Of a stretch of 55,197 nt of DNA, positions 1-55,197 are shown one piece after another. Origin of the DNA: an uncultured Hyphomicrobiaceae bacterium (GTDB taxonomy: Bacteria > Pseudomonadota > Alphaproteobacteria > Rhizobiales > CALHAX01); contig CALHAX010000082.1 in assembly GCA_937931785.1 (NCBI GenBank), positions 1-55,197 on the forward strand, read 5' to 3'. Position numbers and translations under genes: made by a program. The notes below the pieces were generated by a model that worked only from the letters and a program-made list of their open reading frames with translations, had not been told where the DNA came from and did not search any database. The first letter of the stretch is position 1. Every line of letters starts with the position of its first letter.

Positions 1-192
1 CTTGAAGTGTTTCTTGAACTTGAATTTGAACTTCCGTCCGAAACCGGCGGCGCGGTCTGTGGTCGTTGCTGTTTGTGTGATCGGTGCTTCAGCTGAAATG
101 GTGGTGTTCAGGGTGCTGGCGGATGCGGATGCTGCACCGGCCGTGAGTGTTGCGAGGGCGGGGGTTGCTGCGATGAGGGTCTTGCGAAACAT
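1..192 (-). CDS. Secreted Phe/Lys-rich small protein, 3' end outside window
   Basis: The reverse strand from the ATG at 192 stays open to the window edge (64 codons), so the C-terminus is missing. Residues 1-25 form a clear Sec signal peptide: MFRK start, an Ala/Leu/Thr core, then an Ala/Ser-rich stretch ending near ASASA. A Thr-rich linker follows, then a basic alternating segment GFGRKFKFKFKKHFK that runs off the edge. A Shine-Dalgarno AAAGGA lies 8-9 bases before the ATG. I do not recognise a family. Alternating Phe-Lys could form an amphipathic, cationic beta-strand, so a membrane- or polymer-binding role is possible, but that is only inference. The plus-strand reading frame over the same bases has no ribosome binding site and I take it as a shadow. 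Confidence 0.55.
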   Translation of the reverse strand, partial: MFRKTLIAATPALATLTAGAASASASTLNTTISAEAPITQTATTTDRAAGFGRKFKFKFKKHFK

Positions 193-450
193 GGTCTTTG
201 TCCTTTGTATCTCTGTTGGGTTGGCCGCCTGGGCTGCCAGGTCTGTGTTGGTTTATGTCTGTGTTTGTCTGTGAGATGAGAGATACGGCAGAGCGCATTT
301 TCGCGTTGTGACGGGGATCACGGGATTTCACTTTTCCGGGATTGGTTGCGATGATCGCCAGATCAAAGGGGCGACTTGACTTCGAGCGCTGGTCTGATGA
401 GATCAACGCATCATCCGCGCTTCGCGGCTTGCAACCAGACGAAGGACAAC

Positions 451-1452
451 ATGGCAACGATTGAAATCGAGTATCTGGGTGGCCCGCAGGTCAAGGCGCT
501 TGCGCTCACGGACGCAGAAATTCTTGCGGCGGTCGAGGGAGCACTGGTTGCGACGGGAGAAGGGCAAACCGTGATCGAGCCACGTCTCCACCTGACGCCT
601 GATCCGGATGGCGATGGGCATTTCAACGTCTTGCGCGGATATGTGGCACCGCTGGACTATGCCGGTGTGAAGGTTGTTGGAGATTTTTATCGGAACTACG
701 AGCAGGGGCTGCCGTCGGAAATGGCCTTGCTCAACCTTTTTTGTCCTCGTACCGGAACGCCGAAAGCCGTGATCGATGCAGCCGGGATCACGGATATGCG
801 GACTGGCGCGCTGTCTGCACTCGGTGCCAAATGGTTGGGGCCGAAGAAGCCGCGGGTGCTTGGGCATATTGGTGCGCGGGGGACGGCCTACTGGAATGTC
901 CGCTTGCTGGATCACCTGTTCGATTTCGAGGAAATCCGGGTGCATTCGCGCCGACCGGAAAGCCGTGAGCCATTTGCCGAACGGTTGAGCAAGGATCTTG
1001 GCAAGACGGTGGTTGCGACCGAGGACTGGGAGAGTTGTCTCGTGGGTGCCGATATTGCCATTGAGGCGTCGCGCCTGACCGGGCCGGAACCCTTGTTCAA
1101 GACCGAGTGGGTAAAGAAAGGCGCACTGGTTATTCCGTATGGCACGATGAGTACCCTACCGCTCGATTTCGTGGATGTGTTCGACAAGTTCGTCATGGAT
1201 GACCTGGGTCAGATGCGCTCCGGGCATCTCGGTGCGCTGCGGCCGCATATTGATGCAGGGAAAATTTCTGAATCGAGTTTTTATGCGGAAATTGGTGAGA
1301 TTGCTGCCGGTACCAAACCCGGGCGCGAGTCTGCGGACGAAACCATTTTGTTCTGGCATCGCGGTCTGGCGACCAGCGATATCGCACTTGGAGCAGCCAT
1401 GCTTGAGAAAGCCCGTGCCATGGGGATCGTTCAGAAACTGGTGTACGCGTGA
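451..1452 (+). CDS. Ornithine cyclodeaminase/mu-crystallin family protein
   Basis: 333 residues, the usual length of the OCD/mu-crystallin family of NAD(P)-binding enzymes. The ATG at 451 is preferred over an upstream one at 376 because AAGGA sits 5 bases before it and family homology begins there. Visible family marks are TDMRTGA (residues 115-121, the substrate-carboxylate Arg region), a nucleotide-binding turn LGHIGARGTA (137-146) and the C-terminal pattern KPGRE..DETILF..GLATSDIALGA. At the place where true ornithine cyclodeaminases carry the catalytic Asp (G-D-x-P-G-K), this protein reads YGTMSTLPLD, so genuine ornithine deamination is doubtful; a reductase or dehydrogenase on an amino or imino acid is more likely. 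The stop overlaps the next gene's GTG start by 4 bases (GTGA), so the two are probably translated together and work on one substrate. Confidence 0.85.
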   Translation: MATIEIEYLGGPQVKALALTDAEILAAVEGALVATGEGQTVIEPRLHLTPDPDGDGHFNVLRGYVAPLDYAGVKVVGDFYRNYEQGLPSEMALLNLFCPRTGTPKAVIDAAGITDMRTGALSALGAKWLGPKKPRVLGHIGARGTAYWNVRLLDHLFDFEEIRVHSRRPESREPFAERLSKDLGKTVVATEDWESCLVGADIAIEASRLTGPEPLFKTEWVKKGALVIPYGTMSTLPLDFVDVFDKFVMDDLGQMRSGHLGALRPHIDAGKISESSFYAEIGEIAAGTKPGRESADETILFWHRGLATSDIALGAAMLEKARAMGIVQKLVYA

Positions 1453-2975
1453 GTGGGGTCGCATCCTCAACCGATGTTCTGGTTCTGACAGGCGACGATC
1501 TGAGCGTCACTAATCTCGAACGCGCAGCGTCGGGCGCTTGTGATGTAGCGTTGTCATCTGAAGGACTTGCGCGCATGACGCAGGCCCGTACTCTGGTTGA
1601 TCGTGCTGTTGCTGAGCGAACGCCGGTCTATGGCGTGACAACCGGGCTTGGTGCGCGCGTGACGGAGGCGCTTGACGCGAACACGTTGGCTGATTTTTCT
1701 CTTCAAACCATTCGTGGACGTGCACACGCTGTTGGTACGCCACTTCCGGTGGATGTCGTGCGTGCGAGCATGATCGTGCGTGCCAATACGTTGCTCAAGG
1801 GCGCGGCGGCGGCGCAACCTGTCATCGCAGAGCATCTGGTTGCTTGTCTGAATGCACGTGTGACCCCCGTGGTCGGGGACATGGCCTCCATCGGGGCTGG
1901 CGATCTGGTCTGGAACGCGACGATGGCGCTTGGGCTTATTGGCGAGGGACCGATGCAGGGCGCGGACGGTGCGGTCGGTGCCGGTGTCGACGTGATGGTT
2001 GCGGCTGGCATCAATGTACCTGTGCTTGGGCCACGTGACGGATTGGCGTTGTGCAACAATGCCAGTCATTCTGCGGCTCTTTGTGCACTGGGGCTTGCCC
2101 GTGCGGTTCGTGTTTTCGAGGCGGTTCAGGCGTCAGCGGGACTGACCATGGAAGCGTTTCAGGCGAACCTGTCGCCGCTTGATCCTCGCGTTATGGCGCT
2201 ACGTCCGCAACCGGGGCAGGCAGAGGCGGCCGCTGGATTATTGCGCTTGCTGGACGGTAGCCCACTGCATGCCGATGGTGCGGCGCGTCGGCTGCAGGAT
2301 CCGCTGTCGATCCGCAATGTCGTTCAGGTGCATGGGGCGGTTCATGCGGCGTTGGCATTTGCACAGGACGCTGTTGCTGTAGAAATCAATGGTGCGAGCG
2401 ACAACCCGGCGGCACTCGTGGAGGATGAAATTATTCTCTCTGCAGGTGCATACCACACGCCGCATCTGACGAATGCCATTGAAACCATCAATCGGGCGCT
2501 CGTGCATCTGGCGATGACGCAGCTTGCGCGCCTGTCGAAGATGATGGCGGAGCGGTTTACGGACCTGCCGACATTTCTCGCGGCACCCGGAAGTCATTCG
2601 AACGGATTTGCGCCTGTCATGAAAACGGCGGAAGCGATCGTTTCGGATGTAGTGCATGCGGCGCAACCGGTTGCGATCTGGCCAAGCATCAACGCTGATG
2701 GTGTCGAAGATTCCATGACTGCGACACCAACTGCCGCACGTGCGTTGCTGAACGCTGTGGACCGGATGCGTTATCTTGCTGCAATCGAATTGCTTGTCGC
2801 TGCACAAGCGGTGGACTTGCGCGGTGTGGCGGGCGATCTGGGTGGACCAATGCAGCGGTTGTACGGGTTTGTGCGGGACGTCTCAGCTCCGATTCATGCA
2901 GACCGACCCCTTGGCAGGGACATCGAGACTCTGGCTGAGCGGGTTGGGGACGGCGCGCTTGCTGAATCTTCATAG
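1449..2975 (+). CDS. Histidine/aromatic ammonia-lyase family protein lacking the MIO serine
   Basis: 508 residues, matching the HAL/PAL fold in length and order. It has YGVTTGLG at 61-68 (the Tyr loop, usually YGINTGFG), RDGLALCNN (196-204), QDPLSIRN (283-290), EINGASDNP (312-320) and the acidic VEDSM (419-423). In canonical enzymes Ala-Ser-Gly in GSVGASGDL cyclises to the electrophilic MIO group. Here the segment reads ASIGAGDLVWNA (147-158), one residue shorter, with no Ser. The usual Tyr of QDPYSLR is also Leu286, and the NG of the Asn loop is NN. It should therefore not work as a normal ammonia-lyase. Ergothionase, which eliminates trimethylamine from a histidine betaine, is a MIO-independent member of this superfamily and the nearest precedent I know. 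GTG start, coupled to the OCD-like gene; it converges on the Rieske gene with 5 bases between stops. Confidence 0.85.
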   Translation: MSGVASSTDVLVLTGDDLSVTNLERAASGACDVALSSEGLARMTQARTLVDRAVAERTPVYGVTTGLGARVTEALDANTLADFSLQTIRGRAHAVGTPLPVDVVRASMIVRANTLLKGAAAAQPVIAEHLVACLNARVTPVVGDMASIGAGDLVWNATMALGLIGEGPMQGADGAVGAGVDVMVAAGINVPVLGPRDGLALCNNASHSAALCALGLARAVRVFEAVQASAGLTMEAFQANLSPLDPRVMALRPQPGQAEAAAGLLRLLDGSPLHADGAARRLQDPLSIRNVVQVHGAVHAALAFAQDAVAVEINGASDNPAALVEDEIILSAGAYHTPHLTNAIETINRALVHLAMTQLARLSKMMAERFTDLPTFLAAPGSHSNGFAPVMKTAEAIVSDVVHAAQPVAIWPSINADGVEDSMTATPTAARALLNAVDRMRYLAAIELLVAAQAVDLRGVAGDLGGPMQRLYGFVRDVSAPIHADRPLGRDIETLAERVGDGALAESS

Positions 2976-2980
2976 CGAAA

Positions 2981-4150
2981 TCACGCCTCACCCAAACCCT
3001 CCCGAACCCAGTTGTGAAACTGGTGCAGGTAATACTCTTCTGGCATGAGGACGCCGGCTTGATGACCAAGGGCGTGGAGGCCGCGTTGATTGAGGGCACA
3101 GGCGGTTGCGTCCTGCTCCATGACAAGAATAGGAAAATCGGTAATTCGCCTGATCTCGAATTCAGGGGCGTTTGCCGTTTCAGCTGTCACGAACCACTCA
3201 GCTTGAAGCTCAGTTTTTTCCGGACCGAGAGGGCGCAACCGGACGATGCGCATATAATCTGCGTGACCTGCGACGAACATGGATGGAAGGCTGACGACAT
3301 AGGTGTGACCGGCCGCGCGTTCTGCGTCTGTTAGACCCTCGAACACAACGCCGGCAGGGGTGCCGTCATCGGTCCATGTTGTCGCGCCCTCCCGCATTCC
3401 GCCCTGGAATTTCGGGTCATTGATTTCTGACGTTTCCTTCCAGTCCGGAACGTCTTTGGGATTGATGATGCGGCGTGAAAACAGGGGAACCAGTTCGCTG
3501 AGTTCTGGATGAATATTGGGGCAATGCAGGCATTCGTTGAAATTTTCCCAAAATACCTTCCAGTTGCAATCCATGGTTTTCGTCCACGTGTGCACATGCA
3601 CAAGATCTTCCAAAGGCCAATTGTCCAGACGGGTGTTGTCACGCAGGAAAGCGGACTTGAAGCTTTCGGGATCATCGGAACCTGCCGGACAGACCATGAC
3701 GCACCCACGCCATTCCATAACGGCTGCGGAATAGAGTGGGTAATCCGCCTTGTCGAAATTTTCTGCTTCGGAATGTGATGTGGTCGATACCAGCCGACCG
3801 TCGAATGCATACGCCCATTGGTGATAAGGGCATGTGATCAGTTTTGACTTGAAACGCCCCTCGCTTCCTTCACACAGGATGGATCCGCGATGACGACAGG
3901 TGTTCTGGAACGCCCGCAACGTGCCGTCTCCATCGCGAACGATCAGAATGTTCTGGGTGCCAATCGTAAAGGTTTGCCATGCGCCGGATTCCGCGATGGC
4001 GTCACTGCGGCAGACATACAGCCATTGCCGGTACCACAGGGCATCAAGCTCACGGACGTGATGCTCCTGATCATAATAGTAAGAGCCTGGCAGCGTTGGG
4101 GCTGCATGGGTCAAACCATTGAAATCCATGTCCTGGAGCTGGTCCCCCAT
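2981..4150 (-). CDS. Rieske non-heme iron oxygenase, alpha subunit
   Basis: 389 residues from the ATG at 4150, which has AGGAG about 8 bases upstream (an in-frame ATG at 4192 lacks one). The N-terminal Rieske domain binds a 2Fe-2S cluster through Cys85-x-His87 (CRHRG) and Cys107-x2-His110 (CPYHQW). The catalytic domain has NWKVFWENFNECLHCPNIHPEL, giving His209 and His214 as mononuclear iron ligands, and a late VMEQDATAC segment for the carboxylate ligand. This layout resembles glycine betaine monooxygenase GbcA and other betaine or quaternary-amine N-demethylating oxygenases, and the two flavin/GcvT demethylases nearby make that assignment attractive. No ferredoxin reductase lies beside it; a 2Fe-2S ferredoxin is encoded at 23.2 kb. 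The exact substrate cannot be read from sequence. Confidence 0.88.
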   Translation of the reverse strand: MGDQLQDMDFNGLTHAAPTLPGSYYYDQEHHVRELDALWYRQWLYVCRSDAIAESGAWQTFTIGTQNILIVRDGDGTLRAFQNTCRHRGSILCEGSEGRFKSKLITCPYHQWAYAFDGRLVSTTSHSEAENFDKADYPLYSAAVMEWRGCVMVCPAGSDDPESFKSAFLRDNTRLDNWPLEDLVHVHTWTKTMDCNWKVFWENFNECLHCPNIHPELSELVPLFSRRIINPKDVPDWKETSEINDPKFQGGMREGATTWTDDGTPAGVVFEGLTDAERAAGHTYVVSLPSMFVAGHADYMRIVRLRPLGPEKTELQAEWFVTAETANAPEFEIRRITDFPILVMEQDATACALNQRGLHALGHQAGVLMPEEYYLHQFHNWVREGLGEA

Positions 4151-4236
4151 CGCATCTCTCCTCCCAGATCGTCGTGGTCCGTGTGACGGCACAAAACGAT
4201 GTCAGACGCGCCATGGCCTGTCCATAGGAGAGAGCC

Positions 4237-4274
4237 GCAAAGCCGGGCGCCTTTTTCCAGGCGTTCGGCTTTGC
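4237..4274. repeat. 15-bp inverted repeat with 8-base loop
   Basis: Arms 4237-4251 and 4260-4274 (GCAAAGCCGGGCGCC and GGCGTTCGGCTTTGC) enclose TTTTTCCA. On plus-strand RNA all 15 positions pair, two as G-U wobbles; on minus-strand RNA these two become A-C mismatches. It lies between the stop of the VHL-domain gene and the start of the Rieske gene, so it could end the former's transcript, but no U-tract follows on that strand. Confidence 0.6.
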
Positions 4275-4311
4275 TGATGCGTCGTGAGGTGTTTGCCTTG
4301 TGGTTGGTGGC

Positions 4312-5664
4312 CTAACGGCAGACGTTAAAGACGCCCGGCACACGGCGAGACGTGCACAGGATACCGCCCCATGTGTAGCCCGTCTGACCCGCGAAGCGAA
4401 TCTTGAACCATTCGTAACCGCGGTGCCGTTCGCCTGTACTTTCAAGTACAGTGACGGGAGTACCTTCGCGCAGTGTCGCTACGCGCCGACCGTCGAGGCC
4501 TGGTATGTCTCGAACGCGCCCGCCAAGTGACTCGCCGCGAATTGGCAGGGCTCCGTTTGACCCTGTCCGGATTCGGGCGAAGCGACGGTCATTGCCACGG
4601 CTTCCGCGACGTTCGATGACACGTTCCATACGCCGGTTCAGACGTGCCAGACGTTGCTTTGTGCGGCGTTCGATACACTGGCTCCGTCGACCACACGCTT
4701 CGCGGTCTTCCAGCCAGTCTTGTTGGCGACGACGTAATTTTGTTCTCTGGACGCGGGGAAGCGCACGCACGAGTGAGCTATAAAGCCGCTCAAGTTCATC
4801 ATCGAGACGCGCCAACTGTCCATCGTTGCAAATCGCTTTTTCAGTTCGCGTGCTGTATTCCGTGCAGCGCCAGTTGCGAGAAATTCTTCCCTGACGTCCG
4901 GTGGTGAGCGGTTCGTCACCCCATTCCGGAGAAATAGCACGACGGTTGCTGCCTGGCGTTCGTGGAAGCGGTTCGACTATGGCCACATCGTCTTCGTCGT
5001 CGCGCCGGTCTGGATCATCAAGATCGGTTGTGTCCGAAGCGAGGTCGTCTTCGCGGATATCGTCATCTGTTTGAGCGAGATCATCGTCGTTCTCAAAATC
5101 TGAGTCTGACAATTCCTGATCATCGAGTGCTGGTTCAATCTTGCGTCGTGCGATCTTGGTGTCAGCGCGGTCGTCCGTGTCGAAATCATCATCGGGGAGT
5201 TCAGCTCCGGGTGTTCGGAAAGAGGATGCCGGTTTCCGCACTGTGACTTGCTCGTTGGATTTCGGTAACTCCGCGACCTTCTTCTCTTTCTTGATCGGCA
5301 TGATCACGGGTGCGATGCCAGGCTCAACGGAGGTTGTCTTGCCCTCTGCCAGGTAAAAACCGACGCATTTGTTCTTTGCGCCAGTCACAAGCCATGGGTG
5401 TGTCAGGAACGTTGGTTGATCATAGGACTCACCGGGATCAAGGTCCTGATACTTGTGGCGCTTGCCGTCGTAGTCAATCCAGTAAACTGTCTGTTTGTCT
5501 GGTGTGCGGTTCGTGAACGTGATGGTGGACTTGGTGTCGCCATTCCTGGCCTTGAGGCTTGTCCCAGCATCGCAGGCGACTTCGCGCGCTTCGACGGACG
5601 GTGAAGTCGAAAGCAGAAACGCGGCGGTGAGAGTGGCTGTTGCGAATGTTGCAGCGCGGATCAT
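4312..5664 (-). CDS. Secreted VHL-beta / LprI-like / SH3 multidomain protein
   Basis: 450 residues from the ATG at 5664, which has ACGGAG about 9 bases upstream. Residues 1-26 are a Sec signal peptide (cleavage after SVEA). Residues about 42-112 match the von Hippel-Lindau beta-domain: TFTNRTPDKQTVYWIDYDGK, LDPGE, then THPWLV correspond to pVHL's CNRSPR..VWLNFDG, LPPG and GHLWLF. Residues about 155-230 are very acidic (runs of Asp) and probably disordered. Residues about 266-340 look like the LprI/DUF1311 lysozyme-inhibitor domain, with paired Cys (WRCTEY, AICNDGQL, REACG, SQCIERR). Residues 380-440 form a bacterial SH3 domain ending YTWGGILC. The protein likely sits in the periplasm or outside the cell, perhaps binding peptidoglycan or a protein ligand. 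The VHL-like assignment is from motif likeness; function is unknown. Confidence 0.8.
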   Translation of the reverse strand: MIRAATFATATLTAAFLLSTSPSVEAREVACDAGTSLKARNGDTKSTITFTNRTPDKQTVYWIDYDGKRHKYQDLDPGESYDQPTFLTHPWLVTGAKNKCVGFYLAEGKTTSVEPGIAPVIMPIKKEKKVAELPKSNEQVTVRKPASSFRTPGAELPDDDFDTDDRADTKIARRKIEPALDDQELSDSDFENDDDLAQTDDDIREDDLASDTTDLDDPDRRDDEDDVAIVEPLPRTPGSNRRAISPEWGDEPLTTGRQGRISRNWRCTEYSTRTEKAICNDGQLARLDDELERLYSSLVRALPRVQRTKLRRRQQDWLEDREACGRRSQCIERRTKQRLARLNRRMERVIERRGSRGNDRRFARIRTGSNGALPIRGESLGGRVRDIPGLDGRRVATLREGTPVTVLESTGERHRGYEWFKIRFAGQTGYTWGGILCTSRRVPGVFNVCR

Positions 5665-5814
5665 TTCAAATACTCCGTTTTCGCCCGTCAGTGGAACCGC
5701 CAGGGCCATCTGGACGATTCTTATACTCATCCGCGCAATACTATGGCCAAAATTTGTGGACGCAATGAGGTGTTGTACCGAAGGGCAACGGTTCTTGCGG
5801 ATTTTACGTATGTG

Positions 5815-8238
5815 TCACGCTTTCAGACGCGTGTTTTCCGGGTCGTAGGGGGGGCGATCCAGGTGAGCCGCAGAGAGGGACGCATGGAGCACGCGGATGC
5901 TGAACGGCTTCGTGCTGTCTGCGCCAGGGCGCAAAAATGCGAGGGCGAGCACCTTCCCAGTACGGGGCCCGAATGCGGCTGAGGTCACGAGTCCTACCGG
6001 TTTGCCATCCTGTTCCACAGTGTGCCCGTAGAACGGTATGAGATTTTCTACTGGCTTTATATCAAGCAATATCATGGACCATGCGGTGGCGGGATTGCGC
6101 CGTGCGAGCATGGTCTCGCGACCGGTGAAGATGCGTCCATCTGATTCTACAAACGCATTGAGGCCCGTTTCGAATGGGGTGCGTTCTGTCGTGAGGTCGG
6201 CGCCCCATGCGCGGTAGCCTTTTTCCAGCCGCATGGCGTTTATGGCGTAGGCTCCGAAATGGGCCATACCATGCCCCTGCCCTGCAGAGATCAACGTGTC
6301 GTATACCGCCCTGAGGTGTTCCATTGAGACATGCAGTTCCCATCCCAGTTCGCCGACATATGACACCCTCAAGGCACGGACGTGATGGTTGGAAATTGAG
6401 ATGTCCTGCGCTGTCAGCCACGGGAAAGCTACATTGCCAAGATCTGTGTCTGTCACACTTTGGAGAACGTTGCGGGATCCTGGACCCATGATGGCAAGGA
6501 TACCGATCGTGCTGGTAACGTTCGCTACAGTGACGCCGTCTGGTGCGCGGGCCCGGAGCAAATCTTCGTCACACCGCTCAGCAGCAGCGGCGGATGTGAG
6601 GTAGAAGTGGTTTTCGGCGAGACGGGTAACCGTAAACTCGGACGCGATTCCCCCTGCGGGTGTCAGGACGTGTAGCAGACGGATACGGCCATTTTGGCGT
6701 GGCGGCGTGTTTGCGCCAAGTGTTGCGAGGAACTCAGCAGCGTTTTGACCGGTGACTTCGAATTTGGAAAACGGAGATAAATCAGCAAGGCCAACGGCGT
6801 TTCGAACTGCTGAGCCTTCGCGTTTGACGGCATCCAGCCAGTCGGGTTGGCGAAACGTCAACGGCGGTGTGGGCTCATCCTGCTTTGCAAACCAATTCGG
6901 ACGTTCCCAGCCATAAACTGCGCCGAAAACTCCGCCCGCGGCTTTCTGGGTGTCGTAGAGTGGAGTTTGGCGTTGGTTGCGACCGTCTGCGCGTTCCTCG
7001 AACGGGTAGTGCACGCCGAACTGGAGTTTGTATCCGGCGACGGCACGTTCAAGGCGATAGGCGCGATCAGCGTAGTTCCCGAAGCGACGTGAATCGATCG
7101 CGAGTGGGTCCATGGGTGGTGCGTCGTCGACGATCCAGTCTGCAAGGAATTTTCCGGCTCCGCCGCCTTCCATCACACCCATGCTTGATCCCGTCAGCAG
7201 CCACGCGTTGTCCGTGCCGAACGCAGGGCCAACGAGCGGATTGGCGTCGGGCGAGAATGTAATCGGGCCATTCACGACCGTCTTGATGCCGGCGTCCGCA
7301 AGCGCAGGAATGCGGATTATGGCCATTTCGATGATGTCGCTGATACGGTCGAGGTCAGGTGGGAGGAGCTCCATTCCGAACTCGGGCGGCACCCCGTCGA
7401 TGGACCAGGGAACCCCGTCCTTTTCGTAGGGACCGATAATAAAACCATCGCGCTCCTGGCGGACATACCAGCTTTCTTCGGGATCGCGAATGATGGGAAG
7501 CTCTGGTTCTTGATCCGCAATGCGCTTTGCAAGAATGGGAACAGTGTCCGTGACCACGTACTGATGGAGCATTGGAACAACGGGGATATCCATGCCCATC
7601 ATGGTGCCGATTTCGCGACACCAGGTGCCGGCAGCATTTACGACGTGTTGTGCGTGAACGTCGCCGCGGTTTGTGTTGATGTGCCAGGTCGATCCGTCAC
7701 GCTCGATCCTGGTCACAGCCGTATGGCGTGCGATGGTTGCGCCGTGCTCGCGCGCCATGCGTGCCATGGCGTTGGTTGCAAGTGTCGGATCCACATGTCC
7801 GTCATCGGGTTCATGAATGGCGCCGAGCAAACCATCCAGTGTGCAGAGGGGATATATGCGTTCCAGTTCGGTGAGTGTTAGAATGTTGAGTGGGTAATCC
7901 GTGAAGGTGCTCAGTCCACGGACGTGGTGAAATTCGTCCATGCGATCCTGCGACCGTGTGACACGCAGTGCGCCGCAGGGATGGAAACCAACGCTTTCAC
8001 CAACCTCGGACGGCAAGGTGTCGCGATACAAGCGTACGCTTGCTGCGCGCAACTCCTGGATTGTGGCGTTGTGTGCGAAGTGGGTGCAAAGACCTGCAGC
8101 ATGCCATGTCGAGCCAGCCGTCAGTTCATTTTTTTCGATCAGAAGCGTATTGGTCACACCGCGTTTGGCGAGGTGATAGAGGAGTGAGACGCCCATCACA
8201 CCTCCGCCAATGATCACGATGTCAGCTGATGTTTTCAT
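5815..8238 (-). CDS. FAD/GcvT fusion demethylase, dimethylglycine/sarcosine dehydrogenase family (copy 1)
   Basis: 807 residues. The N-terminal DAO-type FAD domain starts with IVIIGGGVMGVSLLYHLAKRG (residues 8-27, kept here as the GxGxxG fold) and has STWHAAGL at 43-50; His46 corresponds to the His that binds FAD covalently in dimethylglycine dehydrogenase. The C-terminal half (from about residue 430) is a GcvT-like tetrahydrofolate-binding domain with typical YVGELGWELH and RLEKGYRAWGADL segments. Such enzymes remove an N-methyl group oxidatively and pass it to THF as 5,10-methylene-THF. Its start overlaps the stop of copy 2 by 4 bases (ATGA), so the two are co-translated. Substrate may be dimethylglycine, sarcosine or a related N-methyl amino acid; which copy takes which is not decidable here. 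Confidence 0.88.
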   Translation of the reverse strand: MKTSADIVIIGGGVMGVSLLYHLAKRGVTNTLLIEKNELTAGSTWHAAGLCTHFAHNATIQELRAASVRLYRDTLPSEVGESVGFHPCGALRVTRSQDRMDEFHHVRGLSTFTDYPLNILTLTELERIYPLCTLDGLLGAIHEPDDGHVDPTLATNAMARMAREHGATIARHTAVTRIERDGSTWHINTNRGDVHAQHVVNAAGTWCREIGTMMGMDIPVVPMLHQYVVTDTVPILAKRIADQEPELPIIRDPEESWYVRQERDGFIIGPYEKDGVPWSIDGVPPEFGMELLPPDLDRISDIIEMAIIRIPALADAGIKTVVNGPITFSPDANPLVGPAFGTDNAWLLTGSSMGVMEGGGAGKFLADWIVDDAPPMDPLAIDSRRFGNYADRAYRLERAVAGYKLQFGVHYPFEERADGRNQRQTPLYDTQKAAGGVFGAVYGWERPNWFAKQDEPTPPLTFRQPDWLDAVKREGSAVRNAVGLADLSPFSKFEVTGQNAAEFLATLGANTPPRQNGRIRLLHVLTPAGGIASEFTVTRLAENHFYLTSAAAAERCDEDLLRARAPDGVTVANVTSTIGILAIMGPGSRNVLQSVTDTDLGNVAFPWLTAQDISISNHHVRALRVSYVGELGWELHVSMEHLRAVYDTLISAGQGHGMAHFGAYAINAMRLEKGYRAWGADLTTERTPFETGLNAFVESDGRIFTGRETMLARRNPATAWSMILLDIKPVENLIPFYGHTVEQDGKPVGLVTSAAFGPRTGKVLALAFLRPGADSTKPFSIRVLHASLSAAHLDRPPYDPENTRLKA

Positions 8239-10712
8239 GTTCCGTTGCCCTTCCCGCCTCGCATTTTCTCGCCGCTTGGATCATAGGCAGCGCGGCGCAG
8301 TGGCGTCAGCGGATATTTTCTTGCCGCAACGTCAATCTGGTAGTTTCCATCAAAGCGGGATTCCGGGAGCTCACCAGCTTCGAGCTTCATCCAGCCAAGG
8401 CAGAGGTTTTGTCCTGTCCTGAACCCGCGTGCTCCGGATGTCGTTTGTCCGACAAGTGTACCGTCGCGATAAATCGGTTCATCGTGCAACAGGAGAAGTT
8501 CATCTTCTGTCACCACAAACTGCATGAGTGAGCGTTGAATGCCATTTTCGTGCTGGCGCAACAGCGTATCTCGTCCGATGAAGTTCTCTGGTTTCTTCCA
8601 GTCGATGGTAAAGCCCAGTCCGGCTTCGATCGGTGTATCATCTGGTCCGATGTCATGTCCCCAGTGCCGAAATCCCTTTTCGATCCGACAGGCGTCAAGG
8701 GAGAACAATCCGGCATGTGCGAGTTGGTGCTTGAGTCCGGCCGTAACGATGGTTTCATGGATATGGAGTGCGACATCGTTGTCCATGCTCAATTCAAAAC
8801 CGGATTCTCCCATGTAGCTGAGGCGTGTGGCACGGGCGCGTGCCATTCCAATGTCGACGATCTGCGATGTTCCGAACGGGAATGTGGCGAAGGAGAAGTT
8901 GTTATCACTGATGGAGGACAGGAGTGCGTGGGCCTGTGGTCCCATCACCCCGAGAACGGCTTCGTGCGATGTCCGGTCCACGATGTGGACGCTTGCTGTG
9001 AGGTCGTCGCGTTGCGTTGCAAGACGTGAAAGATCGCGCCAACGAGACGCCGCCCCACTCGTGATGCGGAAAAATTGCACGCCGAAGCGTGCGATCGTGA
9101 CATCGGCTTCGATACCGCCACGTGTGTTGAGGAGCGGTGTGTAGACGGTTCGCCCAACATCGATGTCAACATTGCCAGCCGCGATTATCTGAAGGAAAGG
9201 CAGTGCGTCGGGGCCCGTGATATCGATCTTCGTGAACGGAGTCAGATCGTAAAGTGCGACGCTGTCCCGAACAGCTTCTGCTTCGTGCGCTGCAGGCCCC
9301 CACCAGCTCTGCGTACCGTAACTGTAGGCCATGCGCATTTCTTCCGGCGTACGCCCGAACCACAACGGACGTTCCCAACCTGCAGGTGCGCCGAACACAC
9401 CGCCCGCCTGCTTGTTTGCGTCATGCAGTGGCGTGCGTTTCACGCCTCGTCCGGTGTTGGGTTGTTTGTGTGGCCAGTGCATTGCGAACTGATCGCCAAC
9501 GGCTTCCTGCACGCGCGCGGAGAGAAATGTTTTGTTGCCTGTTGTTGGATCAAGACGTGCATATTCCACATCGCTGAGATCCATAGCGGGTGTGCCGTCG
9601 ATCATCCATTCTGCCATCACCTTGCCAACCCCCGCTGACGACATGATGCCGATGGAATTCATGCCGGCTGCGACGTACAGATTTTTGATTTCTGGAACGT
9701 TGCCCATGAGCTGACGGGTATCAGGCGTGAAGCTTTCCGGACCATTCATGAAGTGCTGAACACCGATCTTTGCAAGGTCCGGCCAGCGGTGCAGGCCCGC
9801 CGTCATGAATGGTTCGAACTGATCCCAGTCTTCAGGGAGTTCGAGGAATGGTGTGTCACCGCTCGGCCCCGCGGCGTTCCATGTTTTTGCGTTGGGCTCA
9901 AAGCCACCGAGCACCAATTTCCCGGCATCGCCCTTGATGTAGATGCGGGCGTCAAGATCGCGGAGGATGGGGAAGGGTGTAGGGGCATCGACCAATGGTT
10001 CGCTGACGATGTACATGTGTTCGACGGCCTGAAGCGGCACTCTGAGCTTATGTGCTGCCTTGGTTCCCAGAAGGTTTGACCACGCACCCGCGCAGATGAT
10101 GACTGTTCCCGCCTGAACGTGCGTTCCGTCTGCAAGGATAACACCTCTTACCTTTTGGCCTTCGATGCTGATACGGGCTACGGGCGTGTTGTCTTCAATC
10201 CGAACCCCATTGGTTCGAGCGCCCTTTGCGTACGCCATGCACAAATCGACTGGATTGACCTGCCCATCTTCTGCAACGAACAACGCACCGGCAAGGTCAT
10301 CAGTGTGGAGGTGCGGGACGCGACTGGCCAGGTCATTTGCGGAGAGTATTTCGGGTGTCAGGCCTGTGAGCAATCCGAGGCCTGCAATACGCTTCAACTC
10401 CTCGAGCCGGTCTTCAGTTTGAGCAAGCCAGTATCCGCCTGTCTGCTGATAACCGGTGGCCTGACCTGTTTCCTCTTCCAGCGTGCGGAAAAGTTCGGTG
10501 CCGTAGATTGCCAGTTTGGTCAAATTGATGTTTGAGCGCAGTGGGCCGACAATTCCTGCCGCATGCCATGATGTGCCGCTTGTCAGTGTATTGCGTTCCA
10601 GCAGTAGCACATCGCGGGCGCCTGCCTTCGCGAGGTGGTACGCGACGGACAGGCCGATCACACCTCCACCAACGATGATATGTTCTGCGGTGCGTTGTGG
10701 AATTGCATTCAT
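8235..10712 (-). CDS. FAD/GcvT fusion demethylase, dimethylglycine/sarcosine dehydrogenase family (copy 2)
   Basis: 825 residues from the ATG at 10712, with a weak GGA 7 bases upstream; an in-frame ATG at 10751 would add 13 residues and cannot be excluded. The FAD-binding start is HIIVGGGVIGLSVAYHLAK (11-29), and TSWHAAGI places the likely covalent-flavin His at 50. From about residue 440 the GcvT-type domain follows (YMGESGFELS, ACRIEKGFRHWGHDIG). The sequence differs clearly from copy 1, so this is an old duplication with probably distinct substrate steps. It lies upstream of copy 1 in transcription order and downstream of gcvP after a 390-base gap, so it may belong to the glycine-cleavage operon or have its own promoter in that gap. 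Confidence 0.88.
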   Translation of the reverse strand: MNAIPQRTAEHIIVGGGVIGLSVAYHLAKAGARDVLLLERNTLTSGTSWHAAGIVGPLRSNINLTKLAIYGTELFRTLEEETGQATGYQQTGGYWLAQTEDRLEELKRIAGLGLLTGLTPEILSANDLASRVPHLHTDDLAGALFVAEDGQVNPVDLCMAYAKGARTNGVRIEDNTPVARISIEGQKVRGVILADGTHVQAGTVIICAGAWSNLLGTKAAHKLRVPLQAVEHMYIVSEPLVDAPTPFPILRDLDARIYIKGDAGKLVLGGFEPNAKTWNAAGPSGDTPFLELPEDWDQFEPFMTAGLHRWPDLAKIGVQHFMNGPESFTPDTRQLMGNVPEIKNLYVAAGMNSIGIMSSAGVGKVMAEWMIDGTPAMDLSDVEYARLDPTTGNKTFLSARVQEAVGDQFAMHWPHKQPNTGRGVKRTPLHDANKQAGGVFGAPAGWERPLWFGRTPEEMRMAYSYGTQSWWGPAAHEAEAVRDSVALYDLTPFTKIDITGPDALPFLQIIAAGNVDIDVGRTVYTPLLNTRGGIEADVTIARFGVQFFRITSGAASRWRDLSRLATQRDDLTASVHIVDRTSHEAVLGVMGPQAHALLSSISDNNFSFATFPFGTSQIVDIGMARARATRLSYMGESGFELSMDNDVALHIHETIVTAGLKHQLAHAGLFSLDACRIEKGFRHWGHDIGPDDTPIEAGLGFTIDWKKPENFIGRDTLLRQHENGIQRSLMQFVVTEDELLLLHDEPIYRDGTLVGQTTSGARGFRTGQNLCLGWMKLEAGELPESRFDGNYQIDVAARKYPLTPLRRAAYDPSGEKMRGGKGNGT

Positions 10713-10876
10713 GCGTTTGTCCGAGGCTGTGATTGCCTCTCTGGATCGCATGTTCTGGCTGTTCCGTCATCACTGTGTGACGAGGTTTGAAATGTCTTTA
10801 TTGTTTACATTTGTTTGCGGAAACTGACCCAGCAACCACTGAAACTCCCGGAGTATGACGTGCGGGTGGGTAAAGT

Positions 10877-11044
10877 TCAGTAATCCCCGCTGTCAGTAAC
10901 ACCGACAATTTCAACCTGCTTCGGCCATTCTGATGCGACGGTTTTAGCAGCAGCGATCGGGACGTTCGGGTCGTGACCACCTTGTACCAATCGTTTGTCA
11001 TCACGCTTCTGTGTGGACACTTCGGGGTGATGCTGAACATGCAT
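10877..11044 (-). CDS. Possible small protein in the gcvP-demethylase gap
   Basis: A 55-codon reading frame from ATG 11044 to TGA, inside the 390-base gap that otherwise has no gene (10713-11102). The product is hydrophilic and looks protein-like in its second half (GGHDPNVPIAAAKTV, then VEIVGVTDSGDY at the end), which is why I list it. It has no convincing Shine-Dalgarno and I recognise no family. It may be a real small gene, a remnant, or chance. It has the same orientation as its neighbours. Confidence 0.3.
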   Translation of the reverse strand: MHVQHHPEVSTQKRDDKRLVQGGHDPNVPIAAAKTVASEWPKQVEIVGVTDSGDY

Positions 11045-11058
11045 GAACGGCGACCGGA

Positions 11059-11093
11059 CACTGGAGCACCCATTGACAGGGATTGCTCCAGTG
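11059..11093 (-). terminator. Hairpin just downstream of gcvP
   Basis: A perfect 9-bp inverted repeat, CACTGGAGC at 11059-11067 and GCTCCAGTG at 11085-11093, with a 17-base loop, starts 10 bases after the gcvP stop. There is no U-tract on the minus strand, so it is not a classic intrinsic terminator. It may attenuate read-through into the demethylase genes or protect the gcv mRNA 3' end. Confidence 0.4.
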
Positions 11094-11102
11094 CAACTCT
11101 TT

Positions 11103-13967
11103 CTACTCCGCTGCTTCAGCGTAGGCTTCCATGGGTGGGCAAGTGCAAACAAGGTTGCGGTCCCCGTAGACGTTGTCGACCCGATTGACCGGAGGCCAAT
11201 ACTTGTCGACACGGAACGCGCCGGGCGGGAAACAGGCCTGCTTGCGCGTATAGGGGCGATCCCATTCGCCAACGAGATCTTCCACGGTGTGTGGTGCATT
11301 TTTCAGCGGATTGTTTTCCGCATCAATGCGGCCATCCTCGATATCGCGGGCTTCTTCGCGAATGGCGAGCATGGCGTTGCAGAACCGATCAATCTCAGCT
11401 TTGGTTTCAGACTCTGTTGGCTCGATCATCAACGTTCCTGCGACAGGCCAGCTCATGGTCGGTGCATGGAATCCATTGTCGATGAGGCGCTTTGCGACGT
11501 CGTCAACCGTTACGCCTGCGCTCTCCTGCAGGGGGCGTGTATCAATGATGCACTCGTGCGCGACACGCCCGCCAGGGCCTTTGTAAAGCACGTCATATGC
11601 CCCTTCGAGGCGACGTGCGATGTAGTTTGCGTTGAGGATGGCGATGCGGGTCGCTTGTGTCAGGCCTTCCCCGCCCATCATCAGGCAATAGCTCCATGAA
11701 ATCGGAAGGATCGACGCCGAGCCGAATGGCGCTGCTGATACTGGACCCTCTGTGCCGCCAGTCATCGGGTGTCCTGGCAGGAATGGTATGAGGTGCGCTT
11801 TCACACCGATTGGACCCATGCCCGGACCACCGCCGCCGTGTGGAATGCAGAATGTCTTGTGCAGGTTGAGGTGACTGACGTCAGCGCCAAAGTCTCCCGG
11901 ACGGGCGATGCCGACGAGTGCATTCAGGTTTGCACCGTCCAGATAAACCTGACCGCCGTGCTGATGTGTGATGTCACATATCTCACGCACCGAGCTTTCG
12001 AACACACCGTGGGTCGAGGGGTAGGTGATCATGCAGGCGGCAAGATTTTCTGAATGTTCTTCGGCCTTGTTGCGAAAATTGTCGACGTCGATGTTACCAT
12101 TTTCATCCACATGAACCGGAACCACCTGCATGCCGACCATTTGTGCCGATGCGGGATTGGTTCCGTGTGCGGATGTCGGTATCAGGCAGATATTGCGATG
12201 CGCGTCGCCGCGATGACGATGATAGGCACGCACGCACAGGAGGCCGGCGTATTCGCCCTGGGCGCCCGAATTGGGTTGCATGGAAATCGCGTCGTAACCT
12301 GTAATCTGGCAGAGCTTGTCAGACAGATCATCGATCAGTTCGCGGTAGCCTTCAGCCTGATCAACTGGCGCGAACGGATGGAGCTCGGAAAATTCCGGCC
12401 ATGTGATGGGCAACATCTCGGCCGTCGCATTCAGCTTCATGGTGCAGGAGCCAAGTGGGATCATGGATCGATCAAGTGCGAGATCACGATCTGCGAGGCG
12501 ACGCATGTAACGCGTCATCTCGCTCTCCGCACGGTTCATATGGAAGACGGGATGCGTGAGATACTCCGATGTGCGGATCAGGTTTTCCGGCAGGCGATAC
12601 GAGGGATAGCTTTCGTTATATTCTTCTCCAGTCCCACCGAACGATCGGAATATTGCTCGCACCGTGCTGGGGCGTGTGCGCTCGTCCACCGTGATCCCGA
12701 TCTTGCGATCACCAATCTTGCGGAAATTCAGACCGTTTGTGACGGCATTGCCCATGATCAGATTCTGGTATGGGCCGACGTCGATTGTGATGGTGTCGAA
12801 GCAGGCCTTGGGCTCTATGATAAAACCCAGGGCCTCAAGACCATCTGACAATCGTGCGGCCTTGCGGTGTACGCGTTCTGCGATGGCTTTCAGTCCGCGC
12901 GGACCATGGAAGACCGCATACATGGACGCCATGACAGCGAGCAACACCTGCGCTGTGCAGATGTTGGATGTCGCTTTTTCGCGACGTATGTGTTGTTCGC
13001 GGGTTTGCAATGCAAGCCGGTAGACGCGATGACCGTGGCTGTCGACGGACACGCCGACGATGCGCCCGGGCATGGCCCGCTTGTGGGCATCCTTTGTTGC
13101 CATGTAACCGGCGTGTGGCCCGCCGTATCCCATTGGAACGCCGAAACGCTGCATGGAGCCAACAGCAATATCTGCACCCATTTCCCCAGGTGGCTTCAGA
13201 AGCGCCAGCGCGAGGGGATCGGCGGCCATGATAGCCAGTGCTTTTTCAGCATGGAGTTTTTCAATAACGGAAGAATAGTCGTGGAACAGACCATCGACTC
13301 CGGGATACTGGAAAATCGCACCGAATACAGCTGAGGCTTCAAGTTCAGTGAACGGATCTCCAACAATAATATCCCAACCAAGAGGTGCTGCACGCGACTT
13401 CAAAACGGCGATGGTTTGCGGAAGACAGTCCTTGTCGACAAAAAAGGCATTGGCTTTCGACTTTGACACGCGATGTGCCATTGCCATCGCTTCCGCGGCG
13501 GCGGTTGCTTCATCGAGCAGAGAAGAATTTGCAATGTCGAGCCCGGTGAGATCGGTCACCAGTGTCTGGAAATTGATGAGCGCTTCGAGGCGGCCCTGAC
13601 TGATCTCTGGTTGATATGGGGTGTAGGCGGTATACCAGGCCGGGTTCTCCAGAATGTTGCGCTGGATCGCGGGTGGCGTGATGGTGCCGTGATACCCGAG
13701 GCCGATGAGGGAGACGAGGTTCTTGTTTTTTGCAGCTGTTGCGCGCAGGCGATCCAGTGAACCACGTTCGGACAGTGGGCGTCCGAAATCCAGAGGTTCT
13801 GTCTGGCGAATGTCTGCAGGCACCGTTTCGTCGATGAGGGCTTCAAGGCTTTCGACCCCGATTGTGCGTAGCATCTCGGTGATTTCTTCAGCAGACGGGC
13901 CGATGTGCCTGCGATTGGCGAAGTCATAGGGCTCGTATCGGCTTGTGTCGGGGGTGTTCGAAGTCAT
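11103..13967 (-). CDS. gcvP: Glycine dehydrogenase (decarboxylating), P-protein of the glycine cleavage system
   Basis: 954 residues, the length of the single-chain P-protein. It is the PLP enzyme that decarboxylates glycine and loads the aminomethyl group on lipoyl-GcvH. The PLP lysine is Lys704 in [21 protein letters not shown]. The N-terminal half has the expected [18 protein letters not shown] segment and ends with [13 protein letters not shown], typical of the family. It overlaps gcvH by 4 bases and follows gcvT-gcvH in one minus-strand operon under the glycine riboswitch. Glycine produced by the downstream demethylases would be its substrate. Confidence 0.98.
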
Positions 13968-14326
13968 CCAATCAGTTCTCCGTACGCGGTTTCGTCCAGA
14001 AGGGCTTCGGCTGCGGATACATCATCGAGTTTCATCTTGAAAAACCATCCGTCATCGGCGGGATTGGTGTTCACGATTGCCGGATCGTTTGTGATCGCTT
14101 CGTTGATCTCGACGATTTCGCCTTTCAGTGGCGCATAGATTTCCGATGCGGCCTTGACGGATTCAACTGTGGCCGCGACGTCCCCCATATCGAATTTTGC
14201 TCCTACATCGGGTAACTCCACGAAAACGAGATCTCCGAGTTCACCAGCGGCATGTTCTGTAATGCCAACCGTAGCAACGTCACCTTCGACCTGCAGCCAT
14301 TCGTGATCTTCTGTGAATTTCAGCAT
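13964..14326 (-). CDS. gcvH: Glycine cleavage system H protein
   Basis: 120 residues, normal for the lipoyl carrier of the glycine cleavage complex. Lys58 in [13 protein letters not shown] is the lipoylation site; FTEDHEWL at the start and [19 protein letters not shown] near the end are family hallmarks. It lies 18 bases after gcvT and its stop overlaps the gcvP start (4 bases), so stoichiometric expression with gcvP is likely. Confidence 0.98.
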
Positions 14327-14344
14327 TTTATTCTCCGCTTCAGT

Positions 14345-15490
14345 TTATTTGCGTTTGTAATTTTGGGTGATGAAAGGAAGTTTGGTGACGACAACGGGTA
14401 AGCGTTTGCCACGGACATCGGCAAAGATCTGCGTGCCGGGAGAGACGTGCTCGATCGCGACATAAGCCATGGAAACGGGATGTTCCACCGTTGGGCCAAA
14501 ACCGCCAGATGTTACGATTCCAATCGCGTTTTCTGACTGTTCGTCAGTGAAGAGTTCCGCACCAGAGCGTACCGGAGCACGACCCTCGGGTTTCAAGCCA
14601 ACGCGGCGGCGTGTGGCGCCATTTTCGAGTTCATCAAGGATAATCTCTGCTCCTGGGAAACCGCCTTGCGTCGCACCGTTGCGGCGACGGGTTTTCTGAA
14701 TGGCCCACTCCAGTGCGGCTTCGACTGGTGTTGTCGTCTCGTCGAGATCTGAACCGTAAAGGCAGAGTCCCGCTTCCAGACGAAGCGAGTCACGAGCACC
14801 GAGACCGATTGCTTCCACGCCTTCGATATCGAGAAGAGCCTGGGCAAGTGCGGCTGCGTCAGCCGAGGGTATTGAAATTTCATAACCATCTTCGCCCGTG
14901 TACCCTGAGCGTGACACAATGCAGTCTGCGCCATTGATGTGCAGGTTCGCGACATCCATGAACCGCATTGCCGCGCAGTCTGGTGCGTATTGGGCTAAAG
15001 CCGTTTCCGCCTGCGGCCCCTGAAGGGCGAGCAGTGCGCGGTCCGGAAGAGGTTCAATGATGCAGGTTTCATCGAGATGCGATTTCAGGTGCGACAGGTC
15101 GATGTCTTTGCAAGCTGCATTGACGACCAGAAAGAAATGATCTCCCCGATCGGCAATCATCAGATCGTCCTGAATGCCGCCGTGCCGATTGGTGAAAAGT
15201 GCGTAGCGTTGACGGTTTTTCGCAAGCCCTTGCACATCGACCGGGACCAGCGTTTCAAGGGCGCGCGCAGCATCTGCCTGATCGCCTGAACGGGCACGAA
15301 CAATGATTTGTCCCATGTGGCTGACGTCGAAGAGACCCGCGTGCTTGCGTGTATGTATATGTTCCCTGAGCACGCCAGGGGCATACTGGACGGGCATTTC
15401 GTAACCGGCGAACGGTACCATCTTGCCGCCAAGCGCGGTGTGCAGATCGAACAGGGGCGTTCGCTTGAGATCATTCGGTGCTGCGGTCAC
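14345..15490 (-). CDS. gcvT: Glycine cleavage system T protein (aminomethyltransferase)
   Basis: 381 residues starting with GTG at 15490; a weak GAGG lies about 11 bases upstream. It transfers the methylene carbon from GcvH-bound aminomethyl-lipoate to THF, releasing ammonia. It reads RTPLFDLHTALGGKMVPFAGYEMPVQY at the start, written here only as the family's N-terminal block (residues about 10-36), with FDVSHMGQI following and SGYTGEDGYEIS mid-chain. I considered DMSP demethylase DmdA, a GcvT relative, but position directly before gcvH and gcvP and the canonical motifs make true GcvT far more likely. First gene after the riboswitch. Confidence 0.97.
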   Translation of the reverse strand: MTAAPNDLKRTPLFDLHTALGGKMVPFAGYEMPVQYAPGVLREHIHTRKHAGLFDVSHMGQIIVRARSGDQADAARALETLVPVDVQGLAKNRQRYALFTNRHGGIQDDLMIADRGDHFFLVVNAACKDIDLSHLKSHLDETCIIEPLPDRALLALQGPQAETALAQYAPDCAAMRFMDVANLHINGADCIVSRSGYTGEDGYEISIPSADAAALAQALLDIEGVEAIGLGARDSLRLEAGLCLYGSDLDETTTPVEAALEWAIQKTRRRNGATQGGFPGAEIILDELENGATRRRVGLKPEGRAPVRSGAELFTDEQSENAIGIVTSGGFGPTVEHPVSMAYVAIEHVSPGTQIFADVRGKRLPVVVTKLPFITQNYKRK

Positions 15491-15580
15491 GGCGTCATGG
15501 CCTCATCTGAGGCGCCCGTGATATCCCGGGTGGATTATCAATGGCGCCAGTTGTTTCAGCACGATTTGTGCTGCCTGACG

Positions 15581-15743
15581 CCCCCTCTGTCCGTTGGCCT
15601 GAGAGAATTATCCCGTCGGCGGACGCTGCTGCGCCACTCTCCAGAGTTTGTCGTTTCGCACTGGTCCTTTGACCTGAGAGTTTCCGGGGCGGTTGCTCCT
15701 TCGGCGCCAACGCGACAGTGCTGCGTTGATCTCTCCCAGTGCG
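15581..15743 (-). promoter_or_regulatory. Tandem glycine riboswitch
   Basis: Two aptamers lie head to tail on the minus strand, about 90 bases before the gcvT start. Aptamer 1 (about 15743-15657) has CTGGGAGAG, then GCCGAAGGAGCAA and CTCTCAGGTCAAAGGAC, the conserved glycine-aptamer core. Aptamer 2 (about 15645-15581) has CTGGAGAG, GCCGACGGG and CTCTCAGGCCAACGGAC. A short linker joins them. Downstream, a small hairpin at 15557-15573 (CAGCAC/GTGCTG arms) may be part of the expression platform. Tandem glycine riboswitches before gcv operons normally switch expression on when glycine is plentiful. Confidence 0.95.
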
Positions 15744-15751
15744 TTGTGGTG

Positions 15752-15780
15752 GTTTAGCCTTGCGACTGCCTGTAATGCAA
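15752..15780 (-). promoter_or_regulatory. Candidate promoter of the gcv operon
   Basis: On the minus strand TTGCAT (15780-15775) and CTAAAC (15757-15752) are separated by 17 bases. The resulting start point would fall just before the first riboswitch aptamer, which is where it is needed. The -10 match is poor, so this is a guess supported mainly by position. Confidence 0.4.
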
Positions 15781-15846
15781 GCCGTGAATGAAAACGGTCT
15801 ACGAAAATGTTACTGAGGCGACGCATTTCGATTTACAGAGGTAACA

Positions 15847-17253
15847 ATGGACCTGATCACAAAAACGGCACGGCAGATTGTCGATGATCTTCGCGCGGGG
15901 CGCGTTTCCTGTGTTGAGGTGCTTGATGCTGTGGCAGAGCGTGTGGCAGCAGTGGATCCGGCAGTCAACGCGTTACCGACGCTCTGTCTAGAGAGAGCAC
16001 GGGATCGGGCGACTGATTTTGATCGCACAACACCAGAAGATCGTGGTGTTCTCGCTGGACTACCTATTGTGATCAAGGATTTGTCGGATGTCGCCGGTGT
16101 GCGCAGCACGCAAGGCTCGCCCATTTTTTCGGATGCTGTTCCGAAGACATCGACGCATGTGGTTGATACCATCGAAGCCAATGGCGGCGTCGTGTTTGCA
16201 AAGTCGAACACGCCAGAATTTGGTGCGGGAGGAAATACCTTCAATGACCTGTTTGGCGCGACGGTAAATCCCTGGAACACGAAACTGTCGGCCGCGGGAT
16301 CGTCTGGAGGTTCTGCCGTTGCGTTGGCCACTGGCATGGCGTGGCTTGCCCATGGTTCGGATATGGGAGGCTCGCTGCGCAATCCTGCAAGTTTCTGTGG
16401 GGTCGTTGGACTGCGTCCGTCACCTGGCCGCGTATCCAGTGGTCCGTCGGCCAATCCATACGATACCTTGAGCACCGATGGGCCAATGGCACGCGACGTG
16501 GATGATCTGGCGCTCTTTCTTGACGCCATGTCCGACTTCGATCCGCGCGAGCCGCTTTCTCTGCCGCGTCCTGCGGTGTCCTTCCAGGATGTGGCGGCGG
16601 CCCGGCGGAAACCGAAACGTGTTGCGTTCAGTGCGGACCTGGGCATCACACCTGTTGATCCCGTGGTGGCTGAGATTTGCCGACGTTCGGCGAAGCGCTT
16701 CGAGGCGCTTGGCGTTCCTGTCGAAGAGGCGCATCCGAACTTTTCCGGAGCGCACGAGGCCTTTCAGGTCCTGCGGGCGCATTCTTTTGCGACGGGGATG
16801 AACGCATTGCTGGAAAACCATCGCGATGCTCTGAAGCCCGAGGTGATTTGGAATATCGAGAAGGGATTGGCGCTCACCTCGGCGGAGATTGGCGAGGCAG
16901 AACGCATGCGCGGTTGTCTGGTTGCGCGAACTGTCGAGTTCTTCGAGACGTATGATTTGTTGCTGACACCGGCGACGATCGTTGCACCCTATCCAATCGA
17001 AGACCGTTACGTGCACTCATGCAACGGGCAGGCGTTCGACACGTATATCGACTGGTTGGCTATTGCGTATGCCATCACGCTTGTGTCGCTGCCGGCGTTG
17101 TCTTTGCCATGCGGGTTCACGCCGGATGGACTGCCTGTGGGTTTGCAGATGGTTGGTAAGCCGCGCGGAGAAGCGGAATTGCTTTCTGCCAGTGGTGTTT
17201 TGCAGGACGCACTAGGTTTGAACCATTTGCCGATTGACCCGATTGTTGGGTGA
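15847..17253 (+). CDS. Amidase signature family hydrolase
   Basis: 468 residues. The Ser-cisSer-Lys triad of the amidase signature family is visible: Lys77 (LPIVIKDL), Ser152 (AAGSSGGSA) and nucleophile Ser176 (DMGGSLRNPA). AGAGGT lies 4-5 bases before the ATG. It belongs to the AtzF/GatA-like group of free-standing amidases rather than GatA of the tRNA amidotransferase, since no gatB or gatC is adjacent. Natural substrates of such enzymes are diverse carboxamides or carbamoyl compounds. It is transcribed away from the glycine riboswitch operon, sharing the intergenic region, and it precedes selO and the dimethylarginine hydrolase gene. Confidence 0.92.
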   Translation: MDLITKTARQIVDDLRAGRVSCVEVLDAVAERVAAVDPAVNALPTLCLERARDRATDFDRTTPEDRGVLAGLPIVIKDLSDVAGVRSTQGSPIFSDAVPKTSTHVVDTIEANGGVVFAKSNTPEFGAGGNTFNDLFGATVNPWNTKLSAAGSSGGSAVALATGMAWLAHGSDMGGSLRNPASFCGVVGLRPSPGRVSSGPSANPYDTLSTDGPMARDVDDLALFLDAMSDFDPREPLSLPRPAVSFQDVAAARRKPKRVAFSADLGITPVDPVVAEICRRSAKRFEALGVPVEEAHPNFSGAHEAFQVLRAHSFATGMNALLENHRDALKPEVIWNIEKGLALTSAEIGEAERMRGCLVARTVEFFETYDLLLTPATIVAPYPIEDRYVHSCNGQAFDTYIDWLAIAYAITLVSLPALSLPCGFTPDGLPVGLQMVGKPRGEAELLSASGVLQDALGLNHLPIDPIVG

Positions 17254-17347
17254 GAACATGCGTCACTCGCGGCCGTTGTACTGCTATCCCGGGTCTGTGT
17301 TAGACTTTTCGTCTCTCAAATGCCTTGCCAACAGAAACGATGCCCTG

Positions 17348-18832
17348 ATGTCGCCTACCGATCTGCCGGTTCTGAATTTCGACAATACGTTTGCGCGTGA
17401 TCTGGAAGGATTTTTTGTCCCATGGGATGCCGCAAAATCCCCGAAGCCGGAACTCCTGATGTGGAACGATGCCCTGGCTTCGGAGCTTGGGCCGGTGTTC
17501 GCCGCGTTGAAACCAAACGAAATCGTAGATATTTTCTCGGGCAACAGCGTGCCGGATGGTGCGTTTCCTCTCGCCCAGGCCTATGCCGGGCATCAATTCG
17601 GCGGGTTTTCACCGCAGTTGGGCGATGGGCGTGCCCTGTTGCTGGGCGAAGTTGTCGACACGGCCGGGCGTCGGCGTGACATTCAGCTCAAGGGGTCCGG
17701 GCGAACACCGTTTTCTCGCGGTGGTGATGGCAAGGCGCCGCTCGGACCGGTGTTGCGGGAGTACCTGATCGGTGAAGCCATGCATGCGCTGGGGGTTCCA
17801 ACAACGCGTGCGCTTGCTGCCATTGCAACTGGCGAGCCTGTCTATCGTGAAGGAGCGTTGCCCGGGGCGCTCCTGACACGTGTGGCAGCGAGCCATTTGC
17901 GCGTTGGCACGTTTCAGTTCTTTGCGGCGCGTCAGGAAACCGACAAGGTGCGCCAGTTGGCGGACTATGCCATCGCGCGGCATTATCCCGAGCTCAAGGA
18001 ACGCGATCAACCGTATCTTGCATTCTTTGAAGCCGTACTTCAGGCGCAGGCAAAACTTGTCGCCCAGTGGATGCAGATCGGCTTCATTCATGGTGTCATG
18101 AATACGGACAATACAACGATTTCCGGCGAAACCATTGATTATGGTCCCTGCGCGTTCATGAATATTTATGTGCCGGACACGGTGTTCAGCTCCATTGATA
18201 CGCAGGGACGCTACGCCTACAAAAATCAACCGTTGATTGCGCAATGGAACCTGGCACGCTTGGCGGAGGCGCTTATTGGTCTTGTTGACCCGGAGCCGGA
18301 AAAGGCGGTGCAGTTGCTCACAAACCTGATTGAAGGCTTTCCAGAGGTTTATACCGAGCACTGGTTGTCAGGGATGCGCAAAAAAATCGGACTGATTAAA
18401 GATGATGTCGGCGATCTTGAGTTGGTCAATGACCTTCTGAGCGCAATGGAAGGTCAGAATGTGGATTACACGCTTGCCATGCGGCGCTTGTCGTCTGCAG
18501 TGCGTGGCGATGATCAACCCTTGTGTGCGCTGTTCAGTGATCGATCTGATATCGAGAGTTGGCTCAAGCGCTGGCGCGAACGGTTGGCACAGGAAAAGGT
18601 GATGGATGAGGAGCGCGGCATGGCCATGGATGCCGTTAATCCAATTTACATCCCGCGGAACCATATGGTTGAAGCAGCTCTTTCTTCAGCCGTAGCATCT
18701 GAAGATTTTGCTCCCTTTAAAAAACTTCTTGATGTATTGCGGCATCCATATCGCGAGCGTGACGGACTGGAACACTATGCACAGGCGGACCCGTCTGATG
18801 GGGCGCACTATCAAACATTCTGTGGAACATGA
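17348..18832 (+). CDS. selO: SelO family protein adenylyltransferase (AMPylator)
   Basis: 494 residues from ATG 17348; an upstream in-frame extension to 17234 or 17258 exists, but family homology starts with LNFDNTFA just after 17348. SelO is a pseudokinase-fold enzyme that transfers AMP from ATP to Ser, Thr or Tyr of proteins linked to redox balance. Visible motifs: FPLAQAYAGHQFGGF (73-87), IQLKGSGRTPFSRGGDG (112-128, ATP-binding Lys115), the metal-binding HGVMNTDN and DYGP. The C-terminus TFCGT carries Cys where some animal homologues have selenocysteine. Its stop overlaps the start of the dimethylarginine hydrolase-family gene (ATGA). Confidence 0.95.
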   Translation: MSPTDLPVLNFDNTFARDLEGFFVPWDAAKSPKPELLMWNDALASELGPVFAALKPNEIVDIFSGNSVPDGAFPLAQAYAGHQFGGFSPQLGDGRALLLGEVVDTAGRRRDIQLKGSGRTPFSRGGDGKAPLGPVLREYLIGEAMHALGVPTTRALAAIATGEPVYREGALPGALLTRVAASHLRVGTFQFFAARQETDKVRQLADYAIARHYPELKERDQPYLAFFEAVLQAQAKLVAQWMQIGFIHGVMNTDNTTISGETIDYGPCAFMNIYVPDTVFSSIDTQGRYAYKNQPLIAQWNLARLAEALIGLVDPEPEKAVQLLTNLIEGFPEVYTEHWLSGMRKKIGLIKDDVGDLELVNDLLSAMEGQNVDYTLAMRRLSSAVRGDDQPLCALFSDRSDIESWLKRWRERLAQEKVMDEERGMAMDAVNPIYIPRNHMVEAALSSAVASEDFAPFKKLLDVLRHPYRERDGLEHYAQADPSDGAHYQTFCGT

Positions 18833-19644
18833 CGTTGAGCGGAGAATACACCTTGAAACCACGATCCTGGAATTTTTCGCATGCCATTACGCGCAAACCA
18901 AGTGAAGCAATTGTAGACGGGTTGCGCGCAGTGGATACGGGTGCGCCCGATCTGACGCAGTTCCAACGTGATCATGATGCTTACGTTCAGGCGTTGCGGT
19001 CAACCGGCGCGCATGTGATCGAGCTTGAGTCGCTGGACGCATTTCCAGACTCAGTTTTTGTCGAGGATGCTGCTTTGTGTTTTCGCGAAGGTGCGATCCT
19101 GATGCGACCTGGGGCACCGTCGCGTCTGGGGGAAGCCGCTGCCATGCGTCCGGCTTTGGAGCAGGTCTACGGCGACGTGCGTGCTATTGAAGGACCGGGC
19201 TTTATAGAAGGTGGAGATATCCTGGTGACGGAGAGCGAAGTGCTCGTGGGCAGTTCTGCGCGCACTGATACAGTCGGCATCGACGAACTGCGTGAGCAGG
19301 TTCAGGACTGGGGCTATACTGTCCGGCATGTGCAGACGCCGCCTGATGTCCTGCATTTCAAGACGGATTGTTCTCTGCTCGACGAGACGACGATTCTTGC
19401 AACCCGCCGTCTTGATGCCAGCGGGTGCTTTGAGGGGTACAACGTCATTCATACGGCGGATGGCGAGGAGGCGTGCGCGAATGCGATCCGGTTCAATGAG
19501 CTGGTTGTCATGCCTTCAGGCTTCCCGAAGACTGCAGCGAAGCTCGCAGCCTCGGGCTATCGCGTGAAAGAAATCGGCAATACGGAAGCTGCCAAGCTGG
19601 ATGGTGGCATGTCGTGCCTGTCGTTGCGGTTTTCGCCGCAGTGA
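18829..19644 (+). CDS. ddaH: Dimethylarginine dimethylaminohydrolase family protein
   Basis: 271 residues if started at the ATG overlapping the selO stop; a TTG at 18853 with a much better Shine-Dalgarno (GCGGAG, 8 bases away) would give 263 residues and fits family N-termini better. The guanidino-modifying fold shows FPDSVFVEDAAL (73-83), FIEGGDIL (125-132), HFKTDC with His176 and DGGMSCLSLRF with nucleophile Cys263. It would hydrolyse methylated arginine to citrulline and a methylamine, although ornithine-forming relatives also exist. This fits a region devoted to N-methylated compounds. Coupling to selO suggests shared regulation. Confidence 0.9.
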   Translation: MTLSGEYTLKPRSWNFSHAITRKPSEAIVDGLRAVDTGAPDLTQFQRDHDAYVQALRSTGAHVIELESLDAFPDSVFVEDAALCFREGAILMRPGAPSRLGEAAAMRPALEQVYGDVRAIEGPGFIEGGDILVTESEVLVGSSARTDTVGIDELREQVQDWGYTVRHVQTPPDVLHFKTDCSLLDETTILATRRLDASGCFEGYNVIHTADGEEACANAIRFNELVVMPSGFPKTAAKLAASGYRVKEIGNTEAAKLDGGMSCLSLRFSPQ

Positions 19645-19725
19645 GGCAACGGTGCCCGGTGTTTTGGTATTGCGGACGGTCTGCATGATGGGACAATTGC
19701 ACCCCGAATCAGGTTGAGTGCGCCG

Positions 19726-20424
19726 ATGGCTGCCAAACCTTTCCGCGAAACTGACCTTTATGCTCCCGTCAAGATGTTCCTTGAGGGGCAGGGCTATGAT
19801 GTGAAGAGCGAGATTGGCGAGTCCGATGTCGTTGCCTGTCGCGATGACGAGGCCCCGGTCATCGTTGAACTGAAAACGGGTTTTTCACTTTCACTGTTTC
19901 ATCAGGCCATTGCACGTCAACGCATGACGGATGCGGTATACATCGCGGTGCCTCATGGCACCGGTCCTGCGTTTGCGAAATCTCTCAAGAACAATTGTGG
20001 TTTATGTCGTCGTCTCGGGCTTGGCTTGATGACGGTGAAGATGAAGAAGGGCGTGGTCGAGGTTCATCTTGATCCCGCACCTTATCAACCGCGGATTTCG
20101 AAGCCGAGGCAGTCACGTCTGTTGAAGGAGTTTGCCAAGCGTGTTGGCGATCCGAACAAAGGTGGTGCGGTGCGGCAAGGCCTGATGACGGCCTATCGCC
20201 AGGACGCGTTGCGGTGTCTTGATGTCTTGCAGACTCACGGACCGACAAAGGCGTCAGATGTCGCGCAGCTTGCCAACGTCGACAAGGCCCGTCGCTTGAT
20301 GGCAGACGATCACTATGGTTGGTTCGAGCGTGTGAACACAGGGATTTATGCGCTGACTCCCAAGGGGGCCGAGGCCGTTGTCGTATACGCCAAAGAACTG
20401 AAGGCGTTGGCGGAAAACGTTTAG
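19726..20424 (+). CDS. DUF2161 family protein, PD-(D/E)xK nuclease-like
   Basis: 232 residues from ATG 19726 (a TTG at 19714 is the alternative). The N-terminal 50 residues read FRETDLYAPVKMFLEGQGYDVKSEIGESDVVAC..DEAPVIVELKTGF in blocks, with Asp34 and Glu48-x-Lys50 in the arrangement of PD-(D/E)xK phosphodiesterases. The C-terminal third looks like a winged helix ending with YALTPKG. Members are widespread in alphaproteobacteria as uncharacterised proteins; DNA processing is plausible but unproven. Its stop overlaps that of the convergent symporter gene. Confidence 0.75.
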   Translation: MAAKPFRETDLYAPVKMFLEGQGYDVKSEIGESDVVACRDDEAPVIVELKTGFSLSLFHQAIARQRMTDAVYIAVPHGTGPAFAKSLKNNCGLCRRLGLGLMTVKMKKGVVEVHLDPAPYQPRISKPRQSRLLKEFAKRVGDPNKGGAVRQGLMTAYRQDALRCLDVLQTHGPTKASDVAQLANVDKARRLMADDHYGWFERVNTGIYALTPKGAEAVVVYAKELKALAENV

Positions 20425-21878
20425 GCTTCCGCTCGCCTCCGCATTATCGCGCCAAGTGCAAGCGCTATTGCAAATGTCCAACCGAGTCCGATCAGAATGG
20501 CCCATGGCCAGGGGGCTACGCCCCATCCGACATCAACCTGTGTTGCTGCGATAACGACCGCGATACTGCTGAAAGCGGCAAAGGTATTGGCAGCATCATG
20601 TGTCCGTTCGGGAGCAACATAGGCGAGGATAAAGAGGCCCAGCAGTCCGCCATACGTGTAACCCATGATCTTGAAACCGAACCAGAGGATGGAGGGTTGC
20701 GAGCCGAGTGCATAGGCGATCGCCGCCAGGATGAGGGCGAACAGAATGACAAGTGTGCGGCGAACTGCTGTGTCGGAAAGTCTTGTTGTGTGCTTGGCCA
20801 ATCCGAGATCGAAGTAGGCAGAAGACGTCAGTCCGGCGAGTGCGGAGTCCAGTGAGGACATCGCTGCAGCAAACAGCGCTGCGACAAGCAAGCCGCGTAG
20901 CCCGGCGGGCAATTCGTGACGGATGAAGTGCGGAAAGACATAGTCGTTGCGATTGTCTGCAATCAGTGCTGTCACGGCTTCCTGCGGGAACGTTGTGTAG
21001 AATGCAAAGACAGCCACCCCCACGGTGAGGAACAGGAATGTGCTGCCAAGGTCTGCGATGCCGGCCGTGATGAGTGCGATTCTGGCCTGACTTGCGTTGC
21101 GACAGGCCAGTGCGCGCTGGGCGATGTCCTGGTCTGCGGCACCAACAGCGACGCCCAGTACAAGTGCAAACAAGTTACCGAGCCAGAACGTCGTGCCGTC
21201 GGACATGTTGAAGCTGAAATCGAAAATCTGGAACTTGTTGGCAGCGGCGCCAATATCCATGATCTGTCCAAATCCGCCGGGAAGATTCGCACTGATATAG
21301 AGAATGGCAATGGCGGCTCCGGCCAGGAAGAGAACGAGTTGCAGCACGTCGGTCCATATGACAGCGCGCAGGCCGCCCACCATGACATACGCTGTGGCCA
21401 GCGCGGCGACGAGGAAAATTGCGGTTGCCAATGACAGTTCGAAAAACACGGATACCGCAATGGCGCACCCGGCGAGGCGCACTGCGCTCGCAAGGCAACG
21501 GCTGACCATGAACAGCCATGTTCCGCCGAGCCGTGTGCGTGGTCCGAGGCGATGTTCCAGGTATTCATAGACTGTTGAAATGCGGAGGCGGTAAAACTCC
21601 GGAATAAAAGTTATCGTCACGATATAGGCTGCGGCGAACGTGCCGAACCAGAGTTGCACGTAGGCGAAGTTCCCGGAGATGGCTGCGCCCGGCACGCCGA
21701 TGAACGTCAGCGCCGACAGTTTTGTGGCCCACGTTGAGGCGGCGACGGAGGCCCAACCCTGATCGCGACCTGCAAGAAAGTATTCACTCTCGCTCTGCGT
21801 GCGTCGTGCGGTTGCAATGCCGACGGCAAGGATCACAATCGCATATGTTACCACCACCAGCCAGTCGAGCGTCGCCAT
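20421..21878 (-). CDS. Sodium:solute symporter (SSS) family transporter
   Basis: 485 residues with about 13 hydrophobic segments. The start region (YAIVILAVGIATARRTQSESEYFLAGR) and WASVAASTWATKLSALTFIGVPG are typical of SSS proteins such as those for proline, pantothenate or sialic acid. AGGA lies 7 bases before the ATG. The mid-chain VWAVIWTDVLQ-type block (here GGLRAVIWTDVLQ) and SSLDSALAGL near the end are family hallmarks of the Na+ site. The substrate is not predictable. It stands alone, facing the DUF2161 gene. Confidence 0.9.
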   Translation of the reverse strand: MATLDWLVVVTYAIVILAVGIATARRTQSESEYFLAGRDQGWASVAASTWATKLSALTFIGVPGAAISGNFAYVQLWFGTFAAAYIVTITFIPEFYRLRISTVYEYLEHRLGPRTRLGGTWLFMVSRCLASAVRLAGCAIAVSVFFELSLATAIFLVAALATAYVMVGGLRAVIWTDVLQLVLFLAGAAIAILYISANLPGGFGQIMDIGAAANKFQIFDFSFNMSDGTTFWLGNLFALVLGVAVGAADQDIAQRALACRNASQARIALITAGIADLGSTFLFLTVGVAVFAFYTTFPQEAVTALIADNRNDYVFPHFIRHELPAGLRGLLVAALFAAAMSSLDSALAGLTSSAYFDLGLAKHTTRLSDTAVRRTLVILFALILAAIAYALGSQPSILWFGFKIMGYTYGGLLGLFILAYVAPERTHDAANTFAAFSSIAVVIAATQVDVGWGVAPWPWAILIGLGWTFAIALALGAIMRRRAEA

Positions 21879-22100
21879 TGTTGTGATCCTGCTTTTCCGT
21901 CGAAGCGCTTGCCGCCGCGACTGTTCTGTTATGCCCGGATGACGGCGCGTGTGTCAGGTGTCTTGGCTGTTGCATACACAGGACATTCCTGCGGTGGTGC
22001 ACGATTGATGATTGCGGCGCGCCTGCTGACCGGCCTACATCTGGTGTGAAATGTGCGCCGTCGTCGTGCTGTGGGCTGAACATGAATTTAGAGGGCTGTC

Positions 22101-23144
22101 GTGAAATACAACATTCTTGGTCGTACAGATTTGAAGGTTAGCGAAATCTGTCTTGGAACAATGACATGGGGCACGCAAAATAGCGAAGCCGAAGGGCATG
22201 AACAAATGGACTACGCCCTTTCTCAAGGGGTGAATTTCTTCGACACGGCCGAAATGTATCCAACGACACCGTTGTCAGCGGATACGCAAGGACGCACCGA
22301 GGAGATTATCGGAACCTGGTTCAAGACGAGCGGCAAGCGCGCGGATGTGGTTCTTGCCACGAAAGTGACGGGTTCGGGCTACAAGGCGGTTCGCGACGGT
22401 ATTCCGATTTCTCCGAAAACGATCCGGCAGGCGATTGAGGGGAGTCTTTTGCGGTTGCAGACGGATTATATCGATCTGTATCAACTGCATTGGCCCAACC
22501 GTGGTTCGTATCACTTTCGCCAGAACTGGACGTTCGATGCCACTGGGCAGAACCGCAGCAGTACGCGCGATCATATTGCGGAGGTTCTTGCGACGATGGG
22601 AGAACTGATTGACGAGGGTAAGGTCCGTCACGTCGGGTTATCAAATGAGTCCTGCTGGGGTGTTTCTCAATTTCTGGAAATCGCAGAGGCCCAGAACCTG
22701 CCCCGTGTGGTTTCGATACAGAATGAATACAACCTGTTGTGTCGGTTGTTTGATCTTGATCTGGCAGAGCTTTCGCACAATGAGGATGTCGGATTGCTGG
22801 CGTTTTCGCCGCTTGCGGCCGGATTTCTCTCCGGGAAATACCAGGACGGATCTACGCCTGAAGGTTCGCGCCGTACGTTCCGGAGCGATTTGGGCGGGCG
22901 GTATTCGGAGGAGTCGCGGGCCGTGGTAGGGCGGTACATGGATGTTGCTGCACGGCATGAGCTTGATCCGTCGCAAATGGCCATCGCATTTTGTCTCACT
23001 CGACCGTTTATGACGTCAGCGATCATTGGTGCGACGACAATGACGCAGTTGAAACTCGATATTGCGGCCAAGGATGTGGTGATGAACGACGCTGTTCTCG
23101 CGGACATACATGCGATCTATCGTCAGCATCCCGTTCCGATTTGA
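22101..23144 (+). CDS. tas: Aldo/keto reductase, Tas-like
   Basis: 347 residues with GTG start and GAGGG 6 bases upstream. The (beta/alpha)8 NADPH-dependent fold has the catalytic tetrad Asp48, Tyr53, Lys88 and His130 (FFDTAEMYP, ATKVTG, LYQLHWP). The start LGRTDLKVSEICLGTMTWGTQNSEAE closely follows E. coli Tas by blocks. Substrate unknown. A 2Fe-2S ferredoxin gene follows 16 bases later with its own ribosome binding site, so the two are probably co-transcribed, an unusual pairing. Confidence 0.93.
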   Translation: MKYNILGRTDLKVSEICLGTMTWGTQNSEAEGHEQMDYALSQGVNFFDTAEMYPTTPLSADTQGRTEEIIGTWFKTSGKRADVVLATKVTGSGYKAVRDGIPISPKTIRQAIEGSLLRLQTDYIDLYQLHWPNRGSYHFRQNWTFDATGQNRSSTRDHIAEVLATMGELIDEGKVRHVGLSNESCWGVSQFLEIAEAQNLPRVVSIQNEYNLLCRLFDLDLAELSHNEDVGLLAFSPLAAGFLSGKYQDGSTPEGSRRTFRSDLGGRYSEESRAVVGRYMDVAARHELDPSQMAIAFCLTRPFMTSAIIGATTMTQLKLDIAAKDVVMNDAVLADIHAIYRQHPVPI

Positions 23145-23160
23145 TCCGGTGAGGTGATAG

Positions 23161-23502
23161 ATGCCGACCCGCAAGTATAACGTTACATTTCGAAATCGCG
23201 ACGGCCTGACGTTCAAGGTTGGCGAAGACGAAGCTATCATCGATGTGGTTGAGGCGGCAGGGCATGTGTTGCCGATCGCCTGTCGATATGGTGGATGCAT
23301 AACTTGTGCTGCAAAACTGCTTGACGGCAAGGTCCGTCAACCGAACGGCACTGCTATCAACAAGCGGCAGTCAAAGGCAGGCTACGTGCTTTTGTGCGTG
23401 GCGAGACCGACGTCAGACTGTGTTCTGGATGTTGGAGTTGAGAGCCACGATCAACTCTATCAGAATCCATTTGCCATGCCGCCGAAAAGCTACATGCCTT
23501 AG
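23161..23502 (+). CDS. Plant-type 2Fe-2S ferredoxin
   Basis: 113 residues. Cys41, Cys46, Cys49 (ACRYGGCITCAAKL) and Cys79 (VLLCVARP) bind the cluster in the C-x4-C-x2-C-x29-C pattern. Good Shine-Dalgarno AGGTGA. It transfers electrons, possibly to an oxygenase; the only oxygenase of suitable type in the window is the Rieske protein at 3-4 kb, but partnership is speculation. No reductase domain is fused. Confidence 0.93.
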   Translation: MPTRKYNVTFRNRDGLTFKVGEDEAIIDVVEAAGHVLPIACRYGGCITCAAKLLDGKVRQPNGTAINKRQSKAGYVLLCVARPTSDCVLDVGVESHDQLYQNPFAMPPKSYMP

Positions 23503-23551
23503 CGCCTGTTCAGAATACCAAACTTTTGTGTTTGTCTGATTGGTCTTGCCT

Positions 23552-24484
23552 TCAGGATCTGATGTTCGGGCGTGCGATGGTTGTCGCGTCTCTGCTGTTG
23601 TCGCCAGCACGAGCGAAATCCGGTGCGCGGTAACTGTCGCGGTCCCGTGCCATGTGAAGCCAATCAAAAAGCCATTGCCGGGTGGATGAAAAATTGTGCC
23701 GGTTCTCAAATTGCGTCCATGGCCAGTCACTGCCCCACATCAATTGGTCCGGACCCAATTCTTCCAATAGTCGTGTGAAGATGGGTGTACAGCGCACCGC
23801 AGCCTCACTGGATGGACTGTTGCGGAACGCACGATAGGGGCCGGACGCCTTGACGAACACGTGTCCCTTTGGCGCTTCCAGAATTGCTGCCTGTCCCGGA
23901 CATTCCATCGGAGCTGTCGGATCAGGAAGACCGAAGTGATCCACTGTTATGCGATGCGAATGAGTGAGGAGCATCGGCAAAACGGAGGCCAGAAGTGCGC
24001 CTTCGCAATGGACATCGATATGCCATCCCAGCTCATCGGCGCGACGGATGACGGTCAGCCACGGTTCAATGTCGAACCGGTATGTGGTGGGTTTGCCGTA
24101 GAGATTGAAGCGGACGCCACGTATCCCAGCCTCGTGTAGCCGACTCATTTCATCATGCTGCGTGTCTGGTGAGAGGGTTACGACTCCTCGCAAGGCCAGC
24201 GTGTCGTCAGCGTGTTTGGTGCCTGTGCATTTCAGTCCATTACCGGCTGCCATTGCTGCCAGTAGATAGGTGTTGTCTGTTCCTAGAAAACTCGGCTGAA
24301 CCAGCAAAGCCCCAGTCAGTTGGTGATCCTGAAGGTGCTGCACGTAGGTCGAGAGTAGCGCGTCGTTTGCTGGTGCATATCGGCGTCCCGGAGCGAGCTT
24401 GAGCGTACGCTCGAAAACATGGGCGTGGCCATCGATTTCTCTGTCTGGCAAATCCAGCAGAACATTTGCACCGCGCAATTTCAT
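23552..24484 (-). CDS. Amidohydrolase_2 family hydrolase, LigI-like
   Basis: 310 residues of the TIM-barrel amidohydrolase superfamily. His20-x-His22 (EIDGHAHVF) at the end of strand 1, IDVHCEG and TVDHFGLP mid-chain, and the Asp in WGSDWPWTQFE near the end are the metal and catalytic positions. This pattern is that of the 2-pyrone-4,6-dicarboxylate and sugar-lactone hydrolase group. GGGGA lies 5 bases before the start. It is divergent from the GntR/UTRA gene across a 70-base promoter region with a palindrome, so it is probably a target of that regulator. Lactone hydrolysis before TRAP-imported acid oxidation is a reasonable inference. Confidence 0.85.
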   Translation of the reverse strand: MKLRGANVLLDLPDREIDGHAHVFERTLKLAPGRRYAPANDALLSTYVQHLQDHQLTGALLVQPSFLGTDNTYLLAAMAAGNGLKCTGTKHADDTLALRGVVTLSPDTQHDEMSRLHEAGIRGVRFNLYGKPTTYRFDIEPWLTVIRRADELGWHIDVHCEGALLASVLPMLLTHSHRITVDHFGLPDPTAPMECPGQAAILEAPKGHVFVKASGPYRAFRNSPSSEAAVRCTPIFTRLLEELGPDQLMWGSDWPWTQFENRHNFSSTRQWLFDWLHMARDRDSYRAPDFARAGDNSRDATTIARPNIRS

Positions 24485-24494
24485 GCGCTTCCCC

Positions 24495-24523
24495 TTGACT
24501 TCAATATTTCTATATAGAACTAT
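24495..24523. promoter_or_regulatory. Promoter with palindromic operator for the GntR/UTRA regulon
   Basis: TTGACT at 24495-24500 and AACTAT at 24518-24523 (17-base spacing) look like a plus-strand promoter for the regulator gene. Overlapping it is a perfect 12-base palindrome, TTCTATATAGAA, at 24508-24519. A repressor bound there would block both the regulator and the divergent amidohydrolase gene. HutC/UTRA-type GntR proteins commonly bind short AT-rich palindromes of this sort. Confidence 0.65.
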
Positions 24524-24554
24524 CCTGTTAGTGTTTTGTTATGAAAGGCGCTGC

Positions 24555-25292
24555 ATGTCAATCACGTTGCTCAAAGGGGATGAACGTCTGCCGCTGTACC
24601 AGCGGCTGGCCGATCTTCTGCGCAACGAGATAAAAAGTGGCGCACGCAAACCAGGCGATCGCTTGCCGTCTGAAAACATTATTGCCGAAGACTATGGTTT
24701 GGCACCCGGCACTGCGCGCAAGGCGCTGGCGGAGCTGGTGAACGACGGTATTCTTGAACGTGTTCAAGGGCGTGGAACATTTGTGCGCCGTCCGTCGTTT
24801 GATCAATCCCTGTTTCGATTTTTTCGATTCAGAAGCAAGGGCAGTGGGCAAGAGGTACCGAAGAGCCGCATCCGGTCGCGGAGTGTGAAACCGTTTCCTG
24901 ATCATGTGGCCGACAAGCTTGCGCAACCCCGAAAGTCTGACGGTATCCAGATGAGCCGACTGCGGATTATTGATGGCGCACCTGTTGTGCTGGAAGAGAT
25001 CTGGTTGCCCCTTGAGCCGTTCCGCGCGTTTCTCGAGATCAAGACGGACGATCTGGGGGACTTGCTCTACCCTGTTTACGATGCCTGTTGCGAACAGGTT
25101 GTTGCGCGTGCAGAGGAAATTCTAACGGCCGAGGCGGCGGGCAAGGATGCTGCGCGCCTGTTGAACATTGCGGTTGGCGAACCCATCATGGTTGTCGACC
25201 GGTTGGCGCGGGGCTTTGACGGATGTCCTCTCGAATGGCGCCGTTCGCGCGGGCCAGCAAAGCTTTTTCACTACCAAATCGAGATCCGATAG
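24555..25292 (+). CDS. GntR-family regulator with UTRA domain
   Basis: 245 residues from ATG 24555 (AAAGG 7 bases upstream); a longer frame reaching back to 24399 overlaps the divergent gene and promoter and is rejected. Residues about 10-75 are the winged helix (PLYQRLADLLRNEI, DRLPSENIIAEDYGLAPGTARKAL in blocks, RGTFVRRP). Residues about 100-240 are a UTRA ligand-binding domain (ISLSRL-like QMSRLRIIDGAPVVLEEIWLP, PIMVVDRLARG). It probably represses the divergent amidohydrolase and the TRAP genes that start 28 bases downstream, released by the transported substrate or its product. Confidence 0.93.
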   Translation: MSITLLKGDERLPLYQRLADLLRNEIKSGARKPGDRLPSENIIAEDYGLAPGTARKALAELVNDGILERVQGRGTFVRRPSFDQSLFRFFRFRSKGSGQEVPKSRIRSRSVKPFPDHVADKLAQPRKSDGIQMSRLRIIDGAPVVLEEIWLPLEPFRAFLEIKTDDLGDLLYPVYDACCEQVVARAEEILTAEAAGKDAARLLNIAVGEPIMVVDRLARGFDGCPLEWRRSRGPAKLFHYQIEIR

Positions 25293-25319
25293 AGATCTGA
25301 ACCACAGGGAGGACGTTTA

Positions 25320-26318
25320 ATGACATATCACTTCAAACTTCCGGTTAAGACTGCGGCTACCGCAACAGTTGCGGCTTTGACGACGGTTCTTGCAATACAG
25401 TCGGTACATGCCGAGGCACGTGAAGTGCGCATTGCGAGCCACGTGTCGGAATTTTCCCCACTCCACGCGCAATCGCAGATGTTTGCAGCAGAAATCGAAA
25501 AACGTCTGCCAGGGCAGTTCAAGTTTACCCTGTTCCCGGGTGGACAGTTGGGCAAGGAAAAAGCCCTGATGGCCAACGTGCAGGCCGGATCGATCGAGAT
25601 GATCAATATTGCCTCCGGCGTCATGAAACTGGACAAGAAACTTGGGGTGTTCGATTTACCATGGCTCTTTTCTGACCGTGCACACGTGCAGCGGGCGATG
25701 GATGGTGGACTTGAAGATGCGATCCGCTCCCGCATCGAGCAAGTTGGCGGCATGAAGGTTGTCGGGATCTATGAGAATGGGTTCCGGCATGTCATCAACT
25801 CGAAACGTGCGGTGAAGACGCCAAGTGATCTTGATGGACTGAAAATCCGGATTTCCGGTGGGAAGTTCCGTCAGGGTGTCTTCCGCAAAATGGGGGCAAC
25901 GCCGCAAAAAGTGTCATGGGGCGAAACGTTCACCGCGCTACAAAGCGGCGTTGTTGATGGTGCTGAAGCAGCGACGTATGGCTTTTATGAGCAGAAGCAC
26001 TATGAGGCCGCGAAGTATCTTGCCAAGACCGGGCATGTCTACACGCCGTCTTTCCTGCTGGCTTCCAACGTGTTTTTCAAAAGCCTGACGTCCGAGCAAC
26101 AGAAGGTGTTTGCGGAAGTTGGCAAGTCGATAACGGCTGCCGCTTATGAAAAGTCAGCCGAGTTGGAAACCAAGTACTTCAAGGTCATGACCACCAAGAT
26201 GGAAATCAATGATGTTGATCTTGCTGCGTTCCAGAAAGCGACGGCGTCATCCTATGACGATTACACATCAAGCCAGGGTGATGATTATCTCAAGCTGATC
26301 CGTGCTGCGGCCAAATAG
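25320..26318 (+). CDS. dctP: TRAP transporter substrate-binding protein, DctP family
   Basis: 332 residues with strong Shine-Dalgarno GGGAGGA. Residues 1-31 are a signal peptide ending SVHA. The mature protein has the DctP pattern: GGQLGKEKALMANVQAGSIEM, the substrate-carboxylate Arg region DLDGLKIRISGG (ordinarily LKIRV) and TPQKVSWGETFTALQSGVVDGAE, given in blocks. It binds an organic acid in the periplasm for the DctQM permease next door. The ligand is unknown. Confidence 0.95.
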   Translation: MTYHFKLPVKTAATATVAALTTVLAIQSVHAEAREVRIASHVSEFSPLHAQSQMFAAEIEKRLPGQFKFTLFPGGQLGKEKALMANVQAGSIEMINIASGVMKLDKKLGVFDLPWLFSDRAHVQRAMDGGLEDAIRSRIEQVGGMKVVGIYENGFRHVINSKRAVKTPSDLDGLKIRISGGKFRQGVFRKMGATPQKVSWGETFTALQSGVVDGAEAATYGFYEQKHYEAAKYLAKTGHVYTPSFLLASNVFFKSLTSEQQKVFAEVGKSITAAAYEKSAELETKYFKVMTTKMEINDVDLAAFQKATASSYDDYTSSQGDDYLKLIRAAAK

Positions 26319-26320
26319 GC

Positions 26321-26854
26321 ATGCTGCGCACGATTGATCGAATTGTTGAAGGGGTGGCGGTGCTTGCATTCGCCACCTCGTCGATTTTGATCTGCATCAA
26401 TGTGATCAATCGCTATCTCGTCCTCGGCGGGATGCGGTCGATGGCAAAATCATTCGAATGGTTTTCCCCTCTTTACCTGTCCGTTCGCAACACGCTGGGC
26501 GACATCAGTGTGATGGCTGACGAAGTTCCGGGATACCTGCTGGTCTGGGTGGCGTTTCTCGGGGCCTATCTGGCAATGCGTCGTGGCGGTCACATCAGTT
26601 TCGACCTCCTGGCGCACCGCACGACCGGGCTTGGACGGTTTGCCGTGGTCGCTGGCAACACGCTTCTTATCGGCGGGTTTCTCATCCTGCTTTTGTGGCA
26701 ATCTGTGCGCATGATCCTTGTATCTGGGCGAACAGAGATCGAAACGGCAGAGATTGCGCAGGGCTGGTTCATGCTCATTCTGCCCATTGCAGCGGTACTT
26801 CTTCTTCTGGCGTTGCTGGAACAGGTTCGTCTCCGCCTGAAACGCAGGGTCTGA
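26321..26854 (+). CDS. dctQ: TRAP transporter small permease, DctQ family
   Basis: 177 residues, four membrane helices (about residues 7-30, 70-88, 108-128 and 148-168). The second contains YLLVWVAFLGAYLAMRRGGHI, the DctQ signature block. It starts 2 bases after dctP and ends 6 before dctM, so the three form one operon. The segment between helices 1 and 2 (residues about 33-65) is longer than in many DctQ proteins. Confidence 0.93.
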   Translation: MLRTIDRIVEGVAVLAFATSSILICINVINRYLVLGGMRSMAKSFEWFSPLYLSVRNTLGDISVMADEVPGYLLVWVAFLGAYLAMRRGGHISFDLLAHRTTGLGRFAVVAGNTLLIGGFLILLLWQSVRMILVSGRTEIETAEIAQGWFMLILPIAAVLLLLALLEQVRLRLKRRV

Positions 26855-26860
26855 CCAGAC

Positions 26861-28126
26861 ATGAGCATGGCTTGGGGTGTCATTGCACTTCTGTTCCTGA
26901 TGATCGGGATTGGAATGCCGATCGGGTTCGCGCTGATGATTTCGGCGGCGATCGCGATGTTCATCGCCGGGCTGGATCTCATTTTTGTTCCGATCCAGAT
27001 GTTTTCCGGCGTCAACAAGATCATTCTTCTGGCGATCCCACTGTTCATCTTCATGGGTGAATTGATGGGCGCCACTTCGATTGCGGACCGCATCATCAAT
27101 CTTGCGCGCGCTCTTGTTGGCTGGATGCGTGGGGGGTTGGCGCACGTCAATGTTGTGACCTCCATGTTCATGGCGGAAATGTCCGGTTCGGCTGTTGCGG
27201 ACGCAGCGGTGATGAGCAAGATCTTTGTGCCGTCGATGGAGAAGCAGGGGTATCCCAAGGCTTTTGCAGCTTCGGTTACGGCAACGAGTGCGACGCTTGG
27301 CATTATTATTCCTCCGTCTATCCCCATGGTGCTTTATGGCGTCACCACCAACACGTCGATCAAGGACCTGTTCATTGCCGGCATTGGCCCTGGAATCCTC
27401 CTTGCGGGCGCTTTCATGGTTACCAACCTGGTTTTTGCCATCAAGGAGAAGCATCCGGTCGACGCGCGTTTCGAGTTGCCGCGCCTCTGGCAGGCGCTTC
27501 GTGCTGCGATTGTTCCGTTGCTTATCCCCGTTATCGTTGTTGGTGGACTGATTGGTGGTTTTGTTACGCCGACGGAAGCTGCGGCGGTCGGTGTCGTTGC
27601 AGCGCTGTTTTTTGGCTGGGTAATGCAGCGCGATCTGAATGTTTCCAAGGTCTATGAACTTGCGGCCACGACTGTGCGGCAAACGTCGGTTGTGATGATG
27701 ATTATTGCGGGGTCTGCGGTGCTTGGGCAGTATCTCGCCAATGAACAGATCCCGCAGCAAATCGCGAGCGGACTTGGCGAGATTACGGACAACTATGTTC
27801 TGCGGATCTTGCTGATCAATGTGTTCCTGCTGTTCCTCGGGATGTTCTTGCATGCGTCAGCCGCCATCATTGTGGTTGTGCCGATGCTGCTGCCCCTGTC
27901 GCGCGAAATGGGAATTGATCCGATCCACTTTGGTGTGATGGTCTGCCTCAATCTCGGTATCGGGCAGCAAACCCCGCCGGTTGCGTCCGTTTTGCTGACG
28001 GTGTGTTCTGCAACGAACCTGCGGATTGAAGAGGTCATGGGCTATTGCAAGTGGTTCATTCTTGCGATGTTTATCGTGCTGATGTTTGTCTCGTTTGTTC
28101 CGGCAACAGCGCTCTGGTTTCACTAG
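26861..28126 (+). CDS. dctM: TRAP transporter large permease, DctM family
   Basis: 421 residues, very hydrophobic, with about 12 membrane helices. DctM blocks include IPLFIFMGELM, MSGSAVADAAVMSKI, SATLGIIIPPSIPMVLYGV, FVTPTEAAAVGV and NLGIGQQTPPVASVL. It carries the Na+-coupled transport channel for the DctP ligand. A long minus-strand frame across dctQ and dctM is a shadow. Confidence 0.95.
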   Translation: MSMAWGVIALLFLMIGIGMPIGFALMISAAIAMFIAGLDLIFVPIQMFSGVNKIILLAIPLFIFMGELMGATSIADRIINLARALVGWMRGGLAHVNVVTSMFMAEMSGSAVADAAVMSKIFVPSMEKQGYPKAFAASVTATSATLGIIIPPSIPMVLYGVTTNTSIKDLFIAGIGPGILLAGAFMVTNLVFAIKEKHPVDARFELPRLWQALRAAIVPLLIPVIVVGGLIGGFVTPTEAAAVGVVAALFFGWVMQRDLNVSKVYELAATTVRQTSVVMMIIAGSAVLGQYLANEQIPQQIASGLGEITDNYVLRILLINVFLLFLGMFLHASAAIIVVVPMLLPLSREMGIDPIHFGVMVCLNLGIGQQTPPVASVLLTVCSATNLRIEEVMGYCKWFILAMFIVLMFVSFVPATALWFH

Positions 28127-28153
28127 GGTGTGTCCGACTTAAATGGAGACACC
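28127..28153 (+). repeat. Hairpin after dctM
   Basis: Directly after the dctM stop, GGTGTGTCC (28127-28135) and GGAGACACC (28145-28153) pair at 8 of 9 positions around GACTTAAAT. There is no T-run. It could stabilise the dctPQM mRNA end or be an insertion-element relic; I favour the former. Confidence 0.4.
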
Positions 28154-28317
28154 GGGATGTCTGTGGAGCTACCTGGGGCGTCGCGTCATGATTCCATTTG
28201 ATTCAGACGCGCTATAGGCTGTTCAGAAGCGAAGTGTGCACGCGGCATTTTCGCTTTGCAGATGGCGTAGCCGATGTAGGGTGCGGGAGCGTGAAACGGT
28301 TAGCGTCGGTCTCTCCC

Positions 28318-29697
28318 ATGTTTGATCATAACTTTCTTGAACGACTTCGAGAGATCGTCGGTGTGCGCGGCTTGCTGTCAGCGGACGATCTTGCGGGGCG
28401 CGATAGTGGCATTGACGCGACGAACCTTGATGCAGGTGTTGCGGTTTTGCCTGAAAAGGTATCTCAGGTGTCGGCTGTTCTAGCCTTATGCAACGCGCGC
28501 AGAGTGTCGGTCGTTTCGCACGGTGGACTGACGGGATTGGCTGGTGCAGCGGCCAGCCACCCGGGGCAATTGATTGTCAGTACATCCCGGCTCAATCAGA
28601 TTTGCGATATCGATCCAATGGGTGGAACGGCCCTGATTGATGCCGGAGTCACGCTGGAAGTGCTGAACAATTCGGCGGGTGCGCACGGGTTGTGTTCCGG
28701 AATCGATATCGGCGCCCGTGGTACAGCAACGATTGGCGGTATGATCGCGACAAACGCTGGTGGTGGTGAAGCGTTTCGCTACGGTGTGATGCGGCATCGC
28801 GTGCTTGGGCTTGAAGCGGTGTGCGCCGATGGGACAGTCCTGTCCGATCTCAAACGCGTGACGAAATCCAACGAAGGGCTGGACGTGAAACAGCTTTTCA
28901 TCGGGTCCGAGGGAACGCTTGGCGTTGTCACGAAGGCGGTGCTGAAGCTTGAACCGGTTGCCGGGGAGATGTCGACGGCACTTGTGGCTTGCGATTCTGC
29001 AGCCCAGGCTGTTTTGCTTTTCCATGCTTTGCGCACGTCTCCACATCTCGATCTTACCAAGGCGGAAATCATGTGGCGTGATTACGCGCAGGTGACGGCG
29101 CACGACCTGGATCTGTCTGCGCTTCTCTCGTTCGCGGACCGATCTGTCTATCTCCTGTTGGACGGTGCGATGCGTGATCTGGAACGAGATGCGTTTGCGG
29201 ACGTTCTGGTGGCAGCGATGGAGGATATTGGAATCGATGATGCCATCATTGCGCAAAGCGAACGTGAGCGTGCCAACATGTGGCAGATACGGGAAGACAG
29301 TTGGGGCGTGCAGCGGCAATATCCGAACGGTTTGTGGTTCGATGTGTCTGTCCCGCAATCTTTGATGGATGATTATGTTGCTGCGGTCTGTGCACGTATC
29401 GATGTCGTGGATCAGGAATTACGTGTGTTCGTGATGGGGCATCTTGGCGATGGTAATCTGCATTTCACGATCACCAAGGGCGTGCCGATTGCAGAACTTT
29501 ATCCTTCGGTATCGGATGCTGTTTATGACGGGCTGCGCGAGATGGGTGGTTCGTTTTCGGCGGAGCATGGCATTGGAACGGAAAAGAAATCGGCTCTTGC
29601 CGCGTTGTGTGACCCCGGCAAGTTGGACCTGATGAAGACCATAAAACGTGCGTTTGATCCGAATGGCATCATGAACCCGGGTAAGGTTCTGGACTGA
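28318..29697 (+). CDS. FAD-linked oxidase, GlcD/D-2-hydroxyacid dehydrogenase type
   Basis: 459 residues from ATG 28318. No good Shine-Dalgarno is visible; a longer frame to 28198 has no homology. Domains: FAD-binding PCMH type at about 30-210 (VVSHGGLTGLAGAA, GARGTATIGGMIATNAGG, FIGSEGTLGVVTKA) and FAD-oxidase C at about 215-455 (GHLGDGNLHF, GSFSAEHGIGTEKK, FDPNGIMNPGKVLD). It oxidises a 2-hydroxyacid to a 2-oxoacid, passing electrons to a carrier. An inverted repeat AAGCGAA/TTCGCTT (28227-28233, 28250-28256) lies in its leader. It follows the TRAP genes and faces the MmgE/PrpD gene. Confidence 0.92.
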   Translation: MFDHNFLERLREIVGVRGLLSADDLAGRDSGIDATNLDAGVAVLPEKVSQVSAVLALCNARRVSVVSHGGLTGLAGAAASHPGQLIVSTSRLNQICDIDPMGGTALIDAGVTLEVLNNSAGAHGLCSGIDIGARGTATIGGMIATNAGGGEAFRYGVMRHRVLGLEAVCADGTVLSDLKRVTKSNEGLDVKQLFIGSEGTLGVVTKAVLKLEPVAGEMSTALVACDSAAQAVLLFHALRTSPHLDLTKAEIMWRDYAQVTAHDLDLSALLSFADRSVYLLLDGAMRDLERDAFADVLVAAMEDIGIDDAIIAQSERERANMWQIREDSWGVQRQYPNGLWFDVSVPQSLMDDYVAAVCARIDVVDQELRVFVMGHLGDGNLHFTITKGVPIAELYPSVSDAVYDGLREMGGSFSAEHGIGTEKKSALAALCDPGKLDLMKTIKRAFDPNGIMNPGKVLD

Positions 29698-29706
29698 TCT
29701 GCCGAC

Positions 29707-31086
29707 TTATTGGCCAACCGGATCAACAAGAACGTCCAGCAATTGCTTGAAATCCCTCTCGGTGGACTCGAGTTGCAGCACTCTGGTTTCAATATCGCGT
29801 GCCCGGCTCTTTGGCATGATGGATTCGGTGAAGGCGCGAAATTTCGCGACAACTTCGGCTTGTGTCGGCTGCGGATCGGGGCCGCCGGATGCGATGGTGG
29901 GGCCGCTTTCGAGCGTGCGACCGTCCTTCAGTTCAATGGTCACGCTGGCTTTCCGATGCTCCGGGTATGCCCTTTCGAATGTGTCGTCGATGATTGCCGA
30001 TGTTCGGGCCGTCATGGCGACGACTTCAGGGTCCGCGAAGCTGCCTTCCAGAATTTCATCGACGCCGACATGGCCGCGCACGAGGGCTGCAGCAACAGGC
30101 CACGACATCGAGTATTGCGCATGCGGTGATGAGGTTGGAACATCCTGGTTCAATGCGGCCGCATAGGTGAACGTTGCAATCGTCACACGTTCGATCATGT
30201 CCGGAGTCAGTTTATGCTCGCGGCGGAGTTTCAGTGCAGCGTCAATCGGCGCGTGCGCCCAGCGACAGGTTGGGTAAGGTTTGATGTATTGTTGCGTTGT
30301 CAGCCAGTTTCGGTTGAGGTCTGACCAGGCGAATGTGGCATCATTGAATTCCACGGTTGCGGCAGGGCAGCCTGTGAATCCGTCCTCTGCAATCAGTGCG
30401 GAATAAATTCCGGTTGGGGCACCCCACCCGCTGCCGTCATGCAACATGGATGGATTGGCGATTTCGCGCATCATCTGACTACGGGGGCCGTGGTACTCCG
30501 CGATGCCAAGTGCATGTCGGAAAACGTTATCGGGCATGTTGCGTAAACGTGCGCTGATGGCGACGCAACCGAGCGCGTTCCATGCTCCGGATGTGTGGTA
30601 GTCGGGCACGGTTTTGTGCAAGGCGAGTGCCGCGCGGTAGGATATTTCGTAACCGATGATCATGGCGGCGAGTGCGTCCCGTCCAGAAACGATCTCGGCG
30701 GCTTCGGCAAACGCGCAAAGTGCCGGGAAGATTGCTGCGCCCGCGTGTCCCTTGGACGGGTTCCAGCCATCGTGTGCATCGATACTGTCGATCTGCGTTG
30801 CCATTGCGAACCCGAAGCCGGGGAGTGAGGTTTTGCGGCCGTCGAACAGGAGGCGTGCCGCCGGTGCGTCTGGTCCTGCCGCCCAGTGCCGGGTTGCGTG
30901 GTTTCTGGCGATTCGTCCTGCGTCGACTTTTGTGCCAGCCGCGAGCACACCAATGAGATCAAGTATCATGAGCTTGGCGGTTTGCGTTACGCCATCGGGA
31001 ATAGTTCGGGTGTCGAGGTCCCGCACGAACGTTGCAATGGTGTTGAACGTTTGGGAGGGACCTGCGAGGGTTTGCATGTCTGTCAT
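29707..31086 (-). CDS. MmgE/PrpD family protein
   Basis: 459 residues from ATG 31086, where AGGGAG lies about 8 bases upstream; the frame extends further up but without support. The family includes 2-methylcitrate dehydratase, cis-aconitate decarboxylase and iminodisuccinate epimerase. Visible blocks: DSIDAHDGWNPSKGHAGAAIFPAL (given in part), YHTSGAWNALGC, YIKPYPTCRWAHAPIDAAL and SASGGPDP-like ASGGPDPQPTQAEVVAKF. In a TRAP-linked cluster with a hydroxyacid oxidase, dehydration or epimerisation of a carboxylic acid is plausible. It converges on the oxidase gene with 9 bases between. Confidence 0.88.
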   Translation of the reverse strand: MTDMQTLAGPSQTFNTIATFVRDLDTRTIPDGVTQTAKLMILDLIGVLAAGTKVDAGRIARNHATRHWAAGPDAPAARLLFDGRKTSLPGFGFAMATQIDSIDAHDGWNPSKGHAGAAIFPALCAFAEAAEIVSGRDALAAMIIGYEISYRAALALHKTVPDYHTSGAWNALGCVAISARLRNMPDNVFRHALGIAEYHGPRSQMMREIANPSMLHDGSGWGAPTGIYSALIAEDGFTGCPAATVEFNDATFAWSDLNRNWLTTQQYIKPYPTCRWAHAPIDAALKLRREHKLTPDMIERVTIATFTYAAALNQDVPTSSPHAQYSMSWPVAAALVRGHVGVDEILEGSFADPEVVAMTARTSAIIDDTFERAYPEHRKASVTIELKDGRTLESGPTIASGGPDPQPTQAEVVAKFRAFTESIMPKSRARDIETRVLQLESTERDFKQLLDVLVDPVGQ

Positions 31087-31192
31087 GGCGGCATCTCCCT
31101 GATCATGCGCGTGTGTGCGCGGATTTATGGATTTCAGTCTGGCATGATGGAGAACGCAAGCCCAAATCGTGTGGGTCGCAAAAGGGAGTGTG

Positions 31193-31558
31193 ATGCGAAA
31201 AGATCGTCTGCAAACACCGGATGGGAGATATTTCGTGGCGCGCGGTGTCATGCGGCGGTGCACCAATCCCAATCTGGCGGACGGGGAACGGCGTGCGTAC
31301 ATCAAGACTCTGATGCAGGCGCGCATGGCGATGCGGTCCGTTGCTACAGCGGAGGAACTGGCTGACATCCGATCTCGGATCGATGTCGCCAAAACGTACC
31401 TGGGCGAAGCCGGCGCGGTCTGGTGGGATGATGGTGCGGCAGATGTCAGTGGGCAACATCCATCAGCAACTGAGTATGCAAACTGGTGGGCAGGGCTGAC
31501 GGATGACGAGCGTCGCGCGTGTGAAGTCGATGAGAGAGGCGATCCGTCGCCCGAATGA
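31193..31558 (+). CDS. Conserved hypothetical protein
   Basis: 121 residues from ATG 31193 (GGGAG 6-7 bases upstream). The sequence follows a pattern I remember from many proteobacterial hypotheticals: DGRYFVARGVMRRCTNPNL at the start, then a helical middle, and VWWDDGAADVSGQHPSATEYANWWAGL at the end (given in part). No enzymatic motif or membrane segment is visible. It is a lone gene between convergent and divergent neighbours; no function can be offered. Confidence 0.8.
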   Translation: MRKDRLQTPDGRYFVARGVMRRCTNPNLADGERRAYIKTLMQARMAMRSVATAEELADIRSRIDVAKTYLGEAGAVWWDDGAADVSGQHPSATEYANWWAGLTDDERRACEVDERGDPSPE

Positions 31559-31592
31559 GGAGCGACGGATGCGGGTGTCAGCAGGGCTTGTG

Positions 31593-32957
31593 TCAGACCC
31601 AGATATCTGACGAGCAGTCGCCGCCGGGGTAGCGTGTTTCGTGCGCGCGCGCTGGGCCATGCGGTTCTTTACCGAAGTCGACGAGGAACTTGTCGTTGAT
31701 GGACATGCCGCCCTTTTCCGTGTCGCAGTCGACAACGAGCATCACGCCACCGGCTTCCTTCATGTCCGGATAGAACTGGTTGTCCCAGGTGGAGAACAGT
31801 GAGGTTGTGACGTAAAGACGTTTGCCGTCCAGTGAGAGCTGGATCATCTGTGGCGCGCCGTGGACGGGGCGTCCATTAACTTCCGGTTGCTTGCCAAGCA
31901 TTCCACCGATCCAGACTTGCCCTGTCAATTTCGGGTTCGAAGGATCGGAAATGTCGTACTGACGCAGATCGCCGTGCAACCAGTTCGAGAAGTAGAGATA
32001 TTTATCGTCCATCGACACGAGGATGTCTGTGATCAGGCCGGGCATTGGAACCGGGAAGCTTTCGACGTCAATGGAGTCGACGTCGATCACCTTTTCGATC
32101 TGCAGTTCGCCGCTATCGTCCTTGTACCAATGGAAGATGTTGGATGAGAGAGTCGCACCGACAAATCCGTGTGTTGAATCCGGATCGTGGTGAAAGCGAA
32201 CTTCGAGGGGGATCATGCCTTCTTCCCCAAGATTAACGGTTTTCTCGATACTCTTGTTCTTGAAATCCCAGAAATGAATGGATGAGCCGTAGTTGCCCTT
32301 GCCCACGTCCTCAAGATCGAACCCCGGCATGAACGTATTTGGCGCGGCCCATTCGGTGGACACCATCATGTTGTGGCGGGGCTGATACCAGAAGTCGTAG
32401 TTGAAATTCATGCCGGTGATATCTTTTTCCCAGCGACCCATAATCTCGAAGTCCTTATTGAGATGCAGGAAGCCACCGGGTGCGTTCCCGTCGGCGTCGC
32501 CGAGCATCGAGACGATGATTTCCGATCCGAGGCAGTGCACGGTGTGGGGTGCGGAGAGGTTGGTCTTCTTCTTGATCTCGTCGCCGTCGATGGTCTTGAA
32601 CAACGTTGGTTTGCGTGGATCGGTTGCCGTGTCGACAATGTAGAAATTCGAGGTGCGCACACCTGGGATGATCAGGTACTTGCGGGACATGCTGGCATCG
32701 TCATTGCACGAAGAACACGCGTTCCAGCCCATGTGGTGGAGCTCGTCACCGACGATTGGCATTTCCGTTCGATGGATAACCTCGCCATAGGTCGGGCTGG
32801 TTTCATCCACGTCGATGGTGGCGAGATAGTCGGGTTTCTCGATGCCTGTCCCGGTGTAGATGCAGATCGTGTAGACGACCTTTTCGCGTGGTGCCTTGAT
32901 GGCGTCCTGAGGGGATGCGTAGCCCGGACCCGCACAACATTCTGCTGCTTCTGCCAT
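31593..32957 (-). CDS. mtoX: Methanethiol oxidase / selenium-binding protein SBP56 family
   Basis: 454 residues from ATG 32957, with AGGAGG about 8 bases upstream. The SBP56 seven-bladed propeller family includes bacterial methanethiol oxidase MtoX, which turns methanethiol into formaldehyde, sulfide and peroxide. Key marks are DELHHMGWNACSSCNDD (His74, His75, Cys81, Cys84), SAPHTVHCLG, HHDPDSTHGF and the C-terminal GGDCSSDIWV. Unlike some MtoX proteins it shows no evident Sec signal. The next gene in the transcript, a DmdB-like ligase, supports a role with methylated sulfur compounds. Confidence 0.9.
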   Translation of the reverse strand: MAEAAECCAGPGYASPQDAIKAPREKVVYTICIYTGTGIEKPDYLATIDVDETSPTYGEVIHRTEMPIVGDELHHMGWNACSSCNDDASMSRKYLIIPGVRTSNFYIVDTATDPRKPTLFKTIDGDEIKKKTNLSAPHTVHCLGSEIIVSMLGDADGNAPGGFLHLNKDFEIMGRWEKDITGMNFNYDFWYQPRHNMMVSTEWAAPNTFMPGFDLEDVGKGNYGSSIHFWDFKNKSIEKTVNLGEEGMIPLEVRFHHDPDSTHGFVGATLSSNIFHWYKDDSGELQIEKVIDVDSIDVESFPVPMPGLITDILVSMDDKYLYFSNWLHGDLRQYDISDPSNPKLTGQVWIGGMLGKQPEVNGRPVHGAPQMIQLSLDGKRLYVTTSLFSTWDNQFYPDMKEAGGVMLVVDCDTEKGGMSINDKFLVDFGKEPHGPARAHETRYPGGDCSSDIWV

Positions 32958-32976
32958 TTTCTTTCCTCCTCGTTTC

Positions 32977-33006
32977 AACGCCCTTGCACAACTTCGGGCG
33001 TTTTTT
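32977..33006 (+). terminator. Terminator-like hairpin reading against the local genes
   Basis: AACGCCC (32977-32983) and GGGCGTT (32996-33002) with a 12-base loop are followed by TTTTTT on the plus strand. Both flanking genes run on the minus strand, and no plus gene is near. It could stop antisense transcription or act as a leader structure of the methanethiol oxidase mRNA. Confidence 0.45.
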
Positions 33007-33010
33007 CTCT

Positions 33011-34642
33011 TTACGACAAATTTCGTGCGCGCTCGCGCAGGGCAAATTTTTGAATCTTGCCCGTTGCGGTTTTGGGCAGTTCTTCGAAGATGACGGTTTT
33101 TGGTGCCTTGAAGCCGGCAAGAAGCGCGCGACAGTGCTCGATAATGTCCTGTTCCGACGCGGTTTCGCCGGGTTTAAGTTCGACGAAAGCGCACGGCGTT
33201 TCACCCCATTTTTCGTCTGGACGCGCAACGACGGCAGCGACAGCGACGGCTGGGTGCTTGTAGATTGCGCCTTCCACCTCGACGGAGGAAATATTTTCTC
33301 CCCCGGAGATGATGACGTCCTTCAGCCGATCCTTGATTTCGATGTAGCCGTTCGGGTGCACGACTGCGATGTCGCCGGATTTGAAGGCTCCATCTGCGAA
33401 TGCGTCGGCTGTGGCTTGCGGGTCGCGGAAGTATCCCTTCATGACGGTGTTGCCGCGCACCGTGATCTCGCCTTGGGTCTTACCGTCTGCAGGTACCGGT
33501 TCGCGCGTGGACACGTCGACCACAGTCACATCTTCCGTTACGGGGAAGCGCACACCCTGACGGGCCTTGATGGTGGCCTGTTCGTCGAGGGGCAGATCGT
33601 TCCATTCATCGCGCCAGACGCATTCGACCACGTGCCCGAATGTTTCTGTCAGTCCGTAGACCTGGAGCACTTCCATGCCGAGCGCGGAACATTTTTCGAT
33701 GATGGCTGCGGGAGGTGGGGCACCGGCTGTCATCACCTTGACGGGATGCGTAATCTCGCGGCGTTCATCTTCGGGTGCGTTGACCAGCATGCCGAGTACA
33801 ACCGGTGCGCCGCCGAAATGGGTCACGTTGTGGTCGACGATCGCGTCGAAGATCACCCTGGCGCTGACGGTACGATTGCAGATGATCGTTCCAGCGCAAG
33901 CGGCCATCGTCCAGGCGTGGCCCCAGCCGTTACAGTGGAACAGTGGCACCGTGTAGAGATAGCGCGGGTGTGCGGGGAGTGCCCAGCCCGTGATTGTCCC
34001 GAGTGCCATCAGGTAGGAGCCGCGATGGTGGTAGACGACGCCTTTGGGACGACCCGAGGTGCCGGACGTGTAACTTAAAGTGATGGCGTCCCATTCGTCG
34101 TCAGGGAGCTGCCAGTCCGTCGGGTCGTTCCCGGTGGTCAAAAATGTGTCGTAGTCCATGTCGCCAAGGCGTTCGCCGGTCGTCCCGGCCTGGGCGTCAT
34201 CGATGTCGATGATTTTAATTCCATGATCACCCATGTGCTCCAGTGCGAGTTTCACATTGGGCGCAAGCTGGGTGTCGGTGATCAGCAGTTTTGTTCCGGC
34301 GTGCCCGAGAATATAGGCTATGGTTTCCGGATCGAGGCGCGTGTTGATCGTGTTCAGCACGGCACCTGACATCGGGACGCCGAAATGCGCCTCAACCATC
34401 TCGGGCGTGTTGGCAGCCATCAGGGATACGACGTCGTCCTTGGCAATTCCGGCGGCTTTGAGCGCTGCTGCGAGTTGTTCCGAACGGTCGTGCAATTGAC
34501 GCCATGTATAGGAGCGATTTCCGTAGATGACAGCTTCGCGGTCGCCAAACACATCCCGGCAACGCACCAGAAATGACAGCGGTGTGAGCGCAGCGTAATT
34601 CGCCCGAACCGCATCCATTCCCGCGAAATGCTCTGCTGTCAT
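33011..34642 (-). CDS. Acyl-CoA synthetase (AMP-forming), DmdB-like
   Basis: 543 residues, with GGAG 8 bases before the ATG. ANL-family motifs: LSYTSGTSGRPKGVVYHH (P-loop), VYGLTETFG, GYFRDPQATADAF, SGGENISSVEVE and the acyl-adenylate Lys in PKTATGKIQKF. The sequence type is that of medium-chain and methylthiopropionate-CoA ligases (DmdB) rather than acetyl-CoA synthetase. Next to methanethiol oxidase, activation of 3-methylmercaptopropionate is a fair guess, but short fatty acids are equally possible. 53 bases lie between its stop and the upstream end of the methanethiol oxidase gene. Confidence 0.88.
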   Translation of the reverse strand: MTAEHFAGMDAVRANYAALTPLSFLVRCRDVFGDREAVIYGNRSYTWRQLHDRSEQLAAALKAAGIAKDDVVSLMAANTPEMVEAHFGVPMSGAVLNTINTRLDPETIAYILGHAGTKLLITDTQLAPNVKLALEHMGDHGIKIIDIDDAQAGTTGERLGDMDYDTFLTTGNDPTDWQLPDDEWDAITLSYTSGTSGRPKGVVYHHRGSYLMALGTITGWALPAHPRYLYTVPLFHCNGWGHAWTMAACAGTIICNRTVSARVIFDAIVDHNVTHFGGAPVVLGMLVNAPEDERREITHPVKVMTAGAPPPAAIIEKCSALGMEVLQVYGLTETFGHVVECVWRDEWNDLPLDEQATIKARQGVRFPVTEDVTVVDVSTREPVPADGKTQGEITVRGNTVMKGYFRDPQATADAFADGAFKSGDIAVVHPNGYIEIKDRLKDVIISGGENISSVEVEGAIYKHPAVAVAAVVARPDEKWGETPCAFVELKPGETASEQDIIEHCRALLAGFKAPKTVIFEELPKTATGKIQKFALRERARNLS

Positions 34643-34701
34643 TTCCTGGTCTCCGTTTCGTCACGCCCCGCAAGGGCGTGTGGCATTCAATAACGTTGCG
34701 A

Positions 34702-35304
34702 TCATCCGCGCCAGTCGATATCGCAGATTTCGGCGCTGCGACCGGAAAAATCCCAGACCCGACCAAAGGCACGAACGCGACCCTTGGTGGCTTGTGCGAT
34801 CGTGATGTCAGGGCCCATCCAGTAACCTGTGTTGGTGACTTTGACTTCCTTGCCGGGATTGGCGCCGCCGATGGGCTCCACTTCGCCGAGAATGTTCTTG
34901 CCAACCGTCAGGCGGCGTTTTTCGCCTTCGGTTTCGAACGTGATCGGTGCGCGTTCCGAGCCGAGATAGTTGCCAACCAGCATAGTGAAGAGGCCGGTGG
35001 TTCCACCGCTTTTTCCGGAGAAAATTCCTTCAAGCGCCTTGTACGCCTTGTCGGATGCACGGTCGTCGATATAGGCACCAACGGTCCAGTTGCCGCGCCC
35101 CATGTTGCCGGGGATGTCGAGAACCATGCCGACGTTCAGGCCCGAAAGATCAGTCTTGCCCGCCTTGCCCTTGTCGATGCGCACGCCCATCCAGGCCTGG
35201 CAATAGCCTTCTGTTGGCGGGTGTTTGCCAAGGGAGACGACGCACGGGCAGAACACGGTGCAATTGCAGTTCAGGATCAGTTCGCCTTTGATGGACCAGC
35301 TCAT
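34702..35304 (-). CDS. DUF1326 domain protein
   Basis: 200 residues with AAGGA 6 bases before the ATG. The start SIKGELILNCNCTVFCPCVVSLG holds the Cys-rich CNCxxxCPC motif of DUF1326, and the rest (GMVLDIPGNMGRGNW, GLFTMLVGNYLG, EVKVTNTGYWMGPD) matches the family. The clustered Cys suggest metal binding, though no function is established. It lies after a strong terminator that ends the ccr transcript, so it probably has its own promoter and may be co-transcribed with the ligase gene 59 bases downstream. Confidence 0.85.
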   Translation of the reverse strand: MSWSIKGELILNCNCTVFCPCVVSLGKHPPTEGYCQAWMGVRIDKGKAGKTDLSGLNVGMVLDIPGNMGRGNWTVGAYIDDRASDKAYKALEGIFSGKSGGTTGLFTMLVGNYLGSERAPITFETEGEKRRLTVGKNILGEVEPIGGANPGKEVKVTNTGYWMGPDITIAQATKGRVRAFGRVWDFSGRSAEICDIDWRG

Positions 35305-35340
35305 CTGTTGTCCTTATGGGTTGGGGCGCGAAGCTCGCGG

Positions 35341-35376
35341 AAAAAAAATTGGCGGCATCAGGGGTGTGATGCCGCC
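35341..35376 (-). terminator. Intrinsic terminator of the ccr gene
   Basis: On the minus strand a perfect 10-bp stem, GGCGGCATCA with TGATGCCGCC and a 6-base loop, is followed by AATTTTTTTT. It begins 11 bases after the ccr stop. It separates ccr from the DUF1326 gene in the same orientation. Confidence 0.92.
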
Positions 35377-35387
35377 GATGTCTCAGA

Positions 35388-36629
35388 TCAGGCTGTTTTT
35401 CCCTGACCTTTTTCAGTGGCGTTCACCAGGCACACCATGTTGCCATGTGGGTGCTTATTCTCCCACATGAGCTGATGTGCGTTGCCAATTTCGTCAAAAG
35501 AGTAAACTTCGGACATGCCCGGATCGACCTTACCCGCGATGACAAGCTCGTTGACTGCTGCTGCCTGTTCGTCATTTGCGACATGGGATCCTTGCAGACG
35601 CTTCTGCATCATCCAGTGATAACGCAGATCCATTGTGATGTTGTAGCCTGTGGTCCCGGCGCAGATCACGATCATGCCGCCCTTGTCGCAGACAAAACCA
35701 GACGTTGGCAGTGTTGCCTCGCCGGGATGTTCGAAAACAATCTGAGGGTTCTGGCGTTCGCCGACGCATTCCCAAATGGCCGCACCGAAGGCCCGGGCGC
35801 CCTTCATCCATGCGCCCCATTCCTTGGATTTTGTGTCGGGCATCGTTCCCCAATGGTCGAAGTCTTTCCTGTTGATCACGCCAACAGCGCCTTTCGACAT
35901 GCAGAAGTCGCGCTTGTCTTCCTCGGAGATGACGGCAACCGGCTTTCCGCCGAGCGCCGATACGATTTGCAACGCGCTGGCACCGAGACCACCGGCGGCG
36001 CCCCACACCAGCACGACGTCGCCTTCCTTTACAGTGTGGGGCTCGAAACCCATCAGCATCCGATAGGCGGTGGAGGCGCAGAGCATGTAACAGCCTGCTT
36101 CTTCCCAGCTCAGATGTTTCGGCTTTTTCTGGATCTGGTGCGATTGCGCCTTCGCGAACTGGCAGTATGAGCCGTAGTTCGTCTGATAGCCCCAAACGCG
36201 CGTTGAGTTCGCCAGCATCGGATCCTTGCCGGACTTGACCCACGGGTCTTCCGGATCCCACCAACCTGATGCAACGACGCATTCGTCGCCGGGTTTGCAG
36301 TTGTCCACTTCGGAGCCCACGGCCCAGACGATGCCGGAGCAGTCAGAACCACCGGCGTGGAAGTCTTCCGGCTCGCCCTTCTTTTGACGATCCGCAATAA
36401 CATCCAGCGGGTAACCGAGTGCGGCCCAAACGTTGTTGTAGTTGATGCCGGTTGCCATCACGTAGACCAGCACGTCCTTCGGTCCGAGCTCAGGCGTTGG
36501 GATCACCTCCCGTTTCCACGCGTCTTTCGGGTCGCCGAAGCGGTCCTGGCGTACCGTGAAGGCGTGCATGTTCTTGGGCACAACGCCCACTTCAGGCATT
36601 TCGCCGAGGTCGTAGAGGTCTTTGGTCAT
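35388..36629 (-). CDS. ccrA: Crotonyl-CoA carboxylase/reductase
   Basis: 413 residues of the medium-chain dehydrogenase/reductase family. NADPH-dependent reductive carboxylation of crotonyl-CoA gives ethylmalonyl-CoA; acrylyl-CoA is also used. Visible marks: [16 protein letters not shown] (the CO2-pocket Asn), [23 protein letters not shown] with the Phe-Glu pair, [14 protein letters not shown] as nucleotide fold, and [15 protein letters not shown] with the pocket His. It implies an ethylmalonyl-CoA pathway or C3 acyl-CoA assimilation. No Shine-Dalgarno is obvious before the ATG. Divergent from a FadR-type GntR gene across 165 bases that hold a clear operator-like repeat. Confidence 0.93.
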
Positions 36630-36694
36630 GGGGAGGACTCACATCCGTCAAGGTTGGTTGATCAACGTTGGCGCAATTTCTGAAATCGGCTTTG

Positions 36695-36713
36695 CTATTT
36701 GTCAAGCAAATAG
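36695..36713. promoter_or_regulatory. Inverted-repeat operator between ccr and the GntR gene
   Basis: CTATTTG (36695-36701) and CAAATAG (36707-36713) form a perfect 7-bp inverted repeat with a 5-base centre, in the divergent promoter region. An AT-rich stretch with two TAATT copies follows (36715-36728). It is a likely binding site for the adjacent GntR/FCD regulator. Confidence 0.6.
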
Positions 36714-36794
36714 GTAATTGTGTAATTAGAAGTTTCGGTTGCGATCGTGGTTTCAGTCAACCGCGGACGCGTTGCTGAATGTCAGGACAGATGA

Positions 36795-37535
36795 ATGTCG
36801 ATCAAGTTTGAGCCGGTTGTCGCGACAAGCGTCACAAAGCAGATCGCTGAACAGATCAAGGCGTCGATCATGGATGGCCGTCTGAAAGCGGATGATCGCC
36901 TGCCGACCGAGCATGACCTGGCGGAACAGTTCGGCGTTTCTCGCCCGACAATTCGTGAAGCACTCAAGCGACTGGCAGCGCAGAACCTCATACATTCCAG
37001 ACGCGGGCCGACCGGTGGTACGTTTGTGCGTCGACCGACCGAAGAAGAAGTTCGCGCCAACCTTATCACCGAAGCGACATTGCTTGTGTCCTTTGGCGAA
37101 TTTGACTTGCCGGATATTGCAGAAGCGCGTCACGAGCTTGAGCGGATGTGTGGTCGACTTGCGGCCGAGCGCCGCGACGAAGCCAGTTTGACTGCGATGG
37201 CACGTGAAGTTGAAAAGCAGAAAGAGGAGCGCATCAGCGACGAGGATTTCTGTGCGTCCGACGTGCGGTTTCACCGCGCGCTTGTGGATGCCTCAGGGAA
37301 CCCGGTTCTGCAGTTCGTCATGTCGACGGTGATCGAAGCGCTGCAACCGATCGAGAACATGGTGATCTTCAAGTTTCGCGACAAGCAGAAGATCATTCGT
37401 CAGCACGAGAAAATTCTGAAAGCGATTCGCAGTGGCGATCCGGACCGAACCGAGAAAGCCATCACGGAACAAATGACCTATCTCGGGCACTTGTTCGGCA
37501 AGGTCGCGGCGATGCGGAAAACGTCGTCAGCCTGA
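36795..37535 (+). CDS. GntR-family regulator, FadR/FCD subfamily
   Basis: 246 residues; AGGA lies about 9 bases before the ATG. Winged helix at about 12-75 (DRLPTEHDLAEQFGVSRPTIREALKRL in blocks, GPTGGTFVRRP). The FCD helical domain (about 95-235) has the metal-ligand pattern DVRFHRALVDASGNPVL and QHEKILKAIRSGDP. It sits directly before the HpsN-like gene and divergent from ccr, so it may control both; in dihydroxypropanesulfonate loci the corresponding regulator is called HpsR, which I regard as possible. Confidence 0.9.
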   Translation: MSIKFEPVVATSVTKQIAEQIKASIMDGRLKADDRLPTEHDLAEQFGVSRPTIREALKRLAAQNLIHSRRGPTGGTFVRRPTEEEVRANLITEATLLVSFGEFDLPDIAEARHELERMCGRLAAERRDEASLTAMAREVEKQKEERISDEDFCASDVRFHRALVDASGNPVLQFVMSTVIEALQPIENMVIFKFRDKQKIIRQHEKILKAIRSGDPDRTEKAITEQMTYLGHLFGKVAAMRKTSSA

Positions 37536-37654
37536 TTGCAAGTTACGGCAATCCCCTTGCGATCTCTGTCCAGAAGCGGCATTGCACATTCAAATTCTCA
37601 TCGTGACATCGTGCGCTGCGGCGTCTTGACCAAACCAGAGGTGAATTTGCGGAT

Positions 37655-38962
37655 ATGACTGTTCAGTACCTGAAGAAGGCACCGAAGACATCAGCAACCG
37701 GCGCGGACGATGTTCGCGACACCGTGCAAAAGATCCTGAACGAGATCGAGCAGGGCGGAGAAGCGGTGGCCAAGGAGTACGCGGCGAAATTCGACAAGTA
37801 CGATGGAAATATTGTCCTCACGCGAGACGAAATCGAGGCGGCCACTGCTGCGGTTCCGCAAAAACTGAAAGATGATATTCTGTTTGCACATGACAACGTG
37901 CGCCGTTTTGCGGAAGCGCAGAAGGCTACGATTCTCGACACCGAGATGGAAATCGTGCCGGGTCTGATTGCGGGCCAGAAGAGCATCCCGTGCCAGGCCG
38001 CCGGGTGTTACGCGCCGGGCGGACGGTACAGTCACGTGGCCTCGGCATTAATGACGGTCACGACCGCCAAGGTTGCGGGATGTGGACACATCGCAGCCTG
38101 TTCACCGCCGCGCCCTGAGATCGGGATCAACCCGGCAATTGTCTACACCGCTGATGTGTGTGGCGCGGATTCAATTCTGGCGCTTGGTGGTGTGCAGGGT
38201 ATTGCGGCAATGGCGTTCGGACTGTTCGGTCTGCCGAAGTCGGATATTCTCGTTGGGCCAGGCAACCAGTTCGTGGCGGAAGCCAAGCGTATCCTGTTTG
38301 GCCGGGTTGGCATCGACATGTTTGCGGGGCCGACGGACAGTCTGATCCTCGCGGATGAGACGGCTGATCCGTATATCGTTGCGTGGGATCTCGTCGGGCA
38401 GGCGGAGCACGGTTACAACTCGCCGGTGTGGCTGGCGACGACCAGCCGTGCGCTCGCTGAAAAGGTTCTGGAGCTTGTGCCAGGCATCATCAAGGAGCTG
38501 CCAGAGGTCAACTCGCAAAATGCTGAGGCTGCATGGCGCGACTATGCAGAGGTTATTCTTTGTGACACGCGTGAAGAAGTGGCGGATGTTTCGGACGGTA
38601 TCGCACCGGAACATCTGACCGTTCAGGCGCAGGATCTCGACTGGTGGCTTGATCGGCTGGAGTGCTACGGCTCGCTGTTCCTTGGTGAAGAAACAACTGT
38701 GGCGTTTGGCGACAAGGCATCGGGTACGAACCACGTTCTGCCGACATCGGGCGCAGCGCGCTATACGGGTGGATTGTCGGTGCACAAGTACATGAAGATT
38801 GTCACCTGGCAGCGGGCAACACGCGAAGGCATGAAACCTGTCGCGGAAGCGACGGCACGCATTTCACGGCTGGAAGGCATGGAGGGGCATGCCCGGACAG
38901 CCGATATTCGTTTGGAGAAATATTTCCCAAACGAAACGTTTGACCTGACGGGCGTGGAGTAA
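37655..38962 (+). CDS. hpsN: Sulfopropanediol 3-dehydrogenase (HpsN-like, HisD family)
   Basis: 435 residues of the histidinol dehydrogenase fold. Blocks: AGCYAPGGRYSHVASALMT, GPGNQFVAEAKRILFG, FAGPTDSLILAD, zinc ligands Gln249 and His252 in VGQAEHGYNSPVWL, and APEHLTVQ. The overall wording (start VQYLKKAPK, GQKSIPCQAAGCYAPGG, end RLEKYFPNETFDLTG) matches my memory of HpsN, which oxidises (R)-2,3-dihydroxypropane-1-sulfonate to sulfolactate with two NAD+, rather than HisD of histidine synthesis. No his genes are near. No sulfolactate lyase is in the window, so the pathway would finish elsewhere. GAGGTG lies 11 bases upstream. Confidence 0.85.
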   Translation: MTVQYLKKAPKTSATGADDVRDTVQKILNEIEQGGEAVAKEYAAKFDKYDGNIVLTRDEIEAATAAVPQKLKDDILFAHDNVRRFAEAQKATILDTEMEIVPGLIAGQKSIPCQAAGCYAPGGRYSHVASALMTVTTAKVAGCGHIAACSPPRPEIGINPAIVYTADVCGADSILALGGVQGIAAMAFGLFGLPKSDILVGPGNQFVAEAKRILFGRVGIDMFAGPTDSLILADETADPYIVAWDLVGQAEHGYNSPVWLATTSRALAEKVLELVPGIIKELPEVNSQNAEAAWRDYAEVILCDTREEVADVSDGIAPEHLTVQAQDLDWWLDRLECYGSLFLGEETTVAFGDKASGTNHVLPTSGAARYTGGLSVHKYMKIVTWQRATREGMKPVAEATARISRLEGMEGHARTADIRLEKYFPNETFDLTGVE

Positions 38963-38966
38963 AATT

Positions 38967-39608
38967 CTAACTGACCGTGGCGATGGTTCGGAACACGTTT
39001 TCGAACATCTCCACGGTCAGGCGGCCCGTGTTCGTGTTGTAGCGTGAGCAGTGGTAGCTATCGATCAGGATGCGGTTTTCGCCGAGATCATTTTGCGCCC
39101 CGTGACCGAATGGCGCGTCTTTCAATTTCAGTCCAACGGCGCGGACGACGCTGTCGTGCGCGATCCGGCCAAGCGCTAGCACAACGTTGAGGTTGGGGAG
39201 CGCATTCATGCGGTTCACCAGGAACGGGCGGCACTGCGTGATTTCTGCGCCGACCGGTTTGTTTTGCGGTGGCACGCACCGTACGGCGTTCGTGATCATG
39301 CAGCCGTTCAGCTTCAATCCATCTGCTGGATCGGAACGATACGTTCCTTGCGACCAACCGAATTTTTCCAGCGTTGCATAGAGCAAGTCGCCAGCATAGT
39401 CGCCTGTGAATGGTCGCCCCGTGCGGTGTGCGCCCTGAAGTCCGGGGGCGAGACCCACGATAAGGAGTTTCGCGTCTGGATCGCCAAAGGAGGGGACAGC
39501 CCCATTGAACCAATCCGGGTTGGCGGCAATGCTCTCGTCACGAAACGCTGCAAGACGGGGACATAACCGACAATCCTTCGGTGCCTCCGCCTGCATTTGC
39601 ATTGTCAT
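38967..39608 (-). CDS. Uracil-DNA glycosylase, family 5-like with Fe-S cluster
   Basis: 213 residues. The iron-sulfur ligands are suggested by DCRLC (Cys13, Cys16) and by VRCVPP and ITQCRPF further on. Active-site motif 1 reads GLAPGLQGAHRTGRPFTGD (about 52-70) and motif 2 SYHCSRYNTNTGRLT (about 185-199), the pattern of family 5 (UDGb) enzymes that remove uracil and related deaminated bases from DNA. Converges on hpsN with 4 bases between. The start is uncertain by two residues (ATG 39608 or 39602). Confidence 0.92.
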   Translation of the reverse strand: MTMQMQAEAPKDCRLCPRLAAFRDESIAANPDWFNGAVPSFGDPDAKLLIVGLAPGLQGAHRTGRPFTGDYAGDLLYATLEKFGWSQGTYRSDPADGLKLNGCMITNAVRCVPPQNKPVGAEITQCRPFLVNRMNALPNLNVVLALGRIAHDSVVRAVGLKLKDAPFGHGAQNDLGENRILIDSYHCSRYNTNTGRLTVEMFENVFRTIATVS

Positions 39609-39620
39609 GCTGTCGTCCGG

Positions 39621-40256
39621 TCAGATGTCGCGCAACTGATCGATGTCTTCATCATCGTCATAATCATCGTCATCGTCGTCATCACCATATTCAACAGGTT
39701 CGTTGCGCTGTTGTTGCGGTGGGCGCTGACCAGCCCGACCGATCTTGTCGCGCAAGTCCATAAGATCCACGAACGTGTCGGCCTGCCGACGCAGATCGTC
39801 TGCGATCATTGGGGGCTTGGTCTTGAGCGTGGAAACTACGGTAACGCGTTTGCCCATACTCTGGACAACCTGCACGAGATAACGGAAATCGCCGTCGCCG
39901 GACAGGATCACGATGTGATCGAGGTGCTGGGCCAGATGCATGACATCGACAGCCAGTTCGATATCCATGTTGCCTTTGATCTTGCGACGACCGGTGGCAT
40001 CGACGAATTCCTTCGTCGGTTTCGTGATCATTGTGAAGCCGTTGTAGTCGAGCCAGTCAACCAAAGGACGGATCGAGGAATATTCCTGGTCTTCGATGAT
40101 CGCTGTATAGTAAAGCGCCCGAACGAGGTGGGCCTGATCGCGAAAGACTTTCAGCAGGTTTCCATAGTCGATGTCGAAACCAAGTGCCTTCGCCGCAGCG
40201 TAAAGGTTCGCGCCATCCACAAACAGCGCGACCCTTTCATTAGGATAGAATTTCAC
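39621..40256 (-). CDS. NYN/PIN-like domain ribonuclease with acidic tail
   Basis: 211 residues from GTG 40256, preferred because CGGAG precedes it and family homology starts VKFYPNERVALFVDGANLY. The NYN domain (LabA/DUF88 type) has Asp in FVDGANL, DIELAVDVM and SGDGDFRYLV, the acidic cluster of PIN-like nucleases. The tail, residues about 185-211, is Gln/Pro-rich then almost all Asp (GDDDDDDDYDDDED), written in DNA as a GAT/GAC run at 39645-39690. Divergent from folK. RNA cleavage is the presumed function. Confidence 0.88.
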   Translation of the reverse strand: MKFYPNERVALFVDGANLYAAAKALGFDIDYGNLLKVFRDQAHLVRALYYTAIIEDQEYSSIRPLVDWLDYNGFTMITKPTKEFVDATGRRKIKGNMDIELAVDVMHLAQHLDHIVILSGDGDFRYLVQVVQSMGKRVTVVSTLKTKPPMIADDLRRQADTFVDLMDLRDKIGRAGQRPPQQQRNEPVEYGDDDDDDDYDDDEDIDQLRDI

Positions 40257-40348
40257 AGACAGACGTCTCCGGACAATAAGTTCAAGCGGTTCGAAATTTG
40301 GTGGCGCGCGAAAATATGCGAGCAATCAAGATCTATGAGGATGTCTAT

Positions 40349-40939
40349 ATGTGTCTGGTGGCGGAAATGCAATCCAAAGTCGTGTCACACAAAGGGTTGC
40401 GATCTGGACGTGTACTGATTGGACTCGGAGCAAACGTTACCGGGGCCTGGGGTTTGCCCACTGAGACACTCAAGCGCGCGTTGCGGGAACTGGAAATCCT
40501 TTCAGATCGCGGTTTTGAGGCCTCACGCTTGTATCGCAGCAAACCGGTCGGTCCCGCCAATCAGCCGGATTATGTCAATGCTGTTTGCCGTATCGATACG
40601 AAACTGAGTCCCGCAGCGCTCTTGACGGCGTTCAAGGCGCTTGAGCGTGCATCGGGACGCGGAAAAGGACGCCGGTGGGGGCCGCGGCCCCTCGATCTTG
40701 ACATTCTGGACTACAAGGGGCGCGTGTATCAGTGGCCAGGAATTAATTTTACAGGGCCGCGACGTCGATTGATTCTGCCTCATCCCGAACTTCATGTCCG
40801 GGCTTTTGTGCTGAAACCGCTTTTGGATGTTGCGCCAGACTGGCGGCACCCTGTGCTGGGGCAGACAGCGCGTCAAATGCTTGGACGGTACAAGCGCGAT
40901 TCGGACGCCATGAGGCCAATTGACGTCGATCACTCATGA
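40349..40939 (+). CDS. folK: 2-amino-4-hydroxy-6-hydroxymethyldihydropteridine pyrophosphokinase
   Basis: 196 residues from ATG 40349 (GAGGA 7 bases upstream). HPPK transfers pyrophosphate from ATP to the pterin in folate synthesis. Family marks: LIGLGANV, SRLYRSKPVGPANQPDYVNAV, WGPRPLDLDILDY (metal-binding Asp pair) and LILPHPELHVRAFVLKPLLDVAPDW in parts. The N-terminal 17 or so residues before RVLIGLGAN are longer than in E. coli FolK. First gene of the conserved rpoZ-rel block. Confidence 0.95.
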   Translation: MCLVAEMQSKVVSHKGLRSGRVLIGLGANVTGAWGLPTETLKRALRELEILSDRGFEASRLYRSKPVGPANQPDYVNAVCRIDTKLSPAALLTAFKALERASGRGKGRRWGPRPLDLDILDYKGRVYQWPGINFTGPRRRLILPHPELHVRAFVLKPLLDVAPDWRHPVLGQTARQMLGRYKRDSDAMRPIDVDHS

Positions 40940-41058
40940 CTGGTTAACAGATAACCGTCACAGTGAGTGAAATGTATGCGCAAACGCTTGTTATTGCAGT
41001 GCGAAAGCCCTAAAAGACACAACAACTTCCGAAATTTGGCTGGAAAGGACCGCACCCC

Positions 41059-41469
41059 ATGGCGCGTGTGACCGTCGAGGACTGCATTGAGCAGGTCCCA
41101 AACCGCTTTGATCTTGTTCTGCTTTGTGCCCACCGGGCGCGCACCATTGCTGGTGGTGCACCGATCACGATTGATCGGGACAACGACAAGAACCCGGTTG
41201 TGGCGCTGCGTGAAGTGGCAGACCAAACCGTGTCTCCAGAAGACCTGCAGGAAGAGTTGGTTCACTCCATCCAGAAATATGTTGAAGTGGATGAGCCGGA
41301 GCCCGAAGCCGCTCCATCGCTGGCGCACGAGCCACGCGTCCCCGTTATCGGACAGGATGACCCGACACGCGATAACGTGATCGACCGGATGACGGAAGAA
41401 GAGTTGATCCGCGGGCTGGAAAGCCTGCCGCCAGCGGAATCACCAAATGCTGGTGCACGTTCACGCTAG
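41059..41469 (+). CDS. rpoZ: RNA polymerase omega subunit
   Basis: 136 residues; AAGGA about 9 bases upstream. The start [28 protein letters not shown] and [16 protein letters not shown] are the omega core, which assists RNA polymerase assembly and forms part of a ppGpp site in E. coli. The C-terminal extension after residue 80 is acidic and Pro-rich, as in other alphaproteobacteria. It precedes rel, the ppGpp enzyme gene. Confidence 0.98.
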
Positions 41470-41542
41470 TTGTTCTCTGTCGCGACGATAAGGTGAGTAG
41501 ATACCGTCACCTTCGTGCGAAACGTTTGAAAAGATTGACGGT

Positions 41543-41572
41543 GGGCCGACACCGTACAAGAGTTGTCGGCCC
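41543..41572 (+). promoter_or_regulatory. Hairpin abutting the rel start codon
   Basis: GGGCCGAC (41543-41550) and GTCGGCCC (41565-41572) pair perfectly with a 14-base loop, and the next base is the A of the rel ATG. The only Shine-Dalgarno-like bases (AAGAG, 41559-41563) lie in the loop. The structure could limit translation initiation, or be a DNA operator. Confidence 0.55.
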
Positions 41573-43864
41573 ATGATGCGTCAATACGAACTTGTCGAGC
41601 GGGTCCAGAGCTACGACCCCGATGCAGATGAAGATCTGCTCAACCGCGCGTATGTCTATGCGATGCGGGCGCACGGCAGCCAGACCCGTGCCTCTGGCGA
41701 TCCGTATTTTTCACATCCGCTTGAAGTTGCTGCGATCCTGACGGATCTGAAGCTTGACGATGCGACGATCGCGACGGCGTTGCTTCACGATGTCGTTGAG
41801 GACACGGACGCAACGCGTGATGAGATTGCCCAACTGTTCGGGGATGAGATTGCGGCACTGGTCGAAGGGCTGACAAAGCTCAAGAAGCTTGATCTGGTGA
41901 CAAAACAGGCCGAGCAGGCCGAAAATTTTCGCAAACTGCTTGTTGCCATCTCATCGGACATTCGAGTTCTGCTGGTGAAGCTTGCCGACCGGTTGCACAA
42001 CATGCGCACGCTTGGCGCGATGCGGCCGGACAAGTGTCGTCGTATTTCAGAAGAAACACTGGAAATCTATGCGCCCCTTGCTGGTCGTATGGGCATGCAA
42101 TGGTTACGCGATGAACTGGAAGAACTTTCGTTCCGCTGGGTGTATCCCGAAGCCTACGAGATGGTTTCAGAGCGGCTTGCCGAGCTGCGTGAAAGCAACG
42201 CGGGTTTGATCGAAGAGATCAGCGCGTCGTTGGGGCAGGAACTCTCCACCATCGGATTTCCGACCGAGATCGTTGGACGAGAGAAAAAACCGTTCTCGAT
42301 CTGGCGCAAGATGGAAGCCAAGCAGATCTCGCTTGAACAGCTTTCGGATATCTATGCGTTTCGCGTGCTCGTGGATCGTGTCGAGGATTGCTACGCCGTT
42401 CTGGGGCGTGTGCATTTGCATTGGCATGCGGTGCCGGGGCGCATGAAAGACTATATCTCGAACCCCAAGCCAAACGAGTATCAGTCACTCCATACAACGA
42501 TTGTCGGGCCTCGAACACAACGTGTCGAACTGCAGATCCGGACACGTGAAATGCACCGTATTGCTGAGTACGGTGTGGCCGCGCATGCAGGTTACAAGGA
42601 CAGCCCTGCGGTGCAGGTTCCGAGTGGTCAGAACAGTACGTTGCGGCAGTGGGACAGTGGATCTTACCGTTGGTTGCGCCGTCTGGTTGAAACCCTGCTG
42701 CAGGGTGACAATCCGGAAGAGTTTCTGGAGCACACCAAACTTGAGTTGTTTCAGGATCAGGTTTTCTGCTTCACACCCCAGGGCCGATTGATTGCCCTGC
42801 CGCAGGGAGCCACTCCGATTGATTTTGGTTACGCCGTGCATACGGACGTGGGCAACGCCTGTGTCGGGGCGAAAATCAATGGTCGTAATATGCCGCTGAT
42901 GACGGAGCTGAAGAATGGCGACGAGATTGAAATTCTTACATCCGATGCGCAAATCCCGCCGTCAGCCTGGGAGCGGATTGCGAAAACCGGCAAGGCGCGT
43001 TCCGCGATCAAGCGCGCCTCGCGTGATGCCCAGAACAAGCAATTTGCAGAACTTGGGAAACAAATTCTGACGGGCGCCTTTGCGAAGGTCGGAGAGAAAT
43101 ACAGTCAGAGCAAATTGCAAACGGGCTTGCCGCGACTGTCACAACGGTCGGTGGAAGACGTTGTGCTTGCCGTTGCCCGTGGGCAGCTCCCCGCAAAGCA
43201 TGTTCTGGCTGCTGTGTTTCCTGAACAGGAGTTGCCGGAACAGAACATCTCCGCACGGCGGCAGCGCAACAGATATGAACCGGTCGTCGAGGAAGGCTGG
43301 TTCAACTTGCGCCGCGTCATGGGGCTGAAATTTCGATTGCCCGGGACATCGCAAAGCGCACCACGCCGACTTGATGAAGCGATCCCCATTCGTGGACAAC
43401 GCGGCGATTTGCCGGTTGAGTTCGATCAGAGCGGCGCCGTTCCGGGAGACCGGATTGTTGGCATTCTGACGCCCGGAGAGGGAATCCGAATTTACCCTAT
43501 CGATTCTCCTAAACTTCAGGCTTTTGACGACGAACCTGAGCGTTGGATCGATGTCACATGGGATATTGATGAAACACGACCAGAACGGTTCAGTGCACGG
43601 GTTCATGCCGTGCTGATGAATGAACCTGGCTCTCTTGGGTATGTTGCCGGAGTGATCGGGGAAACAGACGCGAACATCGACAATCTCCGGATGCATCGGG
43701 TCGCCGCTGATTATACCGATGTTGTGATTGACCTTGAGGTCTGGGATCTCAAACACCTGAATCAGGTTATGGCAGGCTTGCGCAAGCTCCCCGTCGTCAA
43801 TCGTGTCGAGCGCCAGTTCGATCGAGAAAGCAAGACAAAGAGCGAATTGTTGAACACAGCTTAA
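41573..43864 (+). CDS. rel: Bifunctional (p)ppGpp synthetase/hydrolase (Rel/SpoT)
   Basis: 763 residues; two adjacent ATGs begin it (41573, 41576). Hydrolase HD domain at about 30-180 with His72-Asp73 and Glu76-Asp77 (HDVVEDT), synthetase at about 230-350 (GREKKPFSIWRKM, YISNPKPNEYQSLHT, VELQIRT), TGS at about 395-455 (FTPQGRLIALPQGATPIDFGYAVH, in part) and ACT at about 690-760. Both catalytic centres look intact. It sets stringent-response alarmone levels. The start codon touches a perfect hairpin, see the separate entry. Confidence 0.97.
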   Translation: MMRQYELVERVQSYDPDADEDLLNRAYVYAMRAHGSQTRASGDPYFSHPLEVAAILTDLKLDDATIATALLHDVVEDTDATRDEIAQLFGDEIAALVEGLTKLKKLDLVTKQAEQAENFRKLLVAISSDIRVLLVKLADRLHNMRTLGAMRPDKCRRISEETLEIYAPLAGRMGMQWLRDELEELSFRWVYPEAYEMVSERLAELRESNAGLIEEISASLGQELSTIGFPTEIVGREKKPFSIWRKMEAKQISLEQLSDIYAFRVLVDRVEDCYAVLGRVHLHWHAVPGRMKDYISNPKPNEYQSLHTTIVGPRTQRVELQIRTREMHRIAEYGVAAHAGYKDSPAVQVPSGQNSTLRQWDSGSYRWLRRLVETLLQGDNPEEFLEHTKLELFQDQVFCFTPQGRLIALPQGATPIDFGYAVHTDVGNACVGAKINGRNMPLMTELKNGDEIEILTSDAQIPPSAWERIAKTGKARSAIKRASRDAQNKQFAELGKQILTGAFAKVGEKYSQSKLQTGLPRLSQRSVEDVVLAVARGQLPAKHVLAAVFPEQELPEQNISARRQRNRYEPVVEEGWFNLRRVMGLKFRLPGTSQSAPRRLDEAIPIRGQRGDLPVEFDQSGAVPGDRIVGILTPGEGIRIYPIDSPKLQAFDDEPERWIDVTWDIDETRPERFSARVHAVLMNEPGSLGYVAGVIGETDANIDNLRMHRVAADYTDVVIDLEVWDLKHLNQVMAGLRKLPVVNRVERQFDRESKTKSELLNTA

Positions 43865-44043
43865 CTTCGCCTTTGTCCTACATGTGGCATTTGTGTTTGC
43901 AAGATCGTGTCCCCATATCAAAGAAATGAAAAACGGTTTTGACATGGTGTACGGGTTATGACGAATTATCGTCGAATTCACTTGCCATGCGAGTTGGACT
44001 AGGTTGGTATTTTCGCCAATAATATCAGGAACTTAACCGAGCG

Positions 44044-44628
44044 ATGCTTTTCAAGCGCCGAAATCCAGCGAAGGTGGGCGAAGTTGTCCGCGTGGCACTG
44101 TGGCCGCGCCGGAGCTGGAACCGGTCTGTGCGGTATATGATGCAGCGGGTCGGGCGCTTGCAGGGAGCGCCGGAGTTCATAGCTCTTGGGTGCGCCTGCG
44201 GTGTGTTTGCCTCGTTCACGCCTTTCGTGGGGTTTCATTTCGTCGTTGCAGGCGTGTTGGCTTTCGTGACCCGATCAAGCCTGCTGGCCTCTGCTATCGG
44301 AACGTTTGCTGGAAATCCGCTGACATTTCCGTTCATCTGGTATTCGACGTTCAGTGTAGGACGCTACATTCTTGGTGGAGAGGGCGATTTCAGCGTTGGT
44401 CGACTGAACGCCGGTTTCGGTGACATGATGACCGGTATCTTCAACTTTTCGTCGGACGCGTTCGCGTCGGCATTCGATGCCATCTGGCCCCTGTTCAAGC
44501 CCATGCTGGTTGGATCGCTACCTTTGGGTTTACCCATCGCGATTATCAGTTACTTTGTGCTGAAACGCGTTGTCATTGCCTATCAGGAGAAGCGACGTCA
44601 GGTCCGACGGCTTTCAAGCCCGGTCTGA
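44044..44628 (+). CDS. DUF2062 membrane protein
   Basis: 194 residues with three or so hydrophobic segments (about 45-75, 80-105, 155-180). The pattern GCACGVFASFTPFVGFHFVVAGVLA followed by ASAIGTFAGNPLTFPFIWYSTFSVG (given in part) is DUF2062. The function is unknown; the position between rel and pdxJ is a conserved arrangement in alphaproteobacteria as far as I recall. The 179 bases before it hold a short GACGA/TCGTC repeat (43960-43973) and no gene. Confidence 0.9.
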   Translation: MLFKRRNPAKVGEVVRVALWPRRSWNRSVRYMMQRVGRLQGAPEFIALGCACGVFASFTPFVGFHFVVAGVLAFVTRSSLLASAIGTFAGNPLTFPFIWYSTFSVGRYILGGEGDFSVGRLNAGFGDMMTGIFNFSSDAFASAFDAIWPLFKPMLVGSLPLGLPIAIISYFVLKRVVIAYQEKRRQVRRLSSPV

Positions 44629-44652
44629 CTTTGCTCGTGTGAAAGAGGTCTC

Positions 44653-45441
44653 ATGTCGTCCCTCAGCTTGCATGCCGCCGGACCTTTGCGCCTCGGGGTC
44701 AATATTGATCATGTTGCGACAATCCGGAATGCCCGTGGTGGGACGCACCCGGACCCGGTGCGCGCGGCGCGTATTGCACACGAAGCCGGTGCAGATGGCA
44801 TTACAGCCCATCTGCGGGAAGATCGGCGACATATTTCCGATGACGACATCAGGCGCCTCAAGGAAACACTTGAGCCGCCTTTGAACCTCGAAATGGCGGC
44901 GACCGATGAGATGCTGGACATCGCGCTGCGCAACATACCGAACGCCTGCTGTCTTGTGCCAGAGCGACGGGAGGAAGTAACAACTGAAGGCGGTCTTGAC
45001 GTTGTTGGTTCACACAACACGCTCAAGCCATACATCCGGCAAATCAAAGATGGCTCCATTCGCGTTTCGTTGTTCATTGATGTGAATGAAACACAAATCC
45101 AGGCCTCTGCGGAGCTGGGCGCTGATATTGTCGAACTGCACACGGGGCCGTACTGTCATGCGGTGAACGACGGCAATACTGCACGTATTGAGACGGAACT
45201 GACGCGCCTTGCCGAGGCATCCACACTTGCACATGGCCTGGGCCTCGAAGTTCATGCGGGACACGGTCTGACGTTCGAAAGCGTAGCGGCCGTTGCAGCG
45301 TTACCTGAGATGGTTGAGCTGAATATCGGACACTATCTCGTCGGTGAAGCCATCTTTGGTGGTTTGCACTCGACGGTGCAGCGCATGCGGAGCCTTATGG
45401 ATCGGGCACGGGAAGACGCGAGCGGAATCAAGACGGCATGA
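44653..45441 (+). CDS. pdxJ: Pyridoxine 5'-phosphate synthase
   Basis: 262 residues; AGAGG 5 bases before the ATG. PdxJ joins 1-deoxyxylulose 5-phosphate with 3-amino-2-oxopropyl phosphate to give PNP. Marks: [35 protein letters not shown] (metal-free catalytic His and Arg), [15 protein letters not shown] and [19 protein letters not shown]. The stop overlaps the acpS start by 4 bases. Confidence 0.98.
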
Positions 45442-45836
45442 TCCTCGGTCTTGGGAATGATCTCATCGATATCCGGCGCATCGAGAAAGCACTCGAACGC
45501 CATGGCGACCGGTTCACCAATCGGCTGTTCACGGACGTCGAGCGGGCCAAATCGGACAAGCGCGCGCAACGGGCGGCCTCTTATGCCAAGCGCTTTGCAG
45601 CGAAAGAAGCCTGTTCGAAGGCGCTTGGTACAGGCATTTCCCGCGGTGTCTACTGGCGTGACATGGGGGTGGTCAACCTTCCATCCGGCCGTCCGACACT
45701 GGCGCTCACTGGAGGGGCAGCGAAGATTCTGGAAGACATGACACCTGAGGGGCATCGTGCGCAGATCGATCTGACGATCACAGATGATTTCCCGCTTGCT
45801 CAGGCCATTGTCATCATCTCATGTGTGCCCGAATAG
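45438..45836 (+). CDS. acpS: Holo-[acyl-carrier-protein] synthase
   Basis: 132 residues. It transfers phosphopantetheine from CoA to acyl carrier protein. [13 protein letters not shown] (Asp8 binds Mg2+) and [13 protein letters not shown] (catalytic Glu and Lys) are the AcpS motifs; LTGGAAK is the third. ATGA overlap with pdxJ shows translational coupling. Confidence 0.97.
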
Positions 45837-45995
45837 GTTCTTACAGTAAGTAGGTGCCCTTGCGGACACGCTGCAACGCAACGTGCATGTTGTCGCGTCG
45901 GGTTGAATTGCAGGGGCCTGGTCAAGCGGCTATACGACGCGAACCTTTATGCGATCCACGTTACATCGGCGTGGTTCTTACCGGAAAGACGGCGG

Positions 45996-46754
45996 ATGAG
46001 TTTGAAAACCGAGACTGGCGCTGAAGAACGCGGCACAGTTGGTGAAACCGTGCGGGTGATCGTCCATGCGCTTCTACTGGCGATATTCGTGCGGCTGTTT
46101 TTGTTCCAGCCCTTTAACATTCCATCCGGCTCGATGAAGTCGACGTTGCTGGTTGGCGACTACCTCTTCGTTTCGAAATACAGCTACGGTTACAGCAAAT
46201 ATTCGTTCCCGTTCGGGGTGGATTATTTCAAGGGACGGATCTGGTCTGATACGCCAGAGCGCGGTGATGTTGCCGTGTTCCGTCTGCCAACCGATACATC
46301 GGTGGATTATATCAAACGGGTGATCGGGCTTCCGGGAGACCGCGTCCAGATGCGGGACGGGATTTTGTTCATCAATGATGCCGAAATTCCAAAGAAGCAG
46401 ATCGAAACTTTCAACGAGCGCAATGTGTATGGCAACACGCGGGAGGTTCCGCGTTTTCGTGAGACGCTACCGAACGGTGTCAGCTACACGGTTTTGGATC
46501 AAAGGCAGACGAATTTTCCAGACAACACAGATGTGTATACAGTGCCAGAAGGGCATTACTTCATGATGGGCGATAACCGGGATAATTCGACGGATTCCCG
46601 ATTCAAGCTGGAAGTCGGTTTCGTGCCGCTTGAGAATTTTGTCGGCCGTGCAGAAATTCTGTTTTTCTCTGCAAACGAAGACTTCCGTATCTGGCGTTTC
46701 TGGGAATGGCCCTGGACCGTTCGTGGCAGCCGTTTCTTTAACTGGGTTCGGTAA
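45996..46754 (+). CDS. lepB: Signal peptidase I
   Basis: 252 residues from ATG 45996 (GGAAAG about 9 bases upstream); the frame is open back to 45903 but the extra residues are not membrane-like. One N-terminal membrane helix (about 18-38), then the Ser/Lys dyad: Ser46 in NIPSGSMKSTL and Lys107 in DYIKRVIGLPGD; box E is MGDNRDNSTDSR. It removes signal peptides outside the inner membrane. Followed by rnc and era in the usual order. Confidence 0.97.
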   Translation: MSLKTETGAEERGTVGETVRVIVHALLLAIFVRLFLFQPFNIPSGSMKSTLLVGDYLFVSKYSYGYSKYSFPFGVDYFKGRIWSDTPERGDVAVFRLPTDTSVDYIKRVIGLPGDRVQMRDGILFINDAEIPKKQIETFNERNVYGNTREVPRFRETLPNGVSYTVLDQRQTNFPDNTDVYTVPEGHYFMMGDNRDNSTDSRFKLEVGFVPLENFVGRAEILFFSANEDFRIWRFWEWPWTVRGSRFFNWVR

Positions 46755-46803
46755 CAACGTATGCTAAGCTCTTCCAGAGCACTCGAACGCGCACAGAAGC
46801 GAC

Positions 46804-47514
46804 ATGCCGAACTATCGCCAACTTGAATCCGTGATCGGATACACTTTCAGTGAAGACATGTGGCTGCGTCGGGCCGTGGTTCACTCCAGCGCACGCGCCC
46901 GCAAGGATATCGATCGCGACAACGAACGGCTTGAGTTTCTGGGGGATCGGGTCCTTGGCCTGACCATGGCCGATATCCTGTTCCGCAAATTTCCGGACGC
47001 CAACGAAGGCTCTCTTGCGCGAACGTTCAACAGTCTGGTGCGTAAGGAAGCTTGCGCAGCCGTCGCTGAGACTATCGATCTGGGGCTGTATCTCGAACTT
47101 GGTGGCGGGGAGCTGAAAGGTGGGGGGCGGCGCAAACATGCGATTCTTGGAGACGCTTGCGAGGCCTTGATCGGTGCGGTGTTTCTCGATGGTGGCTTTG
47201 AGGAAGCACGTGCTGTGATCGAGCGGCTCTGGGGCGACAAGCTTGAGATCGAGGAAGAAACCCCGGCAGACGCCAAGACGGCACTGCAGGAATGGGCGCA
47301 GGGACAAGGGCTACCGTTGCCTGCTTACGACGATGTCGGGCGGACCGGACCGGATCATCGTCCGGTTTTCACAACAGCCGTGCGGATCAAAGGGCTGGAC
47401 TCGGGGACTGGAACAGGGGAGAGCAAGCGGTCTGCCCAACAGGCTGCTGCCCGCGTCGTCCTGGAGCGCGAGGGCGTGTGGTCCGCATCAGAGATTGCCA
47501 AAGCGAATGACTGA
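46804..47514 (+). CDS. rnc: Ribonuclease III
   Basis: 236 residues. The nuclease signature NERLEFLGDRVLGL contains Glu41 or Glu44 and Asp48; GDACEALIGAVFLDGG supplies the second metal site. The double-stranded RNA binding domain is at about 158-225 (DAKTALQEWAQGQG, GESKRSAQQAAARVVLE). The gene overlaps era by 8 bases in a different frame. Confidence 0.98.
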   Translation: MPNYRQLESVIGYTFSEDMWLRRAVVHSSARARKDIDRDNERLEFLGDRVLGLTMADILFRKFPDANEGSLARTFNSLVRKEACAAVAETIDLGLYLELGGGELKGGGRRKHAILGDACEALIGAVFLDGGFEEARAVIERLWGDKLEIEEETPADAKTALQEWAQGQGLPLPAYDDVGRTGPDHRPVFTTAVRIKGLDSGTGTGESKRSAQQAAARVVLEREGVWSASEIAKAND

Positions 47515-48448
47515 TCAGACGAGCACTGACGCAGCTGTGCCCATCGGGGACGGACCAATGCGATGCGGCATGGTCGCCCTGATCGGTGCGCCGAATGTTG
47601 GCAAGTCCACGCTGGTCAACCAGCTTGTTGGTGCCAAGGTGTCCATCGTCACGCACAAGGTGCAAACCACGCGCGCGCGCATTCGTGGTGTTGTAACGGA
47701 AGGACACAGCCAGATTGTCCTGGTTGATACGCCTGGTATTTTTGTTCCCCGGCGACGTCTGGACAGGGCCATGGTTGAGGCGGCGTGGTCGGGCGCCAAT
47801 GACGCTGACATTGTGGTGTTCCTCGTTGATGCGGCCAAAGGGCTGGATGAGGATGGTGAACGTATCCTGGAACGACTGAAGAATGCGCACGGGTCAGTGC
47901 TGCTGGTCCTCAACAAGATCGACCTGATCAAGAAGGATCGTCTTTTGGCGCTGATCGCGCAGTTGAGTGCGGCGGGATCCTTCGACGAAATCTTCATGAT
48001 CTCCGCACTCGGCGGGAGTGGCGTTGGCGATCTGAAGAATGATCTGATGACGCGGCTTCCGGAAGGACCGATGCTGTTTCCAGAGGATGATCTGTCGGAT
48101 CTGCCGATGCGGATGCTTGCAGCCGAGATCACGCGGGAAAAACTGTACCTACGGCTGCATCAGGAACTGCCGTACTCCTCGACGATTGAAACATCCGGCT
48201 GGAAAACGTTGCGGGATGGTAGCGCCCGAATCGAACAAACGATCTTCGTCGAGCGTGCCAGTCAGAAGCAGATCGTGCTCGGCAAGGGTGGCAAGACGAT
48301 CAAGGCGATTTCAAGCGAAGCGCGCCAGGAGTTGAAGGATATCGTCGGCACCGAGGTGCATCTCTTTTTGTTCGTCAAGGTGCGCGAAAACTGGGGTGAT
48401 GATCCGGAACGGTTCCGCGAAATGGGTTTAGATTTTCCCAAGGCATAA
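47507..48448 (+). CDS. era: GTPase Era
   Basis: 313 residues from ATG 47507. Era is a GTPase for 30S ribosome assembly. P-loop GAPNVGKST (28-36), VQTTRARIRGV (switch I), DTPGIF, NKIDLI and the C-terminal KH domain with QKQIVLGKGGKTIKAIS. The short N-terminal leader before MRCGMVALIG is longer than in E. coli. Confidence 0.98.
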   Translation: MTDQTSTDAAVPIGDGPMRCGMVALIGAPNVGKSTLVNQLVGAKVSIVTHKVQTTRARIRGVVTEGHSQIVLVDTPGIFVPRRRLDRAMVEAAWSGANDADIVVFLVDAAKGLDEDGERILERLKNAHGSVLLVLNKIDLIKKDRLLALIAQLSAAGSFDEIFMISALGGSGVGDLKNDLMTRLPEGPMLFPEDDLSDLPMRMLAAEITREKLYLRLHQELPYSSTIETSGWKTLRDGSARIEQTIFVERASQKQIVLGKGGKTIKAISSEARQELKDIVGTEVHLFLFVKVRENWGDDPERFREMGLDFPKA

Positions 48449-48477
48449 CTTTCCCCAGGGCACAACAAGGATACGCC

Positions 48478-48807
48478 ATGCCGGAGATTTCAGATGCGAA
48501 CGGCGTCTTCACGCTGGTCAATGTTTTTACGGTTGCTGCGGAGCGTCAGGACGACCTGATCCATATTCTGTCGTCGGCCACGGATGATTTCATCTCGGCC
48601 ATGCCCGGTTTTATCTCGACCTCGTTTCACAAGGGTGATGACGGTGTCACTGTCGTGAATTATGCCCAATGGCAACGCAAGGACGATTGGCAGGCGATGT
48701 TGGCGACACCAGACGCCAAGGCCCACGTCGGCGAAGTTCAGGCCATGATCGAGGCTTTTCAATCCACGCCCTGCCGTGTTGCCAAGGTGCACGTCGCGTC
48801 TGCGTAA
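48478..48807 (+). CDS. ABM-domain (antibiotic biosynthesis monooxygenase-like) protein
   Basis: 109 residues; AAGGA 6 bases before the ATG. One ferredoxin-like alpha/beta barrel domain: FTLVNVFTVAAERQDDLIHIL, PGFISTSFHKGDDGVTVVNYAQW and the helix WQAMLATPDAK. Members are small cofactor-free or heme-linked oxygenases or stress proteins; no specific substrate can be given. It probably trails the era transcript by 29 bases. Confidence 0.85.
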   Translation: MPEISDANGVFTLVNVFTVAAERQDDLIHILSSATDDFISAMPGFISTSFHKGDDGVTVVNYAQWQRKDDWQAMLATPDAKAHVGEVQAMIEAFQSTPCRVAKVHVASA

Positions 48808-48845
48808 CGCGTTATGCTGATCGATCACAATATTGCCTCTGGTCG

Positions 48846-48884
48846 GTCACAAAGCCGCGGAATTTGCACGGCACGTCACAAAGC
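48846..48884. repeat. Two direct copies of GTCACAAAGC
   Basis: GTCACAAAGC occurs at 48846-48855 and 48875-48884, 29 bases apart start to start, within the 106 bases between the ABM gene and rlpA. It may be a pair of protein-binding sites for rlpA control; chance is not excluded. Confidence 0.35.
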
Positions 48885-48913
48885 ACAGTTTGTTTCGGTG
48901 TTGAGTGAATTGC

Positions 48914-49489
48914 ATGGTGCGCGGGATTGTTTGCGTTGTGGTTGTGGGGCTGATGGTCTCTGGCTGTCTGTGGTCGTCTTCTGATCCTGAAAGCAAGTTT
49001 TCGCCGCGTGTGGTGAATTTCGGACAACCGGTGCCGAAAGGTGGTGGACACCACAAGCTTGGCAAACCCTACAAGATCGGTAGCCTCGTCTACGTGCCGC
49101 AAGCGGATCAGAACTACGATCGCAAAGGTGTGGCGTCCTGGTACGGCAAACTGTTCCATGGACGACTGACCGCGAACGGAGAAGTGTACGACATGCGTGC
49201 GCTCACCGCCGCGCATCCAACGCTTCCGCTTCCATCCTATGTGCACGTCACCAATCTGACGAATGGACACGATATTATCGTGCGGGTGAATGATCGCGGA
49301 CCATACGCACACAACCGCATTATCGACATGTCGCGTGAGGCGGCCCGTGCGCTGGGTTTTGAGCAACAGGGTACCGCCAAAGTGCGTGTCCGCTATCTTG
49401 GCCCGGCCCCGCTGAGTGGCGATGATTCCTACGAGAAGAACTACCTGCGCAAGAAATACAAGATCTCGAACGCGCGTGCTTCAGGTTGA
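48914..49489 (+). CDS. rlpA: RlpA-family septal ring lytic transglycosylase, lipoprotein
   Basis: 191 residues from ATG 48914 (GTG 48905 is the alternative). The lipobox VSGC (Cys about 16) marks a lipoprotein. The double-psi beta-barrel domain has GVASWYGKLFHGRLTANGEVYDM (in part), LTAAHPTLPLPSYVHVTNL and VRVNDRGPYAHNRIIDMSREAARALGF in blocks, with the catalytic Asp of NDRGP. It cleaves naked glycans at division sites; no SPOR domain is present. It ends 9 bases inside the convergent OCD-family gene. Confidence 0.93.
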   Translation: MVRGIVCVVVVGLMVSGCLWSSSDPESKFSPRVVNFGQPVPKGGGHHKLGKPYKIGSLVYVPQADQNYDRKGVASWYGKLFHGRLTANGEVYDMRALTAAHPTLPLPSYVHVTNLTNGHDIIVRVNDRGPYAHNRIIDMSREAARALGFEQQGTAKVRVRYLGPAPLSGDDSYEKNYLRKKYKISNARASG

Positions 49490-50431
49490 TACCTGATCAC
49501 AAAGGTGCTGCGCGACCATCAGATCGAGATGACCGCCACCCCCATTCTTGTAGAGGGTGATTTCCTTGTCATTGGTGCGCCCCTGATGCTCGCCACGTGA
49601 CAGGGTGAAATTGTCTGCGAGGATGTGCTCTTTCGTGAGGACGCCGTTTGCCATCGTATCGATTATCTCCCCACAATCGTTCAGGGCGCTCCACGGGGAA
49701 TCCACAAATACGGATGCACGGACGACCGCCGCTTCGTCACATTCGTGCATATCAGGGCGAAAGCTGCCAACCAGATCAAGGTGTGTGCCGGGTTTGAGCC
49801 ACTCCCCCAGGATCAGCGGTTCCGTGGCCATGGTGGCGCAGGAAATCAGATCAGCGTTGCGTGCGGCTGTTTCGAGGTCGGTTGTGATGGAGATTTGAAC
49901 GCCATCGAGTGACAGGGACTGAGCCAACGCTTCGGCGCGCTCCGGTGTCCGGTTCCAGATGGACACCTGCTCGATCCCCGGACAGACGGCGCAGTGTGCC
50001 ATGATCAGGTGTGGGGCCATGGCACCGGCTCCGACCATCAGCATGTGTCGGGCGTTCTTGTGGGCGAGGAAATGTGAACCCACGGCGGAGTCCGCCGCGG
50101 TTTTGCGGAGCGTCAGAGCGGTACCATCGATGCACGCGCGTGGTTTCCCGTTGGTTCCGTCAAATAGCACATAGACGCCCTGTACGGAGGGGAGGCCGCT
50201 GTCGTTGTATTCGTTATCGGGAAACACGGTGATCAGTTTTGCGCCAATGGCACGGTCGAACTGCCAGGCTGGGAGGGCGAGAAAGATCGGATTGTTTCCC
50301 GATGTGCGAGGTTGTTCCAGCATGTGGGATCGCACGGCATCCACGTCACGTGTGTGATGCTCAATCAACGCCGTAACGAGGGATGGATAATCCAGAGCTT
50401 GATGAACGGCCTCGGCATCAAACATTTTCAT
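49481..50431 (-). CDS. Ornithine cyclodeaminase family protein, pyrroline-2-carboxylate reductase-like
   Basis: 316 residues from ATG 50431 (AGGGAG about 9 bases upstream). Marks: AIGAKLITVFPDN (Lys65), LPSVQGVYVLFDG, GTALTLRKTAADSAVGS (Arg109) and nucleotide fold MVGAGAMAPH (132-141). The catalytic-Asp region reads VGSFRPDMHECD, as in members that act as delta1-pyrroline-2-carboxylate or ketimine reductases rather than cyclodeaminases. It is 32 bases downstream of the FolD paralogue and shares little beyond the fold with the OCD-like protein at 0.5-1.5 kb. Confidence 0.88.
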   Translation of the reverse strand: MKMFDAEAVHQALDYPSLVTALIEHHTRDVDAVRSHMLEQPRTSGNNPIFLALPAWQFDRAIGAKLITVFPDNEYNDSGLPSVQGVYVLFDGTNGKPRACIDGTALTLRKTAADSAVGSHFLAHKNARHMLMVGAGAMAPHLIMAHCAVCPGIEQVSIWNRTPERAEALAQSLSLDGVQISITTDLETAARNADLISCATMATEPLILGEWLKPGTHLDLVGSFRPDMHECDEAAVVRASVFVDSPWSALNDCGEIIDTMANGVLTKEHILADNFTLSRGEHQGRTNDKEITLYKNGGGGHLDLMVAQHLCDQVST

Positions 50432-50463
50432 GAGCGTTCTCCCTTGCTGTGCTTGGTGCCAGG

Positions 50464-51345
50464 TTACATCAGCCAACCTGCTGCGATCTGGCGTTCATGT
50501 GCCGTCACGGCATTCCGCATGAGAATGCCGACGGTGACAGGACCAACGCCCCCCGGAACCGGTGTGATCCAGCTTGCGACTTCTTTCACGGCATCCGTGT
50601 CGACATCGCCGACGATTTTCACCGAACCATCTTCGGTTGAAATCTGGTTGATGCCGATGTCGATTACAGCGGCGCCGGGCTTGATCATATCGGCACCGAG
50701 GAATTTTGGAATGCCGACGGCGACGATGACCACATCAGCGCGCCTGGAGTGCATGGCAACGGAGCGGGTCATGTGATGACAGACCGTGACAGTCGCACCT
50801 TCGGCCATGAGCAGGAACGCAGCCGGCTTACCAACGATTTCCGAATGTCCGACCATAACGACTTCCAGTCCCTTGAGGTCGAGCCCTGTTGCCTTGATCA
50901 TCTCCACCGATGCGGCTGCGGTGCAGGGTGCGAGTGCAACGTCGCTGTAGACGATGTTCCCGATGGACGCCGGATTCATGCCTTCCACGTCTTTCAACGG
51001 ATGAATGGCCGATTGCAGTGAGCGCACGTTGATGTGTTCCGGCGTCGGGCGTTGGAGAATGATGCCTGTAACGTCGTCGGTATCGTTGAGCTGTTTGATC
51101 CGTTCCTTCGCATCTGCAAAGTCGATGTCTGCTGGCCAGAACACTTCCTCGAACGGAATGCTGACGGCCCTGGCGGCGCGCACCTGATTGCGGATGTAGA
51201 CGGCGACTTCCGGATTGTCGCCAATGCTGATCGAGACCAGGCGTCCGATCGGCTTGGTGTGTGCGAAGTTTTCGAGGCGTGTCCGCACTTCGGCAAGGAT
51301 TGTCGTTTGAACGGCCCGGCCGTCGATCAATCTGTTGTCTTTCAT
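50464..51345 (-). CDS. folD: FolD-family methylene-THF dehydrogenase with active-site changes
   Basis: 293 residues from ATG 51345; the frame extends upstream without homology. The order of FolD motifs is complete: GDNPEVAVYIRNQ, IILQRPTP, HPLKDVEGMNP, MVGHSEIVGKPAAFLL and ITPVPGGVGPVTVGILMRN. Compared by eye with E. coli FolD, Tyr50 and Gln98 are kept but catalytic Lys54 is Gln54 and Asp121 is Glu121. The Lys is needed for the cyclohydrolase reaction in known enzymes, so this copy may be a dehydrogenase only, or have another substrate. It lies between pqiA and the OCD-family gene. Confidence 0.88.
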   Translation of the reverse strand: MKDNRLIDGRAVQTTILAEVRTRLENFAHTKPIGRLVSISIGDNPEVAVYIRNQVRAARAVSIPFEEVFWPADIDFADAKERIKQLNDTDDVTGIILQRPTPEHINVRSLQSAIHPLKDVEGMNPASIGNIVYSDVALAPCTAAASVEMIKATGLDLKGLEVVMVGHSEIVGKPAAFLLMAEGATVTVCHHMTRSVAMHSRRADVVIVAVGIPKFLGADMIKPGAAVIDIGINQISTEDGSVKIVGDVDTDAVKEVASWITPVPGGVGPVTVGILMRNAVTAHERQIAAGWLM

Positions 51346-51459
51346 GGATTGTGCTCTTGTGCTGCAGGCTTGCGTCCTGGCACTTGAACCGGGACAAACC
51401 GAGCTTTGCCATGCCGGTCCCATCCTCAATTGTCCATGGGAAAGTGTGTCGAGGGGCAA

Positions 51460-52041
51460 CTACTCAGGTGAGCGTTTGACCCAACCGTAAGCCAACATCG
51501 TCAAAACGACGCTGCCTGTGAAATAATAGACGCCGGGCAAGGTTGCGGCGTCGGCAAGCTCGTTGGATTTGGCGTAGAAGATGACGAGCGCCAACACCAG
51601 AACATCCAGCATCGACCATTTTCCGAGCCACGACATCCATTGCATGATGTGATGCCGATCGCTGATGGGCGGCGAGACTGCAACGACGAGGAGGTAAAAT
51701 AGTTTGAGTGCCGGGAACACGATCGAAAAGACGAAGATGATCGTGCCGAGAAAATATTCGTCCTTGTGAAACAGGGCGCGCACTACCGACCACAATGAGT
51801 GTTCGTCTTCGAGAAAATAGAGTTTTGTAAGTTTCAGAACCGGTTCAGTGACGCCAAGAAAGAGCAACCAGGCTGACGCGACAATGGTCGCAGATAGGCC
51901 AACGCGTCGACCGATTTCCCACCAGCTTGTGCGCGCACCGATCTGCTGCGCCACCCTTGTCCATGACGGAGGAAAGAATGGCCGTTTCAGGCCATTGTCA
52001 GTTTCTCGTTCGCTGCCCGGACCGTGCGGCACATCTGTCAT
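51460..52041 (-). CDS. PqiA-like membrane protein
   Basis: 193 residues, four predicted membrane helices (about 48-68, 97-122, 138-158 and 168-187). The pattern FPALKLFYLLV and GKWSMLDVLVLALVIFYAK is that of paraquat-inducible protein A, an inner-membrane partner in lipid transport between membranes. Here only a single PqiA half is present and no pqiB (MCE) gene is adjacent. 115 bases before folD. Confidence 0.88.
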   Translation of the reverse strand: MTDVPHGPGSERETDNGLKRPFFPPSWTRVAQQIGARTSWWEIGRRVGLSATIVASAWLLFLGVTEPVLKLTKLYFLEDEHSLWSVVRALFHKDEYFLGTIIFVFSIVFPALKLFYLLVVAVSPPISDRHHIMQWMSWLGKWSMLDVLVLALVIFYAKSNELADAATLPGVYYFTGSVVLTMLAYGWVKRSPE

Positions 52042-52066
52042 GTTTCAGGTGCCGTTTCCGTTCAGC

Positions 52067-52417
52067 TCAAACGACCGCTGTGCGTTTGTGGTGGGGGATC
52101 TCTTTCTGTTCCATCAATTGGTGCAATTCACCTTCCTGGAACATCTCGCGGATGATGTCGCACCCGCCGACAAACTCGCCCTTCACATACAGTTGTGGCA
52201 CGGTTGGCCAGTTCGTGAACGACTTGATGCCGTCGCGAATGCTCATGTCTTCCAGCACATTGATGTCCTGGTATTCGACGCCAAGGTGGTCGAGGACCTG
52301 AATGACCTGGCCCGAGAAGCCGCACTGTGGGAATTTCCTGTTCCCCTTCATGAAGAGCACAACGTCGTTGTTGGCGACTTGCTTGCGGATCCAGTTGTGG
52401 ATGTCAGTGTCACTCAT
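52067..52417 (-). CDS. grxD: Monothiol glutaredoxin Grx4/GrxD
   Basis: 116 residues from ATG 52417 (AAGG about 9 bases upstream). The CGFS active site appears in MKGNRKFPQCGFSGQ, followed by WPTVPQLYVKGEFVGGCDII. Such proteins carry 2Fe-2S clusters with glutathione and pair with BolA proteins; the BolA-family gene lies 85 bases upstream in the same direction. Confidence 0.96.
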   Translation of the reverse strand: MSDTDIHNWIRKQVANNDVVLFMKGNRKFPQCGFSGQVIQVLDHLGVEYQDINVLEDMSIRDGIKSFTNWPTVPQLYVKGEFVGGCDIIREMFQEGELHQLMEQKEIPHHKRTAVV

Positions 52418-52502
52418 GGCAATCAACCTTCTGGTTTGAACCGTGTTTGTTTTGTAAATGGCGTTTGTGGCAGCAAACGTCAATGTTTCGGCAGGCCTGA
52501 GA

Positions 52503-52742
52503 TTAACTCTCGAGCGGTACAGAGGTTTGCAGTGCAAGCGCATGCAGTACGCCGCCCATCCTGCCCTGCAGGGCGTCATAGACCATCTGATGCTGCTGCA
52601 CGCGGGATTTGCCCTTGAATGATGCCGACACAACCTGCGCGGAATAGTGATCCCCATCGCCCTTGAGGTCGGTTAACGTCACTTCCGCATCGGGAAGGGC
52701 GTCCTTGATCATTGATACGATATCTGCGGCGTCCATTGGCAT
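52503..52742 (-). CDS. bolA: BolA/IbaG family protein
   Basis: 79 residues from ATG 52742 (AAGGAG 8 bases upstream). The BolA fold shows DAEVTLTDLKGDGDHYSAQVVS and GKSRVQQHQMVYDALQGRMG, with the conserved His in the RVQQHQMVY helix start. It probably forms a 2Fe-2S heterodimer with the neighbouring GrxD. Confidence 0.94.
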   Translation of the reverse strand: MPMDAADIVSMIKDALPDAEVTLTDLKGDGDHYSAQVVSASFKGKSRVQQHQMVYDALQGRMGGVLHALALQTSVPLES

Positions 52743-52812
52743 GGGTCGGCTCCTTGAGTTTCCATCATGATATGGTGTTCGGACAGGGATTCGCAATGTT
52801 TCGGAGGCTTGA

Positions 52813-53427
52813 ATGGGCGACAAGATCACGACAATCGACGAGCTTGAGACGATCTACGGCAAGCCCGCTGCTCCTTCCGTGATCAAGGAGCTGGATCATA
52901 TCGCCCCGCCCTACCACGCGTTGATTGAAGCGTCCCCATTTCTGGCAATCGCATCTGTTGGGCCTGAGGGTCTTGATTGCTCGCCGCGTGGCGACCCGCC
53001 GGGATTTGTGCGGATTGTCGATGAGAAGACACTGCACTTGCCCGATCGGCGCGGAAACAACCGGATTGACACGCTGCGTAACATTGTTTGCGATCCCCGG
53101 GTTTCGCTTCTGTTTCTCATACCTGGTGTTTGCGAAACGCTGCGGGTCAACGGTCAGGCAGAGATCCTGACGTCCCCGGATCTGTTGGCCTCATTCGCCA
53201 TGCAGGGGAAGCCGCCGCGCAGTGTCATATCCGTGACGATCGATCGGATTTATTTTCAGTGCCAGAAAGCGTTGCGCCGCTCGCAGCTTTGGCATGCTGA
53301 TACGCAGGTCGAACGGGAAACGTTGCCGAGCGCCGGTGACATCCTCGCCTATGTGTCAGATGGTGATGTGGGTGGCGCTGCTTACGATGCAGCCTATCCG
53401 GAACGGATGAAAAAAACGATCTACTGA
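52813..53427 (+). CDS. PPOX-class FMN-dependent flavoprotein
   Basis: 204 residues; GGAGG 5 bases before the ATG. The pyridoxamine 5'-phosphate oxidase-like split barrel shows ASPFLAIASVGPEGLDCSPRGD, LPDRRGNNRIDTLRNIV and PRVSLLFLIPG. This is the pattern of the uncharacterised DR_2398-type group. FMN or another flavin is the likely cofactor; substrate unknown. Divergent from bolA across 70 bases. Confidence 0.88.
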   Translation: MGDKITTIDELETIYGKPAAPSVIKELDHIAPPYHALIEASPFLAIASVGPEGLDCSPRGDPPGFVRIVDEKTLHLPDRRGNNRIDTLRNIVCDPRVSLLFLIPGVCETLRVNGQAEILTSPDLLASFAMQGKPPRSVISVTIDRIYFQCQKALRRSQLWHADTQVERETLPSAGDILAYVSDGDVGGAAYDAAYPERMKKTIY

Positions 53428-53434
53428 TCGGTGT

Positions 53435-54379
53435 TCAATATCCGGTCTTGCGATCGACAGACGGGGGGATTGTTCCGTTTGTGACGTAAGCTTCGATGTT
53501 CGTTGCCACGATCGCTGACGCGGTGGTTCGGTTTGTCGGGCCGGAAATGTGCGGCAGGACCGTAACCGAAGGATGGGTCCAGAATGGGTTATCGGTTGGC
53601 AGCGGTTCTTGGTCAAAAACGTCAAGGACGGCATGCGCGAGATGACCGGTGTCGAGATGCGTGAGGAGTGCCTTGTCGTCAATGATCGGGCCGCGTGCGA
53701 AGTTGATCAGCGATGCACCAGCGGGCAGTTGTGACAGGCGATGTGTATCGAGAAGGCCGCGGGTCTCGACGGTGAGAGGCAGCAGGACCACGAGGACGTT
53801 CGTGTGGGCGAGCATCTCAGTCAGGCCATCAGGTCCGGAGAAGGTTTCGATACCTTCCAACATGCGACCCGTTCGGTTCCATCCGACTGTATTGAAGCCG
53901 TTATCTTTAAGGCGTATGGCGCAACGCTGGCCCAGAGCACCCAGCCCCAGAATACCGATGGTCCGCTCCGAGGGGAGTGGCAGTTGATGCGATTCCCAGA
54001 GCTTGCGATCCTGTTGCTGACGATAGTGCGGCATGTCCCGGTGCAGGTAAAGTGTCCATGCAAGAACCGCCTCCGACATGGATTCCGCCATCCGGGGATC
54101 AATCAGTCGGACGATGGCGAGGTCGTTGTCCGGTCGCTCGGCAACCATGCGTTCGACTCCGGCCCACAAGCTGTGCACCCATTTCAGATTGGGAAGTGTT
54201 GCCAGATCGGATGGATCGGGGTCGGCCACGATGGCGACGTCGATGGATGCGCGTTCGTTAACGGACAAATCGGCCAGATCGCAAAGCTTGTAGTCAGGCA
54301 TTGCGCTGCGGAGTGCGTCCAGCCAACCGGCCTGTGCTTGCGGATTCTCGCGATGAACAAAAGGGATCGTTATGGGCAT
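53435..54379 (-). CDS. D-2-hydroxyacid dehydrogenase, GhrA-like
   Basis: 314 residues from ATG 54379 (poor ribosome binding site; a further ATG is in frame at 54433). NAD(P)-binding fold GILGLGALGQRCA at about 140-152, catalytic Arg in NFARGPIIDD, Glu in DVFDQEPLP and His in LPHISGPTN. The short form with WNRTGR after the fold resembles glyoxylate/hydroxypyruvate reductase A. Converges on the PPOX gene with 7 bases between. Confidence 0.93.
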   Translation of the reverse strand: MPITIPFVHRENPQAQAGWLDALRSAMPDYKLCDLADLSVNERASIDVAIVADPDPSDLATLPNLKWVHSLWAGVERMVAERPDNDLAIVRLIDPRMAESMSEAVLAWTLYLHRDMPHYRQQQDRKLWESHQLPLPSERTIGILGLGALGQRCAIRLKDNGFNTVGWNRTGRMLEGIETFSGPDGLTEMLAHTNVLVVLLPLTVETRGLLDTHRLSQLPAGASLINFARGPIIDDKALLTHLDTGHLAHAVLDVFDQEPLPTDNPFWTHPSVTVLPHISGPTNRTTASAIVATNIEAYVTNGTIPPSVDRKTGY

Positions 54380-54547
54380 TATGGGTGCGGCAAGGTTTGT
54401 CAGAATGATGGAACTTGAGTGCTGGCATAGCATGTTTGAGGGTAAATTACCGGCATGCTTTGCGGAACGTGCCGGTTCCGTCTATGAGAGCCGAATGCCT
54501 GATGTGTGGCGTGAAACAATGGATCGAGATGGGGGAAGCGCGACGTG

Positions 54548-55197
54548 ATGCAGTGGATACGGTTTGAGCATGAGGGACAAGAACACTTCGGCGCGCTGAA
54601 GGATGACATGATCGCTGTCCATGAGGGCGACATGTTCGGTGTGAACAACGCGTCTGGCACCATGATTAAGCTGTTGGATGTCACAGTTTTGACGCCGTGC
54701 ACCCCAACCAAGATTCTCGGATTGTGGAACAATTTTCACGCCACAGCGGAGAAAACCGGGCTGCCGCGTCCCGAGCATCCCTGGTATTTCGTCATGACGC
54801 CAAACACCTATGCGGCGACCAACACGATGATCCGCAAACCGGCAGCGTGTTCCGGCAAGATCCTGTTTGAAGGTGAGTTGGGTGTGGTCATCGGCAAGAC
54901 CTGCAAGGATGTGGCGGAGGCGGACGTTGACGATTACATCTTCGGTTACACCTGCGTGAATGATGTCACGGCGCTCGAACATCTCTTTGCGGAGGAAAAA
55001 TTTGCCCATTGGACGCGCGGGAAATGCTTCGATGGATTTGGGGTGTTTGGCCCTGTCATCACAACGGATGTGAACCCGGATGGCCTTTCAATCAAGACGT
55101 TCCTCGAAGGTGACGATCAGGTGCAGGTTCGCCAGAACTATCCGGTGAGCGACATGTTCTATCAGCCACGTGAAATTGTCAGCCGCATCTCGCATGA
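54548..55197 (+). CDS. Fumarylacetoacetate hydrolase family protein, C-terminus outside window
   Basis: The frame is open from ATG 54548 to the right edge (216 full codons), so no stop is visible. GGGGAAG lies about 10 bases upstream; GTG 54545 is an alternative. Domain blocks: KILGLWNNFHATAEKTGLPRPEHP, FVMTPNTYAA, FEGELGVVIGK (metal-binding Glu-x-Glu), YTCVNDVTA and KCFDGFGVFGPVI. This is the FAHD1/2-hydroxyhepta-2,4-dienedioate isomerase group, which acts on 2-oxo or 2-hydroxydiene acids; exact substrate is unclear. Confidence 0.92.
   Translation, partial: MQWIRFEHEGQEHFGALKDDMIAVHEGDMFGVNNASGTMIKLLDVTVLTPCTPTKILGLWNNFHATAEKTGLPRPEHPWYFVMTPNTYAATNTMIRKPAACSGKILFEGELGVVIGKTCKDVAEADVDDYIFGYTCVNDVTALEHLFAEEKFAHWTRGKCFDGFGVFGPVITTDVNPDGLSIKTFLEGDDQVQVRQNYPVSDMFYQPREIVSRISH

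Follow-up and report, generated by a model that had tools for sequence, protein, structure and literature searches.

Ammonia-lyases of the HAL, PAL and TAL types form their MIO group from an Ala-Ser-Gly tripeptide and use a catalytic Tyr within a QDPY motif. What does a member of the same fold family do when it has neither? The question is raised by the second gene of a pair that begins only 450 bases from the start of the window, by which we mean the whole stretch of 55,197 nucleotides analysed here, a contig from an uncultured Hyphomicrobiaceae bacterium; the first gene of the pair encodes an ornithine-cyclodeaminase-family (OCD) protein (Table 1). The match of the lyase covers nearly the whole Pfam Lyase_aromatic model and its reading frame is open, while its scores against the two NCBIfam hutH models (311 and 310 bits) lie far below their cut-offs of 524 and 539. 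The first-pass annotation had described the MIO-equivalent loop as one residue short and devoid of the serine, and a direct reading of the codons at 1884–1907 bears this out (GCC TCC ATC GGG GCT GGC GAT CTG, encoding A146 S I G A G D L153). Compared with P. putida HAL (GSVGASGDL), the protein is short by one residue of the Ala-Ser-Gly tripeptide, and no serine in a shifted register was found at the MIO position in the alignments. The gap is therefore where it was said to be, although the residue numbers first given (147–154) were off by one: with the GTG at 1449 taken as residue 1, they are 146–153. The family motifs reported as retained (YGVTTGLG, EINGASDNP and VEDSM) are all present and, as had also been noticed, the Tyr of QDPYSLR is Leu. 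Tyr61, Arg289 and Glu420 are invariant in a 34-row alignment (A3).

Table 1. The OCD–lyase gene pair and its features (window coordinates).
Feature	Position	Strand	Description
OCD/mu-crystallin-family protein	451..1452	+	333 aa, first gene of the pair; PF02423 165.5 bits
GTGA overlap	1449..1452	+	Lyase start codon overlaps OCD stop codon; read directly
MIO-less PF00221 lyase	1449..2975	+	508 aa, GTG start; Pfam Lyase_aromatic 362.7 bits
YGVTTGLG	1629..1652	+	Residues 61-68; Tyr61 (HAL Tyr53) retained; invariant in alignment A3
Arg91	1719..1721	+	Sits at the HAL His83 place
MIO-equivalent loop ASIGA-GDL	1884..1907	+	Residues 146-153; one residue short; read directly and from alignments
QDPLSIR	2295..2315	+	Residues 283-289; Leu286 replaces HAL Tyr280; Arg289 (HAL Arg283) retained
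Lys392	2622..2624	+	MIO-less clade marker; Val386 in HAL, Lys in ergothionase
Glu420	2706..2708	+	Equivalent to HAL Glu414; invariant

A frameshift, a sequencing error or a private deletion was rejected as the source of the missing residue, which is also missing in dozens of other genomes. A scan of bacterial genomes, with aligned close relatives as the query, yielded 66 loci. Among 67 aligned proteins, 15 keep the loop column and 52 lack it, and both the window lyase and T. denticola ergothionase belong to the 52. A tree with ergothionase and HALs had been proposed at first pass; in the 75-row tree, the 60 MIO-less rows, ergothionase among them, form one clade with an SH-aLRT of 100, although the long branch of ergothionase leaves its position within the clade uncertain. 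Judged from alignment and tree, the loop gap is thus an old trait of the whole clade and not, as first presented, a peculiarity of the window gene, and the window protein counts among the MIO-less lyases of the ergothionase clade. The parallel drawn earlier with ergothionase also stood, in that this enzyme is one residue short at the same place and likewise has Leu for the Tyr. The clade can be recognised by three features: the loop gap, Leu, Ile or Val in place of Tyr280, and a Lys where HAL has residue 386 (48 of the 52 MIO-less rows versus none of the 15 MIO-type rows). The HAL His83 place is occupied by Arg in 47 of the 52 and by His in all 15 MIO-type rows; ergothionase retains the His. 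The branches among which the window's own clade falls hold L066 and L073 (hut-linked and OCD-linked) and L064 (of the S-methyl-thiourocanate type). An AlphaFold2 model of the window lyase, for which the plasmid rows were left out of the input alignment, reached a pLDDT of 92.7. Its best structural match was ergothionase (6s7j, Z 44.1), with HALs tied at Z 42 to 43, so that structure comparison was uninformative for separating the two.

The clade is large and bacterial, and its members are mostly misnamed. Genes annotated hutH at L105 (11995–13500; SIGAADL, QDPLSYR) and on about 70 Rhizobium plasmids belong to it, and these labels are likely misannotations. At L066, a second, divergent PF00221 lyase (6399–7985, minus strand) adjoins the MIO-less one; its loop, SLGTGDL, is also short, it retains QDPYPFR, and on these features we class it as a further subtype.

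Ergothionase works without MIO and releases trimethylamine (TMA; PMC13405746), and MIO-free elimination of TMA is probably the reaction class of the window lyase too. The enzyme would take up an alpha-N-trimethylated amino acid, remove the acidic beta-proton next to the aromatic ring and expel TMA, leaving an acrylate; since the departing amine carries a positive charge from the start, no MIO electrophile would be required. An amine-eliminating lyase acting on a trimethylated amino acid, as suggested at first pass, is still the best reading: relatives are flanked by genes for betaine-type ABC transporters, by hut genes and by an MttB-family methyltransferase gene. The predicted mechanism is of the ergothionase kind and not new chemistry. 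Since the MIO tripeptide and the catalytic Tyr are both missing, the protein might instead be a decayed or repurposed lyase without elimination activity, but this is very improbable given that dozens of genomes preserve the core, Tyr61, Arg289, Lys392 and Glu420 included, along with the gene partners. As for the substrate of a TMA-eliminating enzyme, the most likely single candidate is hercynine (histidine betaine), a possible rather than a probable assignment. Its products would be urocanate, to be finished by the genome's ordinary HutU and other Hut enzymes, and TMA, which after oxidation may feed a TMAO demethylase route.

Hydratase partners provide a guide to substrates, and their model scores sort the clade into thiourocanate, S-methyl-thiourocanate and true urocanate types. 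Beside the MIO-less lyase lie a thiourocanate hydratase at L115 (1054.7 bits, cut-off 930) and an S-methyl-thiourocanate hydratase at L064 (956.7 bits, cut-off 880), and the hydratase of L091 is nearest to the thiourocanate model. Such pairings, together with the ergothionase-like loop and Leu and the top structural match to 6s7j, would suit a window enzyme that is an ergothionase in the strict sense, converting ergothioneine or S-methyl-ergothioneine to thiourocanates. We nevertheless consider this improbable. The window genome (3.66 Mb, estimated to be 99.3% complete) contains no thiourocanate hydratase and no S-methyl-thiourocanate hydratase (NF058531); its sole urocanase lies on another contig (C39), about 2 kb beyond HutH, and the 209-aa piece that was tested scores best with hutU. 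A single hut-type urocanase argues against a thiourocanate product, as do, against a strict ergothionase, the 28% identity to the T. denticola enzyme and the replacement of its His83 by Arg.

The true urocanate type is represented by L066, L077 and Parapusillimonas granuli, whose HutU proteins score 908, 898 and 934 bits against hutU (cut-off 375) and fall below the cut-offs of both the thiourocanate and the S-methyl models; HutI is above its cut-off at all three. L066 (lyase, OCD, HutU, HutI) and L077 (HutU, lyase, HutI) come from two actinobacterial lineages. The P. granuli run (L112, 4037–18497) comprises OpuAC, lyase, ProV, HutC, a TctC-like protein, OCD, a PhnD-like protein, HutU, a HutD-like protein, HutI and HutG, so that the MIO-less lyase and a betaine ABC transporter stand in the place of HutH in a complete hut operon. 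The P. granuli genome has no second PF00221 protein and hence no MIO-type HAL. Because it would feed a canonical urocanase and is accompanied by a betaine transporter, this lyase should act on hercynine and release TMA, making it a predicted hercynine trimethylamine-lyase. A search for more hut operons with a MIO-less lyase in 300 genomes of the P. granuli order gave 29 further loci, and those with a readable loop carried MIO-type HutH. OpuAC-type binding proteins can hold histidine betaines, as EgtU illustrates (PMC9732360), and 9 of 10 cyanobacterial strains were found to contain hercynine (PMC3826126).

The commonest neighbour in the clade is OCD, present at 25 of 44 loci in several orders and orientations. 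Identity among these OCD proteins ranges from about 57 to 80%, and that of the window, beside the lyase as in P. granuli, is ~63% identical to its P. granuli counterpart. Because the GTG start of the window lyase lies inside the OCD stop codon, the two are probably translated together. By eye, the OCD protein keeps Arg and Lys residues that characterise the family, and its nucleotide-binding glycine motif is altered. None of the steps in the proposed route requires this protein, and no role for it there is obvious. Its orthologs occur in 19 of 289 genomes of the class (the window genome included), mostly in unrelated surroundings, which makes OCD a weak substrate marker; because orthologs occur without the lyase too, OCD alone does not name the substrate. 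Elsewhere in the window (49481–51459, minus strand) there is a second OCD-family gene, above the cut-off of a pyrroline/piperideine-2-carboxylate reductase model, which overlaps a FolD-like gene; OCD is next to FolD in L158 as well.

Other neighbours are more varied. Relatives of the window lyase adjoin betaine-type (OpuAC/ProV) ABC transporters. Roseobacter plasmids have the gene order LysR, OCD, lyase; on rhizobial plasmids the lyase and OCD are accompanied by OpuAC-type betaine transporters and a PhnD-like protein that lacks an evident signal peptide, and on some also by LLM flavin monooxygenases; and at L117 the lyase gene lies behind one for an MttB-family methyltransferase, the two overlapping by 4 bases, while an MR_MLE enzyme, PhnD and OCD are encoded at a greater distance. 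The PhnD/SsuA-like proteins beside OCD at L110 (11335–12147) and L105 (15618–16424) have no evident signal peptide and a conserved Cys (MCGYP/TCGYP), and from these features could be a desulfinase-like enzyme and not a transport protein. A class-III aminotransferase and a glutaminase beside some relatives were set aside, being an ordinary GABA transaminase and glutaminase where tested.

Members from Rhizobium and Paracoccus sit directly behind CoA-transferase, MaoC and SDR genes, and their substrate is probably not processed through urocanase. Because these members have such partners and L064 has an S-methyl-thiourocanate hydratase, we read the gene neighbourhoods as showing that substrates vary within the larger clade. 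The window lyase itself could carry out the same MIO-less elimination on a different aromatic betaine, for example that of tryptophan, phenylalanine or tyrosine, giving an aryl-acrylate other than urocanate. In favour of this, the CoA-transferase, SDR and MaoC beside the Rhizobium and Paracoccus relatives are what a side-chain route for such an acrylate would call for, the His that binds the imidazole in HAL is Arg91 here, and the window clade is without hut neighbours. We regard this as rather unlikely: the P. granuli and L066 operons, which are hut-linked, contain OCD as well, the Rhizobium lyase is preceded by a HutC that exceeds its cut-off, and Arg91 is also found in the hut-linked L066 and L073. 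A further point against hercynine is that the pocket residues Asn203, Ala334, Tyr335 and Ser422 of the window lyase differ from those of hut-linked members.

The genomic setting of the window lyase can be compared with the demands of the hercynine route. There are no hut genes beside it, HutU and HutH being on C39 and the lyase contig ending 450 bases before OCD, and none near its closest relatives. The HutH on C39 is an intact MIO-type enzyme (GASGDL) and the only other PF00221 protein of the genome. A TMAO demethylase is present (1198.6 bits, cut-off 1100), with none of 14 control genomes above the cut-off. Within the order, urocanase occurs in 6 of 6 genomes with the clade versus 19 of 54 without (p=0.0035), a co-occurrence that is confounded because the window genome and those of the closest relatives all have a normal HutH, which already explains urocanase in them. 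Taken leniently, the combined reading that we narrowly favour is an ergothionase-clade TMA-lyase with hercynine as its most likely substrate, passing urocanate, and perhaps TMA after oxidation, to the genome's own enzymes. More broadly, and tentatively, the clade may include a widespread hercynine TMA-lyase with an OCD-family partner that offers an alternative entry into histidine-type catabolism, from the betaine to urocanate and TMA, and stands in for HutH in the hut operon of at least one species.

The betaine demethylases near the lyase, offered at first pass as a clue to its substrate, did not hold up as such: they lie on the opposite strand and do not recur in a scan of 57 loci, and were rejected as conserved partners. 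The Rieske and FAD-GcvT (dimethylglycine-dehydrogenase-like) genes (2981–10751) are convergent with the lyase; distant homologues lie about 2.3 to 6 kb from the lyase of L114. Adjoining the lyase pair, they form part of a minus-strand block (2981–15490) that comprises a Rieske oxygenase (GbcA-like, below the cut-off), two FAD-GcvT fusion dehydrogenases and GcvP/H/T and that probably serves to degrade methylated glycine. The window also encodes a methanethiol-oxidase-like (MtoX/SBP56) protein, well below the model cut-off (31593–32978, minus strand), and a histidinol-dehydrogenase-family gene (37655–38962, plus strand) behind a GntR-type regulator gene and away from any his operon seen, perhaps a catabolic paralogue.

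In public records, members of the clade carry the label histidine ammonia-lyase, yet they are without the group that makes an ammonia-lyase. Annotation may therefore overestimate histidine breakdown and overlook the release of trimethylamine. Should hercynine prove to be the substrate, an abundant cyanobacterial betaine would gain a degradation route, and soils and seas a new source of TMA. We found no description of the clade's breadth, the OCD pairing, the sorting by hydratase partner, the hut-operon form or a hercynine lyase in the literature covered, to which the primary ergothionase papers did not belong; this does not prove absence.

Three known systems bear comparison. S-methyl-ergothioneine catabolism (marker NCBIfam NF058531) is linked to the clade by L064, where the MIO-less lyase adjoins this hydratase, but the hydratase is absent from the window genome and OCD was not found beside L064. 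MIO-dependent HutH shares the fold, and the window lyase has equivalents of its Tyr53, Gln277, Arg283 and Glu414, but is without Ala-Ser-Gly and Tyr280 and far below the hutH cut-offs. T. denticola ergothionase (PDB 6s7j/6s7q) differs in sequence (28% identity), in having His where the window lyase has Arg at the HAL 83 place, and in that the window lyase has an OCD gene partner and a genome without thiourocanate hydratase. The two nevertheless share the PF00221 fold, the loop that is one residue short (SSIGE-GDI in ergothionase), QDPLS in place of QDPYS (QDPLSFR and QDPLSIR, respectively), Lys at the HAL 386 place, and the active-site Tyr and Glu.
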